IMG/VR virus record: IMGVR_UViG_3300032240_001991 | Coordinates: 262,659 to 326,658 of that record | Reading direction: 5' to 3' (one strand) | DNA from: a virus | DNA length: 64,000 bases | In this document: positions 1-64,000 of the stretch, in pieces | Numbering within the stretch: the stretch's first letter is position 1 | Layout of the letters: every line of letters starts with the position of its first letter | Translations under genes and position numbers: made by a program | Notes under the pieces: model-generated | What the model was told of the DNA's origin: nothing | Databases searched by the model: none | What the model saw: the letters and a program-made list of their open reading frames with translations, nothing else

Positions 1-1127
1 CCACCATTAACAAACGTATCACTTGGAGCAGACTGGCCGTATCCTATGTTAATGCCCTTATTAATTACATTTAATCCAGTAGTTAATATGTTTGTTGCTG
101 TTAGCGATCCTCTAACTAGTACATCAGAAGAAATATCAACAAAACTAGCACTTGGTGCTAATGTTGGCCAAATGTATATAGTAGGAGCAGGTGATCTTGG
201 ATCAGCTTGTAGGGCGGTTATTTCACCTAATCCTGTTTTATGTACGTCTAAAACTAATGGAATGTCGTCAGTTACTGATCTAACTCTTGCTCCTACATTA
301 AAATAATCTCCACCTATAGTATCTGCATTGTCTAGACTTAATTGATAGGCTAGATTAGTTCCATCAAAAATAGTAAGTCCGCTGTCGCTAGCAATTGATA
401 GGCTTCCGTTTGTAGTTTGGAATCCTCCAACAGGACTAACTTGTAAATATACACCGGTAACAGTGGTTACTGCACCAGCAACGGTTGCGGTATTAGCATT
501 ATCTGCATGAGTAGCAGTACCAAAGAACTTAGTTCCAGGTACTAGATTAATACCAGGATATACTGTAGATAAACCACTGTGAGCAACTGAAAATATAGAT
601 GTAGTTGAACTTGCAATAGCTATTCTTGTGTTATTATTATAAAGAACAGGAAAGTTAGCTAATGTTGTATTTGAAAGAACTATACTTTCTTCAAACCATC
701 CATTCTTAACGGAAGATGTAGAAGTTGCTGTAGAAGCAACGGGAACTGAAACAAATGTTAATCCGTCTACTGAAAAGTTTAATTGATTCTTACTACTGTC
801 AATCCATAAATCGCCAATATTAGGCGCAGTAGGTTCGCTAGGTGATACTACTGGGACTCCTACTGGTCTAAAAACATTCTGTAATGTATAAACATACAAT
901 CTTGCATCGTTTCTATTATACCATAATTGTCCAGTCAGAGGTGAACGAGGAGGAATTCCATTTGATGCAAAGTTTTCTAACATCACTACTAGGTTATCGT
1001 TGTAATACTGACCGTAAGAATTATAATTTTTACCAATTAAAGTAACACTAGTCGCAACCTGATCAATTGTTGCATCAGGAAGTGTTAGTAAAACTGTGCC
1101 ATCTGAATTTCTAATAGTGTATGCCAT
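1..1127 (-). CDS. Virion/tail-fibre-type structural protein, partial (runs off window)
   Basis: An open frame reads without a stop from ATG at 1127 to the window edge, giving about 375 residues with the C-terminus missing. Residues about 45-75 carry 'VVMLENFASNG' followed by 'PLTGQLWYN', an N-terminal domain shared with the next gene upstream ('HMLENFSNTTSPNNPITGQ', then 'IWYD'), so the two are paralogous at this end. The remainder is Ser/Thr/Val-rich with no Cys in the part read, typical of a beta-structured fibre shaft. It is the last visible gene of the minus-strand baseplate operon, 4 bases after the preceding stop. No good ribosome-binding site is visible. The adhesin role is inferred from composition and position. 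Confidence 0.75.
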   Translation of the reverse strand, partial: MAYTIRNSDGTVLLTLPDATIDQVATSVTLIGKNYNSYGQYYNDNLVVMLENFASNGIPPRSPLTGQLWYNRNDARLYVYTLQNVFRPVGVPVVSPSEPTAPNIGDLWIDSSKNQLNFSVDGLTFVSVPVASTATSTSSVKNGWFEESIVLSNTTLANFPVLYNNNTRIAIASSTTSIFSVAHSGLSTVYPGINLVPGTKFFGTATHADNANTATVAGAVTTVTGVYLQVSPVGGFQTTNGSLSIASDSGLTIFDGTNLAYQLSLDNADTIGGDYFNVGARVRSVTDDIPLVLDVHKTGLGEITALQADPRSPAPTIYIWPTLAPSASFVDISSDVLVRGSLTATNILTTGLNVINKGINIGYGQSAPSDTFVNG

Positions 1128-1131
1128 ATTT

Positions 1132-1893
1132 TTAATACTTTATAATATATTTTGTTGTAACTACTGTTCCAGTAGTTACTGGTCCAGCTAAATTTGGAAC
1201 CTTAAAATTAGTAGAATCTGTATATCCGTATCTAGTACCAATTACTGCAAATAAATTGTTGTAAGTTGTTCTAGGATATAAAGTTCCATCACACATCAAC
1301 CACCCGGTTGGAGTATAATCCATTGACCATAATGTTATCATACCAGTTTGAACTAAGTACGGAGTCACAGTATCTGCTAAGAAATTTGACTTTGTAATAC
1401 TCTGTAAAATTCCCCCGTCTGAAATAACTAGGTAAGCATTTGAAGTTGCAGTTGTTTTTTCAGGCTGGCCTGTGATTGACGAGCTGGTAAGATCTACGTT
1501 AGCAGGAATAGTCCATGCTGTACCGGTGTAAATTTTAATTTGATTGGTAGTAGTATCAACAAATATATCACCTACTTCAAAGTTAGTAGTAACGCCGGTT
1601 ACTGTTTTATAAACAGAATTAATCTGATTCCAATGAATGCCGTCAAACACCTTAAGCTTATAATGAGTGCTAGAAGAATCGTACCATATCTGTCCTGTTA
1701 TAGGATTGTTTGGAGATGTTGTATTAGAAAAATTTTCTAACATATGTAGAAAATTTTCTGCAATCTTAGGAACATAGTTAGGATCATTTCTCCCAACTAG
1801 AGATAAACTAGTGTCGTTAGTGTTCCCAATAACCTCACGTAAGACAATGTCAGGTAAAGAAGGGTTTGATCTTGGTATATTATAATCAGGCAT
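1132..1893 (-). CDS. Short tail-fibre protein with C-terminal phage tail-collar domain
   Basis: The protein has 253 residues if started at ATG 1893, which has a GGAAG ribosome-binding site about 8 bases upstream; a TTG at 1899 would add two residues. The N-terminal third holds the 'MLENFSN ... PITGQIWYD' domain seen again in the following gene. The C-terminal 75 residues ('ITLWSMDYTPTGWLMCDGT ... LFAVIGTRYG ... FKVPNLAGP') match the phage tail-collar domain, with the GWLxCDGT and IGTRYG motifs intact. Such domains occur in short tail fibres and host-attachment proteins. Its position after the giant adhesin suggests a baseplate-distal fibre. The domain call is firm; the receptor role is inferred. 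Confidence 0.85.
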   Translation of the reverse strand: MPDYNIPRSNPSLPDIVLREVIGNTNDTSLSLVGRNDPNYVPKIAENFLHMLENFSNTTSPNNPITGQIWYDSSSTHYKLKVFDGIHWNQINSVYKTVTGVTTNFEVGDIFVDTTTNQIKIYTGTAWTIPANVDLTSSSITGQPEKTTATSNAYLVISDGGILQSITKSNFLADTVTPYLVQTGMITLWSMDYTPTGWLMCDGTLYPRTTYNNLFAVIGTRYGYTDSTNFKVPNLAGPVTTGTVVTTKYIIKY

Positions 1894-1895
1894 AA

Positions 1896-2564
1896 TCAAC
1901 TTCCACTAGTTAAGCTTTGAATTCTAATCGTATAATCAATTTGTATTAATCTGTTTAATGCTTTCTGTACAGGATGAAAGATAACGTGCGTTAACAATAA
2001 TCCTGTATTCTCGCCTGCAGGATTATAACTCTTAAGTCCTAATTCATCAAAAACAAAGGTTCCGGATGAATCTGTAACATTAGCATCAAATGCTGGTTGT
2101 CCTTGAGGTTCTCCAAAGTCTAGTAAGCAACTTACTAATAGATCTGAGTAGTATGTGCCAGCTACGTGTCTTACTTCCATAAAATTTCTTGAAGGATCAA
2201 GATCGTAAGGATTATTTGCATCAATAACTTTATAATATGTTTGATTATATAGAGATGCATTACTACCTACATTATTGGGTGTAAGGTATGTAATAATTCC
2301 TGTAGGATCAATTCTACTACCACCGTTGCCAAACGCCATTTCAGAGATAAAATTTTGACCTATATTACCAACTCCGCTTGCTAATGCGATAGAAAAATTT
2401 TCATAATGAATGGCGTTTCTTTTATCTACGTATACTTCTTTGGTTGTTGGATCAAATATTTTAATATGTCCCTGAAGGCGAATAGACCCTGTTTCATTAG
2501 GGTCTTTATTATTTTGACGGTTTTGTGTATTTTCAATCATTTTAGTACTCTTGATATTATCCAT
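1896..2564 (-). CDS. Virion-associated protein of unknown fold
   Basis: The protein has 222 residues and is not recognised by name. The N-terminal 30 residues are hydrophilic and Asn/Lys-rich; the rest alternates beta-like segments such as 'FISEMAFGNGGSRIDPTG' and 'HVIFHPVQKALNRLIQIDY'. It sits between the giant virion protein, whose stop it overlaps by 8 bases, and the collar-domain gene, so a baseplate or fibre-attachment role is likely. There is no Shine-Dalgarno sequence before ATG 2564; instead ATAAATA ends 5 bases upstream. An alternative start at the internal Met (residue 9) also lacks a convincing ribosome-binding site. Confidence 0.75.
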   Translation of the reverse strand: MDNIKSTKMIENTQNRQNNKDPNETGSIRLQGHIKIFDPTTKEVYVDKRNAIHYENFSIALASGVGNIGQNFISEMAFGNGGSRIDPTGIITYLTPNNVGSNASLYNQTYYKVIDANNPYDLDPSRNFMEVRHVAGTYYSDLLVSCLLDFGEPQGQPAFDANVTDSSGTFVFDELGLKSYNPAGENTGLLLTHVIFHPVQKALNRLIQIDYTIRIQSLTSGS

Positions 2565-5500
2565 AGTAATATTTATCCGGTAGCGTTGCCTGTTTATCTC
2601 TCAAGAACTGAGCTATCTTTCCAGTGTCGTCAATTAAAGGAGTATTGTTTAATTCGTAAAAATTTGTACTCGCAATTCTTTGCACTATCTCAATTCTAAC
2701 ACCAGTTGAGGTAGAAAGAGTAGGTAAATTCAACACTAGTGTTGCAGTACTCCATTGTCCTACTGTAACCACATTAGTTAGAGTAAACTGCGGTTCAACC
2801 CATCTTACGCCAGTAAAACTATAGCCGTTGGTAGCTGTAGAGCTTTCTGATTTAGAGGCGGTGTACGACCAAATTTCATTGGTTGAAGTTACAAGATAGG
2901 CAGTTCCAATAACAGTTGTTGGAGGAAGGTCATATTGTGTAGCAACTGTTGATCTGTTTAGTGTATACGCAGGAGTATCATAAGAAACTGTAATATCGTG
3001 TTGATAAAATCCAGTTTTTCTTAGAGGTGTGCCACCGTATAGAACTGTAATTTGATTCGTTGCAGTAACAAATCCCGTAGTTGTATTCAATGATAGTGCA
3101 GAAATAGTATAACTCGTAGCTCCTGTAGCTGTCATTATTGAAGTAACCGTTGTAATTTCTCTAAATGGCGTATGCGATAGATATAGATTTTGGCGTGCTC
3201 CTTGATCTATAACTGAGGTTCCAATCGCATATACTGATTTTGCTCCAGTTCCTAAAGTAGCTCTTGTAAGATTTCCTAATACATTTTCATTAACTGATCT
3301 ATATTCAATACGTTCTCCTCCAATAAAAATTACACCTGGTATTTTAAGTGCTAGGTTTGGCAGTGCTAGTTTTCCAGCATCAGCAACTGTGATTATTTTA
3401 TCTGTTGGATAGAGAGGTTCTGCCAATACTGTTGAGCTATCTTTTGATAATCTTAAGAATTCGGTTCTGTTTAGCATGTCTCTAAACATTCTGTAACCGA
3501 TTGTGTTTCCTACTGACGTATCGTACATGCTCATTATTGTTACTATATCTGAAGGATTGTAAGGGTACGAATCTCTTAAAACTATCGTAACACGGTCAGC
3601 GTCTACATAAAAATCAATACCTTTAACAAGAGGTTTACGGTTTACAGTTACCCAAACATAGTTATTATTAAAAATTGGTCTACTTACTTCGTAACGGCGT
3701 GATCCTCTTCCTTGGAAAGTTTCTAACTCTATTAACGGCTCTTTTTTAATACCATCCTCAACTGTTATGTTGTTAATTGTAATAATTCTCATAATCTTTG
3801 TATAAGTAAAATCTGCCGACGGTCTAACAACAATTGTATTCCTTGATTCATTAAAGTAGTAATCACTAAATTCGTGATTTGTGATTGCTATTACATCATT
3901 AAGCTGTAGCAATCCTACTCTAAATTTAACTTTATTTTCAACAGAGTTAACTACATAATCTGTTAAAGGAATCATGCGTAACCCATTTACATATACATCT
4001 AACGAACTTAAGCCAAACGAGTTAGGCGGATATGAATTATTTGGATCTATTGAAAATTTAAGATCTACACCAGTGAATAAGTGATATGATGTATTAGGTG
4101 GTATTAAGATTCTACTATCAACTTCTACAATAGCTTGCGAATCCGCAGACCAGTTATCGTTTAGAGGATAGAATAAATCCCACTCAACTCTTGCAGGATC
4201 ATTATTAAAAATAGATTGTTCTCTCACAGCACTATACGGTCTGTTTGTTCCAAAGAATACCCACGACTGCAATACATTTGTAATAGCAGGGTTAACTCCG
4301 GTTACAGTTAGCAATCCTTGTCCTAGTGTATATTGAGATGGTAATAGTTCTTGTCCGTTTAGTGTTGCATATATTGTGTTATACTCAGCGTTAACTCCTA
4401 CACTAACACTTATTGTGCTAGTATTTGAAAGTGCGGTATATCCAGAACTGACATAATCGTATCCTCCTACTCCAATAACAGATACTCCTACCAGTCCTGT
4501 TGTTGTTTGGGTTCCTATTACAATAGTACTGTTAACAAGATCAAACTCATAGTCTACACCGGGTACTAATAATTCGTTGTTAAAGGACACAATAGCAGAC
4601 GCAGTTGTTGGCGGTACTGTCAATAATCTCAGTACTGTAGTCTGTGTTGTTTGTGTAATCTCACCAAAAGTTTCAGAAACAACTGGAGCTCCTGTTTGTG
4701 GATCTCGTGCATAAACACTCATACCCAAGCTTTCGTGTATTTCTCCCTTAATCATCTCCTCGGGAGCATGACTAATGTTAGGAGATATAAACCCTTCACC
4801 GTCGACAATTATATCTTCTGGATTTAATCCCGAAGCAAGTGTATAAGCTAAGTCGCCGCCGTCTAATATTGTATCTAAAACTCCAGGGACCATATTAAAT
4901 TCCCAGAATTCAATCAATGTTCCTAGGCCAACAGTACTAATAGTTGAAGTACTAAATGTAACTAGTTGACTAGCTGTGTTAACACTTACTACAGTAACAA
5001 TAGGATCTACAAACTTGTTATAAGGAGTAGACGTACTAACTGTATTAATACGTAATCCTGGGTATATTCCTGCTAAGTTATCTAACATTAATGTATCTGT
5101 ACCTGTAACGGCTACAGAAATTACACTAGCAGTTGTATAATAATACACATCATCGCCGTATAGAGACTGACCAAACGGTGTTAATCCCCAATTTGTACTA
5201 TAATCAAACATTAGCCCTTGTTTCTGTGCAGCTGGATATTCTACACCTGTCATTAATTGTGCAGGATCAACGCCTGGCATATTAATAGAAGGTTGATAAT
5301 AACTATAAATTCTATCAACTGCAGAATATAAGTTAATATTTTTATTATAAGTTATTTGTATAACTTTTCCTTGCGCTGGAGCAGAGGTTAAGACTAAATC
5401 AGAAAATAGTTTTTTATAACTATAACCAAACCCAGATGATGTTTTTCTATAAGTTTCAATATTATAATCAGTAGCTAGAACCCGTACCCCGCCTAATGTT

Positions 5501-8500
5501 ATGTTAATATTAGCCTTTTTATTTTCTGCAGCCCATCCTAATGTAAATCTAAATGTTTCTCCGTCACAGATAAAACTTTCTGTAACAGTAGAAGTATTAA
5601 TTTGCTGATTAGAGCTAATACGATCAAATTTCATTTCAACAGTATTGTTTCTAACTTTACCGTTAATCATAACCGGATAGGCTTTAGCAGTAACTAGTTC
5701 AGTTGAACCCCCGCCTACAATTATAACGCTTGGAGTTTGAAGGTATCCGCTGCCACCATTAGTAACTACAACTCCAGTAACCTTACCGAGAGAAATTCTT
5801 GCTTCTGCTGTTGCACCTGAGCCAGTGTCTCCTAGGGCTGGTATAATCTCTACTGTAGGAACCGAAGTATAACCAGCACCCGGCTTTTCTACAATTATAC
5901 TACCAACAGAGAGTTTGTAGTTGTCTGTCCACGATTTCCAAGGATAGACACCTGATAATTCGTCTCCTGGATTGACTGTTAAAAATTGATCAGTATCTCT
6001 ATCATAGTATGCTGGAGAATCAAAATCAGTAATATAAGAGTTTGAAGGTTCAAGTAAGTTATAGTTAACTTGATAATTTCTTATCTTAGTATGATAAGGT
6101 TTAACTTCTTCTATGTACTGCTCGTAATATTGACTGTTTTGGAATTTAAAAACAGGACGTTGATCTAATGTTCCTGCAAGATTCCTTACATTAATAAACG
6201 CTGTCTTAAATGCCCAATCTACAAATTTCTGTTCACTCATTGCATATCTTACTGCTTTAAAGAATAAGTGATTCCAGTAAACTTTTAAAGAACCTATAAA
6301 AATATCTTCTTTAATTGCCTTTAAGATATTAATTAACTCCATTTCTGGTGTTTGATCGTATAATGTTTGATCGTATGTGAAGTGGTAATCAAAGTTATAC
6401 CAATTGTTAGTTATATTCCATAAGTTATCTTTAAACTTAATAGTTCCGTTTTCATTAACCATTAGATTATATTTGTCAGTGTAGTCTCCTGCTGACGACA
6501 CTTTCTGTAGAATAATGTATCTTCCGTTGCCTTGATTTTTAACTTTAACGTAATCACCGTTATTGACTGTTATCTCGGCTAATTGATAAGTTTCTTCTAC
6601 AGTCTCAGCTAATGGCTTTAGGCTATCAAAGTCTTGACTTACCCAGTTTATGTAATCCCAATACTGAGTAGTGTCAAAGTCTTGCGTAAAGACTTTGACC
6701 CAAGATTTTCCTTGCCATTCGTATTTTGCCCAACGATTGTTACTATTTTCGTCAGTTTTTACAATAACTGTATATGGTCTAACTTTAAGTTCTGGTGCTT
6801 TTAAGTATCCCTTTCCTGAATTTTTAATAGTAGCCGCAGTAACTCGGCCGTATTGATTTATTACTAGATCAATTTCTGCATCTGAAGTATCGTTTACAAC
6901 GGTTACTAGCGGTCCTGCCCATGATGTTGCCGTGCTTCCTGTATAGGTAACAGGCAATAACGGTGCATATCCTGTACCAGAATTAACAATGTTAATTGTT
7001 GTAATAGTACCAGTTGTAGAGCTAATTGAACAAGTTAATTTTGCTTGTACTAGATCAGCTGTTTTAATAGAACTTAAATCTCCGTAGCTATCTACAATTT
7101 GATCATATTCTCTAGAATATACATCAGGAATCTCTCTCTTAGAGTTTAAATTTTTAAAATTTACCTGATCCGTTATCAAATATCCTGCTACTACGCCGTT
7201 AACATAATCAATAACGTTACGTAGAGCTTGGTTTCTATCAACAAACATACCCTGTCTTGGTCTAACTTCAATTCCATACTTTACTCGATTGCTTAAAGAT
7301 GGATCAGGTACTAAGTTACCTAAACTATCTCTTCCTACTAAGCTATCTAATAGCTTTTTATCAAGCATTTCTGTAGGCATGTTGGCAGAATTGCCTTCAC
7401 CTAACAACAGCCATTCTGTATGTCGAGTAACTGAATTGTTTAGAGTATCTTTTGAAATATTAAGATAAATTTGATTTCCAACAAGAGTATTCTTAACATT
7501 AGCAACTGCTATTGCATTTGGTGCTAATATTGAAACAAACTTTGAACCGTAACTAGCAGGATCAAAGATTAAGCTTGCTACGGTACTTGCAGGAATCTTT
7601 CTTCCCTTTGCATTAGGTAACAATACTTTATTTTTTACCCAGTAAAAATATACATTAGTAGCCTGACCAGTTGACGGATTGTAATATTGTTTGATGCTCA
7701 TTACACTATTATCTGGGTACTTAGGTTGTCCGCTAATACCTTTTGATAGCCCGTCAGTAGTATCTGCTAATGCACTCCATTGACTAGGCAAATACTCTGT
7801 TTGTACCCATTCGTAAACATCAATACTTGCACCAGGGAATAGAGTTCCCCAAGAATTCTTTCGATATTCTAAATCGCTCTGTTCATACCAAACATACTTG
7901 ACTGTGGACAGATCCCACCATAATTCTCCAACACGATCTTCAATCCAACTAGTCTTAGTATTAACTACAACTCCTTGAGTTCCAACACTATAAGTTGCAG
8001 GATCAAACGCTGTTTTATATCTAATTTCCTGATCTGCTAATCCTGAAATTTTTCCTTTAACTGGATCAATAATATCGAGATAATCTACAAGTTGTTCAGA
8101 TTCTGTATTAACAGTAACTGATCTTTTGATCTTAGTTAAGTCAATTAAATCTTCTTGCTGTCTAAATATTGACCAACATGTTTGAGAAGCATCAATTACA
8201 TTGTACTGAAAAACTGCACCTAAAGTTACAAAATTATTAGAAATTATCCCCAAAGTATCAGGCGCGCCTATGAAAATATTTCCGTTGTTAACAGCAATAG
8301 ATTTTCCGTAATTATTTCCGCCGTATAACTCTCCGTTAAGGATAGTTAAAGAATTTGCATCAAATAATTCTGTTGCATAAACAAAATATTTGTTTTTTCT
8401 TTCATATGTGTAAACTGTTCCTGAATTATTAATATAATCAGTAAATCTAGTTGATAATCCATCAAACACTGTACCGTCATTAAACGTTAAGGAGTTTTCC

Positions 8501-11500
8501 TGTATACCGCTTAAGGAAATAATAACTTTTTTAGCATCAACAGTTGTTTTTAATTCTGTTCCAAAATTTAAATTGTTATTTTTTAACGGATTATGAATAG
8601 TTTGTACCAATGAATAAGATGTTGCTGTACTTACATATTCGTAAACATAAACACATCCTGGTCCATAGTTATCGTTAATCAAAAACGGCGACGACGCAAA
8701 CAAATATCCACCATCGTCAGACATAGAAACTGATGTACCAAACTGATCACCTATTGTTCCTGTTGGAGGCGTGATAGTCTGTAATAACGAATATGACGAT
8801 GTACCGGTTGAATACTGGTAAATGTAAACAACCCCTGTTCCGGTAGACATTGCAGGATTTGCAATCGCTAAGATAGTACCGTCAATATTTCCTGCTAACG
8901 AGCAGTTAACTGTCGATGTTCCTAAAGATATTGGAGGCATTGGTACCGTAATTGCAGTTGTTGAATTAACTGTTAACGTATAAGGGAACACTACTCCTAA
9001 TGTAGGAGCAGAAACAACCAATGCCTTCCCACCTGTAGTAAATTGTGTTTTAGCTACAAATATATCACTACCGTATCTAGATGCTGTGCTAGTGTTTAAC
9101 ACAGAGAGTGTTTTCTCTTCTCCTGTTGCTGGAATAATAGTTGAAATTTGTACTCTATCTACTGCAGGTGCACCGGCTACAATAACTTGATATTCAGTGT
9201 CGTATGCTAGTCCTTTTCCAAATTCAGTAGGTATAGTGATAACGTCAATTCCAGAAGCCACCATATTAAGTGTGTAACTAGTAATTGGATAATGGGTTCC
9301 GTTAAGTAACCCTAAAACAAATACTCGACCGTGTCCAGAACTTGAGAAATAATCCGGAGCGGATATTATAAGCTTATCTGCATCCTCTTGAGTTGCAATA
9401 TTGTATCCGTATCGTTGACCCGGATGATTTACACCACTAAGTATTTCTGTTGAAGTAGAATAGTTATGATTCTTCTTATATACTGTCCACGGAGACCAAT
9501 CATATGTTGCATCACCGGTATCAGTCCAGATTAGTTCGTTATCTGCAAAATCAATTTGATCCTGTAGTGCAACTGTATCATCAAAAGATTTAACTCTTAC
9601 ACTAATAAATTTGAACAACAATGCCTGTGTAGTTGCCGGCGAAACAGTGGCTAATGTTGAATTCACAGAAAAAGAAGTTAACGAAGGTATTTCAATAATT
9701 TCATATATTCCGTCAGTTCCGTTATCTAAACCATAAACTGAAACAATGTCTCCTACATTTAATTTATGAAAAATATCTGTATAGAAAGTTAATTTAACAG
9801 CAGGGATATCTATGTCTGACCCAATTACTTTAATCTGTTGTTTTGAGTAACGGTAGACGTCCCAATCTCCATTAGGTTTAAATCCTAACCATACAGTGTT
9901 ACCATCTTGCAAGTTTCCTGCATTTGCAACATCAAACAAGCTTTGTTTGTTGTACGCTGTTGCAGTTATGTCATCTGATCTAACATATCCTGCTGTTGGC
10001 AATAATAGATTATTATTTTTATATGTAGACGATGTGTATGTTAAAAATACATTATTAGAAGAATAATCATAATTTTTAATTGTTACATCATTAGGAGTAA
10101 CGTAAGAGATAACATCATTAGCTGTCTTAGGAGCAACATCAACAAACTTAATAATTTGATTATTTTCTATAAAATCAGATTCTCTAAGTGGTAATTCAAT
10201 TTCGTTATAAGAAATAAAATTGCCGTAAGAGCCTACTCTAAATGCCCATTCTTCGTCAAATTCAATTTGACCATTTAAATTATGTATACTTGCTTTAGAT
10301 AGTTTTGATATTGAATTTGCTGTTCCTTTTTCTCTTATAAATCCTTGATAGAATTTATATTGAGCAATAGGATCTACTATAATGTTTGTAAGATAACCTC
10401 TTGGTGTATAACCGGTTAAATGTTGGGCCATTTTTTGTTGGCCAATGTCAAAGTTATCTATATCTAAACTATAAAAATCTTCAAATTGATTAATTTTATA
10501 ATCAAAATTAGGTAACAACTGCGCAATAGGAGAAGACCCTAATAAATTCCATTTTGTGAAATTAAAATTAGATGTTCCTGTAATATTTTCATTTGCAGAA
10601 TAATATTTTCCAGAATATTTTACAACACTAGAAATATCATAATCTTTATTTGCTTGCCAAGCTTCAATAGTTACATCGTCGTAAACAAATCCAGGACTTA
10701 AGAAATCACCATTCCAGTCTCCTGTAATGAATCCTGAAATTTTCATTCTAGCCTGACGATAACCTGTTTGTGTGTCATAGACTACATCTCCAAACATACT
10801 TGAATTTGCCATAACAATTGCATGTTCTTTCTGTATGAGATTTAATCTAGCAAAATATAAACCTGCAGGAGTATCTTCGGCACTTATTTTACAAATGCCA
10901 TTTTCTCTACTTAAACTAAAGTTTTTTGGAGGAAACGGAGTTCCGTTTGCTGTTAATAAACTATAATCGTAAAAACTATTAAGTACATTATCAACAACAG
11001 CATCTGTAAATTTGTATTGTATTTTTCCTGAAAAAGGACTTAGTGTAATTACTGAGCCGTTAGACCAATTTTGAGTAGTCCAATATAAAAATTCTTTTCC
11101 TGAAAAATTCCAATCTAGTACTTGCTCTAAATCTGAATTATATTCGTTAAAAATAAATCCTTGATTAGTTAGATATTTCCCGTATCCAACAATTAAATCG
11201 TAAACTTCTTGTGTTGTTGAATATTGTGTTCCGTAAGGAATAATCGTTTGATTTTGATCAAAATCTTTAGTGATCGATACCGTTGCTCCGCCTATTGTTG
11301 GTAAGTTTGCTAGTTTGATATAAGCAGTAACATCAAAAGAGGACCCAGAATTGGTACTAGTTGCAACAGAATAATAAGAATTTTCATACTTTACATACTG
11401 ACCTGCTTGATAGAATGTATTTTCTGTCCAGGTTAGTACTGGCGGAGATTTTCCTCCTACTGATATAGATGCGTCGTTATTTCTATGTAAAGGAGCATTT

Positions 11501-14500
11501 ATTGTAAAGAATAGATCTTTTTTATCGTAACCCTTAACTAAAAATTTTCCATTTTTCTTTTCAACAATTATACCAGAAATTGAAACAAACTTAACCGGAT
11601 TACTTACATTAAAATGTAAAGCGTAGTCTTCGTTAGGTAGTAAAACTCCTGGACTTACTGTATTTGGGCTAACTGAATCTATAGTAATCTCTAACTTATC
11701 TTTACTTAAAAATCCACCTGCTTTATAAAACAAATTAAAGTTAACTAATGATAAATCTTGTTTCAGTGCTGCTAGATAATCTAAAGACCTCTTTTTACCA
11801 GATTCAATCACCATCACACTATAACCAGATGAAAGAACAGTATTTCCATTACTGTCTATATCACTATTAAGATAAACAATTGAAGGATTTAAAAATAAAC
11901 TATTTTTACCGTACCTGTATTGTCCATCTACATTTTTAACTAGTCTAATAGGGTCAAACATTTTTGCAGCGTACGATGCTGGCTTAGATAGTGCTAAAAT
12001 TATTTGCACTGCATACGGCCATATACTGCTACGTCTCCATGCAGTTTCAGCAGGACCATGATCTCCAAAAGACCAATCTTGATCTGGATTTAATATATTT
12101 TCATTCTCAGCAATACTACCCCAGAATCGTAAGTCAATCAATTGACCACTATCATCAACTGGAATTATTTTACTTAACCCTGTTCTAACATATGTAGGAT
12201 CTACTCCAGCACGTTCTCCGTAACGAATTAGTCCTGCTTCTAAATCTTCCCATAAGTTTAGGTTTCCAGAAGTATAAGGTGCAGGACCATATTCTGATTC
12301 CCACCAAGATGGTTTAATACTAAATCCTAACATTTCCCAAGGATGTGTATTAGGGCGATCAGTATCAAAGTAAAATTTGTAGATACCTCTCCAATTTCCA
12401 GGAACTACAGAATTAAAAAAGTAATCTTGAGTAGATTTATAGTTATAAGTTTTATGGTTGTCTACGTTATAGTCAACATTTGACGAATAATCTATTCCGT
12501 AACTACTGGTCCATTTAATAAAATCTCCTTGTACAATATTATAAATTTTATTATAGGAGTTTTTATTATCTCGAAATACTCCCGGAAGTATGTCATTGAT
12601 ATTAATTAAATCAGGATCATATGTTACTTTTATATTATTGAACACTCTTCTTTCGTATTCTAAAAGTGCTAGGTCTCTAAAATCGTAATTGCCAATTGCG
12701 GCATTTGCAACTGTTGTATATGCCAGCGTAATACTACCATCGTGGCCTTGTATTACCATGTGGGCATTTACTGCATATGATTCGTCTTTATAAATCATAG
12801 GCACATATTTTGGATACAATCCTAATTTGCTAGGAGTTGGCGGAACGTAGGATCCTACGGTGGTAATATAATCAACCACCGTTATTATGTCACCCCGTGT
12901 TAAAGTTGCCGATATTACAACTACAGGGTCTACCAAATCAAAAGAATAATCAACTCCGTATACTAACAATGAACCGTTTAGGTATATCAATACTGATCTA
13001 GTTGAAAGCTGTGTAATATCAAATGTTGAAATTAAAGGATATCTAACATTTCTAGCATCTGTAACTGTGTACTTTCTAGTAACATTATTAGTACCATATC
13101 CTAGCATATCACTTTGAGAATACGGAAACGTGTAATTTTTATTTTTAATAATAGAACTTAACGCTTGATCTAAAACTCCGCTAGGTGATAAAGACGCATC
13201 AGATTGGGTGATAAATTTTATTAAATTTAACTTAAATTGATAATAATCATTTGCAGTACTACGTGTTGCATTAATTAAATTATGTTCAATGTCAGTTATA
13301 AACAGTTGTGCAAACGACATTGGATTATATGATGTAATCATTCGTGTTCCGTATTTTGTAATAAACGGAAGACTCTTTAGATTACTTACACCAGGGAACA
13401 CACCAACAAAATTTGGGTCTCGATTAACCATTGTTTGAACATGATCACTTAATTCACTAAGAGTAAATTGAGAAATTTGTTCGTTCAGCGGATTGTTAGA
13501 TGAATTTAAAGGAAATTCATATATACCGTTTTCGTTTGGTGACGAAGCGGTATAACATTTAATTAAAACATTTGTTACACTAGTAAACGGTGTAACAAAT
13601 TGAACATTTAAATTTGTTTTATCTATGACCAATGTATAATCTACATCTAACATTAACTTTACATTATTAGAAAATACTTCTATAGTTAGATCTGTAATTA
13701 ATGCGGCATTATCAAAAACAGTGATAGGTATTAAATTTCCAGTTGATACAACTTGAAATTGTTGCACCGGCATCTGATACGGCATTCCTTCTTCCCATAC
13801 GTTCTTATAAGAATATCCAGTATCCTTATTAATTCGTAAGAAAGTCTTAGATGTAGAAACATCGGTTACTGTATTAGTACCTAATAGAGAAATATTACTT
13901 GTATTGAAATAATTTTCAAACAAATAGGATCCTTCAATCCCAACATTTTTATAGTTTAACGGAAACCCTAAAACAGGATCAGCTATACCTGTACCTATTG
14001 AATATCCAAATAACTTATTTCCTAAAAAGATTGCATTGTAATAAGTTTTATCGCTATAACTATGTCCAGTTTCATCAAATAGGTCAAAAAGTGGTGCTTG
14101 GTTTAGTACAGTTCTTTGTTGAGAAAGAACCCATTCTAATCCATTAAACCAAAATTCCTTTCCTTGTCCCTTAGTTCCTAATAATATTACTGTACTATTA
14201 CCAAAAATTGGTTCTATTATCTCGGCTAGATTAATCTTTTCAACACCGTTAATTAAGCTTAACCCTACTTGAAATATTTTTCCACGAACTAGTGGATCAG
14301 GGTCTGCATTAAAAATAATGCGTTGGCCAGGTTCTAATGCAACTCCGTCTACAGTATAACTTGTAGAACCTTCAATACTTGAAAATACATCGCTAGTTAC
14401 TTGGTCAATTAAATCAACTGGATCTAAGCTGTTATTTCCAAAATTGTAGAGTTGTATATCTGCTTCAAATTCAACAATAGGACGTCTTGCTCTTAAATTC

Positions 14501-15747
14501 TGTAAAAGTGTAGGAGTAACACCATTTGCCATTGCTGAAATTTCAATAACATCTTGATGGAACCAACGGTTATATCGAGACCAAGGATTAAGATCTTGGG
14601 ATGATCTATTAATAGTTACATACTCAGGATCAATTGGTAGATTTTTAAAACTGTCAAACGGATACTCGTCAAACGGTTCAACGTCAAAATCGTCATCGTA
14701 TATTGTTGCAAGATTTTCTGGAGTTTGTAATTTAGCAAAATCAACTAATTTAATAGCATTGCCTACGCCCTCTACTATAAATTCTTTATTATTATAATAT
14801 TCAGGTGTTACTTGTCCTGCAAATCTAATTTTTAATCCGTTAATAAACTCAATACCGTTAGGGGTATTAGTAGTTGGTGCAGTTTTATACGTAACTTTTC
14901 CTAATATTTCCTGTTCTACGTCAATTGAAGAATTTTCTTCAATGTCTCTAATTAATATAGTTCCTACAACAACATTTTCATTATTACTTGCGTAATATAA
15001 AATTCCCGGTAATGTTTCCGGAACAGAAAAAATTATCTGTCCTTGCTTAATACCGTTATTAAGTATTCCACTAGACTCAGGTAGTGCATCACTATCGCCT
15101 GGTAGATTTGTTGTCTTAATATAAAAATTATGAGAAGAATTTACATTAAAGACATACGTTACACCTTTATATAAAGTTAATAGCGGGTTTTCAGTTACTC
15201 CGTCAGGTGTAAAAATAAAAAAATTCTTATCTGCTGAATCAGTTACATTATATGTACTAACCGTAGATTTTTGTAACCCAGTTACTGTTATTGTTTCTGG
15301 GCCAGTTGTTAGCCAGTAATACTGACTAAAATTTATAAACTTATCCCAGTCAATGTGAGGATTGTAAGAATTAACTTCTGGAGAAAATAGAGAATTTAAA
15401 TTATCCGTTGACCCGCCTTGTACACTTATTTGATTTACTAGATCATCAAGTCCAAGTGCTTTCTTAATTGCACCTGATACCGTTTTAATTGTTAACGCAG
15501 GCTGAAATTGATATTTGTCTCTGAGAGAATTTTTAGTGCTGTTAGCATCGTTTACGTAAACATCTGTTACTGAATTATAAGTAGGTGTTAACTTGCTACC
15601 AACATATCCGCTAACACGATTAAGCACCGGCACTTTATATAATTGATCAATAGTGCTAGATAAAAATTTAGTATTTTTCTTAGTTTGAAAATATGAAGGT
15701 AATAAATTTACCGACTTTCTTTCATTTTTTGAAACGTTATTAGCCAT
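2557..15747 (-). CDS. Giant modular virion protein (4,396 aa), probable baseplate-attached adhesin
   Basis: This single 13.2-kb frame begins at ATG 15747 with AAGGAA about 9 bases upstream. Residues about 180-265 form a cupredoxin-like segment ('TLYKGVTYVFNV ... VPETLPGILYYASNNE ... GTILI') whose usual metal-type Cys/His positions are absent. Residues about 2095-2500 contain FG-GAP/beta-propeller-like repeats ('RYGYNIATQEDADKLIISAP', 'QFGTSVSMSDDGGYLFASSP', 'GKSIAVNNGNIFIGAPD'). Residues about 2920-3350 contain several GxGYxxxPxV modules. The last 1,000 residues carry repeats of the kind 'VNG..L..G.DY.....V', common in fibre proteins. It lies between gp6 and the collar-domain protein. Such giants are known as virion components in marine T4-like phages. 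The adhesin role is inferred. Confidence 0.8.
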   Translation of the reverse strand: MANNVSKNERKSVNLLPSYFQTKKNTKFLSSTIDQLYKVPVLNRVSGYVGSKLTPTYNSVTDVYVNDANSTKNSLRDKYQFQPALTIKTVSGAIKKALGLDDLVNQISVQGGSTDNLNSLFSPEVNSYNPHIDWDKFINFSQYYWLTTGPETITVTGLQKSTVSTYNVTDSADKNFFIFTPDGVTENPLLTLYKGVTYVFNVNSSHNFYIKTTNLPGDSDALPESSGILNNGIKQGQIIFSVPETLPGILYYASNNENVVVGTILIRDIEENSSIDVEQEILGKVTYKTAPTTNTPNGIEFINGLKIRFAGQVTPEYYNNKEFIVEGVGNAIKLVDFAKLQTPENLATIYDDDFDVEPFDEYPFDSFKNLPIDPEYVTINRSSQDLNPWSRYNRWFHQDVIEISAMANGVTPTLLQNLRARRPIVEFEADIQLYNFGNNSLDPVDLIDQVTSDVFSSIEGSTSYTVDGVALEPGQRIIFNADPDPLVRGKIFQVGLSLINGVEKINLAEIIEPIFGNSTVILLGTKGQGKEFWFNGLEWVLSQQRTVLNQAPLFDLFDETGHSYSDKTYYNAIFLGNKLFGYSIGTGIADPVLGFPLNYKNVGIEGSYLFENYFNTSNISLLGTNTVTDVSTSKTFLRINKDTGYSYKNVWEEGMPYQMPVQQFQVVSTGNLIPITVFDNAALITDLTIEVFSNNVKLMLDVDYTLVIDKTNLNVQFVTPFTSVTNVLIKCYTASSPNENGIYEFPLNSSNNPLNEQISQFTLSELSDHVQTMVNRDPNFVGVFPGVSNLKSLPFITKYGTRMITSYNPMSFAQLFITDIEHNLINATRSTANDYYQFKLNLIKFITQSDASLSPSGVLDQALSSIIKNKNYTFPYSQSDMLGYGTNNVTRKYTVTDARNVRYPLISTFDITQLSTRSVLIYLNGSLLVYGVDYSFDLVDPVVVISATLTRGDIITVVDYITTVGSYVPPTPSKLGLYPKYVPMIYKDESYAVNAHMVIQGHDGSITLAYTTVANAAIGNYDFRDLALLEYERRVFNNIKVTYDPDLININDILPGVFRDNKNSYNKIYNIVQGDFIKWTSSYGIDYSSNVDYNVDNHKTYNYKSTQDYFFNSVVPGNWRGIYKFYFDTDRPNTHPWEMLGFSIKPSWWESEYGPAPYTSGNLNLWEDLEAGLIRYGERAGVDPTYVRTGLSKIIPVDDSGQLIDLRFWGSIAENENILNPDQDWSFGDHGPAETAWRRSSIWPYAVQIILALSKPASYAAKMFDPIRLVKNVDGQYRYGKNSLFLNPSIVYLNSDIDSNGNTVLSSGYSVMVIESGKKRSLDYLAALKQDLSLVNFNLFYKAGGFLSKDKLEITIDSVSPNTVSPGVLLPNEDYALHFNVSNPVKFVSISGIIVEKKNGKFLVKGYDKKDLFFTINAPLHRNNDASISVGGKSPPVLTWTENTFYQAGQYVKYENSYYSVATSTNSGSSFDVTAYIKLANLPTIGGATVSITKDFDQNQTIIPYGTQYSTTQEVYDLIVGYGKYLTNQGFIFNEYNSDLEQVLDWNFSGKEFLYWTTQNWSNGSVITLSPFSGKIQYKFTDAVVDNVLNSFYDYSLLTANGTPFPPKNFSLSRENGICKISAEDTPAGLYFARLNLIQKEHAIVMANSSMFGDVVYDTQTGYRQARMKISGFITGDWNGDFLSPGFVYDDVTIEAWQANKDYDISSVVKYSGKYYSANENITGTSNFNFTKWNLLGSSPIAQLLPNFDYKINQFEDFYSLDIDNFDIGQQKMAQHLTGYTPRGYLTNIIVDPIAQYKFYQGFIREKGTANSISKLSKASIHNLNGQIEFDEEWAFRVGSYGNFISYNEIELPLRESDFIENNQIIKFVDVAPKTANDVISYVTPNDVTIKNYDYSSNNVFLTYTSSTYKNNNLLLPTAGYVRSDDITATAYNKQSLFDVANAGNLQDGNTVWLGFKPNGDWDVYRYSKQQIKVIGSDIDIPAVKLTFYTDIFHKLNVGDIVSVYGLDNGTDGIYEIIEIPSLTSFSVNSTLATVSPATTQALLFKFISVRVKSFDDTVALQDQIDFADNELIWTDTGDATYDWSPWTVYKKNHNYSTSTEILSGVNHPGQRYGYNIATQEDADKLIISAPDYFSSSGHGRVFVLGLLNGTHYPITSYTLNMVASGIDVITIPTEFGKGLAYDTEYQVIVAGAPAVDRVQISTIIPATGEEKTLSVLNTSTASRYGSDIFVAKTQFTTGGKALVVSAPTLGVVFPYTLTVNSTTAITVPMPPISLGTSTVNCSLAGNIDGTILAIANPAMSTGTGVVYIYQYSTGTSSYSLLQTITPPTGTIGDQFGTSVSMSDDGGYLFASSPFLINDNYGPGCVYVYEYVSTATSYSLVQTIHNPLKNNNLNFGTELKTTVDAKKVIISLSGIQENSLTFNDGTVFDGLSTRFTDYINNSGTVYTYERKNKYFVYATELFDANSLTILNGELYGGNNYGKSIAVNNGNIFIGAPDTLGIISNNFVTLGAVFQYNVIDASQTCWSIFRQQEDLIDLTKIKRSVTVNTESEQLVDYLDIIDPVKGKISGLADQEIRYKTAFDPATYSVGTQGVVVNTKTSWIEDRVGELWWDLSTVKYVWYEQSDLEYRKNSWGTLFPGASIDVYEWVQTEYLPSQWSALADTTDGLSKGISGQPKYPDNSVMSIKQYYNPSTGQATNVYFYWVKNKVLLPNAKGRKIPASTVASLIFDPASYGSKFVSILAPNAIAVANVKNTLVGNQIYLNISKDTLNNSVTRHTEWLLLGEGNSANMPTEMLDKKLLDSLVGRDSLGNLVPDPSLSNRVKYGIEVRPRQGMFVDRNQALRNVIDYVNGVVAGYLITDQVNFKNLNSKREIPDVYSREYDQIVDSYGDLSSIKTADLVQAKLTCSISSTTGTITTINIVNSGTGYAPLLPVTYTGSTATSWAGPLVTVVNDTSDAEIDLVINQYGRVTAATIKNSGKGYLKAPELKVRPYTVIVKTDENSNNRWAKYEWQGKSWVKVFTQDFDTTQYWDYINWVSQDFDSLKPLAETVEETYQLAEITVNNGDYVKVKNQGNGRYIILQKVSSAGDYTDKYNLMVNENGTIKFKDNLWNITNNWYNFDYHFTYDQTLYDQTPEMELINILKAIKEDIFIGSLKVYWNHLFFKAVRYAMSEQKFVDWAFKTAFINVRNLAGTLDQRPVFKFQNSQYYEQYIEEVKPYHTKIRNYQVNYNLLEPSNSYITDFDSPAYYDRDTDQFLTVNPGDELSGVYPWKSWTDNYKLSVGSIIVEKPGAGYTSVPTVEIIPALGDTGSGATAEARISLGKVTGVVVTNGGSGYLQTPSVIIVGGGSTELVTAKAYPVMINGKVRNNTVEMKFDRISSNQQINTSTVTESFICDGETFRFTLGWAAENKKANINITLGGVRVLATDYNIETYRKTSSGFGYSYKKLFSDLVLTSAPAQGKVIQITYNKNINLYSAVDRIYSYYQPSINMPGVDPAQLMTGVEYPAAQKQGLMFDYSTNWGLTPFGQSLYGDDVYYYTTASVISVAVTGTDTLMLDNLAGIYPGLRINTVSTSTPYNKFVDPIVTVVSVNTASQLVTFSTSTISTVGLGTLIEFWEFNMVPGVLDTILDGGDLAYTLASGLNPEDIIVDGEGFISPNISHAPEEMIKGEIHESLGMSVYARDPQTGAPVVSETFGEITQTTQTTVLRLLTVPPTTASAIVSFNNELLVPGVDYEFDLVNSTIVIGTQTTTGLVGVSVIGVGGYDYVSSGYTALSNTSTISVSVGVNAEYNTIYATLNGQELLPSQYTLGQGLLTVTGVNPAITNVLQSWVFFGTNRPYSAVREQSIFNNDPARVEWDLFYPLNDNWSADSQAIVEVDSRILIPPNTSYHLFTGVDLKFSIDPNNSYPPNSFGLSSLDVYVNGLRMIPLTDYVVNSVENKVKFRVGLLQLNDVIAITNHEFSDYYFNESRNTIVVRPSADFTYTKIMRIITINNITVEDGIKKEPLIELETFQGRGSRRYEVSRPIFNNNYVWVTVNRKPLVKGIDFYVDADRVTIVLRDSYPYNPSDIVTIMSMYDTSVGNTIGYRMFRDMLNRTEFLRLSKDSSTVLAEPLYPTDKIITVADAGKLALPNLALKIPGVIFIGGERIEYRSVNENVLGNLTRATLGTGAKSVYAIGTSVIDQGARQNLYLSHTPFREITTVTSIMTATGATSYTISALSLNTTTGFVTATNQITVLYGGTPLRKTGFYQHDITVSYDTPAYTLNRSTVATQYDLPPTTVIGTAYLVTSTNEIWSYTASKSESSTATNGYSFTGVRWVEPQFTLTNVVTVGQWSTATLVLNLPTLSTSTGVRIEIVQRIASTNFYELNNTPLIDDTGKIAQFLRDKQATLPDKYYYG
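2570..2576 (-). promoter_or_regulatory. Late-promoter-like ATAAATA element abutting a start codon
   Basis: The minus strand reads GATAAATATTACTATGG: ATAAATA, 5 bases, then the ATG of the 222-residue gene. It lies inside the last codons of the giant gene, so chance is possible, but the same arrangement recurs at gp25 and three other genes. With T4-like geometry the transcript would start at or next to the ATG. Confidence 0.4.
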
Positions 15748-15761
15748 TATATCAAATTTCC

Positions 15762-18700
15762 TTAGGAACTAGTTATCAGTGTTGTTACGTTAAGCTCAGT
15801 TGCTGTTAAACTACTGATAATTTGTATATCGTTAACTGTTGTCCCGCTTACAAAGATCTCATTGCTTTGGCAGGTTATCTGAAATAAGCTACCAAAACTG
15901 CTAGTTGAAGACTTAGGAACTATAACGAAGTTAGTTATATCTGGTGTCATTATGTTCATAACATAAGTGGTTAATTCACCAAAGTTAAATGTTTGACCAA
16001 AGTCCCAATTTTCAATTGCAAAAAAATCATTTATTGCAGATAGTATTCTTGTTTGAAGACTGGTTGTGCTCTCGGTACTTGAAGCACTTTGCACTGCTTT
16101 AAATGTTGCTTGTAAAGATGGCACTGCCTGACTTCCAAACAATACTTTGTATCGAGCAGGATGATAGACTATCTCGTCGCTTACGCTCTTTATAGGTTCA
16201 AGAAGTGCAGAATAATTTGCTTCTAAGCTTTCTGATGTTGGCGGAAGAGGTTCAGTCCCTGATCCTGATAGCAACCAAGTTCTGTACTGCGTATCGTATT
16301 CGCTACTAAGCAAGTAAACATCCATAATATTCATTTTACTAGGATCTAAACGGCGTTCATTTCCTGTATTGTGAAGATAATGGAATTTTATTCCTTTTCG
16401 TCCTGATCTTGCATAAAACGAAGGTTGAAGAACAAAAGAATACGTAGATGCTACCCAGCTTTGAACTACGTTGTCTTCATAAAAATAATACAATCTTCCG
16501 TTAATTCTTTCGTTAGTTGTAACCGATGCTGCATTTGGATATGGATAAATTGATCCAGTAAACAAAGTATAACGAAGACCATCTGTTGAGACAACGAAAT
16601 AGACAAATTTATCTTTAAATCCTGTCTGACCGTTAACACTGTCAGGAGCAACAATATTATCAAACATGTCTGGGTCATCAATTTGACCGCTTTGACTATG
16701 GTCGTAAAAACTTACAAGAACTTTCTTAGGTTCAATATACCCGTCAGGTTCAATTACCGCACTGTCAATTTGCCAAGAATAATCAATGCCTAATGCATTT
16801 GAATTAGTAGGATTTTTGTTTATTGAAAGAACATCAACTTTATCTTTAATTACTGTATCAGTAACAAAATCATAATTTTTCTTAGAAGGATCAACAAAAA
16901 ATGCTGTTTGTGCTTGACTTTCAAATAGATATTCAGTAACTCGATAACGTACTGAGTAGTTTTTTCCTGTCCACTGGAATGCAACTAGCCAGCTTGAATC
17001 TAGATTAGTATTTGATACATCTTTCTGATAAGTTAAACTAAATCCGTTAACAAGATCTAAATTTGTATCGGCTATGATATACCAAGATCTAGTATCATTA
17101 GCAAACGCTAATCCAAAATTTCTCTTTGACAAAGCTAAATTGACTATCTCTGTTTCTAAACTATAAGATAAAATATTATCAAAAGGAGGAATAACCTCAT
17201 AAGGAACAGCACCAGATGGTACAGATCCAGATAAAATTACAGGACCGGTTCCGTCACTAAGATTTCCTAGTCCACTATTTGATCCGTCTCCAATTACATT
17301 AACAACCTTTGCCCATATATATTCTACAGTAGTGTCATCTGCGATTGCGGTTAAGCTTCCAGAAGGTGTAAAATATCCTAGCGGGCTAAAGAATTTAACT
17401 AAAGATCCTGGTTCAATGAAAATTAAATTATTGCTGCCAAAAGATCCTACCATTGCGGGATTATTATTAGCGTCAAGAAAATATCCTCTAGTTTGATTTG
17501 TAGTTAAATTTGATTGATTCCACGATAAGCTATATCCGCTTAGATCAATTCTAGGATAATTCTTTTTATCAAGATAGAAGTTCTTTAATCCAGGAGAATT
17601 TATAATAGGTTCTATCTTAGACTTAACTATTGAAAAAATTTCGTTTCTAGTTGTGAAAGAAAATTGAAAATTATATTCATTATTTTCTTTATAAAGTATT
17701 CCGTCACTAGCAAAGATATCTGTTGAGCTATAAGCTCCGCTTACATCACTTAATTCATAATATTTGCTAATGCCGCTGCTAACTCTATTAATACTTTTAA
17801 CTTTAACAATATCAGGACTTACATTAAGAGGAGCTATGTTATAATCTTCCCCTGTTATCATTCTATTCTGTGTATAATATACCTGCGGCGCTTTTAATTT
17901 AATGTCCGCATTTGATTCACTTCCTGTAGAATTAGAAACTGTATACTTAAGGCTAACAATTATTGTTAGAGAGTGCGATTGACCATATTGGTTAACATAC
18001 GGTATTTGAACAGAAATGTTATTCATCTGTTCAGGTTTAATTGAATAAGTTAGTCCATTGCTTTGACGATAGTATAATTTAAATCCACCTTTAGGTAAAT
18101 TTCCAAAACTTCCATCAGCAAAGGAAAGATCTATTTGATCATTTTGCCTTGTTAGTACTGCATAGAAGTTTCTTTCATCAGCATTGATACTATTATAAAT
18201 TACATTGTTGCCAGTTACTGCAGAAACTTTGGTCCATAGTGTTTGAGGAGTTAGGCCATCTTGACTTAACTGCCATAGCCAAACGTCAGTATTGTTAACA
18301 CCGTTGACATTTACGCCAACTAATTCATTTGGTACTGGACTTGATATATTAAAATTAGAGCTAGACATTGAGCCTTGCTTAAAGTGTACGAAAAATCCTG
18401 TGTTTGAACTGCCACTTCCTTGATTATCATTTTGGAATATAATTCCAAATTGGTTCTTTGGCTTAGGTGCTTCTTCGTAAACATAGCTTTCGCCTGCAAA
18501 TGTAGAGGAAACTAATTCAAAAGCCATTTGCGTACCAGAAATGTTTTTACTAAAGGTGTAAATTGGAATATCGTTATTACTAGAGTTAAGTTTGTAAGAG
18601 TCCGTAACTATCCCATTTATAACAGTAGATGCTACAGGCTTACCAAATTGTGCAGGCTGTGCTATTGCAGCGTTCATTACAGATATAAATTGTTGATACC

Positions 18701-19151
18701 AATTATCGTTAGATGGATCGTTCCACCCAATGATACTGTTTGCAAGATTGATACCGTTAGAATCGATAACACTTTCAGTTGTTGAAACGGATGTAATTTT
18801 TAAAAATCCGCTAGCAGGAATGTTACGCTTAGGATTATAACTTATGAGCTGTGCTAATCTTAATATACTATCTCTATTTTCAGCAGTTTCAAGAAAGTTA
18901 TTTCTAGCATTTAAATCTATACGAAAACTAAGATTTTGACCTAAGAATGCAATTAGGTCTACTAATGCAATAAACTCGCTGCTATCAATATAATCGTTAA
19001 ACTCTTCAGGATAATTCTCTCTAAGATACGTAATCATAGTACGACGCAGAGTATCAAAGTCATAACTCTTAAAGTCTGCGTTCTTAAAACTTTGATAAAT
19101 CTTAGTCCAGTCTTCTGAAACTAACAGCTGATTTGTTGTTGATGGTATCAT
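15762..19151 (-). CDS. gp6: Baseplate wedge protein gp6-like
   Basis: The first 120 residues ('VSEDWTKIYQSFKNADFKSY', 'FNDYIDSSEFIALVDLIAF', 'GQNLSFRIDLNARNNFLETA') match the conserved N-terminus of T4-family gp6, the dimeric wedge protein that forms the inner baseplate ring and changes shape during contraction. At 1,129 residues it is much longer than T4 gp6 (about 660), as in other marine T4-like phages; the extra length is mid-protein beta-rich sequence. The C-terminal region ('ILSAINDFFAIENWDFGQ', 'FGELTTYVMNIMTPDITNFV') is also gp6-like. It follows gp25 by 54 bases on the same strand. It has its own late-promoter-like element, and its start codon lies inside an inverted repeat. Confidence 0.88.
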   Translation of the reverse strand: MIPSTTNQLLVSEDWTKIYQSFKNADFKSYDFDTLRRTMITYLRENYPEEFNDYIDSSEFIALVDLIAFLGQNLSFRIDLNARNNFLETAENRDSILRLAQLISYNPKRNIPASGFLKITSVSTTESVIDSNGINLANSIIGWNDPSNDNWYQQFISVMNAAIAQPAQFGKPVASTVINGIVTDSYKLNSSNNDIPIYTFSKNISGTQMAFELVSSTFAGESYVYEEAPKPKNQFGIIFQNDNQGSGSSNTGFFVHFKQGSMSSSNFNISSPVPNELVGVNVNGVNNTDVWLWQLSQDGLTPQTLWTKVSAVTGNNVIYNSINADERNFYAVLTRQNDQIDLSFADGSFGNLPKGGFKLYYRQSNGLTYSIKPEQMNNISVQIPYVNQYGQSHSLTIIVSLKYTVSNSTGSESNADIKLKAPQVYYTQNRMITGEDYNIAPLNVSPDIVKVKSINRVSSGISKYYELSDVSGAYSSTDIFASDGILYKENNEYNFQFSFTTRNEIFSIVKSKIEPIINSPGLKNFYLDKKNYPRIDLSGYSLSWNQSNLTTNQTRGYFLDANNNPAMVGSFGSNNLIFIEPGSLVKFFSPLGYFTPSGSLTAIADDTTVEYIWAKVVNVIGDGSNSGLGNLSDGTGPVILSGSVPSGAVPYEVIPPFDNILSYSLETEIVNLALSKRNFGLAFANDTRSWYIIADTNLDLVNGFSLTYQKDVSNTNLDSSWLVAFQWTGKNYSVRYRVTEYLFESQAQTAFFVDPSKKNYDFVTDTVIKDKVDVLSINKNPTNSNALGIDYSWQIDSAVIEPDGYIEPKKVLVSFYDHSQSGQIDDPDMFDNIVAPDSVNGQTGFKDKFVYFVVSTDGLRYTLFTGSIYPYPNAASVTTNERINGRLYYFYEDNVVQSWVASTYSFVLQPSFYARSGRKGIKFHYLHNTGNERRLDPSKMNIMDVYLLSSEYDTQYRTWLLSGSGTEPLPPTSESLEANYSALLEPIKSVSDEIVYHPARYKVLFGSQAVPSLQATFKAVQSASSTESTTSLQTRILSAINDFFAIENWDFGQTFNFGELTTYVMNIMTPDITNFVIVPKSSTSSFGSLFQITCQSNEIFVSGTTVNDIQIISSLTATELNVTTLITSS

Positions 19152-19175
19152 AACTCAAATGTTCTCAATGATACC
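19144..19175 (-). promoter_or_regulatory. Hairpin enclosing the gp6 start codon
   Basis: GGTATCAT (19168-19175 on the minus strand) and ATGATACC (19144-19151) are perfect 8-base inverted copies separated by 16 bases. The second arm contains the gp6 ATG. The predicted late transcript would begin close to the first arm, so the mRNA would start with a stem that hides the initiation codon. The loop contains only a weak GAG-type ribosome-binding sequence. Translational control is inferred. Confidence 0.55.
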
Positions 19176-19177
19176 GT

Positions 19178-19184
19178 TATTTAT
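19178..19184 (-). promoter_or_regulatory. Late-promoter-like ATAAATA upstream of gp6
   Basis: The minus strand reads CCAATAAATAACGG in the 54-base gap between gp25 and gp6, 26 bases before the gp6 ATG. It matches 7 of the 8 positions of the T4 late promoter TATAAATA. Confidence 0.6.
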
Positions 19185-19205
19185 TGGTTTTAATATATTG
19201 GTATT

Positions 19206-19646
19206 TTATTGAGGTACCAATCCAATCTCTTTATCAAAAGCCAATCTCATAGCAATAGTTTGATCAGAACCAATAACCTGTAGCGTTAACTCTAAAAGCA
19301 TGCCGTATTCTTGCTCATCAATAAGAATTTGTATAGGTATTACCCTAGGGTCTGACCTGCATATTCTATTAATATCGTCTGCTATAGCCTGTTTTACATC
19401 TTCAGTAAAAGGTTCAAAAATTAAAGACCAAATAATAGTACCATATTTTGGCAGCATTACCCGCTCACCTTGTTTAGTATTGAACTGATTTAGGAAGTCC
19501 TGTTTTACTAACTCAAAATCATAAAGTGAAGTAGACCCTAATGCGCCTACATTAATAGAGCTATATCCTTTGTAAAACTGACTTTCTTGCTTAGTATAGC
19601 TTGTATTATACTGGGCAGGATTTAATTCAATATTTTTATATGGCAT
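19206..19646 (-). CDS. gp25: Baseplate wedge protein gp25-like
   Basis: The protein has 146 residues, near the 132 of T4 gp25, the wedge protein of the conserved sheath-initiator family also found in contractile injection systems. The hallmark is 'GERVMLPKYGTIIWSLIFEPF' minus its ends, which fits the conserved GER..P.fGt..w.llFep motif, followed by an 'INRICRSDPRV' helix. The N-terminal 45 residues form an extended arm. The start at 19646 is fixed by family length, because no Met lies between it and the core. It has no Shine-Dalgarno sequence: AATAAATACTTT directly precedes ATG. It lies 7 bases after gp5 and 54 bases before gp6. Confidence 0.92.
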   Translation of the reverse strand: MPYKNIELNPAQYNTSYTKQESQFYKGYSSINVGALGSTSLYDFELVKQDFLNQFNTKQGERVMLPKYGTIIWSLIFEPFTEDVKQAIADDINRICRSDPRVIPIQILIDEQEYGMLLELTLQVIGSDQTIAMRLAFDKEIGLVPQ

Positions 19647-19650
19647 AAAG

Positions 19651-19657
19651 TATTTAT
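19651..19657 (-). promoter_or_regulatory. Late-promoter-like ATAAATA four bases before gp25
   Basis: The minus strand reads CAAATAAATACTTTATGCC. ATAAATA ends 4 bases before the gp25 ATG and overlaps the gp5 stop. If used with T4 spacing (transcription about 6 bases past the element), the mRNA would be leaderless. Confidence 0.5.
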
Positions 19658-21183
19658 TTGCTGGCTGGATTAGCTGTAGGCTGCGTTATATCGGTTGCTG
19701 CAGGAGCAAATTTTTGAGGGTCAATATTTTCATGCTGATCCCACGGTTCATGTGTTGGCACTCGTTGAAGAATAGTACTAATTCCGTCAGACTTATAAAA
19801 TTTACCATTAGTCCAACCAGCATCAACTGTTCTATTTGGTACAGTAAACAAGATTAACGGATCTGGCTGAGTCGCTATTTCTGCTGCTGTAGCTGCTTCT
19901 GCAGAAGGCCCATTAAAATGTATTTTTGCTGCCGTTGCAATTAAACTGCCAACGGAGCCTAAATGTGTAGAACCACCTGTGCTTATTCTTACATGACTTT
20001 CGCCCGAGAGATCCATACCCGCACCTGCAGTTTCTGAGATCCCTTTAGTAACAGATAGATTGTAATCTTCGCCTACTGCTAATTTTAATGTTTTTCCTAC
20101 AGTTTCATCCTTAGTATTAGTAACTAATATTTTAGCAGAATCTCCTACAATTAAATTATAATTTCCTGTAATGTTTGTTTCCATCTTTCCGCTAGCACGA
20201 AAATTAATATTTCTTCCTGCTTCAATATTAACATCTCTATCTGCCCTAAAATTAAAATCTGTTTCTGTGTGAATGCTTACGCTATCATGTGCAAAAATAT
20301 CTATCTTGCCATTTGATGTTAATTCTATCCATGCAGTTCCTTGGCTATTAGCGATATAAATTAAATCACTACTATTATGTAATAATATCTGGTGTCCGGT
20401 TCGTGTTCTAATACGAACTAATTCATTTTGTCCAGATTCGTCACCATCGTCCATTACAAATTGAGAACCGCCTAATCTACTAACAGGAGTAATAACTTTA
20501 TTTTTATATCCAATTGCGGCTTTTTTTCCGTTAGGATTAATAGGCCCAGGAGTGCTAATGCCAAAGACTTTGCTTGGTACTTCTCTTCTTGCAGAACTTG
20601 ACGTTACTCCTCGGATATTATCAAGTAATAGGCCCTGGGCCAACAATCTATCAGCAAAAGGATGAACAGGTTTTTTTTGAGAATTAGGACTTAATAAATC
20701 TTTTGCATTTCTTTTAAGAAATTCTGCTACAGGAAGATTTTTAGTACCATATTTTAATTCTTCTTCAGGCGTCAAATGAGAATTCTGACTAGCTGCTAGC
20801 CCGGGAATCATGTGATTTTGGAACTGATCTGGAAGACAACCTATCCAATAACCTAGAGGATGTCCTTCAATGAACATTACTAAAACTTTAGTTCCTACGT
20901 CAGGAGGTACCATCCAGAACCCATAGCTCTTTTGTACATCATTAAACTTTGTAGGATCAGTTCCTTCAAAATCTACGTTTGTAACTCCATAAAAAGGACT
21001 TACGTATTGAACAGGGAAAACTTCGTTTTCTAAGTTTGCATTATTAGTAAAGCCTCTTTCAATTGCAACTTCAACAGCTCCCATATACGTAGGATCTTTT
21101 AAATTTGTAATTCTGCCAATATAGGTACCGGGTTTTGGTGTCCCTCCTCTAAATTGACTTCTAGTTCGTTGTTGTATTGGCAT
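19654..21183 (-). CDS. gp5: Baseplate central spike protein gp5-like, lacking the lysozyme domain
   Basis: Residues about 15-130 form the gp5/VgrG-type OB-fold ('GTYIGRITNLKDPTYMGAV', 'VQYVSPFYGVTNVDFEGTDP', 'GYWIGCLPDQF'). Residues about 255-430 are the repeating beta-prism ('GKIDIFAHDSVSIHTET', 'DVNIEAGRNINFRASGKME') that makes the membrane-puncturing needle. Between them are about 100 residues where T4 gp5 has its lysozyme domain of about 170; no lysozyme catalytic Glu-Asp-Thr pattern is visible, so this spike is probably non-enzymatic, as in cyanophages. The gene starts next to the stop of the hub-like gene (2 bases apart), consistent with a gp27-gp5-type hub-spike pairing. Confidence 0.88.
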   Translation of the reverse strand: MPIQQRTRSQFRGGTPKPGTYIGRITNLKDPTYMGAVEVAIERGFTNNANLENEVFPVQYVSPFYGVTNVDFEGTDPTKFNDVQKSYGFWMVPPDVGTKVLVMFIEGHPLGYWIGCLPDQFQNHMIPGLAASQNSHLTPEEELKYGTKNLPVAEFLKRNAKDLLSPNSQKKPVHPFADRLLAQGLLLDNIRGVTSSSARREVPSKVFGISTPGPINPNGKKAAIGYKNKVITPVSRLGGSQFVMDDGDESGQNELVRIRTRTGHQILLHNSSDLIYIANSQGTAWIELTSNGKIDIFAHDSVSIHTETDFNFRADRDVNIEAGRNINFRASGKMETNITGNYNLIVGDSAKILVTNTKDETVGKTLKLAVGEDYNLSVTKGISETAGAGMDLSGESHVRISTGGSTHLGSVGSLIATAAKIHFNGPSAEAATAAEIATQPDPLILFTVPNRTVDAGWTNGKFYKSDGISTILQRVPTHEPWDQHENIDPQKFAPAATDITQPTANPASK

Positions 21184-21184
21184 A

Positions 21185-24100
21185 TTATCCCGACAAATTG
21201 CTTTGAATTAAGGTTTTTAAAGGACTAAAGGCTGCATTACTGGCGCTTCCGTATTTACTAACTACCGACGATGCTACACTTGATACGTTAGGAACCCCAG
21301 AAGGAACAAACGAGCTAATATTATTTAAACTCGCTTCTATGCTAGGTGCCGAATTAGTTAACTTACCTAATCCAGCTTGTAAAGTAACAGCTTTGTCTGC
21401 AAGAGATGCTGCTCCAAGTGTAGAGTTTTTTACTAATGAAGGAACAGGCTGATTTTTTAATAAATCAGTAACTCCAGGAATAAGAGAAGCACCAGGAAGA
21501 TTATCTAGTTTTCCGCCTCTATCTACAATATACTTAATGTCCTTAAGGTTAAACGCAGGAGCAGGTGCTGTTGCATCTGGTTGTGTAGCCGGAATATTAG
21601 GTAAATTAGCTGTTGGTATGTTATTGAAAATAAGACCTTTATCAATTGCAGCTCCAAGATTAACATCGCTTGGTAAAGACTTAGCTGCGGAAGAAATTTG
21701 ATTAACAATACTTGCCTGTAAATTTGGGCTTAACCCAGCTAAACTACTAGGTGTAATACCTAATTGTGCTGCTAACGCCGCATCTTGTCCGTTTATTCCG
21801 TCTAATTTAGAAGCAGCTTGCGAAACTAACCCTGCAGCACTTTGCCCAAGGCTTCCTACTGCTGCAATTGCACTTTTTCCTAATGTCTCTACTGTTCCAT
21901 TGCCTGTAGCTAGTAATGAACTTCCTAAATTTGTAGGAGTAATTTTGCTTAATCCAACTGAATTAGCAGTTGCAGCAAGTTGATTAACTGATCCGCCCGC
22001 ACTGTTAATATTGGTAGAAAACGTTGATAATCCAGAATTTGTTAATCTTAAGGCTGAAGAGACATTAGTTAACCCTTGTGATATAGGGCCAGAACCTTGA
22101 CTTATAAAAGAACCCAATGCACTAGTTGCACCTGCTGCTAAACTTGCAACTGAATTTACAAGAGATCCAATTGCCGTTCGGCCAGGAAATGACCCAGCTA
22201 ACCCTCCTAAATTCCCTGGAATTAAATTTGACAATTGATTAGGTAATCCTGTAAGTGGTAGCCCTGCAGCAATCTGCGATATTAAATTATCAGCTGACGG
22301 TGTTACGGTTGACACTGGAGGAGTCGGCGTTGGAGTTGATGCCTTTAATGGATCAGGAACCGATCCAACTAGGGATATAGGTTTCTTTGTTGGTTCTTGA
22401 TTAGTATCCTCAAGCTGGTAAGGCATTCTAATTAGTTGTAATGTTTGTAGGAACTCTCCGTTTCTAAATTCGCTCTTTAAACTTATAACTCTAAATACTC
22501 CGCTGTACAAAGCAGACCTGTTATCAAAGTAAGCAAACCCTGTATCAGCATCAATATCTATAGGATTCCTAAACATAATTAAAATATGTATATCTCCCAT
22601 ATATGCATTAGCCTCGCCCTCTCCTGCGCTGCCATCAGGATTTGTTACTAGTTTTTGATTTCCTACTCCGTTAGTAACTAGGTAAAAGGGATCTCCAACA
22701 ATTTGTAGTTCTGCTTGGCACTGATCAACATTTTCAAGTATTGCTTGATGCATGCCTTTAGCTAAATCAGCATAAGGATCTACCTGCGGGAATGTAGCGT
22801 TTTGATTTCCACTTTGTATTGGTGTACTTCTCAAAGCTGAAGCAGTAACTGGCGCATTGCCCATAGCACTATTATTAGGAGAACCTTCTGGCATAGATGC
22901 TTTAGAAGGATCTGTAGATTGAAGAGAATTTTCAGTTGCAGGCATACTAGGCTTGTTTCCCATAGCTCTAGGAATAGCCTGAAAGAATAATGTATTAAAT
23001 TTTAAATTAAAGTTTCTAATGTCAACGTTTTGACCTGTATAAAAATAATTATATTCTCTAAGAACTGCTTGTTTGATGTTAGAAGTATCAACTACATCAG
23101 CAGGTCTTGGTTGAATTCTAGTATAATGCAGATCGTATTCTATAACCACATATCGATAATGTAGGCAATCATGATTTCTTTTCTTATCAAAGATTCCTCT
23201 TTTTGTAATTTCGGCATGTACCATAAAATACTTAACCATGCCAGTATTAGGATCAATCCTAGATGCAAAATTGTTTAATATTTCTTTAGTGTAACTACTA
23301 TCTCTAATAATTGAAGTAATACAATCATATATATCTGCACTCTTAGCAAATTGTATTACAGGCTTTGTAGGATCAAGCCTTACTACTTCTCCCTGCTCTG
23401 ATTCTGGATTAGGAAATGCATAGACACTATTACTTTTTAACAATTCAGCTACCGTTGCATTTGCTATTTTGTTTTTATTATATCCATCTTTATTAGTTAG
23501 ATACTCAGGATCAATACCTGTATCTGATCTTGTTGGAAAAACAATTTCGTAAGTATCGTACTTGTTTCTATCTTCTGAATTTCCTTCAGTCCCTATATCT
23601 GATTGAATTGTCTGATTTACACCATCAATAAAATTTATTAAAATTTCTCCTACGCTACTGCCGGAAGTTTTAATATCATGATCTAAAATAGCAGGAGATC
23701 CCATAGCCTTTTCATTAAAAGGAACGCATTTACATCTGTACCTTGCACCAGATTCCGTTACATCAATATCAAGACCAGTAAATCCCATTACAAAGAATCT
23801 AGTAGAATTTGGAACTCTTTCTGCGTCTACGAGATCATCGCTATCCTTGTATCCAATAAATTCCATTTTAAGAAGATAAGGACAATTTATGTAACTATCA
23901 TGTCCGGCAGCAACTGCGGACACCTGCAGTGCTTCGATAAATCCAGTCATACTGTATGGTTCAAAAACGTCAAATTCAATTTTAGTAGCAATACTCATGC
24001 TAGTTACTTCACCGCCACCAATTAAGGTTTCAAGGTGAACATTGTCAATAAAAAAATCAAATCTTCCGGGGCTTTGAGCATTGAATCCGTCAACAAGCGC

Positions 24101-24454
24101 CTGAACATCTTGGGGTTGCATTAATCCGGTATCAGGATTAGCAGAAGTGACCGGTGTTCCTTGCTGAGGAGGCGCTCCCAAATCAGTTGGTGTCTGCATT
24201 CCAGACGAGCCTTTTCCTCCTGACTTTGCAATAACAAAATAATCTTGATTAACAGTATATGTACTAGGATCTTCTAATGCTCTACTTTTTAAAGATGCCA
24301 ATGTAAAAATATAATTGTATGATCGATAAGCGTTTAAGGGATTTTTAGCATTGCTTCTAACTATTCCAGGCATCTTTGTTGTATTGTCAGCCTGCTTCGC
24401 TGGAGTTTTATTTTCAACTGTGGTTGAATTTGTTGTTTGCGAAACGTCGGCCAT
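21185..24454 (-). CDS. Baseplate hub-like protein with long Ala/Ser/Gly/Leu-rich C-terminal tail
   Basis: The protein has 1,089 residues. Residues about 30-690 look like a folded hub protein ('DFFIDNVHLETLIGGGEVTS', 'FEPYSMTGFIEAL', 'INCPYLLKMEFIGYKD'), with a later strand-rich part ('GDIHILIMFRNPIDIDADT', 'YSGVFRVISLKSEF'). Residues about 715-1089 are low-complexity Ala/Ser/Leu/Gly with periodic Asn and Pro, predicted to be helical or amphipathic and without charged clusters. It lies directly before gp5, the place of a gp27-type hub, and is separated from gp53 by one base. AGGA precedes the ATG by 8 bases. The hub call is by position and domain appearance; no gp27 motif is claimed. Another possibility is a structural protein specific to marine T4-like phages. 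Confidence 0.65.
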   Translation of the reverse strand: MADVSQTTNSTTVENKTPAKQADNTTKMPGIVRSNAKNPLNAYRSYNYIFTLASLKSRALEDPSTYTVNQDYFVIAKSGGKGSSGMQTPTDLGAPPQQGTPVTSANPDTGLMQPQDVQALVDGFNAQSPGRFDFFIDNVHLETLIGGGEVTSMSIATKIEFDVFEPYSMTGFIEALQVSAVAAGHDSYINCPYLLKMEFIGYKDSDDLVDAERVPNSTRFFVMGFTGLDIDVTESGARYRCKCVPFNEKAMGSPAILDHDIKTSGSSVGEILINFIDGVNQTIQSDIGTEGNSEDRNKYDTYEIVFPTRSDTGIDPEYLTNKDGYNKNKIANATVAELLKSNSVYAFPNPESEQGEVVRLDPTKPVIQFAKSADIYDCITSIIRDSSYTKEILNNFASRIDPNTGMVKYFMVHAEITKRGIFDKKRNHDCLHYRYVVIEYDLHYTRIQPRPADVVDTSNIKQAVLREYNYFYTGQNVDIRNFNLKFNTLFFQAIPRAMGNKPSMPATENSLQSTDPSKASMPEGSPNNSAMGNAPVTASALRSTPIQSGNQNATFPQVDPYADLAKGMHQAILENVDQCQAELQIVGDPFYLVTNGVGNQKLVTNPDGSAGEGEANAYMGDIHILIMFRNPIDIDADTGFAYFDNRSALYSGVFRVISLKSEFRNGEFLQTLQLIRMPYQLEDTNQEPTKKPISLVGSVPDPLKASTPTPTPPVSTVTPSADNLISQIAAGLPLTGLPNQLSNLIPGNLGGLAGSFPGRTAIGSLVNSVASLAAGATSALGSFISQGSGPISQGLTNVSSALRLTNSGLSTFSTNINSAGGSVNQLAATANSVGLSKITPTNLGSSLLATGNGTVETLGKSAIAAVGSLGQSAAGLVSQAASKLDGINGQDAALAAQLGITPSSLAGLSPNLQASIVNQISSAAKSLPSDVNLGAAIDKGLIFNNIPTANLPNIPATQPDATAPAPAFNLKDIKYIVDRGGKLDNLPGASLIPGVTDLLKNQPVPSLVKNSTLGAASLADKAVTLQAGLGKLTNSAPSIEASLNNISSFVPSGVPNVSSVASSVVSKYGSASNAAFSPLKTLIQSNLSG

Positions 24455-24455
24455 G

Positions 24456-24758
24456 TTAGGTTCCTAAGACTGACTTTAACGTAGCCATCTGTGGCAAATA
24501 AATTTCTTGCCCTGCATATAGGTCATAGACTGGATCTTTTATTACATCTTTATTTCTAACAGCAAATACCCACCAAAGATTTACGTCGCCGTATAAATCA
24601 TAAGCTAGTAAATCAGGTCTATTAGAATATTGACTAGTAACTGTAAATTTAACATCGTTAGTGACATTTGGAATATTTCTAAAATTGATAAGGTCTAGAT
24701 AAGAACCAACAACAGGAGTTGTGTAATACGGACTAGTCTTTGCATAGTTATTTGCCAT
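24456..24758 (-). CDS. gp53: Baseplate wedge protein gp53-like (short)
   Basis: The protein has 100 residues from ATG 24758, which has AAGGA about 8 bases upstream and forms TAATG with the previous stop; an upstream start at 24797 would overlap that gene. The motif 'RPDLLAYDLYGDVNLWWVFA' followed by 'RNKDVIKDPVYDLYAGQEI' is the gp53/wedge signature (DLYG...LWW...N...DP...G..I.LP). T4 gp53 is nearly twice as long, so only the N-terminal wedge-binding part is present here, as in related marine phages. It lies in the operon between a tube/baseplate protein and the hub-like gene. Confidence 0.75.
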   Translation of the reverse strand: MANNYAKTSPYYTTPVVGSYLDLINFRNIPNVTNDVKFTVTSQYSNRPDLLAYDLYGDVNLWWVFAVRNKDVIKDPVYDLYAGQEIYLPQMATLKSVLGT

Positions 24759-26014
24759 TATAGATATCCTTGCTCTCTTTGTCCACCAATTAACCATCCG
24801 GTAGTTGTTGCTTTTAGCATTTCATTTCTGCTGTAAATTGGAATTAAATTCAATGTGATTGATGTAACGATTGGAACCGATGTTAATCCATATCCCCAAT
24901 CTTTTTCTAACGTAAAATAGTCAACTGCGTCTGGGTATTCCATTTTAAAACTTTTAACAGCTACGGGTGCTCCGTCAAGTTGATAGTCGCCGTAGGCGAA
25001 TAATCTGCATACTGGGGGAGGACTTCCTGCGTTTGGATCATCTCCAAACGGCATTTTTGTTAATGCTCTGCATAAATGTTGTACCGCTAATAGTACCGCA
25101 GCATCAAAAGAATTCTGCACGGTAAATTTTCCCGTTAGTGAGATTTCTCCTACTGCACTATTTTTATAAAAGTACTGAGTATAATTAGAATGAATTGCAT
25201 TATTTGCTTGGTAACTTGCAGAATGCTCAATGCTAATAGATGGAGTGTAAGGAAAAATAATGCCACCGTTTAACGATAATATCCCGCGGGTAGTATTTTT
25301 ACCTGCAGGAGGTCCGCTAGCAGGCCCAACAAGATATGACGGAGGTACAATTAATCTCACACGGTTATCGCCGTTTTTAAATTTTGCAAAAGCTGGAGTA
25401 ACATTTGCAGGATTGGCACTAGGTTTGGCATCAGCTGGAATCTTTGTTGCTGTTACCTTTACTTCTTCTATTGTACCCCCTCCTACAATATTTTGCGGAT
25501 TGGACATTTTAGCTGCTGACGCAGCACCGGATGCACTAGGGTTAGTAGTTGAAGTGCCTGTTGATGCATACGTAGTTGTTTTTTGTGTACCGGATGCACT
25601 TGTAGTATTTGTTGTACCGTTGGAACTTACTTGCGTTGAAGATCCTGCAGGCGGAGTTGCAGATGCTGCTTGAGTTGCAGCGGCTTTAGCATCGTTTAAC
25701 GCTGTTTGGGCTGTCCTAACTTTATATTGTGCATCTTGAACTGCGTTCAGTGCATCTTCCGCAGCTTTAGCTAAAGGAACAAACGCTGCTTCAGCCTGTT
25801 TTCTTGCATTTGTTGCTGCGGTAACCTGAGCCTCTGTTCCGGTTCCATTATTAAATGCTGCAATAGCAGCGTCTTCCGCATCGCTAGCTGCAAGAGCAGC
25901 GGCTTTTGCTTTATCTCTCGCTGCGTTGGCTGACGCAGAGGTGCTCTGTGCAGCAGTTAATGCTGATTGTGCAGCAGTTAATGCTGATTGTGCAGTATCT
26001 ATAGATGACGCCAT
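24758..26014 (-). CDS. Putative baseplate/tail-tube junction protein with Ala-rich coiled-coil N-terminus
   Basis: The protein has 418 residues from ATG 26014, which has AAGGAT 9 bases upstream; a longer frame to 26074 lacks a ribosome-binding site. Residues 1-130 are almost pure Ala/Ser/Gln/Thr/Asp heptads, including a near-exact triplication of AQSALTA, predicting a coiled coil. A Thr/Ser-rich linker follows, then a compact C-terminal domain from about residue 210 ('RVRLIVPPSYLVGP', 'GIIFPYTPSISIEHSASYQA', 'LFAYGDYQLDGAPVAVKSF', 'WGYGLTSVPIVTSITLNLIP'). The C-terminal domain resembles tube or baseplate proteins of T4-like marine phages, and a gp48/gp54-type position is plausible. It heads the minus-strand operon. 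Confidence 0.6.
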   Translation of the reverse strand: MASSIDTAQSALTAAQSALTAAQSTSASANAARDKAKAAALAASDAEDAAIAAFNNGTGTEAQVTAATNARKQAEAAFVPLAKAAEDALNAVQDAQYKVRTAQTALNDAKAAATQAASATPPAGSSTQVSSNGTTNTTSASGTQKTTTYASTGTSTTNPSASGAASAAKMSNPQNIVGGGTIEEVKVTATKIPADAKPSANPANVTPAFAKFKNGDNRVRLIVPPSYLVGPASGPPAGKNTTRGILSLNGGIIFPYTPSISIEHSASYQANNAIHSNYTQYFYKNSAVGEISLTGKFTVQNSFDAAVLLAVQHLCRALTKMPFGDDPNAGSPPPVCRLFAYGDYQLDGAPVAVKSFKMEYPDAVDYFTLEKDWGYGLTSVPIVTSITLNLIPIYSRNEMLKATTTGWLIGGQREQGYL

Positions 26015-26033
26015 ACTAATAATCCTTATGTCA

Positions 26034-26040
26034 TATTTAC
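26034..26040 (-). promoter_or_regulatory. Possible late promoter (GTAAATA) for the baseplate operon
   Basis: The minus strand reads TTAGGTAAATATGACATAAG just upstream of the operon's first gene. GTAAATA deviates at one position from ATAAATA. Transcription about 6 bases on would give a short leader containing the AAGGAT ribosome-binding site. The overlap with the divergent gp55 promoter region is suggestive but not conclusive. Confidence 0.4.
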
Positions 26041-26067
26041 CTAATAAATAATCTACGCAGATAATGG

Positions 26068-26096
26068 TTGACACATTGTTGTGTTTTTGCTACACT
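26068..26096 (+). promoter_or_regulatory. Sigma70-type promoter for the gp55 operon
   Basis: TTGACA at 26068-26073, a 17-base spacer, then TACACT at 26091-26096 preceded by TGC (extended -10). The -35 element is a perfect consensus and the spacing is optimal. The predicted start near 26103 gives a leader of about 20 bases with AGGAGA before the gp55 ATG at 26122. It is a host-polymerase promoter, as expected for an early or middle gene. An ATAAATA at 26044-26050 lies further upstream and may be fortuitous. Confidence 0.8.
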
Positions 26097-26121
26097 ACTA
26101 TGATAGGAGATGTTTATAAGA

Positions 26122-27027
26122 ATGACAACAGTAACAACATCAGGAAAAAAAGTAAAATACTTAAACAATAGAGATTTATTAGCAGAGATACATAAAAGCA
26201 AATGTAGTTTTTCTAGTTTTACCAAACCAGAATATAACCAATACGATGTTATTTTAACTGACCTAGATAAAATAAACATTAGAACTATTGCAGATGCCAA
26301 AAGAAATCGTGCTAAAAGAATTGGATTAGAAACATTTAATGCCGCAAGAGCAGCAGGCGATAAAAAAATTAAACTAATAGAGTGTACTCCAGACTACACT
26401 GAAATTAAAAAAGGTGACATTGTCATTAGGATAATGACCTTTGATCATATTCCGCTTGCACCGGGCAGAAAAAAGACTACTAAAACTCGAGCAGATTCCC
26501 ACGAAAAAATTAATTTTCCTCCGTTCCAACATTGGAAGTTTAACGAAGCTGGAGAACTAGAATGCGTAGGCAAAAGTCACTGGAAAGGTGGTTTAGAAAA
26601 AGGCAAGTTTAGCAAAGATCACGGACGGATTACTGAAGAACTTGGCAAGATGTTTATTAAATTAAGTGAACGCTACGCACAGCGCAGTAACTGGCGCGGC
26701 TATACATATGTTGACGAAATGCGGGGGCAGGCTATATTACAGTTAAGTCAAATCGGATTGCAATTTGACGAGTCAAAATCAGAAAACCCGTTTGCTTATT
26801 ATACTGCCGCAGTAACTAATTCTTTTACTAGAATTTTAAACTTAGAAAAGAAAAGCCAAAACATTCGTGACGATCTACTTGAAGTGCACGGACTAACGCC
26901 TAGCCTAACTCGTCAATCTAAGGACGAATTTGCAGACGAAGTTGCCAAGCAAGCAGAAATCTATAAAAATACTAGATTACCAAAGAGTCAAGATACTGAC
27001 TTTTTTGAAGAAGAAAGCGACGAATAA
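26122..27027 (+). CDS. gp55: Late-transcription sigma factor gp55-like
   Basis: The protein has 301 residues from ATG 26122, with AGGAGA 11 bases upstream; the ATG at 26110 abuts that site and is unlikely. In T4, gp55 replaces sigma70 on host RNA polymerase to recognise TATAAATA late promoters with the gp45 clamp. The N-terminal 'KVKYLNNRDLLAEI' resembles the start of T4 gp55. The core 'SNWRGYTYVDEMRGQAILQL' and 'ESKSENPFAYYTAAVTNSF' is the gp55 region-2-like helix set. The acidic end 'TDFFEEESDE' parallels the clamp-binding tail of T4 gp55 (DFLYE...). An insertion of about 100 residues between the start and the core makes it far longer than the 185 residues of T4. It begins the plus-strand early operon. 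Confidence 0.9.
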   Translation: MTTVTTSGKKVKYLNNRDLLAEIHKSKCSFSSFTKPEYNQYDVILTDLDKINIRTIADAKRNRAKRIGLETFNAARAAGDKKIKLIECTPDYTEIKKGDIVIRIMTFDHIPLAPGRKKTTKTRADSHEKINFPPFQHWKFNEAGELECVGKSHWKGGLEKGKFSKDHGRITEELGKMFIKLSERYAQRSNWRGYTYVDEMRGQAILQLSQIGLQFDESKSENPFAYYTAAVTNSFTRILNLEKKSQNIRDDLLEVHGLTPSLTRQSKDEFADEVAKQAEIYKNTRLPKSQDTDFFEEESDE

Positions 27028-27082
27028 ACTTGATTTAGTTTTAGCTTTTCTGCTAAAATTACGTCTAGGAGAATAACGTCTT

Positions 27083-28096
27083 ATGGGATTATTCAAAAAA
27101 ATTGCAGCATTTACTGATCTTCATGTTGGCCTTAAGAGCAACAGTTTAGTTCATTTAAAAGACTGCGAAGAGTTTGTTGATTGGTTTATAGCCAAAGCTA
27201 AGGAAGAAAACTGTGATACAGGAATCTTCCTTGGTGATTGGCATCATCATCGCAATGCCATTAATCTAATGACCCTTGATACCAGCATTAGGTGTTTGGA
27301 GAAATTAGGTCAGGCGTTTGACCAATTCTTTTGGTTTCCAGGAAACCACGATCTATTCTATAAGGATAAACGTGAAATCCATAGCTCGGCCTTTGGGCGA
27401 CATATCCCAGGAGTAACAGTTGTTGAATCCCCTACAACCATCGATAACGTAACACTTGTACCTTGGTTAATTGGTGAAGAATGGAAGACTGTTAGTTCTT
27501 TTAAAAGCAAATATGTATTTGGTCATTTTGAACTACCGCTATTTTACATGAACGCTATGGTTCAGATGCCTGATCATGGAGAACTGCAAATATCACATTT
27601 TAATACCCCCGACTATGTATTCTCTGGTCATTTTCATAAAAGGCAACACCAAGGAAAGATTTGGTATATTGGTAATGCGTTTCCTCACAACTATGCAGAT
27701 GCATGGGATGACGACAGAGGAATGATGACCCTTGAATGGGGCGGCAAACCTGTGTTTCACAACTGGGAAAATTGTCCTAAATTTAGAACAATTAAGCTTA
27801 GTAAGCTGATTGATGGTAAAGATGAAATTATGAAATCTAAGATGTATCTTAGAGTCAATCTAGACATCGATGTTACCTATGAAGAAGCTAACTTCCTTAA
27901 AGAAACATTTTTAAGTGAATACGATATTCGTGAAATTAGCATGATACAAGATAAAACAAATATTGACCTTGCTATTGATGCAGCGATTGATACAAAATTT
28001 GAAAGTGTTGATCAGATTGTTACTGAAGAATTGTTAAACATTAAAAGCGAACAGTTTGATCAAAAAATTCTACTAGACATTTATCACAACCTATGA
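27083..28096 (+). CDS. gp47: Recombination endonuclease subunit gp47 (Mre11/SbcD-like)
   Basis: The protein has 337 residues, the same size as T4 gp47. All metallophosphoesterase motifs are visible: 'FTDLHVG' (DxH), 'LGDWHHHR', 'PGNHDLF' (GNHD), 'FGHFELP' and 'SGHFHKR' (GHxH). With gp46 it forms the Mre11-Rad50-type complex that resects double-strand ends for recombination-dependent replication. Its TGA overlaps the gp46 ATG (ATGA), indicating translational coupling. AGGAGA lies upstream of the start. A short TTTAGC/GCTAAA inverted repeat sits in the 55-base gap after gp55. Confidence 0.95.
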   Translation: MGLFKKIAAFTDLHVGLKSNSLVHLKDCEEFVDWFIAKAKEENCDTGIFLGDWHHHRNAINLMTLDTSIRCLEKLGQAFDQFFWFPGNHDLFYKDKREIHSSAFGRHIPGVTVVESPTTIDNVTLVPWLIGEEWKTVSSFKSKYVFGHFELPLFYMNAMVQMPDHGELQISHFNTPDYVFSGHFHKRQHQGKIWYIGNAFPHNYADAWDDDRGMMTLEWGGKPVFHNWENCPKFRTIKLSKLIDGKDEIMKSKMYLRVNLDIDVTYEEANFLKETFLSEYDIREISMIQDKTNIDLAIDAAIDTKFESVDQIVTEELLNIKSEQFDQKILLDIYHNL

Positions 28097-29883
28097 TGTT
28101 TAAAATTAAAAATATTACTGTGAAAAATTTTATGAGCGTGGGCAATCAAACCCAAGCCGTTGATTTTGATCGAGAGCATCTCACGCTAGTACTAGGTGAA
28201 AATTTAGACTTAGGGGGCGACGACTCTGGTTCTCGAAACGGAACTGGAAAAACTACCATTATCAATTCATTGAGTTATGCTCTATACGGACAGGCACTAA
28301 CAAATATTAGAAAAGAAAATCTTATCAATAAAATTAATGGTAAGAACATGTTGGTTACTGTTGAATTTGAAAAGGACGGTATTAAGTATCGTATTGAGAG
28401 AGGACGCAAACCTAATGTTCTAAGACTCTTTATTAACGACAAAGAGCAGGAGTCAGCTGGAATTGATGACGATGCTCAGGGCGATAGTAGAGAGACACAG
28501 AAATTTATCGACCAATGTTTAGGTATGAGCCACACTATGTTTAAACATCTAGTGGCATTAAACACCTATACCGAACCTTTCCTTAGTATGAAAGCTGCCG
28601 ATCAACGAGAAGTCATTGAACAACTTCTTGGCATTACTATGCTAAGTGAAAAGGCAGAAGCATTGAAGTTGCAGGCTAAAGAAGTACGTGACACTATTCA
28701 GATTGAACAAATTAAAATTGAAACTACTAAAAGTGCCAACGAAAGCGTACAAAAAAGTATAGACTCGTTAGTAATTAAGAGTAAGGCATGGGATTCAAAG
28801 AAAGAAACAGATCTAGAAAATCTAGCTAAAGCTATTGCTACCCTTGAATCCGTTGATATTGCAGAAGAAATTAATAAGCATGCTGCACTTAAGATTTGGG
28901 AAGAAAAGAATTCTCAATTAAATGATCTTAAGAGACAACGTGCGACTTATCAAACAGCACACGGTCAAGCTGAAAAAAATGTCAAACGGTATCAACGAGA
29001 TTCTGCGGCATTGGGAGACAAAAAATGTCCTCAGTGCGAACAAAACTTGCAAGACCATACTCACCAAAATCTGATTGCAGATGCTGCTCGTAATCTCAAA
29101 GATTCTAGCGAGTACCTAGATTCTATAAACAAGAATTTAGAAACAATTGAAAATAAAATTAAAGACATTAATAACATCGGCCATAGGCCAATTACATTTT
29201 ATGACTCAGAAGCTGATGCTCTTAATCATAAAAATCAATTAGATAATTTAGAAAAAGCATTAGAAGCTAAAGCTAACGAATCTAATCCTTATCAAGAACA
29301 AATCGAAGAGCTACAAAAAACAGCTATTCAAGAAATTAATTGGGATACAATTAACTCATTGACTAAGGTTAAAGACCATCAAGAATTTTTATTGAAACTT
29401 CTTACTAATAAAGAAAGTTTTATTCGTAAAAAAATTATTGATCAAAATCTTAATTACTTAAACAAACGATTGAGTTACTACATTGATGTGCTAGGATTAC
29501 CTCACTTAGTTGTTTTTCAAAATGATCTTAATGTAGAGATTACAAATTTTGGGCAAGATTTGGATTTTGATAATCTATCTCGAGGAGAAAGAAATCGGCT
29601 TATACTAGGGATGAGTTTTGCTTTCCGCGATGTATGGGAAAATCTTTACCAAAATATTAATTTACTTTTTATTGACGAATTAATTGACTCTGGAATGGAC
29701 AGCGCAGGCGTTGAAGCAGGACTAGGTGTTTTGAAAAAAATTGCCCGTGAAAGAAATAAGAATATATATCTTATATCCCATAAAGAAGAATTAATTGGTA
29801 GAGTTAACAAGGTGCTTAGGGTTATTAAAGAATCCGGATTTACTTCGTATTCAAATTCTGCCGAGTATATAGAGACGCAATGA
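28093..29883 (+). CDS. gp46: Recombination endonuclease subunit gp46 (Rad50/SbcC-like ATPase)
   Basis: The protein has 596 residues (T4 gp46 has 560). The Walker A loop is 'GSRNGTGKTTIINSL' (about residue 50), with two charged coiled-coil arms flanking a zinc-hook 'KKCPQCEQNL' (about residue 315), an ABC signature 'LSRGERNRLILGM' (about 497) and Walker B 'INLLFIDELIDSGMD' (about 528). The D-loop and the H-loop 'LISHKEEL' are also present. It forms the ATP-driven clamp of the gp46/47 nuclease. ATGATG at 28093 allows either Met as start. It is coupled to gp47 and overlaps the next small gene by 4 bases. Confidence 0.95.
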   Translation: MMFKIKNITVKNFMSVGNQTQAVDFDREHLTLVLGENLDLGGDDSGSRNGTGKTTIINSLSYALYGQALTNIRKENLINKINGKNMLVTVEFEKDGIKYRIERGRKPNVLRLFINDKEQESAGIDDDAQGDSRETQKFIDQCLGMSHTMFKHLVALNTYTEPFLSMKAADQREVIEQLLGITMLSEKAEALKLQAKEVRDTIQIEQIKIETTKSANESVQKSIDSLVIKSKAWDSKKETDLENLAKAIATLESVDIAEEINKHAALKIWEEKNSQLNDLKRQRATYQTAHGQAEKNVKRYQRDSAALGDKKCPQCEQNLQDHTHQNLIADAARNLKDSSEYLDSINKNLETIENKIKDINNIGHRPITFYDSEADALNHKNQLDNLEKALEAKANESNPYQEQIEELQKTAIQEINWDTINSLTKVKDHQEFLLKLLTNKESFIRKKIIDQNLNYLNKRLSYYIDVLGLPHLVVFQNDLNVEITNFGQDLDFDNLSRGERNRLILGMSFAFRDVWENLYQNINLLFIDELIDSGMDSAGVEAGLGVLKKIARERNKNIYLISHKEELIGRVNKVLRVIKESGFTSYSNSAEYIETQ

Positions 29884-30134
29884 TAAACAAGTACAAAGAG
29901 CTACATGAACAATTACTAGACTTATTAGTAGAGTATCATAATGCTCATGTTAGATTTTTAGATAGACAGAATAGTTATAATTGCAGCCACTTGATTCCTA
30001 TAACAAAAAAAATAGGAAGACTTGTTAAAGAAATGAGAAAACATAATTTTGAGCTACGGCAAAGTTTATTAGCAGAAAAACGTAGTAGAATATCAAAACA
30101 AAAGGAAAAAAAGAAAAATGTCAAACACACTTGA
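29880..30134 (+). CDS. Small basic coiled-coil protein, unknown function
   Basis: The protein has 84 residues and is strongly basic and helical, with the last 20 residues almost all Lys/Arg/Ser/Gln. Its ATG overlaps the gp46 stop (ATGA), and its tail overlaps the next gene by 17 bases, so it is translated as part of the recombination operon. No recognised domain. The basic tail suggests nucleic-acid contact (inference). A/G-rich codons near the end also form the ribosome-binding site of the next gene. Confidence 0.65.
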   Translation: MINKYKELHEQLLDLLVEYHNAHVRFLDRQNSYNCSHLIPITKKIGRLVKEMRKHNFELRQSLLAEKRSRISKQKEKKKNVKHT

Positions 30135-30315
30135 AAATTTAAAACAGGCACTTGAATCAGCTCTAGCAGAAGATGCTAAGTTTTCTGGCGGCAATAATGC
30201 AGCAGGAACACGAGCTCGTAAAGCGTTGGCAGAAGTTGGTAAATTAGTTAAGGCACGCCGTAATGAAATTACCGCAGAAAAGAACGCTCGAAAGGATGCT
30301 AAGGCAACAAAGTAA
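30118..30315 (+). CDS. Small histone H1/Hc1-like basic protein
   Basis: The protein has 65 residues. The C-terminal half 'RARKALAEVGKLVKARR' followed by 'NARKDAKATK' resembles the short Hc1-like or nucleoid-associated proteins found in T4-like phages and bacteria, which pair an Ala/Lys helix with a basic tail. AAGGA about 12 bases upstream of ATG is a good ribosome-binding site. Its place directly after gp46 suggests a DNA-associated role in replication or packaging, but the function is unproven. Confidence 0.7.
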   Translation: MSNTLENLKQALESALAEDAKFSGGNNAAGTRARKALAEVGKLVKARRNEITAEKNARKDAKATK

Positions 30316-30742
30316 GTTGACCTGGCTGTATCAAGGCAAAGAAGTTACAGAACTTCCTGAGGATTGTGTTGGATTTATCTATTTGATTACTAATACAATC
30401 TCAGGAAGGATGTATGTTGGAAAAAAATTAGCAAAATTCTCAAAAACAAAATACAAAACAGTAAAACTTAAAAACGGCAACAAGAAAAGAAAGAAAATTA
30501 AAAGCAAAATAGAATCAGACTGGCAAACTTATTATGGCTCCTCAGACGAATTAAACGAAGACATTAAACAACTAGGCAACGAACATTTTAAACGCGAAAT
30601 ACTATACTACTGCACAAGTAAGGCACAAACTTCATATCTTGAAGCAAAAGAACAATTTGACAGGCGTGTTTTAGAAACAAATCAATACTATAACGGACAT
30701 ATACGTGTTCGTGTCCATGGCTCACACATAATCAAAAAATAA
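30296..30742 (+). CDS. GIY-YIG-like endonuclease
   Basis: The protein has 148 residues from ATG 30296; ATG 30263 is an alternative with AAGG 9 bases upstream but would translate the previous gene's tail out of frame. 'VGFIYLITNTISGRMYVGKK' gives the variant GIY (FIY) and YIG (YVG) strands. 'DWQTYYGSSDELNEDI' and 'HFKREILYYC' follow, and the Glu in 'SYLEAKEQF' is a candidate catalytic acid. A basic 'KNGNKKRKKIKSK' loop lies between the strands. Such proteins include free-standing phage homing nucleases and restriction-like enzymes. It is the last gene before the structured non-coding region. Confidence 0.7.
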   Translation: MLRQQSKLTWLYQGKEVTELPEDCVGFIYLITNTISGRMYVGKKLAKFSKTKYKTVKLKNGNKKRKKIKSKIESDWQTYYGSSDELNEDIKQLGNEHFKREILYYCTSKAQTSYLEAKEQFDRRVLETNQYYNGHIRVRVHGSHIIKK

Positions 30743-30769
30743 CATCAAGGCACATTAAACAGCACTAAA

Positions 30770-31176
30770 GGTTGACGGGCCAGTTATAATACCGTTGTGG
30801 AAAAAGCGGGGAGTAACCGCACACGTAACACGTTGAGCCGCTTTGCTGCATGCAAAGATAGGATTGGCGTAGGATGAATGCTGTCATTCGTAAAACACTG
30901 CTCTAAAACACCTTGGGGATCAGGAACGAGCCCAGGGCATTATACATATATAATGTGTCGCAGTAGGTAAGGAAAAGTGCAGAGTCCTTAGAGCTACAGT
31001 GTATAAACACCTACTTCCACGTCTTGGCTAGTGAAACTCACATGAAAACCGTCCAAGAATAGACAGGAACCAGTAAAAAGGTTCCGTCTGACCAGCTCAA
31101 TCTACATGAATATCTTAAAAAGAAAACTGCTTCGAGCTGATAAGCGAAGAAGCAGGTGAGCGTTAGCTCACCTTTC
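30770..31176 (+). ncRNA. Candidate large structured non-coding RNA
   Basis: No reading frame of useful length covers this stretch, and its G+C (about 44% by hand count over 30801-31180) looks higher than that of its neighbours. It is nearly filled by consecutive stems: CTTTGC/GCAAAG (30841-30857), GAATG/CATTC (30876-30889), CCTTGGG/CCCAGGG (30911-30937), CATTATA/TATAATG (30938-30955), GTAGG/CCTAC (30963-31014) enclosing TAAGGA/TCCTTA and GTGT/ACAC, CTTGG/CCAAG (31023-31057) enclosing GTGA/TCAC, GGAACC/GGTTCC (31066-31085), CTGCTTC/GAAGCAG (31127-31155) and a terminator-like GGTGAGC/GCTCACC (31155-31172). It lies between the early operon and the first late gene. No known RNA class was recognised. 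The 5' end is uncertain, and it may be processed from the upstream operon. Confidence 0.65.
31155..31176 (+). terminator. Terminator-like stem-loop closing the non-coding region
   Basis: A perfect 7-bp stem GGTGAGC/GCTCACC with a GTTA loop is followed by TTTC. The T-run is short, so termination may be partial. A late promoter begins 3 bases later. Confidence 0.6.
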
Positions 31177-31178
31177 AG

Positions 31179-31186
31179 TATAAATA
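31179..31186 (+). promoter_or_regulatory. Perfect T4-type late promoter TATAAATA
   Basis: The full 8-base consensus TATAAATA stands 26 bases upstream of the ATG at 31213, directly after the terminator-like hairpin. A TTAGGA ribosome-binding sequence follows at 31197-31202. This is the strongest late-promoter match in the window. Confidence 0.8.
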
Positions 31187-31212
31187 AAACATACTATTAG
31201 GATTTTATAGTC

Positions 31213-32073
31213 ATGCGTATTACCCAATTGCTTAATGAAGAAGAATTAGATGAAATAGGAATGAAAAGTATTGGCTCAGCTGCTGCTAAATTAGGCAGAG
31301 GTGCAGCCCTTGGAGTTGGAGCAGTAGCAGGTGGACTAAGAGGCATGGCTACCGCAGCTAAACAAGGGTATGATGTTGGCAAAGCTGCAACTGGACAAGG
31401 ACGATTACCAGCAGCAGGAACAACATGGGGATTTGGGAATCAATACGTAGGACCAGCAGGCGCACAGGCACCAAGCGGAGGTGGAGCTGCACAGCCAGCA
31501 GGTGGCCAAGCACCTAATTTACAAGATCAAATTAAAGATAAACAAAAGCAGAGAGACGCAATTGATCAAGAAATTCAACAGTTAAGATCTCAAATGTCTG
31601 CTGCTCCGCAAGGACCTTCGGGCACTACAGGTACCACTGGACCATCAAGTACTACAAATGCGCCAACCGGACCATCAAGTACTCCTAATGCACCAAATAC
31701 ACCGCCAGCACCTAATGCGCCAAATACACCGCCAGCACCTAATGCACCAAATGCTCCAAAACCACCAAAGACTCCAAAACCTAAAGCACCGCCAGCACCT
31801 AATGCGCCAAATACACCGCCAGCACCTAATGCACCAAATGCTCCAAAACCACCAAAGACTCCAAAACCTAAAGCACCGCCAGCACCTAATGCGCCAAATA
31901 CACCACCGGCACCAAAACCACCAAAGACTCCAAAGACTCCGCAGCCTAATCTCAATGTACAGCCTGGCGGAAAGAATGCGCCACTGGCACCAAATGCGCC
32001 AAAGACTCCGGGAACCTCTACAGCTGAGAGCTTTGATCGTTTATTAGATTTGGTTAAGAAATTACAACGTTAA
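31213..32073 (+). CDS. Pro/Asn/Ala-rich repeat protein, possible internal head protein
   Basis: The protein has 286 residues. The N-terminal 'MRITQLLNEEELDEIG' resembles a capsid-targeting peptide with (L/I)xE cleavage sites. Residues 17-60 are Ala/Gly-rich and helical, and a short charged coiled coil ('DKQKQRDAIDQEIQQLRSQM') follows. Residues about 135-250 are low-complexity 'PPAPNAPNTPPAPNAPNAPK' units encoded by an 87-bp tandem repeat. The end 'AESFDRLLDLVKKLQR' is an amphipathic helix. It has a perfect late promoter, so it is expressed with the virion genes. Its stop overlaps the convergent frameshift product by 4 bases. Not recognised by name; the head role is inferred. Confidence 0.7.
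   Translation: MRITQLLNEEELDEIGMKSIGSAAAKLGRGAALGVGAVAGGLRGMATAAKQGYDVGKAATGQGRLPAAGTTWGFGNQYVGPAGAQAPSGGGAAQPAGGQAPNLQDQIKDKQKQRDAIDQEIQQLRSQMSAAPQGPSGTTGTTGPSSTTNAPTGPSSTPNAPNTPPAPNAPNTPPAPNAPNAPKPPKTPKPKAPPAPNAPNTPPAPNAPNAPKPPKTPKPKAPPAPNAPNTPPAPKPPKTPKTPQPNLNVQPGGKNAPLAPNAPKTPGTSTAESFDRLLDLVKKLQR
31702..31916 (+). repeat. 87-bp tandem repeat inside the Pro/Asn-rich gene
   Basis: Copies start at 31702, 31789 and 31876 (exactly 87 bases apart), giving two full units and a partial third. Each full unit encodes 29 residues beginning PPAPNAPNTPPAPNAPNAPK. The first two units are near-identical at base level, suggesting recent duplication or slippage. Confidence 0.9.
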
Positions 32074-32300
32074 AAGTATGGTAATCCGGACTTATTAGTT
32101 GTTTCAAGATTTTCTTCAATGATCTTGGAGATTATTTCTCTGCTTTCGTAATCAAGCTGAAAGGCTTCATCAAAAGTCAAAGATCCTCGCATATGCCAGC
32201 ACATTCTAAACAGTGCTTTCTTTAAATCTTTGCTTTCGTTTTCTAGGCCCTTAACGAGGTCTTCAATTTCAGGTATGGTTAGAGTTAAGAGCCTTGCCCG
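32070..32300 (-). CDS. Frameshift extension of the gp26-like tail chaperone (no start codon of its own)
   Basis: This is a minus-strand frame of 76 codons, reading 'RARLLTLTIPEIEDLVKGLE' and later 'FRMCWHMRGSLTFDEAFQLD' and 'IIEENLETTNKSGLPYF'. It looks like a real, conserved-type small tail-assembly domain, but the frame opens at a TAA inside the gp26-like gene and has no ATG, GTG or TTG until codon 33, in the middle of the domain. It lies in the -1 frame relative to that gene and begins exactly after the slippery heptamer T-TTT-TTC. The product is therefore predicted as a fusion of about 367 residues. It ends tail-to-tail with the Pro/Asn-rich gene. Confidence 0.75.
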   Translation of the reverse strand, partial: RARLLTLTIPEIEDLVKGLENESKDLKKALFRMCWHMRGSLTFDEAFQLDYESREIISKIIEENLETTNKSGLPYF

Positions 32301-33172
32301 AAAAAATCTGAATTATCAAAGCTAATTGGCAACTCATAAGTTTCAGGAGCACCTAACGCAATAAGGTCAGGGGTAGATTTTATCAATAACGGTTTTAGAT
32401 CGTTAGTCTTCTTAAGTTCTGTGATACGTTCTTGTACTTTCTGAAATACATCTTTATCAGCATTTTGAACAAACTCTTTAATAAACTCAGAATCTTCTAC
32501 TACTGTTTCAGGTGTCTGTACAGCATAAATGCTGTCTGCAACTAGTTCTACAGTGATATCAGTCATTTTATTAAAGCTTTGATTAAAGATTTCTAGTTTA
32601 CGTTCGTCACTTAATGCTTCATCGTTAACAGCCTGCATTAATCTTTGTGTTTCAAAAGTTTTTAAACTGGTTAAAGATAGATGTCTGTAAGTTAGTGGCC
32701 TAATAAAACAAGACAGCTGATCATTAATTACAACTTTTTCGTCCCAACGTGTATTATTTGATAGCTGATCTAAAATTAGTCTTAAGTCAACAATATGTGT
32801 TACTTGTTCTGTTGTATTAGGAACAGTATGTGTAACATCCATTTTTTCGCCGTAAGTAGCAATTCTAATAGCAGCTAAGATAGAGTCAAGATCAATGTTA
32901 GGTGTTTTCCATGCATCTTTAATTGCAGGAATGCAGCTCTGAATTACGTCAACAACTGCTTGACCATTGAGTAAAGCGTCTGGGGTTTTAAATGCTAATT
33001 CGTCTTTAGCAGTCATAGAGTAAACAGCCAATTCACCGTTGGCTGGCCATTCAATACTACCTTTTTCCCAATAGGCTCCATTACTTGGCAAGCGAACATA
33101 AATCTTAGCCTGCCTCATAAAACTAGTTAACGGGTTTGGTTTCTTAAATGTTGACTGCTGAAAATTACTCAC
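32285..33172 (-). CDS. gp26: T4 gp26-like baseplate/tail-assembly protein (0-frame product)
   Basis: The protein has 295 residues from GTG 33172, with GGAG 6 bases upstream; the in-frame TTG at 33184 overlaps that ribosome-binding site. 'IYVRLPSNGAYWEKGSIEWP', 'VYSMTAKDELAFKTPDALLN', 'AVVDVIQSCIPAIKDAW' and 'ILAAIRIATYGEKM' match the T4 baseplate-protein family that includes gp26 (lpS.G.y; mT..dE..f..pd.llnG.a...vi..cvp.i..p). It lies on the opposite strand, directly divergent from the tape-measure gene, as expected for a tail-assembly chaperone. The last five codons follow a slippery heptamer, so a longer -1 product is predicted. Confidence 0.82.
   Translation of the reverse strand: MSNFQQSTFKKPNPLTSFMRQAKIYVRLPSNGAYWEKGSIEWPANGELAVYSMTAKDELAFKTPDALLNGQAVVDVIQSCIPAIKDAWKTPNIDLDSILAAIRIATYGEKMDVTHTVPNTTEQVTHIVDLRLILDQLSNNTRWDEKVVINDQLSCFIRPLTYRHLSLTSLKTFETQRLMQAVNDEALSDERKLEIFNQSFNKMTDITVELVADSIYAVQTPETVVEDSEFIKEFVQNADKDVFQKVQERITELKKTNDLKPLLIKSTPDLIALGAPETYELPISFDNSDFFGQGS
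32300..32306 (-). promoter_or_regulatory. Slippery heptamer T-TTT-TTC for -1 frameshifting
   Basis: In the gp26-like frame the codons read GAT TTT TTC GGG, giving the canonical X-XXY-YYZ heptamer T-TTT-TTC. It lies five codons before the 0-frame stop. Slipping back one base continues into the 76-codon downstream frame. No clear stimulatory hairpin was found just downstream. Confidence 0.7.
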
Positions 33173-33183
33173 ATGTAACTCCA

Positions 33184-33226
33184 ATAAATATGGTTAATAA
33201 ATACTATTACTAACTTGGGTATTTAT
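33184..33226. promoter_or_regulatory. Divergent late-promoter-like elements between chaperone and tape-measure genes
   Basis: The 80-base intergenic region holds ATAAATA on the plus strand at 33184-33190 and 33197-33203, facing the tape-measure gene (ATG 33255). It also holds ATAAATA on the minus strand at 33220-33226, facing the gp26-like gene. Face-to-face late promoters would co-time the two tail-assembly genes. Confidence 0.55.
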
Positions 33227-33254
33227 CTAGGTATAAAATGGCGAAAATTATAAT

Positions 33255-35897
33255 ATGAACGGCGCATCTGAGGCATTATTAGAAGAAATTTTAAGAGCTA
33301 ATCAAGCCCAGGCGGCAGCCCTTAACAGACTAGCCAGTGGAGGTGGCGGAAGTGGAGGTGGCGGAGGAGCCGCAGCAGCTAACAAAGGCCTTCAAAGTTT
33401 AGGCGAAAGCTCCTTATCAGCAGTAGCGTCTTTGAATCCTCTACGTGCAGGACTAAGTGCAGTAGCACTTGGAGTAAATGCAGCCAGTAAAGCTATAGGT
33501 GTTATGGCCGGAGCTACGGTTGGCGTTACATCAATATTAATTGAGTTTGGTAAAGCAGCAGCTAACGGTAAAGCCAGCATTTCTCAAGTTACAGGTGTAT
33601 TAAGTGGATTACCGGGTCCATTTGGAATGATTGCAAGGGCAGCAACATTTGCTGCTCAGGTATTAGATACTAATGTTGCTACTCAACAAAAACTAGCAGC
33701 ATCAGGAGCAAGTTTTGGCGGCAGTCTAACCCAGATGAGAGACGCTGCTGCAAGAAGTTATCTAAGCTTAGATGAATTTGCAGGAGTGGTTGCTAAAAAT
33801 GGCGATGTATTCCGCACTATGGGCGGTGATGTTCAAAGCGGTGTAAATCAATTTACTGCAATACAAGGCAAGTTAATGAGAGGTGAATATGCTAATAATC
33901 TAGCAACACTAGGTTATAGTATGAAAGACGCCGCAGATTTGACTGCTAGCTACATGCGTGCCCAGGGTAGCATGAATAAACAAGGGTTACAAGATACTAA
34001 TAAAGTTGCAGCAGGTGTTGCCCAGTATGCTCAAGAACTAAGCATGTTAAGTAGATTAACAGGTGAAAGTAGAGAAGCTCTGCAAAAGAAACTAGACGAA
34101 GAAAATCAAGAAGCACAATGGCAAGCTATGCTAGCTACTATGAGTCCTGAAAAAGCAGAGAAAATGAGACAAGGCATGCAGTTAGCCATGGCACAGGGAG
34201 GTAAAGGTGCAGTAGATGCCTTTAAGTCTATGGCTATGGGTTTGCCTCCAATGACTGAAGGTGCTAGATTGTATACTGCTACGCAGCAAGCTGGTGTAAA
34301 AACACTAGAAAAATATAATCAAAATGCAAATAATGCATCTCTTAGTACAGCACAAGCTGCGGCATTAAACAGAAAAGCATTAGCTGAACAGATAGCAACT
34401 GGTGCAAAAGATCAACAGAAGCTGCAAACAGTGTTAAGAGCTAGTGCGATGTCAGGCGGAGAATTAGCAAAGGTATTTGCTGACACCACTAAACTACAGA
34501 CTTCATTTATGAAAGACGGTAAAATGATGTCAGAGAAGGAAATTGAAGCTCAACTAGCTAAAATGGAAGCTGATTCAAAAAAATCAGACAGCGAAGCGTC
34601 CAATGCACAAGATATGCAAAAAGCTACAATGGATTTAACTAATACCATTCTTGCTAAAATGATGCCGGCATTTAACTTCCTTTTAAACATTACTATGAAG
34701 ACAGCAATGTTCCTTGGTACGTTATTTGATCCTATTATGAGTTTTGGAACTGACTTACTTAATAAAGTAATCATGCCTGCCTTTACAGAAATATTTGGAG
34801 CAATAGATCCCTCTGAAATAATGAAACCGTTTAAAGATTTTTTCAAAGGTCTAGTAGGCGGAGGAGGAATTGACTTCAAGGCCATTAAAGATACGCTAGT
34901 TACTATTCTTAAACCTATTGTTGCGTTCGGAAAAGAGTTGATGTCGGCGATTAACTTTGAAGCAATTGGAAATTCGTTTCGAACTGTGTTTAGTAGTATC
35001 GGTAGATTGTTTACTTCTCTTTCAAATGTATTTTCAAAAGTATTTGGTAGCACAGGAGGAGGAGAAGGATTTGCTACTAAGTTAGGTAATGCGGTTACAA
35101 CATTTTTTACAACACTAGGTGACATTGTTGGTGGAATAATTGACATTGTTACTTGGATTGTTGATAGTCCAGTTGGTACCTTTTTAATGACGACATTAAA
35201 AGCTGTGTTTGGATTTTTTATAGAAAGAATAGAGCAACTAGTTTCGTTTATTAGTGGTGTAGTTGATATAGTAAAAGGTATTGTTAAGTTTGTTAGCGGA
35301 GACTTTACAGGTGCATGGGAGAATATTAAAGGCGGATTAGGAAAAATAGTTACTTCTATTAAGAACTTTTTTGTCTCACTTGGTAAATTAATTTCAACAG
35401 TTTTTTCTGGTGGTTGGGAATTAATTAAAGGAGCCTTTATGGGTATACTAACATCCTTTATTGACGGCGTTAAGTCTATTGGAAAAGGAATTTGGAATTG
35501 GGTTACTGGTAAAAAAGAAGAAACGAAACCACCTGCTCCAACACCTGCTCCTGCTCCAACACCTGCCAAAGCTGCTCCTGCTAGAGCGGTTACTGCTCAA
35601 CCAACTCCACCTGCTACCACACCCCCTGCTACGCCAGCGGATCAAAAAGCTAAGGAAGATAGACAGGCTCAGGCACAGCAGCAAGCTGCTACTACAGCAG
35701 CAAAAGAGCAAGCAAAAGAACAAAAACAAGCCCAGGAGTCAAAACCAAAGACTCCGGATGAAATTATGCAAACTGAGTTAGGTACGTTAAATAAGAATAT
35801 GGCTGCGTTACTTACATACGCTAGAGATACTCTAGGAGCTACAAGAGATAACGTTAGTGCAATTAAAGCATTGAATAGAAATCTTTACCCGAGTTAA
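33255..35897 (+). CDS. Tail tape-measure protein
   Basis: The protein has 880 residues, largely helical. The N-terminal coiled coil ('SEALLEEILRANQAQAAALN') leads to a Gly-rich linker. Hydrophobic Ala/Gly segments occupy about 50-120, long charged helices about 190-470, strongly hydrophobic segments about 475-530 and about 640-750 ('MFLGTLFDPIMSFGTDLLNK', 'TTLKAVFGFFIERIEQLVSF'), and an Ala/Pro/Gln-rich tail ends the protein. This is the usual tape-measure layout (T4 gp29 role): a rod that sets tail length and enters the host membrane. Adjacency to the gp26-like chaperone supports it. No clear ribosome-binding site precedes ATG 33255, and ATG 33239 is followed by a stop. Confidence 0.8.
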   Translation: MNGASEALLEEILRANQAQAAALNRLASGGGGSGGGGGAAAANKGLQSLGESSLSAVASLNPLRAGLSAVALGVNAASKAIGVMAGATVGVTSILIEFGKAAANGKASISQVTGVLSGLPGPFGMIARAATFAAQVLDTNVATQQKLAASGASFGGSLTQMRDAAARSYLSLDEFAGVVAKNGDVFRTMGGDVQSGVNQFTAIQGKLMRGEYANNLATLGYSMKDAADLTASYMRAQGSMNKQGLQDTNKVAAGVAQYAQELSMLSRLTGESREALQKKLDEENQEAQWQAMLATMSPEKAEKMRQGMQLAMAQGGKGAVDAFKSMAMGLPPMTEGARLYTATQQAGVKTLEKYNQNANNASLSTAQAAALNRKALAEQIATGAKDQQKLQTVLRASAMSGGELAKVFADTTKLQTSFMKDGKMMSEKEIEAQLAKMEADSKKSDSEASNAQDMQKATMDLTNTILAKMMPAFNFLLNITMKTAMFLGTLFDPIMSFGTDLLNKVIMPAFTEIFGAIDPSEIMKPFKDFFKGLVGGGGIDFKAIKDTLVTILKPIVAFGKELMSAINFEAIGNSFRTVFSSIGRLFTSLSNVFSKVFGSTGGGEGFATKLGNAVTTFFTTLGDIVGGIIDIVTWIVDSPVGTFLMTTLKAVFGFFIERIEQLVSFISGVVDIVKGIVKFVSGDFTGAWENIKGGLGKIVTSIKNFFVSLGKLISTVFSGGWELIKGAFMGILTSFIDGVKSIGKGIWNWVTGKKEETKPPAPTPAPAPTPAKAAPARAVTAQPTPPATTPPATPADQKAKEDRQAQAQQQAATTAAKEQAKEQKQAQESKPKTPDEIMQTELGTLNKNMAALLTYARDTLGATRDNVSAIKALNRNLYPS

Positions 35898-35903
35898 TAA
35901 CAT

Positions 35904-37634
35904 ATGAGCTGGAAACGTCATTTTACCCCCGTTACATCAGGATCAATGAGTCCACTGAGTACTTCTGGTCGAACAAATCCTACCAGAACAAACTACTCGT
36001 CGTACTTGCCTGATGTTTATAGCGGACATCCTAACCGTTTAGAACGATATGCGCAGTACGATACTATGGACATGGATCCTGAAGTTAATGCTGCCTTTGA
36101 TATTCTTGCAGAATTTTGCACACAAACTAACGAAGAAAACGGAACACCGTTTCAGGTCTTTTTTAAAGAACAAGCAACTGCAACTGAAGTTAAAATTATC
36201 AAAAAGTACATGCAGCAATGGACCAAATTAAACAAGTTTGGTAATAGAATTTTTAAAATTATTCGCAACACATTTAAGTACGGTGACTGTTTCTTTATCC
36301 GTGATCCTGAAACACAATCTTGGTTTTATATTGATCCAAGTAAGGTTGACAAAATTATTGTTAACGAAAGTGAAGGCAAAGCGCCAGAGCAATATGTTAT
36401 ACGTGACATGAATGTTAATTTTCAAAACTTAACAGTTACGCAAATTAATCCAAGTAATCAAAATACTACTCCTGGCGGTACAACATATGTTACAGGTGGA
36501 GTACATCAGCGAGGTATGGTAGGTGCATATCCGCAGAGTTCTAGCAGCAGATTTACAATCAATCAGAACCAATGGGCTATTGATGCAAAACATGTTATTC
36601 ATCTAAGCCTAAGCGAAGGATTAGATAATAACTTTCCGTTTGGCAACAGCTTAATGGAAACAATTTTTAAAGTTTATAAACAGAAAGAATTACTTGAAGA
36701 TGCTATCATTATCTATCGTGTACAACGTGCACCTGAGCGTCGTGTATTTTATATTGACGTAGGTAACATGCCTAGTCATCTAGCAATGAGCTTTGTTGAG
36801 CGTGTTAAGAATGAAGTAAATCAACGTCGTATTCCTAGTGTTACCGGCGGTGGCCAAAGTGTTATTGATTCGGGATACAATCCGTTAAGCATTAACGAAG
36901 ATTACTTCTTTCCACAAACTAGCGAAGGACGAGGTAGCAAAGTAGAAATATTACCGGGTGGCACTAACTTAGGTGAGATTAGCGACTTGTTATTCTTTAC
37001 ACAAAAGTTAATGCGTGCGTTGCGTATTCCTAGCAGCTACTTACCAACAGGTGTAGATGATAGCCAAGCAGTGTTTAGTGACGGTAAAGTTGGTACAGCG
37101 TATATTCAAGAATTAAGATTTAACAACTATTGCGAACGTCTACAAAGCTTATTAAATGATCAATTTGATAGTGAATTTAAGTTATATCTTTATAGCAAGG
37201 GTATTAACATAGATCCTAATTTATTTGATGTTAGATTTAATCCACCTCAAAACTTTGCTTCTCATAGACAAGCAGAAATGGATTCTGCACGAGTTTCAAC
37301 ATATAGTGCTGTTGCTGAAATACCGTATCTCAGCAAAAGATTTGCATTAAAGCGTTTCTTAGGATTAACAGCAGAAGAGATTGCAGAAAATGAATCATTA
37401 TGGCGAGAAGAAAACGTTGATAGTGACAGTGCAGGTAGCTCAAGTGCTCAATCAGATATGAGAACTATGGGCATAACTTCAGCCGGATTAGGCGCAGATG
37501 CAAATACATTAGGTCAGGCAGACTTAGGATCAGAAGAAATGCAAGGAGCCGGAGCTGTACCAGGTGCGCCTCCACCAGCTGCACCCGGTAGCGCGCCTGC
37601 AGCACCTGGGGGCAGTGCTCCTACTCCGGTATAA
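35904..37634 (+). CDS. gp20: Portal vertex protein gp20
   Basis: The protein has 576 residues (T4 gp20 has 524). Portal motifs: 'RLERYAQYDTMDMDPEVNAA', 'FDILAEFCTQTNEENG', 'RNTFKYGDCFFIRDPET', 'AIIIYRVQRAPERRVFYIDV', 'PGGTNLGEISDLLFFTQKLM' and 'LRIPSSYLPTG'. It forms the dodecameric ring for DNA entry and head assembly initiation. The C-terminal 50 residues are Ala/Pro/Gly-rich and probably disordered. It starts 6 bases after the tape-measure stop without a strong ribosome-binding site. The order portal, small head genes, protease, scaffold, capsid is that of T4. Confidence 0.95.
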   Translation: MSWKRHFTPVTSGSMSPLSTSGRTNPTRTNYSSYLPDVYSGHPNRLERYAQYDTMDMDPEVNAAFDILAEFCTQTNEENGTPFQVFFKEQATATEVKIIKKYMQQWTKLNKFGNRIFKIIRNTFKYGDCFFIRDPETQSWFYIDPSKVDKIIVNESEGKAPEQYVIRDMNVNFQNLTVTQINPSNQNTTPGGTTYVTGGVHQRGMVGAYPQSSSSRFTINQNQWAIDAKHVIHLSLSEGLDNNFPFGNSLMETIFKVYKQKELLEDAIIIYRVQRAPERRVFYIDVGNMPSHLAMSFVERVKNEVNQRRIPSVTGGGQSVIDSGYNPLSINEDYFFPQTSEGRGSKVEILPGGTNLGEISDLLFFTQKLMRALRIPSSYLPTGVDDSQAVFSDGKVGTAYIQELRFNNYCERLQSLLNDQFDSEFKLYLYSKGINIDPNLFDVRFNPPQNFASHRQAEMDSARVSTYSAVAEIPYLSKRFALKRFLGLTAEEIAENESLWREENVDSDSAGSSSAQSDMRTMGITSAGLGADANTLGQADLGSEEMQGAGAVPGAPPPAAPGSAPAAPGGSAPTPV

Positions 37635-37638
37635 TTGA

Positions 37639-37645
37639 ATAAATA
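37639..37645 (+). promoter_or_regulatory. Late-promoter-like ATAAATA five bases before a start codon
   Basis: GAATAAATAACTTTATG: the element ends 5 bases before ATG 37651, so a T4-spaced transcript would begin on the A of the ATG. No Shine-Dalgarno sequence is present in the 16-base gap after gp20. Confidence 0.55.
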
Positions 37646-37650
37646 ACTTT

Positions 37651-37902
37651 ATGTTACTAAACGAATTCATTTATTTTAACGACAACGAACGGGAGATGCC
37701 TGATAAAAATCGTTATGATCCCAAGCATGACACTGGTGTTATTAAAATGAGTGATCTGCGTAAAAGCAGACTAACGCTGCGTATGCTCAATGACCTACGA
37801 AAATCAAGTGAAGCTCACGAAAGAGAAAAGAAAGAAGATCTAGAGTTAGTTAGACAGATGTATGCAGCACCAAAACCTGAAGTTGGACCTGGGCTAATTT
37901 AA
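37651..37902 (+). CDS. Small head-cluster protein between gp20 and gp21
   Basis: The protein has 83 residues. It starts 'MLLNEFIYFND', with the LNE signature seen in other head-region proteins here, and continues with a conserved-looking 'DTGVIKMSDLRKSRLTLRML' and a charged helix rich in Arg, Glu and Lys. Similar short proteins with an 'LRK.RLTL' core stand next to gp20 in marine T4-like phages, where T4 has the prohead core genes 67/68. Its role is probably in head assembly but unproven. Downstream Met residues (16, 33) are possible starts, though none has a better ribosome-binding site. Confidence 0.7.
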   Translation: MLLNEFIYFNDNEREMPDKNRYDPKHDTGVIKMSDLRKSRLTLRMLNDLRKSSEAHEREKKEDLELVRQMYAAPKPEVGPGLI

Positions 37903-37927
37903 GGTTTTTGAAAAATTATCTAATCTA

Positions 37928-37953
37928 AGGCCAAAACGGCTCGTTTTTGGCCT
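37928..37953. terminator. Terminator-like hairpin after the gp20 unit
   Basis: AGGCCAAAACG pairs with CGTTTTTGGCCT (one bulged base, GCT loop). No U-run follows, so it may instead be an RNA-processing or stability stem. The 131-base gap 37903-38033 otherwise holds a TGTAAATA element and an AAGGAG ribosome-binding site. Confidence 0.45.
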
Positions 37954-37979
37954 ATTTCGCATAAGTATTCCACAATGGT

Positions 37980-37987
37980 TGTAAATA
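37980..37987 (+). promoter_or_regulatory. Possible late promoter TGTAAATA
   Basis: TGTAAATA differs at one position from TATAAATA and lies 46 bases before ATG 38034, after the terminator-like hairpin. It would start the prohead-core, gp21, gp22 and gp23 unit. Confidence 0.4.
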
Positions 37988-38033
37988 ATAGTACAGCCTT
38001 GCCAAGTTTTAAAAAAAATAAGGAGAACCCGCA

Positions 38034-39029
38034 ATGTCTAACAAGTTTGAAAAACTACTAGACTATTTGGTAAACGAAGAAATGGAAAAAGCTAATGAAC
38101 TTTTCCACGAAATCGTTGTAGAAAAGTCTAGAACAATTTACGAAACTCTAATTGCTGAAGAAGCAGAAGATGAAGAAATGGATGAATCTAAAATGTGCTC
38201 ATCTTGCCACAAGGCACCATGTGAGTGCGATGAATCTGTAGAAGAAGATTCAGAAGAAGAAGATGAATCCGTAGAAGAAGGAGTTTACGACGAAGAAGAA
38301 AGCATGATGGAAATTGGAGGAGATTCTTCCGATGACTTCGTTGACAGCGTTGTTGATCGCGGTGCTATGGATTCCGACGGTGCTATGGATGCTGGCCAAC
38401 GTATGGGTGGCGGCATGGACGGCATGGATTCTGATGACGAAGAACCAGCTACAAAAGACGACATTCAGCGAGTTGAAGATGCTCTAGAGCAACTAACTGC
38501 AGAATTTGAAGCTCTATTAGCTGATAAAACTGAAGATGACTCAGAATTTGACGACGAAGATGACATGGACATGGACATGGACTTTGACAGCGAAGACGAC
38601 GGCGAAGAAGACAGCGAAGAAGACGATGAAGAAGACGCTGACGAATTTGACGACGAGGAAGATGCTGACGAATCATTTGTTCGTGAATATCGCGAAGTTG
38701 TTGCAAAAGGCACCTATGACAAGTTTGGAAAGAACTCAGAAGACAGTGTTAACGCTAAGAGTGCAGTAAATGCTAACCCAAGCGATCGTCCAGTAACCAA
38801 AGCAAATGCTAAAAACATTGCTCAGAGTAATGGCGGCGAAGGCAAAATGGACGGCACAAAGACCAATATGGGCGCAAATGCTAAGAGTCTAGCAGGTAGT
38901 GTTAAAGGCAAGTTTACCGACGGCAGCACATTAAATGTTGACGGTAAGCAGACTAAGGGCTACGACAAGAGCACTAAGAAGCCATCAAAGGAATCAAACG
39001 TTAATACTAAAGACGTTCTTCCTAAGTAA
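38034..39029 (+). CDS. Highly acidic prohead-core-type protein
   Basis: The protein has 331 residues. The N-terminal helix 'KANELFHEIVVEKSRTIYET' resembles prohead core proteins next to gp20/gp21 in T4-like phages (gp67/gp68 position). 'LIAEEAEDEE' offers a gp21-type (L/I)xE cleavage site. Residues 54-65 contain a Cys cluster 'CSSCHKAPCEC', unusual in such proteins. Residues about 65-230 are extremely rich in Asp/Glu/Ser/Met; the last 100 residues are basic to neutral, Lys/Asn/Gly-rich. AAGGAGAA precedes ATG. It is expected to be a scaffold-core or polyanionic internal protein, but exact equivalence to a T4 gene is not certain. Confidence 0.7.
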   Translation: MSNKFEKLLDYLVNEEMEKANELFHEIVVEKSRTIYETLIAEEAEDEEMDESKMCSSCHKAPCECDESVEEDSEEEDESVEEGVYDEEESMMEIGGDSSDDFVDSVVDRGAMDSDGAMDAGQRMGGGMDGMDSDDEEPATKDDIQRVEDALEQLTAEFEALLADKTEDDSEFDDEDDMDMDMDFDSEDDGEEDSEEDDEEDADEFDDEEDADESFVREYREVVAKGTYDKFGKNSEDSVNAKSAVNANPSDRPVTKANAKNIAQSNGGEGKMDGTKTNMGANAKSLAGSVKGKFTDGSTLNVDGKQTKGYDKSTKKPSKESNVNTKDVLPK

Positions 39030-39038
39030 GGAACAGGG

Positions 39039-39671
39039 ATGAAAAACTTATCATATCTAAGAGAACACCTAAGCTTTGATCAAGCCCAAGTTGTTCTTGA
39101 ATCAGACGATAAAGAAGGCAAGAGCCTTTATCTTAAAGGTATTGCCATTCAAGGCGGTATTCGCAACGCTAATCAGCGGGTTTATCCAGTTGGTGAAATC
39201 GCTAATGCTGTCAAGACTCTTAATGATCAAATACAAAACGGGTATTCTGTGCTAGGAGAAGTTGATCATCCCGATGACCTAAAAGTAAATTTAGACCGTG
39301 TTAGTCACATGATCACAAACATGTGGATGGACGGTCCTAACGGATATGGGAAGATGAAAATTCTTCCCACTCCAATGGGTAATTTAATTCGTACAATGCT
39401 CGAATCAGGTGTGAAGCTCGGAGTTAGTAGTCGTGGTAGCGGAAACGTTGACGACCGTACAGGCCAAGTAGCTGACTTTGAGATTATTACAGTTGATATC
39501 GTTGCCCAACCTAGTGCACCAGGAGCTTATCCTACACCAGTCTACGAACACCTAATGAACGCAAGAGGTGGTAATAGAGCGGTTAGGGTGGCGCATGAGG
39601 TTAAACAAGATCCTAAAGCACAGCAGTACTTAAAAGAGTCGCTGCTGAAAATAATATCCGGTTTGAAATAA
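39039..39671 (+). CDS. gp21: Prohead protease gp21
   Basis: The protein has 210 residues, the size of T4 gp21 (212). The herpes-type serine protease motifs are in order: catalytic His in 'LGEVDHPDD' (about residue 79), catalytic Ser in 'LGVSSRGSGN' (about 128-131) and Asp in 'FEIITVDIVAQPSAPGA' (about 154). It removes the scaffold and N-terminal peptides of head proteins at (L/I)xE sites during maturation. AAGGAAC precedes ATG; it follows the acidic core gene by 9 bases and precedes gp22. Confidence 0.95.
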   Translation: MKNLSYLREHLSFDQAQVVLESDDKEGKSLYLKGIAIQGGIRNANQRVYPVGEIANAVKTLNDQIQNGYSVLGEVDHPDDLKVNLDRVSHMITNMWMDGPNGYGKMKILPTPMGNLIRTMLESGVKLGVSSRGSGNVDDRTGQVADFEIITVDIVAQPSAPGAYPTPVYEHLMNARGGNRAVRVAHEVKQDPKAQQYLKESLLKIISGLK

Positions 39672-39687
39672 CCGTAAGGAGATAGTG

Positions 39688-40785
39688 ATGTTGGACGCAT
39701 TCAAACAATTAGTAGAATCAGGCGTGATGACAGAAGAGACAAAATCAGTTGTTGAAGCTGCATTTGCTGCTAAGATTCAAGAGAATCGCGACCAAATCAC
39801 CGCTGAACTTCGTGAAGAATTCGCTCAAAAGTACAGTCATGACAAGACTGTAATGGTTGAAGCAATTGACAAGATGTTAAGCGAGCGATTGGCCGCAGAA
39901 ATGGCTGAGCTTGCAGAAGATAAGAATGCACTAGTTGAGGCTCGTGTTGCTTATCAGCAAAAAATGAAGGGTGACGCTAAGGTATTAGAGTCATTCATCG
40001 TTGGCCAGCTAGCAAAAGAAATGGTTGAATTCCAGAGCGATCGTAAGAAAGTTTCTGAAAATTTTTCCAAGTTAGAAAAATTCGTTGTTCATGCATTGGC
40101 AAAAGAGATTTCAGAATTTGCTACAGATAAAAAAGATCTAGCAGAAACTAAAGTTAAACTCGTAAGAGAAGCCAGAGCAAAGTTTGACGAAATAAAGACA
40201 GAGTTTATTAAGCGTAGTGCAAAGGTAGTTGAGAACGCAGTTACTAAGAAATTAACATCAGAAATCAAGCAATTGAAAGAAGATATTGATAGTGCTCGTA
40301 GCAACGACTTTGGACGTCGTTTATTTGAAGCATTTGCCCAAGAGTATTCTAATTCTTACCTAAACGAGAAGTCCGAAACAAGTAAATTGTTAAAGATTAT
40401 TGAAAAGAAAGAACTAGAATTGCACGAAGCAAAAACAGCTATAGAAGAAAAGCAGCGTATCGTTGAGTCCCGCGAGAAAGAAATCCGTATCGCTAAGGAC
40501 ACAGCCGAGAGAAGAGCTATTCTAGGCGAAATGTTGGCTCCGTTAGGTGCTGACAAAAGAGAATTAATGCGCAGTTTACTTGAGAATGTACACACAAACA
40601 AGTTAGCTGTTGCATTTGACAAATACCTACCCGCAGTGATGGAAGGCGAGACAAAGAAAGTGGCGAAAGCTACTTTGACGGAATCGACTGCTGTAACAGG
40701 CGATCGTGAAGTGAAGGCTGCTCAGCCACAACAGGTAGGCTCAGATAACATTTTAGAAATCCGCAAGTTAGCGGGTCTAAAATAA
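39688..40785 (+). CDS. gp22: Prohead scaffold protein gp22
   Basis: The protein has 365 residues from ATG 39688, with TAAGGAGA 5 bases upstream; an in-frame GTG lies 3 bases earlier. It is almost entirely charged helix with no Cys or Trp, as expected for gp22, the main scaffold of the prohead core. Motifs such as 'FKQLVESGVMTEETKSVVEA' and 'EFAQKYSHDKTVMVEAID' are typical. Several (L/I)xE sites are present (for example LVE-S at residues 8-11), consistent with destruction by gp21. It lies 16 bases after gp21 and 24 before gp23. Confidence 0.93.
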   Translation: MLDAFKQLVESGVMTEETKSVVEAAFAAKIQENRDQITAELREEFAQKYSHDKTVMVEAIDKMLSERLAAEMAELAEDKNALVEARVAYQQKMKGDAKVLESFIVGQLAKEMVEFQSDRKKVSENFSKLEKFVVHALAKEISEFATDKKDLAETKVKLVREARAKFDEIKTEFIKRSAKVVENAVTKKLTSEIKQLKEDIDSARSNDFGRRLFEAFAQEYSNSYLNEKSETSKLLKIIEKKELELHEAKTAIEEKQRIVESREKEIRIAKDTAERRAILGEMLAPLGADKRELMRSLLENVHTNKLAVAFDKYLPAVMEGETKKVAKATLTESTAVTGDREVKAAQPQQVGSDNILEIRKLAGLK

Positions 40786-40809
40786 TTTTTACTATTCAAG
40801 GAGACATTA

Positions 40810-41985
40810 ATGTCACAGTTATTAAATGAAAGATGGTCCGAGACAAAGGAAGCTCTGCTTGAAGGCCTATCGGGTAATCGCCGCGCTTCAATGCAGGTTT
40901 GCTTAGAAAATACACGCCGTCACTTGGCAGAAGCCGCAACAAGCGGTGCAACTAGCGCAGGCAACGTTGCAACACTTAACCGTGTAATTCTTCCAGTAAT
41001 TAGACGTGTTATGCCAACAGTTATTGCTAATGAAATCATTGGCGTTCAGCCAATGACCGGTCCTGTTGGTCAGATCCACACTCTACGTGTTCGTTACGCA
41101 GACAGTGGAGACGGAGTAGTAGCAGGTGAAGAAGCACTAAGCCCATTCAAGATTGCTGCTGCTTATTCTGGTAACAATGTGGATTCAAATCCAAAGGCTG
41201 CTTCAACAAGCAACTTAGAAGGTGTACCAGGTAAGAGAATGAGCATCCAGATCCTCAAAGCTCCAGTAGAAGCTAAGAGCCGCAAGCTATCAGCTCGTTG
41301 GACATTTGAGGCTGCACAGGATGCACAGGCTCAGCAGGGCATTGACATCGAAGCAGAAATCATGGCAGCACTAGCTCAGGAAATCACAGTTGAAATTGAC
41401 CAAGAAATCCTAGCTTCACTACGTGGTCTAGCTTCAGTAGAAGAAACATATGACCAGGCACTAGTTTCTGGTACAGCAACATTCGTCGGTGACGAACATG
41501 CTGCACTAGCAATTCAGATCAACCGCGTCAGCAACCTAATTGCACAGCGTACACGTCGTGGCGCAGGCAACTGGGCTGTAGTTTCTAACCAGGCTCTAAC
41601 AATTCTTCAGAGCGCAACAACAAGTGCATTCGCACGTACCACAGAAGGTACATTTGAAGCACCAACAAACACTAAGTTCGTTGGTACACTAAACGGCGCT
41701 ATGAAGATCTATGTTGACAGCTACAAGGCTGATACAGACAACAACAACCAGGTTCTAATTGGATATAAGGGTGGAAGCGAAGCTGATGCACCAGCATTCT
41801 ACTGCCCATACATCCCGCTAATGAGCTCAGGTGTTGTACTAGATCCAACCACATTCGAGCCAGTCGTAGGCTTCCTAACACGCTACGGTTATGTTGAACT
41901 CAGCAACACCGCAAGCAGCTTAGGTAACGCTGCCGACTACCTCGGTAAGGTTGCAATCAACAACGCAACAGTAAGCTTCAAGTAA
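40810..41985 (+). CDS. gp23: Major capsid protein gp23
   Basis: The protein has 391 residues, shorter than T4 gp23 (521) because the insertion domain is lacking. Conserved segments: 'LPVIRRVMPTVIANEIIGVQ', 'PMTGPVGQIHTLRVRYAD', 'VEAKSRKLSARWTFEAAQDA', 'LIAQRTRRGAGNWAVVSNQA', 'KIYVDSYKAD' and 'EPVVGFLTRYGYVEL'. The leader 'MSQLLNERWSETKEALLEGL' ends near 'HLAEAATSG', a good gp21 site (LAE-A) at residue about 40, like the T4 LTE-A site. AAGGAGA precedes ATG. Codons look more G/C-ending than in the fibre genes, suggesting selection for high expression. A strong terminator follows. Confidence 0.96.
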   Translation: MSQLLNERWSETKEALLEGLSGNRRASMQVCLENTRRHLAEAATSGATSAGNVATLNRVILPVIRRVMPTVIANEIIGVQPMTGPVGQIHTLRVRYADSGDGVVAGEEALSPFKIAAAYSGNNVDSNPKAASTSNLEGVPGKRMSIQILKAPVEAKSRKLSARWTFEAAQDAQAQQGIDIEAEIMAALAQEITVEIDQEILASLRGLASVEETYDQALVSGTATFVGDEHAALAIQINRVSNLIAQRTRRGAGNWAVVSNQALTILQSATTSAFARTTEGTFEAPTNTKFVGTLNGAMKIYVDSYKADTDNNNQVLIGYKGGSEADAPAFYCPYIPLMSSGVVLDPTTFEPVVGFLTRYGYVELSNTASSLGNAADYLGKVAINNATVSFK

Positions 41986-42011
41986 TAGAATTACTTGCAA
42001 TAGCATACAGG

Positions 42012-42039
42012 AAACCCGCCGCAAGGCGGGTTTTCTTTT
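42012..42039 (+). terminator. Strong intrinsic terminator after gp23
   Basis: AAACCCGCC/GGCGGGTTT stem with a GCAA (GNRA) loop and a TTTTCTTTT run. It would end the prohead and capsid transcript. Confidence 0.9.
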
Positions 42040-42045
42040 GTCCAA

Positions 42046-42052
42046 ATAAATA
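42046..42052 (+). promoter_or_regulatory. Late-promoter-like ATAAATA four bases before a start codon
   Basis: CCAAATAAATAGTTAATGCG lies directly after the gp23 terminator. The element ends 4 bases before ATG 42057. Because the upstream transcript should terminate, this is the natural promoter for the next gene and implies a leaderless mRNA. Confidence 0.65.
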
Positions 42053-42056
42053 GTTA

Positions 42057-42278
42057 ATGCGAATTAACGAGATATTAAACGAATTAGGTGTTGGAGGAGG
42101 CAGGTCTTTTAAAGGCAGTCCTTGTACCAAAGATTGTTCAGGACATTCAGCCGGATATACCTGGGCTAAAAAGAAAGGCGTTAAAAATAGAAATCAATGT
42201 CCTGTTAAACCATCACATCAAAGTTTTTCAAACGGTTGCAGAATCGCAGGCGATGAAGAAAGCGAAGACACAGAATAA
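42057..42278 (+). CDS. Small Cys-containing protein with LNE leader, possible internal head protein
   Basis: The protein has 73 residues. The leader 'MRINEILNELG' carries the (L/I)NE signature; the body 'SPCTKDCSGHSAGYTWAKKK' and 'NQCPVKPSHQSFSNGCRIAG' has four Cys, two His and a GYTWA core, resembling small phage proteins with a C..DC.GH.AGY.W motif of unknown function. Cys-His spacing would allow a metal site or disulfides. There is no Shine-Dalgarno sequence and no alternative in-frame Met. Position after gp23 and the LNE leader suggest packaging into the head; this is inference. Confidence 0.7.
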   Translation: MRINEILNELGVGGGRSFKGSPCTKDCSGHSAGYTWAKKKGVKNRNQCPVKPSHQSFSNGCRIAGDEESEDTE

Positions 42279-42281
42279 ATA
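42275..42281 (+). promoter_or_regulatory. Late-promoter-like ATAAATA overlapping a stop codon
   Basis: CAGAATAAATAGC overlaps the TAA of the 73-residue gene and lies 80 bases before ATG 42362. The leader contains CCTAC/GTAGG and GCAG/CTGC hairpins (42291-42325) and then an AAGGAGA ribosome-binding site. Confidence 0.6.
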
Positions 42282-42361
42282 GCTTGTCAGCCTACATAGG
42301 GTAGGTTTATGCAGAACCTAACTGCGTATCGACATAGAACGTCAACATAAGGAGAAAACAA

Positions 42362-43048
42362 ATGGGACGTCCAATTAAGAAGAAATATTTTGGATTTGGA
42401 AATCCAGACGGTGTAGGTGGAGAAGCGTTTGCATCTCTCGTTGTAACTAACACCGCAACAAACGCAGGATACAGTACAACTACAGCAGTTACATGGGTTG
42501 CATCAAGCCCGCAGTTAGTAGGAGGCACTCCTGCTGCTGGTACCGCTGCTGTTTCTTTTGTTACTGGTCAAGGCCGTATACAATCCTTAGGCATCACTAC
42601 TGCGGGTACAGGTTATACCAGCACCGCTAGTGTAACACTAACTTTTACACCTGCTCGAGTAGGCGGCACTGCTGCAACATTTGTACTAAACTTATCATCT
42701 GCTGTAACAAATACTATAGCTGCAAATGCATGGGTTCCAGTATCAGGAACTCAGTCATTAATAGCAGAGATTTTAAAGCAGAAAGCTTCACATCGTTATC
42801 GTGTAGCAACTTCAGAAGGTACTGGAGTTTGCCAACTAGTTGCTAGAGCGCCGGCAGCTGGCGGCGAAATGACGATTATTGCAACTGATAGTGCAAGTAA
42901 TCAATACTATGTTACTAAATTAACTGCACGCAAGGCTGTAGTTTATCAGAAGTCAGGTTCAGGATATCAGTTTACAAACGGTACTGAAGTAGGCTGGAAC
43001 TTAACCGCAGCACAAGCTAACGTCTCAGTTCTAGTAGCATCTAACTAA
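42362..43048 (+). CDS. Probable head decoration / virion structural protein
   Basis: The protein has 228 residues. The N-terminus 'MGRPIKKKYFGFGNPDGVGG' is typical of small abundant structural proteins of marine T4-like phages. The middle contains a GxGYxxxxxV module ('QSLGITTAGTGYTSTASVTL') of the kind repeated in the giant protein. The C-terminal half 'KQKASHRYRVATSEGTGVCQ' with 'YQFTNGTEVGWNL' is a compact beta domain. A dedicated late promoter, a good ribosome-binding site and a strong terminator make a single-gene unit, suggesting high expression. The decoration role is inferred from position after gp23. Confidence 0.65.
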   Translation: MGRPIKKKYFGFGNPDGVGGEAFASLVVTNTATNAGYSTTTAVTWVASSPQLVGGTPAAGTAAVSFVTGQGRIQSLGITTAGTGYTSTASVTLTFTPARVGGTAATFVLNLSSAVTNTIAANAWVPVSGTQSLIAEILKQKASHRYRVATSEGTGVCQLVARAPAAGGEMTIIATDSASNQYYVTKLTARKAVVYQKSGSGYQFTNGTEVGWNLTAAQANVSVLVASN

Positions 43049-43067
43049 GATTAATATCTTAGAAAAG

Positions 43068-43093
43068 ATAGCCGCTTTGGCGGCTATTTTTTT
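43068..43093 (+). terminator. Strong intrinsic terminator after the decoration-type gene
   Basis: ATAGCCGC/GCGGCTAT stem, TTTG loop, then seven T. With the gp23 terminator upstream it isolates the two intervening genes from the fibre cluster. Confidence 0.92.
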
Positions 43094-43095
43094 GG

Positions 43096-43102
43096 TTAAA
43101 TA
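43096..43102 (+). promoter_or_regulatory. Late-promoter-like TTAAATA six bases before a start codon
   Basis: GGTTAAATAATCTATATGG: one mismatch to ATAAATA, placed between the terminator and ATG 43109. No ribosome-binding site is present, so the mRNA is predicted to be leaderless or nearly so. Confidence 0.45.
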
Positions 43103-43108
43103 ATCTAT

Positions 43109-43624
43109 ATGGCTACTGACTGGTTTTATTGTAACAACGTAACTCAAACCTATGAGGTTATTGAACATATACCTTGGGTTGATACTGATGATTATTTTCC
43201 TATAAAACATGCTAACGGAATGTTTTTAAGTTTATCTGCACCTTTACTGCATATAGCTAATTCTGTAGTTAATGACGTAAAAATGAAAACATATTTTTTA
43301 AATCTTTCAGATTTTCAAATTAAAGGACTCCCTGATATTATCTCAGGAGTTGAAGTTGAGATTAATATGAACAGGGGCGGACGAATTACAGACGAAACAA
43401 TACAGCTTATGTACAATGGAGCGTTTATTGGCGAAAATCGAGCTAACTTTGATTTATCTCCTGATAAACTTTATGGCAGTAACACTGACCTTTGGGGCAC
43501 AGTGTTAACTTCTGCAATTTTATCAAGTAGCACCTTTGGAATAGGGGTCAGATTTCAAAGCCATCCAAGCTGGCCTCATAGTGAATATCCTAGAATTGAT
43601 TACATCAGGATAAGAGTTCACTAA
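43109..43624 (+). CDS. Virion-type beta-sandwich protein, unknown
   Basis: The protein has 171 residues, all-beta in appearance: 'MKTYFLNLSDFQIKGLPDII', 'GVEVEINMNRGGRITDET', 'SSSTFGIGVRFQSHPSWPHS' and 'YPRIDYIRIRVH' read like strands of a jelly-roll or carbohydrate-binding-type sandwich. No name is assigned. It is the first gene of the fibre region, between the decoration-type gene and a fibre-like protein, so a virion role is likely. It has no Shine-Dalgarno sequence, with TTAAATA 6 bases upstream. Confidence 0.65.
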   Translation: MATDWFYCNNVTQTYEVIEHIPWVDTDDYFPIKHANGMFLSLSAPLLHIANSVVNDVKMKTYFLNLSDFQIKGLPDIISGVEVEINMNRGGRITDETIQLMYNGAFIGENRANFDLSPDKLYGSNTDLWGTVLTSAILSSSTFGIGVRFQSHPSWPHSEYPRIDYIRIRVH

Positions 43625-43628
43625 TAAA

Positions 43629-43635
43629 ATAAATA
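43629..43635 (+). promoter_or_regulatory. Late-promoter-like ATAAATA
   Basis: AAAATAAATACAAG lies 17 bases before ATG 43653, followed by an AAAGGAAA ribosome-binding site. It starts a unit of three closely spaced structural genes. Confidence 0.55.
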
Positions 43636-43652
43636 CAAGAAAGGAAACTTCG

Positions 43653-44660
43653 ATGGCCACAGATGTCTTAAAAGTACCGGGAGATTATAAAGTTATCGCT
43701 AAAAATGGCGATATTATCTTTGATCTTTACGGAACAACTACCGGTACTGTAAGAATCTACGGTAACTTAGATATATTTGGCACATCTACGTATGTGGTTA
43801 GTACAAACACTTTTATTACAGATAAAATAATTGTACTTAACTATCAAGAAAATTCTAATCCACCTGAGCCTACAGGTAACGTTGGCGGTATATTAATTGA
43901 CTCGTTCTCTGGTAATCCAAATGAATATGCGTCAATATTGTTTAACTATGATTCGGCGTGGAGTAACGGTCTAATATCAAGAGACGGTGTATTTGAATTT
44001 AAAGTAGGTAACACCGGTTCGTCAATTTTAACAAATGCTATCAGAATTGATCCAGGAACTGCTTTAGTTAATAGTGCTAACACTACTACACTGAATTTCC
44101 TTGGTGCAGAAAATCCAAACTCTGTGTTAAGCGTAAGCGGAACATACAATTACGAAATTAATGTTATTGACGATGACGATATTCCTAATAAGAAATATGT
44201 AGACGATCGCATTTATACCGGAACAGTATTTGCTCAAAAATTGCAGGTTGGAAATTCATTTATTGAAATAAATGATAATAGTGTAGTAGGACCTTTTTAC
44301 AATTCTACAGACAGAATTATTGCAGCACTTAGTAATCAAGAAGTGTTTAGATTAGAAGGATCAACTGCTAGAATTCAAGGATTGATGATAAACAACACTA
44401 CAGTAGAAATAAACACTTTTACTACAACTGCTACAAGCATTGCACTACAACCTCTTCCAGGCGGAAAGATTGTAATGAATGGTGCACTAACTTTAGTTAA
44501 TCAATCAACTTCAACTTTTGCTGCTGTGTCTAATCAAACGACTCTTTATTATTCAGAACCCATAGGTGGCGGAGGCACTGGCCTACATTTTGTAAATAGC
44601 AGTGTATCGGACGAATTAGTTAGCCGTAGAAAAGCAATCATTTACGGTATTATATTTTAA
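43653..44660 (+). CDS. Fibre-like virion protein
   Basis: The protein has 335 residues. The N-terminal 'GTVRIYGNLDIFGTSTYVVS' with 'DKIIVLNYQENSNPPEPTGN' is the type of N-terminal beta domain found in the tail fibre and virion proteins of marine T4-like phages, followed by Ser/Thr/Asn-rich strands. The C-terminal 'FAAVSNQTTLYYSEPIGGG' ends in 'SVSDELVSRRKAIIYGIIF', a hydrophobic C-terminus resembling that of the 273-residue protein at 57940 ('WKIGVIF'). AAGGAAAC precedes ATG. The virion role is inferred from composition and neighbourhood. Confidence 0.65.
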   Translation: MATDVLKVPGDYKVIAKNGDIIFDLYGTTTGTVRIYGNLDIFGTSTYVVSTNTFITDKIIVLNYQENSNPPEPTGNVGGILIDSFSGNPNEYASILFNYDSAWSNGLISRDGVFEFKVGNTGSSILTNAIRIDPGTALVNSANTTTLNFLGAENPNSVLSVSGTYNYEINVIDDDDIPNKKYVDDRIYTGTVFAQKLQVGNSFIEINDNSVVGPFYNSTDRIIAALSNQEVFRLEGSTARIQGLMINNTTVEINTFTTTATSIALQPLPGGKIVMNGALTLVNQSTSTFAAVSNQTTLYYSEPIGGGGTGLHFVNSSVSDELVSRRKAIIYGIIF

Positions 44661-44671
44661 GGTTTAAAAAA

Positions 44672-44989
44672 ATGGCACTATCAAACAAATATGTAAAAGC
44701 TGGAACAATTACACCAATATTCACTGCAACTGGCGAAGTAGCAGTGACTAATATGTTTTTCTGTAATAATTCAGCAACCGTTGACACAGAATTAGACATT
44801 TATTTTACACCAATTGCAAAGTCTGCAGGCACTGCAACTATAGTTATTAAATCGTTATCATTGCCTGCAACAGAAACGTTTGTATTTGATGCAGAAAAGT
44901 TAATTTTAGCTAACGGAGACGAAATTGGTGCAAAGGCAACTGTAGATAGTATTGTTGTTGCAACTGTGAGCTCGGTACAAACAGGATGA
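44672..44989 (+). CDS. Small beta-rich virion protein
   Basis: The protein has 105 residues: 'MALSNKYVKAGTITPIFTAT', 'VTNMFFCNNSATVDTELDIY' and 'TIVIKSLSLPATETFVFDAE' read as alternating strands of a compact sandwich. The order of elements resembles the 127-residue protein at 53491 ('[18 protein letters not shown] ... [14 protein letters not shown]'), so the two are probably distant paralogues. Its stop overlaps the next ATG by 4 bases, implying co-translation. It may be a fibre-capping or neck component; this is not established. Confidence 0.65.
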   Translation: MALSNKYVKAGTITPIFTATGEVAVTNMFFCNNSATVDTELDIYFTPIAKSAGTATIVIKSLSLPATETFVFDAEKLILANGDEIGAKATVDSIVVATVSSVQTG

Positions 44990-45816
44990 AATATATAAAG
45001 AAACTTGCTCTTTATACTAAGAGCCCAATGAACGATAGATTATCTGTTTTAGACGATAATCGAATTGTTACGACTAGTAAAACTACAATGCAACTTCCTG
45101 CTGGAGTTAAGACAGATCGTCCTTCTACAGATTTGTTAACGACAGGCACCATTAGGTACAATTATTCTCTTAGAGAGTTTGAAGTTTATAATCCTGAGCC
45201 ATATAATACAGGTGCAAGTAACACTAAATGGGAAATTATAAGAACAGTTCGACAAGCAACAATTACTCGTCAAACATTAGGCTACGGTACATATGAAGAC
45301 ACTATTTTTGGACCGTTAGCTTACAACGTTGATGTTAATAAACCACAAAATGTTTTTGTATTTGTAGAAAATGTATATCAACTTCCAGTTACTGACTACA
45401 CGCTGATACAAGATCCTGCAAGTTCAACTTCAACCGTGGCACTAACAACTAGTAGTGGTGTTACAACTCTTTATCTTAACACATTAACTAACGTTGATGT
45501 TGGCATTGACGGACACTGGAGAACAATCAGTGCGCCAAGTGGAATACAAGTTGGCACAACCGTTACCAATGTTTCAAATGTGTGGAATAATATTTTTTAC
45601 GGATATCCTATAGAAATAAGCTTACCAACCACTGGATCAATAGGACAAGGAACCATAGTGTCTTTTGATTACCAAGCTGGCGTGTATATTCAATTTACAC
45701 CTGGTGGATTAGGTGCTCCTTTCATGAAACCAGTAACAGCATTGCTTGGATTTGATGGTTATTTCCCTGCCGGTCCTTACGGTACATCTTGGGAAGTTGA
45801 CGGTAATACACCCTAA
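44986..45816 (+). CDS. Structural protein of the fibre cluster, unknown role
   Basis: The protein has 276 residues. The start 'MKYIKKLALYTKSPMNDRLS' is basic; next comes 'GTIRYNYSLREFEVYNPEPY' followed by 'SNTKWEIIRTVRQATITRQT', a domain type that recurs in phage virion proteins. Later 'NVFVFVENVYQLPVTDYTLI' is the 'vnG..q.p..DY.l' beta module also abundant in the 4,396-residue protein. It is translationally coupled to the preceding gene. The gap to the next gene holds a late-promoter-like element and a structured leader. Confidence 0.65.
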   Translation: MKYIKKLALYTKSPMNDRLSVLDDNRIVTTSKTTMQLPAGVKTDRPSTDLLTTGTIRYNYSLREFEVYNPEPYNTGASNTKWEIIRTVRQATITRQTLGYGTYEDTIFGPLAYNVDVNKPQNVFVFVENVYQLPVTDYTLIQDPASSTSTVALTTSSGVTTLYLNTLTNVDVGIDGHWRTISAPSGIQVGTTVTNVSNVWNNIFYGYPIEISLPTTGSIGQGTIVSFDYQAGVYIQFTPGGLGAPFMKPVTALLGFDGYFPAGPYGTSWEVDGNTP

Positions 45817-45839
45817 CTGATCTCTTTACTCAAACAGTA

Positions 45840-45846
45840 ATAAATA
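45840..45846 (+). promoter_or_regulatory. Late-promoter-like ATAAATA upstream of the 2,513-residue protein
   Basis: GTAATAAATAGTATCG lies 93 bases before ATG 45940. The predicted start at about 45852 lies just before the first hairpin of the leader. Confidence 0.6.
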
Positions 45847-45853
45847 GTATCGA

Positions 45854-45934
45854 TACTGAAGAAATTCAGTAGGAACATACTGTGGTAAACCCGCAATGTA
45901 AGGTGGTTGCCCGTGTAACACGGTGTATGAGGAG
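45854..45934 (+). promoter_or_regulatory. Structured 5' leader of the 2,513-residue protein
   Basis: TACTGAA-GAAA-TTCAGTA (45854-45871) is a 7-bp hairpin with a GNRA loop. CCGTG-TAA-CACGG (45911-45923) is a second hairpin, directly before the GAGGAG ribosome-binding site (45929-45934). The leader is far longer than those of neighbouring genes and holds no open frame of note. A regulatory or mRNA-stabilising role is inferred. Confidence 0.5.
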
Positions 45935-45939
45935 TGTCA

Positions 45940-48900
45940 ATGGCCATCGGTCGAATCTCAGGTCCGCTATTAGCTAAAAATCTTTTAAGAGATGGCATAG
46001 ACCTTGCATTTGAAACAGATTTATTATACTTAGATGTAGCCAATGGGCGCATCGGTGTAAGAAAAAATAATCCTTCGTACGAACTTGATGTTAACGGTAC
46101 TATCAATGCTAAAAATTTAAGAGTAGTATATACCGGACCAGGCAGCGGGAAAGCAACGCTTGGCAAGTTAGAAATTACATCAGGCACTATTACTACTACA
46201 GTTGGCCCAATAAACATTCAACCAAGTGGTAATGAAACGATCAATCTTGTTGGCGACACAACTGTTACCGGAAATCTTCACGCTACTGGAAATATAACAG
46301 CTGATGGTAATATTACTTTAGGAAATAATACCGCAACTGACGTTGTTATATTTGAATCTGAAATTGGATCCTCTTTAATACCGGCAGCAGATCAACAATA
46401 TTCGTTAGGTAGTCAAGAACGTGCATGGCTTGATGCCTATGTGTCAACATTAGTTGCAAATCAACTTTCAAGCACCAGCACATTAAACATTAACTCTGGT
46501 GCCAATCTTGTACAGATTAATTCAGACCTTAAGGTAAATGGACAAAATCCCTTAGGCACCGCTCCAGTTATCACTAATGTCTTGTTTGTTACAATGGACG
46601 GTAATGACACTAATGATGGACGAGCAGCTGACGCAAGTCGTGCCTGTAAAACAATTTCAGGAGCAATACGTAGTCCTTATTATCGACCAGGTACTTTAAT
46701 TAAAGTATATAGCGGACATTATTTAGAGAATAATCCGTTATTATTACAACCAAATACAGCAGTTGTAGGAGACGATCTAAGAACAACATCTATTGAACCA
46801 ATTAATAAGACACAGGACTTATTCCATGTTCAAAGCGGTTGCTATATTGCGCAAGTGCAATTTTATAATGGACGCAGCGGATTATTACCCGGACCATATG
46901 TTAACGGTACTAATAGAGGTGCATATTGCACAGCATTTCCTCCACAAGTAGGAGGAAATAAGATTGACGTTTATCAATCACCTTACATACAGAACTGTAC
47001 TAATCAAAGCGGTCCGTGGTTAGTTGACGGAACAATGTTTGTACCTAACCAAACGGTACAAATTCCTCAAGCAGTTGGTACAACAGTATTTGACTCTAAC
47101 ACAACTACCATTGTTGTTACAATAACAACAGGCACAGTTGTTCCGGGGTTACATGTTATTAGCGGACCCCAAGACGTAGGATTTACTAATGCGAGAACAT
47201 TATTATTGTCAAATCTTGCATTTATACAAGACCAAACTGTTGCTTGGGTAAATCATCAGGTAAAAACTAGTAGCACAGTTTACATACCTCAGCTAGCTAC
47301 CACAACAAATTTTACAAATTTTACATACGATCAAGCTAAATGTTATCGCGATGTAGGATTAATTTTACAAAATGTAGCCTACGACGCAACTTTTGGCGGA
47401 AACGAAAAAGCCGTTGAAGCTGGGTTAGCTTATTGGAACGGCGTTATTAACTTAATTGAAGGGCAGCAAGGACAAACTACTGCGGCAATTAATTACATCA
47501 ATACATTAAGTCAAGCAATTATCACAAATACTACTGTAACAAATCTATACAGTTCATCAACTGCACAGATTATTAATACAGCGTTAGTGAACGGTGTTAT
47601 TGCTAGCGAAGAAATTACTAGCGCAATTGGCACTATAATTACAATTATCAATGACGGACCTATTGCCGCACCGCCTATCTTTATAAGCTGCGGACCTGAA
47701 ACGCCGTTAGTTAGCGCAGAACTATTATTACAACAAAATCGTAAATTCTTGCAAGGCGAAGTTACTGCCTATGTAGATGCAACCTATCCAACATTTGAAT
47801 ACAAGAAAGATTATTGCTATCGTGATGTTGGATTGATTGTTGATGCAGTAGCTCAAGACATTATTGTAGGCGGCAACACAAAATCTATTGAAGCAGCATT
47901 AAGTTATTATACAGGCGGTAAAGGTGATAGCAGCGTAGCTGAAACAGCAATAGTCAACAACTTTAATTTAATTAAAAATATTATACAAAATGGTCCATCA
48001 GTAGCTCCAGATCCTGTAAGCGGTCCTAATTTAGGGACAGGATTTTCTAACGCACAGGATATATTACTTGCTAATATCTTCTTTGTGCAAACAGAAGTTA
48101 GCGCATATGTAAGAAGCTTATTTGACAACACATTTAGATTAACACAATTACAACAAAATTTATGCTACAGAGACATTGGCACTATACTTACTGCAATTGC
48201 TGAAGATACAGCAGCTGGCGGTAATGTTAATACTGTTTACGCAGGATTACAATATTTTAATGGTTCTGTAAGTGTGCTACCAGGCAATCAAACAGAAAAA
48301 ACAATTCTCACTTTAAACTATATGCAACAGCTCTGTGTTAATATTATTAAAAATATTCAAAACACAGGGCTGTATCAAGTTTTAATTCCGCAGGTATTTG
48401 GAGATTATACCGGTACTGATCAAGCTAACGCAGTTAACGCTAATATTGAATTGATCACTGACATTATAACATTGGGACCAACCGTTGTTACATCGTTGTA
48501 CCCAATCTCTCAATCGATGACAACTGATGTTAGAAACATAAATGCATTTAATTTATTAACAGCAAACAAATCTTTTCTTGCTGCAGAATTAACCGGTTGG
48601 GTTGACACTACTTTTTCAAAAGGTTTTAATTATAATACAGCAACTTGCTATAGAGATACTGGGTTAATTGTTGACAGTTTAGCTTGGGACTTGTTACAAC
48701 AAGACACTAGTCAATCAATCTTCTCAGGACTTCAATACTATAATAAATCAGGATACACTGGTTCAATTAATAAAGAATTGACAACAACTACCGCAGCTAT
48801 TAACTATGCTAAAGAATTAGCAATGAAGGTAGTTGTCAACAGTACAGTAACTAATTTACAAACAGCAACTCTACAGGTATTTAATTTAGTTAATCCTGGA

Positions 48901-51900
48901 TCGCCGGTAACAACTGGTACTGTTGGAACACTGTTCAATACTGTTACTAACATATTAGTAAATGGCACTGCTGGAGTTACTAATCAAATCATACCTAACA
49001 ATACAGCATCTGTTGTAACCGGTATTGTTAATGCTTACAATTTATTACAGGCTAATAAATCCTTTATAGAAGACGAAGTTATTGCTTATGTAGACTTGAC
49101 TACTGGCGGATTTAGTTATGATCAACCTAAGTGTTATAGAGATGTTGGGTTAATTGTTGATAGTTTAGCAGAAGACTTGTTATTCAACGGAAGTAGTCAG
49201 AGTAATTTTTCTGGATTACAATATTGGGCACAAGGATCTACAAGTATCCCAGGAGAACTTAATACAACAACTGCGGCAATTAGTTACGTAAGAGACCTTG
49301 CAGTAAAAGTTGTTGTTGGTGATACAAGTGGCACAAGATATCAAAACTCAGTTCTTCAAATCACTAGCAGTACTGTTGCTACAGTAGCAGAACAACAGAA
49401 GGTCTATGACGAATTTAATCTAATACTTGATATTATACTTAATGGCACTAGTGGAGTTACTGACAAAATTATACCAAACGGAGTCACAATTAGTAGTGAT
49501 CCAAGCATACAGGCGGCATATTTCTTATTAGAAGCTAATAAATCATATCTGCAGGCAGAAGCAATCGCTTATGTTACTGCTATTAAGACACAGGGATTCT
49601 TCTATGACGTTAATAAATGTTATAGAGATGTTGGATACATGGTTGACAGTGTATCATTTGATATGTTATATGGCGGTAATCGACAAGCAATACAATCTGG
49701 TGTATATTACTACGGATTTGACAGTGCTACGACTAATGTTCCAAATGAACAGACACAGGTTGTTGCAGCATACGAATACATTAAAACGCTTTCAAGTTAT
49801 ATAATTAAAGGGCAAAGACTTCCGTCTCAGTATCAATATTCTGTAATACAAGTAATACCTACATTAGTTGGTAGTAATGCAGACGTTGCTGCGGTAAATT
49901 CTAACGTTGATTTAATAGTTAACATTATTAATACCGGAACTAGCGCAGCATTAGCACCAACTCCAATTAGTTTAACATCTACATCAACTCAGGCAACTAT
50001 TAACGCGGTTAATGCTCTTGTAGTAAATCGACAATTTATACAGGCTGAAGTAGTTGCTTATATTAATAGTACCTTTTCACCAGGGTTTATCTATGATAGA
50101 ACCAAGTGTCGCAGAGATGTTGGGTACATTATTGACGGTGTCAGCTTTGACTTATTGCATGGCGGAAATCGACAAAGTGTACAGAGCGGAGTATATTATT
50201 ACGGATTTGATTCAAATTCTAGTGTAATTACCTATGAATTGGCTCAAATTACCGCCGCTTATAACCGAATTAAGGAGATTTCTAGTAAGATTATTAAAGG
50301 ACTGCCTGTTACTCCTACTTTAGGTAATAACGTTACACAAGTTACAGGAAGTAGTTCAGCTACAGATACCGAAGTTGCATATATCGCTAGTGAAATTAAT
50401 ATTATCAATGATATTATTAATAATGGCCCTAGCACCGGTTACCCAAAGACACCGATTAAGTTAACTTCAACAAGCACACAAGCAGTTATTGATGCACATA
50501 CATACTTACTAGCTAACCGTACATTTATTCAAACTGAGCTAATTGCTTATATAAATTACTGGTTTGCACAGGCAGGAACAACTTCTACAACTTCAACATT
50601 TGTTTACGACAAAATTAAATGTCAGCGAGATACAGAATTAATTGTAGACAGTGTAGCATTAGATTTACTATACGAAGGTAATACACAAAGTACCTTTGCT
50701 GGATTGCAATACTGGTCGCAAGGAACAACCAATATTCCAAGCGAACAAACTACAACAACTAATGCCATTGCCTACGCGCAGTCTCTAGTAGATACTCTAA
50801 TTTCTCCGTACACTACTTCCACCAGTGTTGACGAGAATTTTAATTTAATCATTAACATAATTAATTCTGGAACATCTTTAGTAACTGATTTAATTGTTCC
50901 AAACAGCTTACCTTCAACTAATACTGGAACAGTGGCTGCATATAATATAATACAGTCAAATAAAGCATCAATACAACAACAAACAGTAGACTGGGTCAAT
51001 ACAAATAATCCAGGGTTTGTTTATAGCACATCAACATGTTATAGAGACGTTGGATATATTTTAGACTGTGTCAGCTTTGACTTGCTACATGGCGGAAATC
51101 GACAAAGTATTCAAGCAGGTACGTACTATTACGGATATAGCACTACACAGACAAATATTGTAAACGAAATACCTCAGGTAATAGGGGCATACAATCAATT
51201 AAAATATTTGATTAACGAAGTTCTTGCAAATCGTGCGTTAACTAAAACATATCAAGTAGTATATCCTCAGGTATTAATTCCTGCTTATATGGGAACTGCT
51301 AGCGTTATCAAGGGAGAAGAAGTAATTACAGCTGATGCAATTACCTATCTCAACAGTATTAGTCTAAATGTAATTAGTAATACTCCGGTTCCTGTAAGAC
51401 GAGGTCCTGTAGCACAAACATTTAATACATCGTTAGACGGCGGACAGCATGCCGGCACTGCGGTGACAAGAAATTATACTATCATCTCAGACGTAATTAA
51501 GAAAGGCCCTAATGCAGCTCCAGTACCGTTCACTGGTTCAGGATTATTTGCAACTACAGGTGTAAGTAGCGATGACGTTCGCCGTAGTCCTACTATTTTA
51601 TCAATTGTTACACAAACAGGAAATACTTACACATTAGAATTATCTGAGCCAACTGTAGGAGATAGTCAAGGCGGTACATTATACTTTGGTAATACATTAG
51701 TATTTCCTGCAACAGACGAACAAGTTGAAGAAGCAAGTCTAAAGTATACCGGCAATGCAACTACATGGAACACACGTAAAGTAGATCCTATTGGTGCTAT
51801 GGGAGGAAGCTTAGTTGACGGAAGCGTCGTTAGCGATCGAAGCCCAATTCAATCCTTCGTTTACGATGCGTTTACCCAAGTATCGCAAGGTGGCAGAGGT

Positions 51901-53481
51901 GTTCACGTTACTAATAATGGCTACGCGCAGTTAGTATCTGTGTTTACAATTTTCTGTAGTGTAGGCGTTCAGGTAGATAACGGAGGTATTGCTAGTATTG
52001 TAAACAGTAACGCAAACTTTGGCGATATCTGCTTGTTATCAAACGGCTTTGGTAAGAAAGAATTTAGCGGAACCGTATATAATCCGCCATATCCGTCATA
52101 TCTACCAAATGGCGAATACTACCCATTTGGTTATTATCCGCAAAAAGGACAGGTTGAGGTTTATATTCCAGACACATCCTATCGTCCACACATTGCACTA
52201 ATTATGGAAGTTGAACCTCCAACTACCTACATTGACTATTCTGGAAATGTTGTTACTTATAAAAACGATCAAGGATATCCAGGATTTTTAAATGCAACGC
52301 CAAGCGTTGCATTTCTAACTACCGGCAGTATTACTATTAACGACATTGACACAAATGGTATAGCGGTAGGCAATTCTGTTTACATTAGAGATCAATACGG
52401 TAATACTGGAACCACAGTTAATAGTGTATTCACTCCGTATGTATACCCAGATACAATAGTAACTGATGTAAGTTATCGAACAGTTACGCTTAATCAAGCG
52501 TTAGGAGCAGGAGGAGCAGATCCAAGCAATACTGCACAATCAATTAATGCAGACTACTTTAATGTCTATTTCTGCGGCAATGCATACTATACAGTTTTAA
52601 GTAGTACAGTTAACGATAGTTTTGGAAAACCATTAGGAACTAACATTTTATCTTCAACAAATGTAACGACCACTGGAACAGATCAAATATTACCAGAAAT
52701 AGCAAGTTTACAATTAATTAATACTACACTAGCTGGTTATATGACGGATGCAAGCGTTAATGCATCAGCTATAAACTTTGTTAATAACTGCATTAATAAT
52801 ATTATCATACCTATAATTACTGCAACAAATGTTACTGTAGCAGAAACTCTGTTTACTCCTATTAAGAGTGCAATACCTCCTGCTGGTGCTAGCCTTGCAA
52901 TTAGTGTCATTAATAATAATGTTGAAAATGTTGTAACTACTGTTACTAATTTTATTGCTACAACGTATCCTACTTTATATAACGACACTAGATTTAATTT
53001 AGAAAAGTGTAAGAGAGACGTACGATTAACATTAAAACAACTTACGTTTGAACTAGAAGCAGGTGGAAATTATTACAGTATCTATACCGGTTTAAGTTAT
53101 TGGTATCGTGCAGGCACACACCATATTATTAATATAGAAGAAAATGTAACAAATACTGCACTTTTTCCAGACGGAGCTACGGTTAACTTTTATCAAAGAA
53201 GTTATATGAGTGCTTCTGGTTATGTATTTGAATATGTAGGTGCAGGAGTAACATACAGTGCGTTGCCTCAGAGAGGTGTAAAAGACCCTGTACAAGGCAA
53301 GGAAGTAGTTCAAGTAAATAATGGTAAGGTGTTCTTTACTTCTACAGACCAAAACGGAGACTTCAGAATTGGTCCAGAACTAGTTATCGCTCAAGCTACA
53401 GGTGTATTGAGCGGTAGAACATTTACTAAGAGTTTATTTGCTAACATGACACCGTTTATTTTAGCAATTGAAGCCGGTTAA
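45940..53481 (+). CDS. Giant virion protein (2,513 aa) with ten CYRD-type modules
   Basis: Start ATG 45940 has GAGGAG 5 bases upstream; an in-frame GTG lies at 45934. Residues 1-60 are a fibre-type N-terminus ('LLAKNLLRDGIDLAFETDLL'). Residues about 210-330 look like a pectate-lyase-type beta-helix ('VTMDGNDTNDGRAADASRAC', 'GDDLRTTSIEP'). Ten modules with 'C[YR]RD.G.I.D......D...GGN.QS...GL.YW' have their Cys at residues 468, 626, 742, 903, 1065, 1227, 1390, 1561, 1700 and 2357, four successive spacings being 161-163. Residues about 1965-2040 form another helix-like segment. The end 'FFTSTDQNGDFRIGPELVIA' is typical of marine phage virion proteins. It is a probable side-fibre or adhesin; the receptor is unknown. 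Confidence 0.82.
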   Translation: MAIGRISGPLLAKNLLRDGIDLAFETDLLYLDVANGRIGVRKNNPSYELDVNGTINAKNLRVVYTGPGSGKATLGKLEITSGTITTTVGPINIQPSGNETINLVGDTTVTGNLHATGNITADGNITLGNNTATDVVIFESEIGSSLIPAADQQYSLGSQERAWLDAYVSTLVANQLSSTSTLNINSGANLVQINSDLKVNGQNPLGTAPVITNVLFVTMDGNDTNDGRAADASRACKTISGAIRSPYYRPGTLIKVYSGHYLENNPLLLQPNTAVVGDDLRTTSIEPINKTQDLFHVQSGCYIAQVQFYNGRSGLLPGPYVNGTNRGAYCTAFPPQVGGNKIDVYQSPYIQNCTNQSGPWLVDGTMFVPNQTVQIPQAVGTTVFDSNTTTIVVTITTGTVVPGLHVISGPQDVGFTNARTLLLSNLAFIQDQTVAWVNHQVKTSSTVYIPQLATTTNFTNFTYDQAKCYRDVGLILQNVAYDATFGGNEKAVEAGLAYWNGVINLIEGQQGQTTAAINYINTLSQAIITNTTVTNLYSSSTAQIINTALVNGVIASEEITSAIGTIITIINDGPIAAPPIFISCGPETPLVSAELLLQQNRKFLQGEVTAYVDATYPTFEYKKDYCYRDVGLIVDAVAQDIIVGGNTKSIEAALSYYTGGKGDSSVAETAIVNNFNLIKNIIQNGPSVAPDPVSGPNLGTGFSNAQDILLANIFFVQTEVSAYVRSLFDNTFRLTQLQQNLCYRDIGTILTAIAEDTAAGGNVNTVYAGLQYFNGSVSVLPGNQTEKTILTLNYMQQLCVNIIKNIQNTGLYQVLIPQVFGDYTGTDQANAVNANIELITDIITLGPTVVTSLYPISQSMTTDVRNINAFNLLTANKSFLAAELTGWVDTTFSKGFNYNTATCYRDTGLIVDSLAWDLLQQDTSQSIFSGLQYYNKSGYTGSINKELTTTTAAINYAKELAMKVVVNSTVTNLQTATLQVFNLVNPGSPVTTGTVGTLFNTVTNILVNGTAGVTNQIIPNNTASVVTGIVNAYNLLQANKSFIEDEVIAYVDLTTGGFSYDQPKCYRDVGLIVDSLAEDLLFNGSSQSNFSGLQYWAQGSTSIPGELNTTTAAISYVRDLAVKVVVGDTSGTRYQNSVLQITSSTVATVAEQQKVYDEFNLILDIILNGTSGVTDKIIPNGVTISSDPSIQAAYFLLEANKSYLQAEAIAYVTAIKTQGFFYDVNKCYRDVGYMVDSVSFDMLYGGNRQAIQSGVYYYGFDSATTNVPNEQTQVVAAYEYIKTLSSYIIKGQRLPSQYQYSVIQVIPTLVGSNADVAAVNSNVDLIVNIINTGTSAALAPTPISLTSTSTQATINAVNALVVNRQFIQAEVVAYINSTFSPGFIYDRTKCRRDVGYIIDGVSFDLLHGGNRQSVQSGVYYYGFDSNSSVITYELAQITAAYNRIKEISSKIIKGLPVTPTLGNNVTQVTGSSSATDTEVAYIASEINIINDIINNGPSTGYPKTPIKLTSTSTQAVIDAHTYLLANRTFIQTELIAYINYWFAQAGTTSTTSTFVYDKIKCQRDTELIVDSVALDLLYEGNTQSTFAGLQYWSQGTTNIPSEQTTTTNAIAYAQSLVDTLISPYTTSTSVDENFNLIINIINSGTSLVTDLIVPNSLPSTNTGTVAAYNIIQSNKASIQQQTVDWVNTNNPGFVYSTSTCYRDVGYILDCVSFDLLHGGNRQSIQAGTYYYGYSTTQTNIVNEIPQVIGAYNQLKYLINEVLANRALTKTYQVVYPQVLIPAYMGTASVIKGEEVITADAITYLNSISLNVISNTPVPVRRGPVAQTFNTSLDGGQHAGTAVTRNYTIISDVIKKGPNAAPVPFTGSGLFATTGVSSDDVRRSPTILSIVTQTGNTYTLELSEPTVGDSQGGTLYFGNTLVFPATDEQVEEASLKYTGNATTWNTRKVDPIGAMGGSLVDGSVVSDRSPIQSFVYDAFTQVSQGGRGVHVTNNGYAQLVSVFTIFCSVGVQVDNGGIASIVNSNANFGDICLLSNGFGKKEFSGTVYNPPYPSYLPNGEYYPFGYYPQKGQVEVYIPDTSYRPHIALIMEVEPPTTYIDYSGNVVTYKNDQGYPGFLNATPSVAFLTTGSITINDIDTNGIAVGNSVYIRDQYGNTGTTVNSVFTPYVYPDTIVTDVSYRTVTLNQALGAGGADPSNTAQSINADYFNVYFCGNAYYTVLSSTVNDSFGKPLGTNILSSTNVTTTGTDQILPEIASLQLINTTLAGYMTDASVNASAINFVNNCINNIIIPIITATNVTVAETLFTPIKSAIPPAGASLAISVINNNVENVVTTVTNFIATTYPTLYNDTRFNLEKCKRDVRLTLKQLTFELEAGGNYYSIYTGLSYWYRAGTHHIINIEENVTNTALFPDGATVNFYQRSYMSASGYVFEYVGAGVTYSALPQRGVKDPVQGKEVVQVNNGKVFFTSTDQNGDFRIGPELVIAQATGVLSGRTFTKSLFANMTPFILAIEAG

Positions 53482-53490
53482 GGAAAAATT

Positions 53491-53874
53491 ATGGCACAGT
53501 TACCATTAAACACGTTTAAAACAAAAACAGCAATTTTAACAACAAATACTACGGCAACAATATATACCGCACCTATTGGTGTAACTTCTATTATTTTGAT
53601 GACACAAGTATCTAATCTTGATACTGTGCCGCATGCAGTGTCTTTTTCTCATCATAGAAATCTTCCTATTCTTCCTAATGCTCAAGGAACAGGCGGTCAG
53701 CCGGCAAACGTTACTACAGAATTAGTAAAGGGATACTTAGTTCCTTCAAACGATGCAGCTAGTATGACCACAGGCAAAATGATTATTGAACAATTAGACA
53801 GTATATATTGCTATGCAGATGCAGAAGGTGTTTGTAAAATTACGTTAAGCGTACTGGAGACTGCGAATGCCTAA
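53491..53874 (+). CDS. Small beta-rich virion protein, paralogue of the 105-residue protein
   Basis: The protein has 127 residues: '[20 protein letters not shown]', '[20 protein letters not shown]' and '[20 protein letters not shown]' form a single compact beta domain similar in layout to the protein at 44672. AAGGAAAAATT precedes ATG; it follows the giant protein by 9 bases and overlaps the collagen-like fibre gene by 8 bases. Its placement between two fibre genes suggests an adaptor or cap, but no function is known. Confidence 0.65.
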
Positions 53875-56800
53875 TCTTATTAGTGGTCGCGTACTGGTTA
53901 CCCCTGGTAATCTTTTAGATCCAAACCGTAACCAGTTTTTAAATTTAACTAATGCACAACCAGCATTAGGCCCTTCGCCTACCACTAGCACCGGTTATAC
54001 TTTAATTACATTTAATACTGGAACTATCTATTCAAATAGTTTAGGTAATTTAGCATTTACTGCTGGATTAATTACTCCAAATATTTCTAGTATTAACACT
54101 ATAACATTACAGGTAACAAGCTCAGGCACTATTCAGCTATTATCAGGAAATGTAAATGTAAGCAAAGGAATGACCTTCCTTAATACTTCTACTGGGTTTA
54201 TTAATCTAGGAGGAAGAGATAGCAAAAGAATTCCTAACTATTATGAAGGTACGACGCCTCCAACTGGAACATATTTTTGGGAAGGCGACCAATGGTACGA
54301 TCCTGTAACTGATGTTTTGTATGAATGGATCCTTGATGATAACGGCCAACGATGGGTTGACGTTACTGGACCATTCTTTAGTACTACAATTGCTGTTGCT
54401 GGATTTGTTGGCAGTTACGGAGCAGTTGGTTACACTGGTAGTAAAGGTGATCAAGGAATTCCTGGAACGCCTGGTATACCGGGAGGTTACTCAGGCAGTA
54501 AGGGAGATACAGGACAATTAGGTTATGTAGGTAGCCAAGGCCTGCCAGGAGATGTAGGATATAAAGGTAGTGTTGGTTATACTGGGTCAGCTAGTACAAC
54601 ATTAGGATATACAGGGTCAACCGGATATACCGGTTCAGCTAGTTCTGCAGCAGGATATACTGGCTCGGCTAGCACAACTGTTGGATATAGTGGTAGCCGA
54701 GGTTATACAGGCAGTGTTGGTTACTGGGGTAGTAGGGGCGACACTGGTTATTGGGGCAGCGAAGGTAGCTTAGGGTATACAGGAAGTCGAGGATATACAG
54801 GCAGTCAAGGACTATCTGGGTATTACGGATCTAAGGGTGATATAGGATTTACTGGTAGTTTAGGTTACTGGGGCAGTATTGGGTATGTAGGTAGTAAAGG
54901 ATTTACTGGATCTAAAGGCGACACAGGATTTACCGGTAGCTTGGGTTATTGGGGCAGTATTGGTTACTACGGATCTACAGGATACAATGGCAGTAACGGA
55001 TTTAACGGATCTAAAGGCGACACAGGATTTACCGGCAGCTTGGGTTATTGGGGCAGTATTGGTTACGTAGGCAGTAAAGGATACTCTGGTTCTAAAGGCG
55101 ATACAGGATTTACTGGCAGTATAGGATTTATTGGTAGCCTTGGCTACTACGGCAGTGTTGGATACTACGGCAGTGTTGGATATACTGGTTCCGCCAGTAC
55201 TGCGCTAGGATATACTGGTTCTTATGGATACTACGGAAGTGTTGGGTATATAGGATCAGCAAGCGTTATTCCTGGTTATACTGGTAGTCGAGGATCGGGA
55301 TTTACTGGTTCTGCAAGTACCTTACTAGGATATACTGGATCAATTGGTTATTACGGTAGTGTTGGATACACTGGTTCTGCAAGCACCGCAGCAGGATATG
55401 CAGGAAGTGTTGGATATGTTGGTAGTGTTGGAGCTGGTTATACTGGTTCTGCAAGTACCGTAGCAGGTTATGCAGGAAGTGTTGGATATATAGGTAGTTC
55501 CGGAACTGGATACACTGGTTCTGCAAGTACCGTAGCAGGTTATGCAGGAAGTGTTGGATATATAGGTAGTTCCGGAACTGGATACACTGGTTCAGCGAGT
55601 ACTACGATAGGATACTCTGGTAGTTTAGGGTATACCGGAAGCATTGGATTTACTGGATCTTCTGGATATGTAGGAAGTAGAGGATATTACGGTTCTGTTG
55701 GCTTTACAGGATCGTTAGGGTATTACGGTTCTATTGGATATGTTGGATCCTCTGGGTACACCGGTTCAGCTAGTACGCAAATAGGATATACCGGATCGCT
55801 TGGTTATTTTGGTAGCCAAGGAAGAGATGGCCCATTAGGTCCTCTAGGTCCAATTGGATACATAGGATCCAATGGTAGTGTAGGAACATTGGGTCCACTT
55901 GGTCCTCTTGGTCCTCTTGGTCCAATAGGTTATATTGGTAGCCAAGGAAGAGACGGTCCGTTAGGTCCATTAGGTCCAATTGGATTTACAGGATCTAATG
56001 GTAGTGTAGGAACATTGGGTCCTCTTGGTCCTCTTGGTCCTCTTGGTCCAATAGGTTATATTGGTAGTCAAGGAAGAGACGGTCCGTTAGGTCCATTAGG
56101 TCCAATTGGATACATAGGATCCAATGGTAGTGTAGGAACATTGGGTCCTCTTGGTCCTCTTGGCCCTCTTGGTCCAATAGGTTATATTGGTAGCCAAGGA
56201 AGAGACGGTCCGTTAGGTCCAATTGGACCAATTGGATATATTGGCTCAGGCGGAAGTTTAGGCAGTCAAGGTCCACTTGGTCCATTGGGTCCATTAGGTC
56301 CATTAGGTCCAATAGGTTATTTTGGTAGTCAAGGAAGAGACGGTCCACTAGGTCCAATTGGATATAGTGGCTCAGGCGGAAGTTTAGGCAGTCAAGGTCC
56401 GCTTGGTCCACTTGGTCCACTTGGTCCAATAGGTCCTCAGGGTGTTCAAGGTCCACTTGGTCCAATAGGTTTTACAGGATCTAACGGTAGTGTTGGAACA
56501 CTAGGCCCATTAGGTCCGCTTGGTCCACTAGGCCCAATTGGCTTTATTGGTAGTCAAGGCAGAGATGGCCCGTTAGGTCCAATAGGTTACATTGGGTCTG
56601 GCGGAACGTTAGGTAATCAAGGACCTCTTGGTCCATTAGGTCCATTAGGTCCATTAGGACCAATAGGTCCTCAGGGCGGCCAAGGTCCACTTGGTCCATT
56701 AGGTCCATTAGGTCCACTTGGCCCAATAGGTTTTACAGGATCTAACGGTACTGTAGGAACATTAGGCCCATTAGGCCCATTAGGCCCATTAGGTCCACTT

Positions 56801-57940
56801 GGCCCAATAGGACCACAAGGAAGGGACGGCCCATTAGGTCCAATAGGATTTATTGGTAGCCAAGGTATTGGTCCAATTGGATTTATTGGTAGCCATGGAC
56901 CAGTTGGTCCACTAGGTCCGCAAGGTACTCAAGGCCCACTTGGTCCGTTAGGCCCAATAGGATTTATTGGTAGTCAGGGCGATTTAGGATTTATTGGATC
57001 TGCAAGCAATATTAGAGGTTATACAGGTTCTGGTTCGCAAGGTAATCTAGGTCCGTTAGGCCCATTAGGCCCAATTGGTCCTCAAGGTACCCAAGGTCCG
57101 TTAGGTCCTCAAGGTACCCAAGGTCCGTTAGGTACTCAAGGTCCGTTAGGTCCAATAGGATTTATTGGTAGTGCAGGCGGATATACCGGAAGTCAGGGTC
57201 CAATTGGACCTCAAGGTACTCAAGGTCCGTTAGGTCCAATAGGATTTATTGGTAGTGCAGGCGGATATACCGGAAGTCAGGGTCCGATTGGACCTCAAGG
57301 TAATTTTGGTCCGTTAGGCCCATTAGGCCCATTAGGTCCAATTGGACCTCAGGGTAATTTAGGTCCAATAGGACCTCAGGGTAATTTAGGTCCATTAGGT
57401 CCAATTGGAATTGACGGACCATTAGGTCCAATAGGACCAGCGGGCCCAGGAACTAGCATTAATGCTTCTTTTTCAACAGTATCAACACCAAACTGGTCTT
57501 CACCAAATTACATTGTTGGTGTAACAGCAGCGGGCGGTGCAACTCCTTATATAGTATCGTCTCTTACACCGATATATTTCACTCCGTCAACTGGAGTGTT
57601 GGCCGCTCCAGTTCTTAATGCGACTTCCGACATTAACAAGAAAACTAATATTATTCAAATTGATGACGGGTTAGAAATCGTTGGGCAATTAACAGGAGTT
57701 AGATTTACGTGGAAAGACAACAAAATGCCTAGTGCTGGATTAATTGCTCAAGAAGTAGAACAAGTGATGCCTGAATTAGTACACGAAAATGATGGCGTTA
57801 AATCATTAAACTATAACGGTATTATTGGTGCTCTTGTAGAAGCTGTTAAGAATTTAACATCAAAGATCACTTTGCTTGAGGAAAAAACCATTAAAGAATT
57901 AAAAGATGAAATTGAAAGTCTCAAAGGAGTAAACAACTAA
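53867..57940 (+). CDS. Collagen-like tail fibre with C-terminal S74 chaperone domain
   Basis: The protein has 1,357 residues. Residues about 1-180 are an N-terminal domain including '[20 protein letters not shown]'. Residues about 181-1197 are Gly-X-Y repeats: first Tyr/Ser/Thr-rich (GYTGSxG) with recurrent GSAST breaks, then, from about residue 651, Pro/Leu/Ile-rich blocks ([18 protein letters not shown]). The C-terminal 110 residues are a peptidase S74 intramolecular chaperone: '[16 protein letters not shown]' with the candidate cleavage Ser at 1254, 'GVRFTWKDN', '[16 protein letters not shown]' and a trimeric coiled coil. This domain folds trimeric fibres and then cuts itself off. GGAG precedes ATG. 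Confidence 0.92.
54410..57455 (+). repeat. Gly-X-Y coding repeat array
   Basis: About 3 kb of 9-base periodic sequence encodes the collagen-like shaft, with longer perfect or near-perfect duplications inside (for example the 72-bp unit [19 protein letters not shown] at 55465-55600, and the SQGRDGPLG blocks from 55815). The array invites length change by recombination, and similar DNA recurs at 63001-64000. Confidence 0.85.
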
Positions 57941-58761
57941 TGTCATTTCCAATTAGTCCTTATGACGGTCAATTAACAACCCAAAATGGTATAATTTATA
58001 CATATTCTACATCAACTAACAGCTGGAGAAGAAATTTTAATAATGTTTTAGACCAATTAGTAATTGGCGGAACATATCAATCTACGGCCACAAATAATGG
58101 TGCGTTAATTGTTTTTGGTGGAGCAGGTATTGGAAAAAATCTAAATGTAGGAGGAAATTTAGATGTAAAAGGAACGGTCAACGCAGTTGGCACCGTTTAT
58201 CTTAATCCAGATGGAGGCGATGTTTTCATAGAACCGTCTTTAAATGGAACAGTTATTATCTATCCTAATACAGAAGGCAACATGGATAACGTAACCATTG
58301 GAGAAAATCTTCCAAGACCTGGTTATTTTACTGTTCTCGAAGCTTTAAATACTGCAAACAGCAATTCTACCTCTTCAGGCGCTTTAGTTGTATCAGGCGG
58401 AGCAGGAATAGGTAAAGATTTATATGTTGGCGGCACAATATTTGCACGGAATTTTGCTCCGGTTGGCACAATATGGTATTATACTAGTACAAATTACACC
58501 GCAGTATCGGGCGATCGTCTATTATTAGATACTGCTCTAAATACTTTAACTGTTTATCTCCCTCCTAGCCCAACAATTGGCGACATTGTAGAATTTATAG
58601 ATTTCTCAGGAACCTTCTCTAACAATAATGCAACGTTTGATCGTAATGGACAAAAAATTATGGGGGTTGCTGACAATTTAATACTAGACTTAAATTACGC
58701 TGCAAATACACTGATTTATTCAGGAACAATACAGGGATGGAAAATAGGAGTTATATTCTAA
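57940..58761 (+). CDS. Fibre protein with GGAGIGK modules
   Basis: The protein has 273 residues. After '[20 protein letters not shown]' there are two copies of the module 'GAL(I/V)V.GGAGIGK(N/D)L.VGG' (about residues 48-72 and 147-170) and a C-terminal beta domain ending 'GTIQGWKIGVIF'. The start shares TAATG with the stop of the collagen-like fibre, and AAAGGAGT lies upstream. The module is a phage fibre repeat shared with the next three genes, so these are recombining paralogues. Confidence 0.75.
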   Translation: MSFPISPYDGQLTTQNGIIYTYSTSTNSWRRNFNNVLDQLVIGGTYQSTATNNGALIVFGGAGIGKNLNVGGNLDVKGTVNAVGTVYLNPDGGDVFIEPSLNGTVIIYPNTEGNMDNVTIGENLPRPGYFTVLEALNTANSNSTSSGALVVSGGAGIGKDLYVGGTIFARNFAPVGTIWYYTSTNYTAVSGDRLLLDTALNTLTVYLPPSPTIGDIVEFIDFSGTFSNNNATFDRNGQKIMGVADNLILDLNYAANTLIYSGTIQGWKIGVIF

Positions 58762-58762
58762 A

Positions 58763-60370
58763 ATGACTGCATATAGTTCGTTTAAACCAGGTGGCGTATC
58801 GTCGCTTACAGCAGGAACAGGTACTAGTGTTAATACTTCAACAGGAGCAGTAACTGTATGGGTTAGCGGACAATTTACCTCAACTTTTACTATCGCTAAT
58901 AACACTACAGCAACTAGCACAAACACTGGTGCATTAGTTGTTTATGGCGGAGTAGGGATAGGTAAAGATTTATATATTGGTGGAAACGCATATGCTAACG
59001 GAGCCGCCGTTGTTACTAGTGCTACTATCAATCAGTATGCAAGCCAGATTACTATATTTGCAGGAACAGATACTGCAATTAATACAACAACTGGAGCAAT
59101 CACTGTTTGGAATACATCAACTCTACAAAGTGTAACTAATAGAGGTGCTGCAACAACAAATATTATTAGTATTACAAATGCTACACAATCTTTTTCTACA
59201 ATTACAGGTGCTCTTACAATTTCAGGAGGTGTTGGAATTGGAAAAGATTTATATGTAGGAGGAAACGCATACATTGGTGGCGCAATTGCAATTACAACAG
59301 CGACCATTGCTCAGTATGCAGCAGGTGCAAATATATTTGTGGCAGGAACAGATACTGCTATCAGTACAGTCTCAAATGTTGTCAATATTTGGAATACGTC
59401 AACCTTAGCGTCAGTAACTGCTCGAGGTTCAACTACTCCTAGTCAAATTTCTGTAACAAATACAACAAGTTCTGTATCAACTACTACTGGGGCTGTTGTT
59501 ATATCAGGGGGTTTAGGCGTAGGCGAAGCAATTAATGCATCTTTAATTTACGAAAACGGAGCAAGAGTTGTAACTACCGCAACCGCACAGCAGTTTGGTG
59601 TTAGTTATATTGCTGCGGGCACCGATATTTTTGTTAATACAAATACAGGTGTAGTAACAGTTAGCGACATATCAACCCTACAAAGTGTAACCACTAGGGG
59701 CGCATCGTCAAATAAAATAATTACTTTAAGTAATCTTACTGAAAGTACAGGTACTATTTCTGGAGCATTAGTAGTATCAGGCGGAGTTGGTATTGGTAAG
59801 AATTTAACTGTAGGAGGAAAAGTAACCGCAGCAATAGTAACTGCTACTACAGTTAATGCTACAGAAGCATTTATTAATAATTTAAGTGTAATAACGGTTG
59901 ACTCAGCAGGAACAATAAATGCTGCTCAAATTAACGGATATTCTATCACTTCAAGTTATCTAACGGTAAACACTGCTACATTCTTAAGTGCGGCAACCTT
60001 CTTAGGACCTATTTCTTTCCAACAAACAACGTTAGATACGTATGTTACTACAGTTACAACTACTGCAACTGTGTTAGTTGGCAACTTCTCTATTCAACAA
60101 TACAGAAGCTGCAAAGCAATGATTCAAATTGAAGACCCGGGTGTAAACTACCAGATGTTAGAAATTGTAATGATTTTTGACCAAAGCGGAGCAATTTATA
60201 AGAGTGAATACGGTATTATTAGTACTAATCCTCAAGAATCTGGCTCTTTTAGTGCAGATTACAGTAGCCCTTACATAAGATTATTCTTTACAGCATTTAC
60301 ACCATCTACAAAAACTATTACAGTTACTAAGACTAGTATACCAAGGCGCGATTTTACGGGCGTTATCTAA
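58763..60370 (+). CDS. Fibre protein with repeated GGVGIGK modules
   Basis: The protein has 535 residues. Four copies of 'GAL.(V/I).GG(V/L)G(I/V)G(K/E)' alternate with 'AGTDTAI.T.T..(I/V).(V/I)WNTSTL' segments, giving a shaft of regular beta repeats. The last 110 residues ('YRSCKAMIQIEDPGVNYQML', 'YKSEYGIISTNPQESGSFSA') form a distinct tip domain homologous to the end of the next gene. AGGAG lies 12 bases before ATG. It is likely a receptor-binding or accessory fibre. Confidence 0.78.
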   Translation: MTAYSSFKPGGVSSLTAGTGTSVNTSTGAVTVWVSGQFTSTFTIANNTTATSTNTGALVVYGGVGIGKDLYIGGNAYANGAAVVTSATINQYASQITIFAGTDTAINTTTGAITVWNTSTLQSVTNRGAATTNIISITNATQSFSTITGALTISGGVGIGKDLYVGGNAYIGGAIAITTATIAQYAAGANIFVAGTDTAISTVSNVVNIWNTSTLASVTARGSTTPSQISVTNTTSSVSTTTGAVVISGGLGVGEAINASLIYENGARVVTTATAQQFGVSYIAAGTDIFVNTNTGVVTVSDISTLQSVTTRGASSNKIITLSNLTESTGTISGALVVSGGVGIGKNLTVGGKVTAAIVTATTVNATEAFINNLSVITVDSAGTINAAQINGYSITSSYLTVNTATFLSAATFLGPISFQQTTLDTYVTTVTTTATVLVGNFSIQQYRSCKAMIQIEDPGVNYQMLEIVMIFDQSGAIYKSEYGIISTNPQESGSFSADYSSPYIRLFFTAFTPSTKTITVTKTSIPRRDFTGVI

Positions 60371-60377
60371 ATAAATA
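60371..60377 (+). promoter_or_regulatory. Late-promoter-like ATAAATA before a fibre gene
   Basis: TAAATAAATATTGG lies 20 bases before ATG 60398 in the 27-base gap after the previous stop. Confidence 0.5.
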
Positions 60378-60397
60378 TTGGAAATTGAGAACAAATA

Positions 60398-62725
60398 ATG
60401 ACAACTAATTACAATTTTGTCGTACGAAATGGGCTAGTTGTCCGCGGAACAGACGTCTCAACTTCAACAACAACTGGTGCTGTTATTGTAGCTGGAGGGG
60501 TTGGCGTTGGCGGTTCTTTATATGCGACTCAAATATATGAAGGCACTGCTCGGGTCTTAACCACTGCAACCCTTGGTAGTTTTGGTGTTTCTGCTATATA
60601 TGCAGGAACCGGAACTGCTATTAGTACTTCCACTGGTGCGGTTACTATTTGGGCAACTGGCGGTGGCGGTGGCGGTTCGCAAACACTGCAACAAGTTACT
60701 GATCTTGGATCAACTACTACAAATGCCTTAACTATCACCAACAACACTCAAAGTACAGGAACAGCAACCGGTGCATTAAAAATTGTAGGTGGCGTTGGAA
60801 TTGGTGGTAATCTATATGTAGGAAATTCTGCATACGTAGGCGGGTCGGCCGTAATTACTACTGCAACCTTAAACACTTATGTTGTTCAGACTTCTATATT
60901 AGCAGGAACAGATACTGCGGTTAGTACTACAACTGGTGTTGTATCTATTTGGAATACTTCTACATTACAGAGTATTACAAATCGAGGTTCAATTACTACT
61001 AACGATATTAAGATTTCTAGTACAACGGCTGCTACTTCTACAAATACAGGAGCATTACAAGTTGTTGGCGGAGTTGGTATTGGCGGCGGCCTATATGCAG
61101 GACAAGATTCTTATATAAAAGGAGCATTAGTTTTAACCAGTGCTACTGTTAATTCATATGTAGCACCGTCAACTGCTATTTTTGCAGGCACCGATACCGC
61201 AGTTAGCACATCAACCGGCAATGTTTATATATGGAATACTTCTACATTACAAAGTGTTACTGCTAGGGGTTCAACAACCTCATACGCAATTTCAATAACT
61301 AATCCAACTTCTTCAATATCTACAACAACTGGCGCATTAACTGTGTTAGGGGGAGTAGGGGTTGGAGGAAATTTATATGCATCCGCTCTTTATGACAACG
61401 GAGCTAGGGCATTAACTACTGCTTCTATTAGTATTTTTGGTGTTACGTCGCTTACTGCCGGAACTGGAACAGCAGTTAGCAGTTCAACAGGCGCTATCAC
61501 TATATGGAGCTCAGACGATCTACAAACAATAACAGATCGCGGATCCTCAACTACAAATGCAGTTAGTATACTGAATACTATATCGAGCACTAATACTGAT
61601 ACAGATCAGGCTTTACTAGTTTCAGGAGGCATCGGTGCAAACATAATAGTAGCGTCAAAATTCTTGCAAGACGGTACCGAGCTAGTAAAATCAGTAACAC
61701 CTGCTGAGGGAATTGGCATTGGAATTGCAAATCTATATAGTGCAGGTCCAGATGTTACATTTGATATTCTTAATTTTGGTGTTACTAGTATAGAAAGTGG
61801 ATCCGAATCTCTGATTATCAGTGCTAATACTGGCTCGGTAGTTATTAGCCTTAGTACGTCAACAACTGCTACATACGCATCTTTCAAAATTACAGGAACA
61901 GAAGATAGCATTAGTACCAATACTGGTGCGTTGCAGGTAGTTGGTGGCGTAGGTATAGGTAAGTCCATTACTGTTGGTAATACTGCATCTGTGCGTGGAA
62001 CTTTTTATAGAACTGGAAATATTACAGCACCAGATTGGCAAAGTGCCGGTATCGCATTAGTTAGCTCAACCGCTACCTATACAGCAACTGCACTTACGGG
62101 ATTACAAGGTCTAATTTCCGTCAACGCATTTGGCGTGCCAACACTGGCTTCTACTCAAACACCAATATATTCTGATGCTGCAACAGTTTATATAGCAGGA
62201 GCTCCATCTCAAGGGGCGGGTGTAACTATTACTAATCCGTGGAGCTTATACGTAGCTAGCGGAAGCGTAAAAATTGCTGGAAATGCAGCTAGCGTTTCGC
62301 CTACTACAGGCGCATTTCAAGTCGCTGGCGGAGTTGGAATTGGTGGAGATCTAAATGTTTCTGGTTCTGGCTCGTTTAATACTACAGGAGTAACCATTGG
62401 ACCGTCGTTAGTTAGCGGTTATACTAGTGGTGTAATTTCTTCTGGAGGGTCAAGAAGCTTAGATTCCTTTTCAACTAGCACCTATAGAACTGCTAGATAC
62501 ACAGTGCAAATAGTTGACGGAACTAGAGTGCATGTTGCTGAAATGACATTATTTCATGATAACACCGCAGTTTATAAAAACGAATACGGCATTACTACTA
62601 ATAACGGTGAATTAGGAACATTTGATGCAACAATAGGAGGAGGAAGTGTTGTTCTAACATTTACTCCTAATTATACTCCTTCTGCAATGACAATTAAAGC
62701 AACTAGAACAGCAATAACGTCTTAA
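60398..62725 (+). CDS. Long fibre protein with repeated GGVGIG modules and shared tip domain
   Basis: The protein has 775 residues. The N-terminal 'NYNFVVRNGLVVRGTD' matches the start of the following gene ('NDFIVSNGLVVKTTA'). Six or more 'GAL.V.GGVG(I/V)GG.LY' modules alternate with 'LQS(I/V)T.RGS.T...I.I' segments. Residues about 535-560 include 'NITAPDWQSAGIALVSSTAT', and a further beta segment follows. The final 90 residues ('RTARYTVQIVDGTRVHVAEM', 'YKNEYGITTNNGELGTFDA') are the same tip domain as in the previous gene. Gene duplication with exchange of middle modules is evident. No strong ribosome-binding site. Confidence 0.78.
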   Translation: MTTNYNFVVRNGLVVRGTDVSTSTTTGAVIVAGGVGVGGSLYATQIYEGTARVLTTATLGSFGVSAIYAGTGTAISTSTGAVTIWATGGGGGGSQTLQQVTDLGSTTTNALTITNNTQSTGTATGALKIVGGVGIGGNLYVGNSAYVGGSAVITTATLNTYVVQTSILAGTDTAVSTTTGVVSIWNTSTLQSITNRGSITTNDIKISSTTAATSTNTGALQVVGGVGIGGGLYAGQDSYIKGALVLTSATVNSYVAPSTAIFAGTDTAVSTSTGNVYIWNTSTLQSVTARGSTTSYAISITNPTSSISTTTGALTVLGGVGVGGNLYASALYDNGARALTTASISIFGVTSLTAGTGTAVSSSTGAITIWSSDDLQTITDRGSSTTNAVSILNTISSTNTDTDQALLVSGGIGANIIVASKFLQDGTELVKSVTPAEGIGIGIANLYSAGPDVTFDILNFGVTSIESGSESLIISANTGSVVISLSTSTTATYASFKITGTEDSISTNTGALQVVGGVGIGKSITVGNTASVRGTFYRTGNITAPDWQSAGIALVSSTATYTATALTGLQGLISVNAFGVPTLASTQTPIYSDAATVYIAGAPSQGAGVTITNPWSLYVASGSVKIAGNAASVSPTTGAFQVAGGVGIGGDLNVSGSGSFNTTGVTIGPSLVSGYTSGVISSGGSRSLDSFSTSTYRTARYTVQIVDGTRVHVAEMTLFHDNTAVYKNEYGITTNNGELGTFDATIGGGSVVLTFTPNYTPSAMTIKATRTAITS

Positions 62726-62756
62726 TTTTTGAACTGACTCTTATCTTTCTACTTCG

Positions 62757-62763
62757 ATAAATA
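62757..62763 (+). promoter_or_regulatory. Late-promoter-like ATAAATA with hairpin leader
   Basis: TCGATAAATATTAG lies 45 bases before ATG 62809. The leader holds a GTAAC/GTTAC hairpin (62771-62785) and a GGGAAA ribosome-binding sequence. Confidence 0.55.
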
Positions 62764-62808
62764 TTAGAATGTAACACGCCGTTACGTGGATAGGGAAACG
62801 AATGGCAC

Positions 62809-64000
62809 ATGGCGAATAGTAATGATTTTATAGTCAGTAATGGCCTCGTGGTTAAAACCACAGCCACCATACAGTCGCAGACTTCTGCAACTAGTACCAC
62901 CACGGGAGCATTAATTGTTAGCGGCGGCGTTGGTATTGGTAAAAATTTATATGTTAACGGGCATATAGTTCTTAACGGAATAGATGTAGGATACGGATTC
63001 ACCGGCAGTTTAGGATTAGGTCCAATAGGATTTATTGGTAGCGCAGGCGGGTATTCCGGAAGTCAGGGAAACCAAGGACCATTAGGCCCACTTGGTTATA
63101 CAGGGTCGGGAGCTGTAGGCGGCCAAGGTAGTGTAGGAACGTTAGGTCCACTTGGACCAATAGGATTTATTGGTAGCCAGGGTAGCCAAGGCCCACTTGG
63201 ACCAATAGGATTTATCGGTAGCCAGGGCGGGCAAGGAAATCAAGGCCCATTAGGACCAATAGGATTTATTGGTAGCCAAGGCGGGCAAGGAAATCAAGGC
63301 CCACTAGGACCAATAGGATTTATTGGTAGTCAGGGCAGAGACGGACCATTAGGTCCATTAGGTCCGTTAGGCCCAATAGGATTTTCAGGTAGTCAAGGCA
63401 TATTAGGTCCATTAGGTCCATTAGGTCCGTTAGGTCCAATAGGCTATACTGGGTCAAATGGTAGTGTTGGAACCTTAGGTCCATTAGGTCCACTAGGCCC
63501 AATTGGCTTTATTGGTAGTCAAGGCAGAGACGGACCGTTAGGTCCATTAGGGCCAATAGGACCGCAAGGTGTCCAGGGCCCACTTGGTCCAATAGGATTT
63601 ATTGGTAGCCAAGGCAATTCTGGTCCGTTAGGTCCGTTGGGTCCCTTAGGCCCAATAGGATTTATTGGTAGCCAAGGTGTACAAGGTCCCCTAGGCCCAA
63701 TAGGATTTATTGGTAGCCAAGGAGCACAAGGCCCAATAGGATTTATTGGTAGCCAAGGTAATTCTGGTCCATTAGGTCCTTTAGGTCCTCTAGGTTATGT
63801 TGGTAGCCAAGGTATTGGTCCAATAGGATTTATCGGTAGTCAAGGCAATTCTGGTCCGTTAGGTCCGTTAGGTCCGTTAGGTTATACTGGTAGTTTAGGA
63901 AATCAAGGTCCGTTAGGTCCAATAGGATTTTCAGGTAGTCAAGGTGTACAAGGTCCATTAGGTCCAATAGGATTTATTGGTAGTCAAGGTGTACAAGGTC
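62809..64000 (+). CDS. Collagen-like tail fibre, partial (runs off window)
   Basis: The frame is open to the window end, 397 residues visible. The start at 62809 is chosen because 'MANSNDFIVSNGLVVKTTAT' aligns with the N-terminus of the previous gene; an ATG at 62802 gives only five codons. One GGVGIGKNLYVNG module (about residues 40-55) is followed from about residue 65 by [13 protein letters not shown]-type Gly-X-Y repeats to the edge, closely similar in DNA to the second half of the fibre at 53867. It is thus a hybrid of the two fibre families. A C-terminal S74 domain may lie beyond the window. Confidence 0.8.
   Translation, partial: MANSNDFIVSNGLVVKTTATIQSQTSATSTTTGALIVSGGVGIGKNLYVNGHIVLNGIDVGYGFTGSLGLGPIGFIGSAGGYSGSQGNQGPLGPLGYTGSGAVGGQGSVGTLGPLGPIGFIGSQGSQGPLGPIGFIGSQGGQGNQGPLGPIGFIGSQGGQGNQGPLGPIGFIGSQGRDGPLGPLGPLGPIGFSGSQGILGPLGPLGPLGPIGYTGSNGSVGTLGPLGPLGPIGFIGSQGRDGPLGPLGPIGPQGVQGPLGPIGFIGSQGNSGPLGPLGPLGPIGFIGSQGVQGPLGPIGFIGSQGAQGPIGFIGSQGNSGPLGPLGPLGYVGSQGIGPIGFIGSQGNSGPLGPLGPLGYTGSLGNQGPLGPIGFSGSQGVQGPLGPIGFIGSQGVQG

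Follow-up and report, generated by a model that had tools for sequence, protein, structure and literature searches.

GOLLD is a phage RNA of lakes and sea in which the 3' region is conserved and the 5' region less so (PMC12286853). The RNA described here resembles it as a large phage RNA with a conserved 3' part and a variable 5' part, but it is about half as long, does not lie near tRNAs and has no Rfam sequence match to it. With ROOL it has in common that it is large, pseudoknotted, phage-encoded and of unknown function, but ROOL is 659 nt long and found near tRNA islands, and again there is no Rfam match here. The likeness to GOLLD and ROOL, which the initial annotation of this DNA had suggested from its letters, holds at the level of architecture and does not extend to any relation in sequence. 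A further described RNA, Polynucleobacter-1 (RF01718), is listed as 'probably RNA' and 'probably cis-regulatory', with Burkholderiales and fresh water or estuary as its sources (Weinberg et al. 2010, PMC2864571).

The window analysed here, a stretch of 64,000 nt, forms the end of a 326,658-base (326.7-kb) viral record with T4-like gene content, including portal gp20, a baseplate protein, the head maturation protease, the major head protein and gp55. That this record carries a member of a conserved, extensively folded RNA family is secure, and a literature search found no paper describing it. Elsewhere in the window, an Rfam freshwater-2 RNA (RF02980; 42290-42364, +; 58.7 bits, E 2e-6) adjoins the start of the ORF at 42362-43048 in the head gene region, and two very large frames span 2557-15747 (-; 4396 aa) and 45934-53481 (+; 2515 aa).

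Fold and covariation of the RNA

The initial annotation had proposed a non-coding, hairpin-dense region of about 400 nt at 30770-31176. The RNA is real, but its conserved part starts earlier, at about 30757-30765: the 58-sequence alignment described below (A2), similarity to four other loci (L017, L012, L051 and L055) and the absence of an ORF place the whole RNA at 30757..31174 on the + strand (about 415 nt, ends approximate), with a conserved core at 30765-31113 (+). From the GIY-YIG stop at 30742 to the start codon that follows at 31213, no + strand frame reaches 50 aa. The longest frames within the conserved core are 30 aa on the + strand and 40 aa on the - strand in the window, with medians of 28 aa (+) and 57 aa (-) among relatives; the proposed lack of an open frame is thus borne out, the check for a hidden conserved frame being negative in the window and in relatives. 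The G+C content of the stretch is, as had been noticed, above that of its neighbours (0.447 vs 0.332 in the 2 kb upstream and 0.408 in the 2 kb downstream; 0.376 for the window). Folding of the single sequence is better than that of shuffled sequences (z -2.6), with 1 of 100 shuffles equally good.

Alignment A2 is sequence-based and contains 58 distinct full cores, taken from the contigs of a 3'-motif scan and from earlier GIY-YIG loci. Because helices were located by mutual-information analysis and then counted on the same alignment, the weight of the following figures rests on the shuffled and slid controls rather than on the raw percentage, the slid control being one in which helix partners are displaced by 1-3 columns. 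Across the 58 sequences, 63 pairs in 12 helices, one of them a pseudoknot, are paired in 95.3% of cases compared with 83.8 after shuffling. Double compensatory changes affect 38 pairs and 380 cells, as against 99.1 cells in the shuffled and 34-80 in the slid control. The search for covariation in homologues, which had been named as the check on a structured RNA, is therefore positive, and this comparative evidence is decisive for a non-coding structured stretch of about 400 nt. Conserved G-U pairs (UG in 52 of 58 and GU in 50 of 58 sequences) identify the + strand as the RNA strand. A nested structure predicted by RNAalifold on a MAFFT alignment was partly wrong, and helices were read from covariation instead.

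All helices are given on the + strand. The 5' domain begins with P1 (30774-30778 with 30792-30796), which has double-sided changes in 4 of 5 pairs and is 96.6% paired, followed by P2a (30797-99/30822-24), which is helix 2 of the covariation count, and P2b (30806-09/30817-20), in which all 4 pairs covary. P3 (30830-36/30864-70 and 30838-39/30861-62; 96.2% paired, double changes at 5 pairs) closes a variable module that in the window consists of a short hairpin only (30841-46/30852-57) and in most relatives of a longer insert with a covarying stem of its own (helix 5). P4 (30872-76/30885-89) covaries in 4 of 5 pairs and P5 (30912-18/30931-37) in 6 of 7, the loop of the latter, AGGAACGA, being nearly invariant. 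In the variable hairpin P6 (30938..30955) all 4 counted pairs covary, with 76.8% paired in a part of the alignment that is weak.

The compact core is formed by P7 (helix 9; 30960-62/30978-80), which pairs in all 58 sequences and at one position shows as many as five pair types, P8 (helix 10; 30963-67/31010-14 plus 30968/31007), supported by the covariation count, and P9 (helix 11; 30971-73/30985-87), again paired in 58 of 58. Since P7 crosses both P8 and P9, this core is a pseudoknot, and it comes with nearly invariant unpaired stretches (AGGAACGA, CAGAG.CC and GUGGAAAA). A long-range helix with a 3-nt bulge (30896-30906 with 30988-31001) was read directly in the window and in L055, where the pairings are CACUG+CUCUAA with UUAGAG+CAGUG and ACCGU+GCUA with UAGC+ACGGU; one of its column pairs, 30905/30990, covaries, and it stands outside the counted structure because the alignment is out of register there. 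Further downstream, the 3' module contains the hairpin P12 (31062-64 and 31066-71 with 31080-88; 98.8% paired). Of the at least nine adjacent stems described initially, several turn out to be parts of longer-range helices and of the pseudoknot. Three sequences (L085, L091 and L102) keep the core and the 3' module with a different 5' domain, and further variants of this kind were found.

Relatives and genomic setting

An Rfam search of the region gave no match (best E 0.82, and chance-level matches only at E 10), and ARAGORN found neither tRNA nor tmRNA in the 64-kb window, in agreement with the initial statement that the region does not match tmRNA, RNase P RNA, tRNA or group I or II introns. 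With nothing known matching under covariance models, no coding frame and covariation in homologues, the suggestion of an undescribed structured phage RNA is supported.

Relatives, all of them metagenomic contigs, were collected in several ways. A GIY-YIG protein search of viral contigs yielded 80 loci, about 60 of them distinct; some 47 of the distinct loci have a non-coding stretch of about 450 nt at the same place, and similarity to most of the window RNA is limited to L017, L012, L051/L056 and L055. A scan of viral contigs for the 3' motif returned 87 contigs, and scans for the 5' domain and for the central core at least 120 contigs each. Presumably marine samples, judged from their identifiers, are among the matches of the latter two scans. 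In all, the RNA is found again in hundreds of viral contigs from lakes and the ocean. Among the GTDB genomes of 84,980 bacterial and archaeal species, none matched the 3' motif, and none of the 50,697 phage records searched by BLASTN with the window RNA, its sister RNA (see below) and two marine variants gave a relevant match. In Melnitz and C48C1 only short gaps follow the GIY-YIG gene. The carrier lineage is common in lakes and sea, with no annotated phage record found to contain the window RNA.

The RNA occupies a constant position within a conserved gene order of gp55, sbcD/gp47, sbcC/gp46, sometimes Hc1, GIY-YIG, RNA and then structural genes. In the window this neighbourhood starts with the late sigma factor gp55 (26110..27027, +; PHROG 12791, E 4e-88, and synteny) and leads to a SegE-type GIY-YIG gene directly upstream of the RNA (30263..30742, +, conserved part from about 30317), whose identity, first proposed as a GIY-YIG-like nuclease, is upheld by Pfam (PF19835, SegE_GIY-YIG, E 2e-33). 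Of the 58 relatives, 57 have the RNA 3' of the GIY-YIG gene; the remaining contig is cut short. The gap between the two is below 60 nt in 33 of 56 loci and at least 200 nt in 21 of 56, and the RNA is intact despite inserts of 200-900 nt after the gene. A window scan found no sigma-70-like promoter upstream of the RNA. A histone H1-like Hc1 gene at 30118-30315 overlaps the start of the GIY-YIG frame and is present in only some relatives. PHROGs and many phage records name the GIY-YIG family (30317-30742 in the window) 'NAD synthetase', which seems to be a misannotation.

At its 3' end the RNA is closed by two terminator-like hairpins followed by TTT (31127-33/31149-55 and 31155-61/31166-72; whole element 31127..31175, +), which are kept in both RNA families discussed below; those of the window are 92% identical to the hairpins of L002-L007, which carry the other family. 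The hairpins are clear, as had been described, but with three T only the terminator is weaker than was claimed, and a terminator consensus scan did not call the closing hairpin. Directly behind, at 31179-31186 (+), lies a perfect match to TATAAATA, which we take to be the T4-type late promoter box and which would serve the downstream genes. It is the sole copy in the 64-kb window against 10.8 expected (the whole record has 22), and it is conserved behind the RNA in relatives: TATAAATA occurs within 200 nt 3' of the window-type RNA in 27 of 54 loci (expected 0.009) and of the sister-type RNA in 47 of 99 (expected 0.005), both expectations being derived from the remainder of the same loci. The promoter noted initially between the RNA and the late genes is thus a recurrent feature, and the idea of an early-to-late boundary fits a locus in which gp55, gp47 and gp46 precede the RNA and a late-type promoter and structural genes follow it. 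The gene that follows the RNA in the window (31213-32073) has no counterpart at the other loci, where the next shared gene begins about 300 to 3800 nt from the RNA. This gene encodes a repeat-rich protein (PNAPNTPPAP-like repeats) without a family match.

The 3' module and the sister family

The 3' module has a characteristic layout in which ACTC plus a 7-nt word is followed by a hairpin and then by AATCT with a second copy of the word. In the window, repeat 1 (ACTC + ACATGAA) occupies 31036..31046 (+; word 31040-46) and repeat 2 (AATCT + ACATGAA) 31099..31110 (+; word 31104-10), and the two change in concert among relatives. Both words are identical in 157 of 168 distinct window-type sequences compared with 96.5 after shuffling (maximum 109), several of the remaining cases being parsing failures. 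Joint variation affects 5 of 7 word positions and gives words such as GCATGAA, ACATAAT, ACATGAT, ACGTGAA and GCATAAT. In the sister family the words are identical in 89 of 93 sequences (shuffled 24.0, maximum 39), and for each repeat position tested the strongest correlation is with the matching position of the other repeat, its lead being large at the two positions that vary most. In some sequences part of repeat 2 was prescribed by the scan patterns, repeat 1 never was, and the central-motif scan prescribed neither.

The words are direct, non-palindromic repeats and do not pair with each other. No third column pairing with both repeats was found in the sister-family alignment, complements of the word are not enriched in several-kb flanks or inside the RNA, and the window contains no convincing complement site. 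A helix joining the bases before the repeats in two-fold symmetry, suggested by one column pair, was dropped after the longest helices scored 229 compared with 243.5 in shuffled sequences. The simplest reading of these word comparisons is that one trans-acting partner, differing between phages, is recognised twice; alternatively, the repeats may vary together through a tertiary contact that they share, either between themselves or to an invariant element.

The phages closest to the window by GIY-YIG protein (L002-L008, 82-85% identity) have Polynucleobacter-1 at the same locus, as shown for L004 and L008, with L002-L007 near-identical. Matches to RF01718 in T4-like phage contigs were seen in L004 (6444-6580), L008, L021, L029, L035, L045 and L074. 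The match spans about 137 nt (the Rfam model has 141 nt), and strong covariation continues over the next 250 nt, indicating that the complete RNA has about 430 nt, of which RF01718 represents the 5' third. Where contigs have enough upstream sequence, this sister RNA stands 3' of the GIY-YIG gene in 104 of 105. The 141-nt RF01718 model, applied above 37 bits, matched neither the window, the whole record nor 25 contigs with the window-type RNA.

The Polynucleobacter-1-containing phage RNA resembles the window RNA in its 3' module (hairpin, UGAC and the ACTC/AATCT double repeat), its closing hairpins, its locus 3' of the GIY-YIG gene and its freshwater occurrence, but differs from it in the sequence and structure of the core and the 5' domain. 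Searched with a model (R1) built for the 3' module of the window type, 27 sister-family loci yielded 7 matches at E<=1. Five of these stand at the expected place (L076, L020, L039, L041 and L029; E 0.015-0.39), one at the 3' end of a third-family RNA and one elsewhere; as the individual E-values are weak, the evidence lies in the placement of the matches. By this comparison the two RNAs share a 3' module and differ elsewhere, for which domain exchange and divergence beyond recognition are both possible explanations.

Two further RNA types with other 5' domains occur at the same locus. The first (L009, L040, L041, L076 and L080) keeps the double-repeat 3' module, and in the second (L035, L044, L062 and L070) it is mostly absent. 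In the A-type alignment, columns 520 and 718 show an unexplained same-letter correlation (A/A, G/G, T/T) between distant positions.

Possible roles of the RNA

Sponges of the CsrB/RsmZ type are single RNAs in which short recognition words, GGA loops, are repeated and grip a protein dimer. We tentatively favour, with slightly less than even confidence, a comparable reading here, namely a modular, trans-acting RNA that is the last element of an early/middle operon and has a 3' module in which two equal sites bind one partner. The proposed RNA would share with CsrB/RsmZ the repetition of short recognition words within one molecule, but it has two words, these are not GGA loops, and the word varies between phages. 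The RNA of about 415 nt would probably be transcribed from the + strand together with gp55, gp47, gp46 and the GIY-YIG gene, and the closing hairpins and the TATAAATA promoter would set it apart from the late genes. Its architecture would combine an exchangeable 5' domain, the pseudoknotted core and a 3' module that, with its two direct 7-nt repeats, could grip the partner in trans. The putative partner is most simply a phage RNA-binding protein, present as a dimer or in two copies, and less likely a target RNA; the RNA itself may be a scaffold or sponge acting around the early-to-late switch.

The main alternative, which we consider unlikely, is a large cis-acting 3' UTR structure that would keep the gp55-gp47-gp46 message stable and prevent read-through into the late genes. 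Such a UTR is consistent with an RNA that always stands at the end of the same operon and was never seen elsewhere, that in 33 of 56 loci comes right after the GIY-YIG stop, and that ends in two conserved closing hairpins with the late promoter directly behind. It would, however, require neither a core with a pseudoknot nor nearly invariant loops nor a pair of concerted words, and the RNA stays unbroken where 200-900 nt separate it from the GIY-YIG gene. These inserts, at least 200 nt long in 21 of 56 loci, together with the unshared next gene argue against a simple cis element of either neighbour. A role as leader or riboswitch of the downstream gene is highly improbable despite a same-strand gene following the RNA in the window and the published 'probably cis-regulatory' annotation of the related RF01718 (PMC2864571), given that terminator-like hairpins and a late promoter intervene, the window's next gene is absent from other loci and the next shared gene is about 300 to 3800 nt away.

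The size of the RNA, its pseudoknot and its conserved 3' and variable 5' parts recall GOLLD (PMC12286853), and its position just before the head and tail genes would suit an ornate or packaging RNA that forms a homo-oligomer or is contained in the virion. We regard this as improbable, as the RNA does not reach the length of ROOL (659 nt) or GOLLD (over 800 nt), the window has no tRNA and the region no Rfam match to either, and the repeats are unlike the palindromic loops that pair between equal chains. Least probable of all is a ribozyme or processing RNA of a kind not yet described, whether self-cleaving or like RNase P: the compact pseudoknotted core and its nearly invariant unpaired stretches (AGGAACGA, CAGAG.CC and GUGGAAAA) are compatible with catalysis, but no Rfam ribozyme or intron family matches even at E 10, and no split gene or exon boundary was seen.

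Returning to the trans-acting RNA with two equal binding sites, we posit, a shade more guardedly still, that it belongs to a new class of regulatory RNA in phages, the defining trait of which would be a 3' module carrying two identical words rather than one fold; the words would co-evolve with the trans partner, and the core and 5' domains would be swapped between phages. The concerted repeats offer a directly testable lead toward the binder of the word. For Polynucleobacter-1, the Rfam entry is a fragment of a larger RNA and its cis-regulatory label is probably wrong. Few big structured RNAs are known from phages, and a large, well-supported family now joins them; its location behind the gp55 operon prompts the question whether the switch to late transcription is under RNA control. 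If the proposed reading is true, a large group of uncultured T4-like phages would possess a modular, two-grip RNA at the early-to-late switch.
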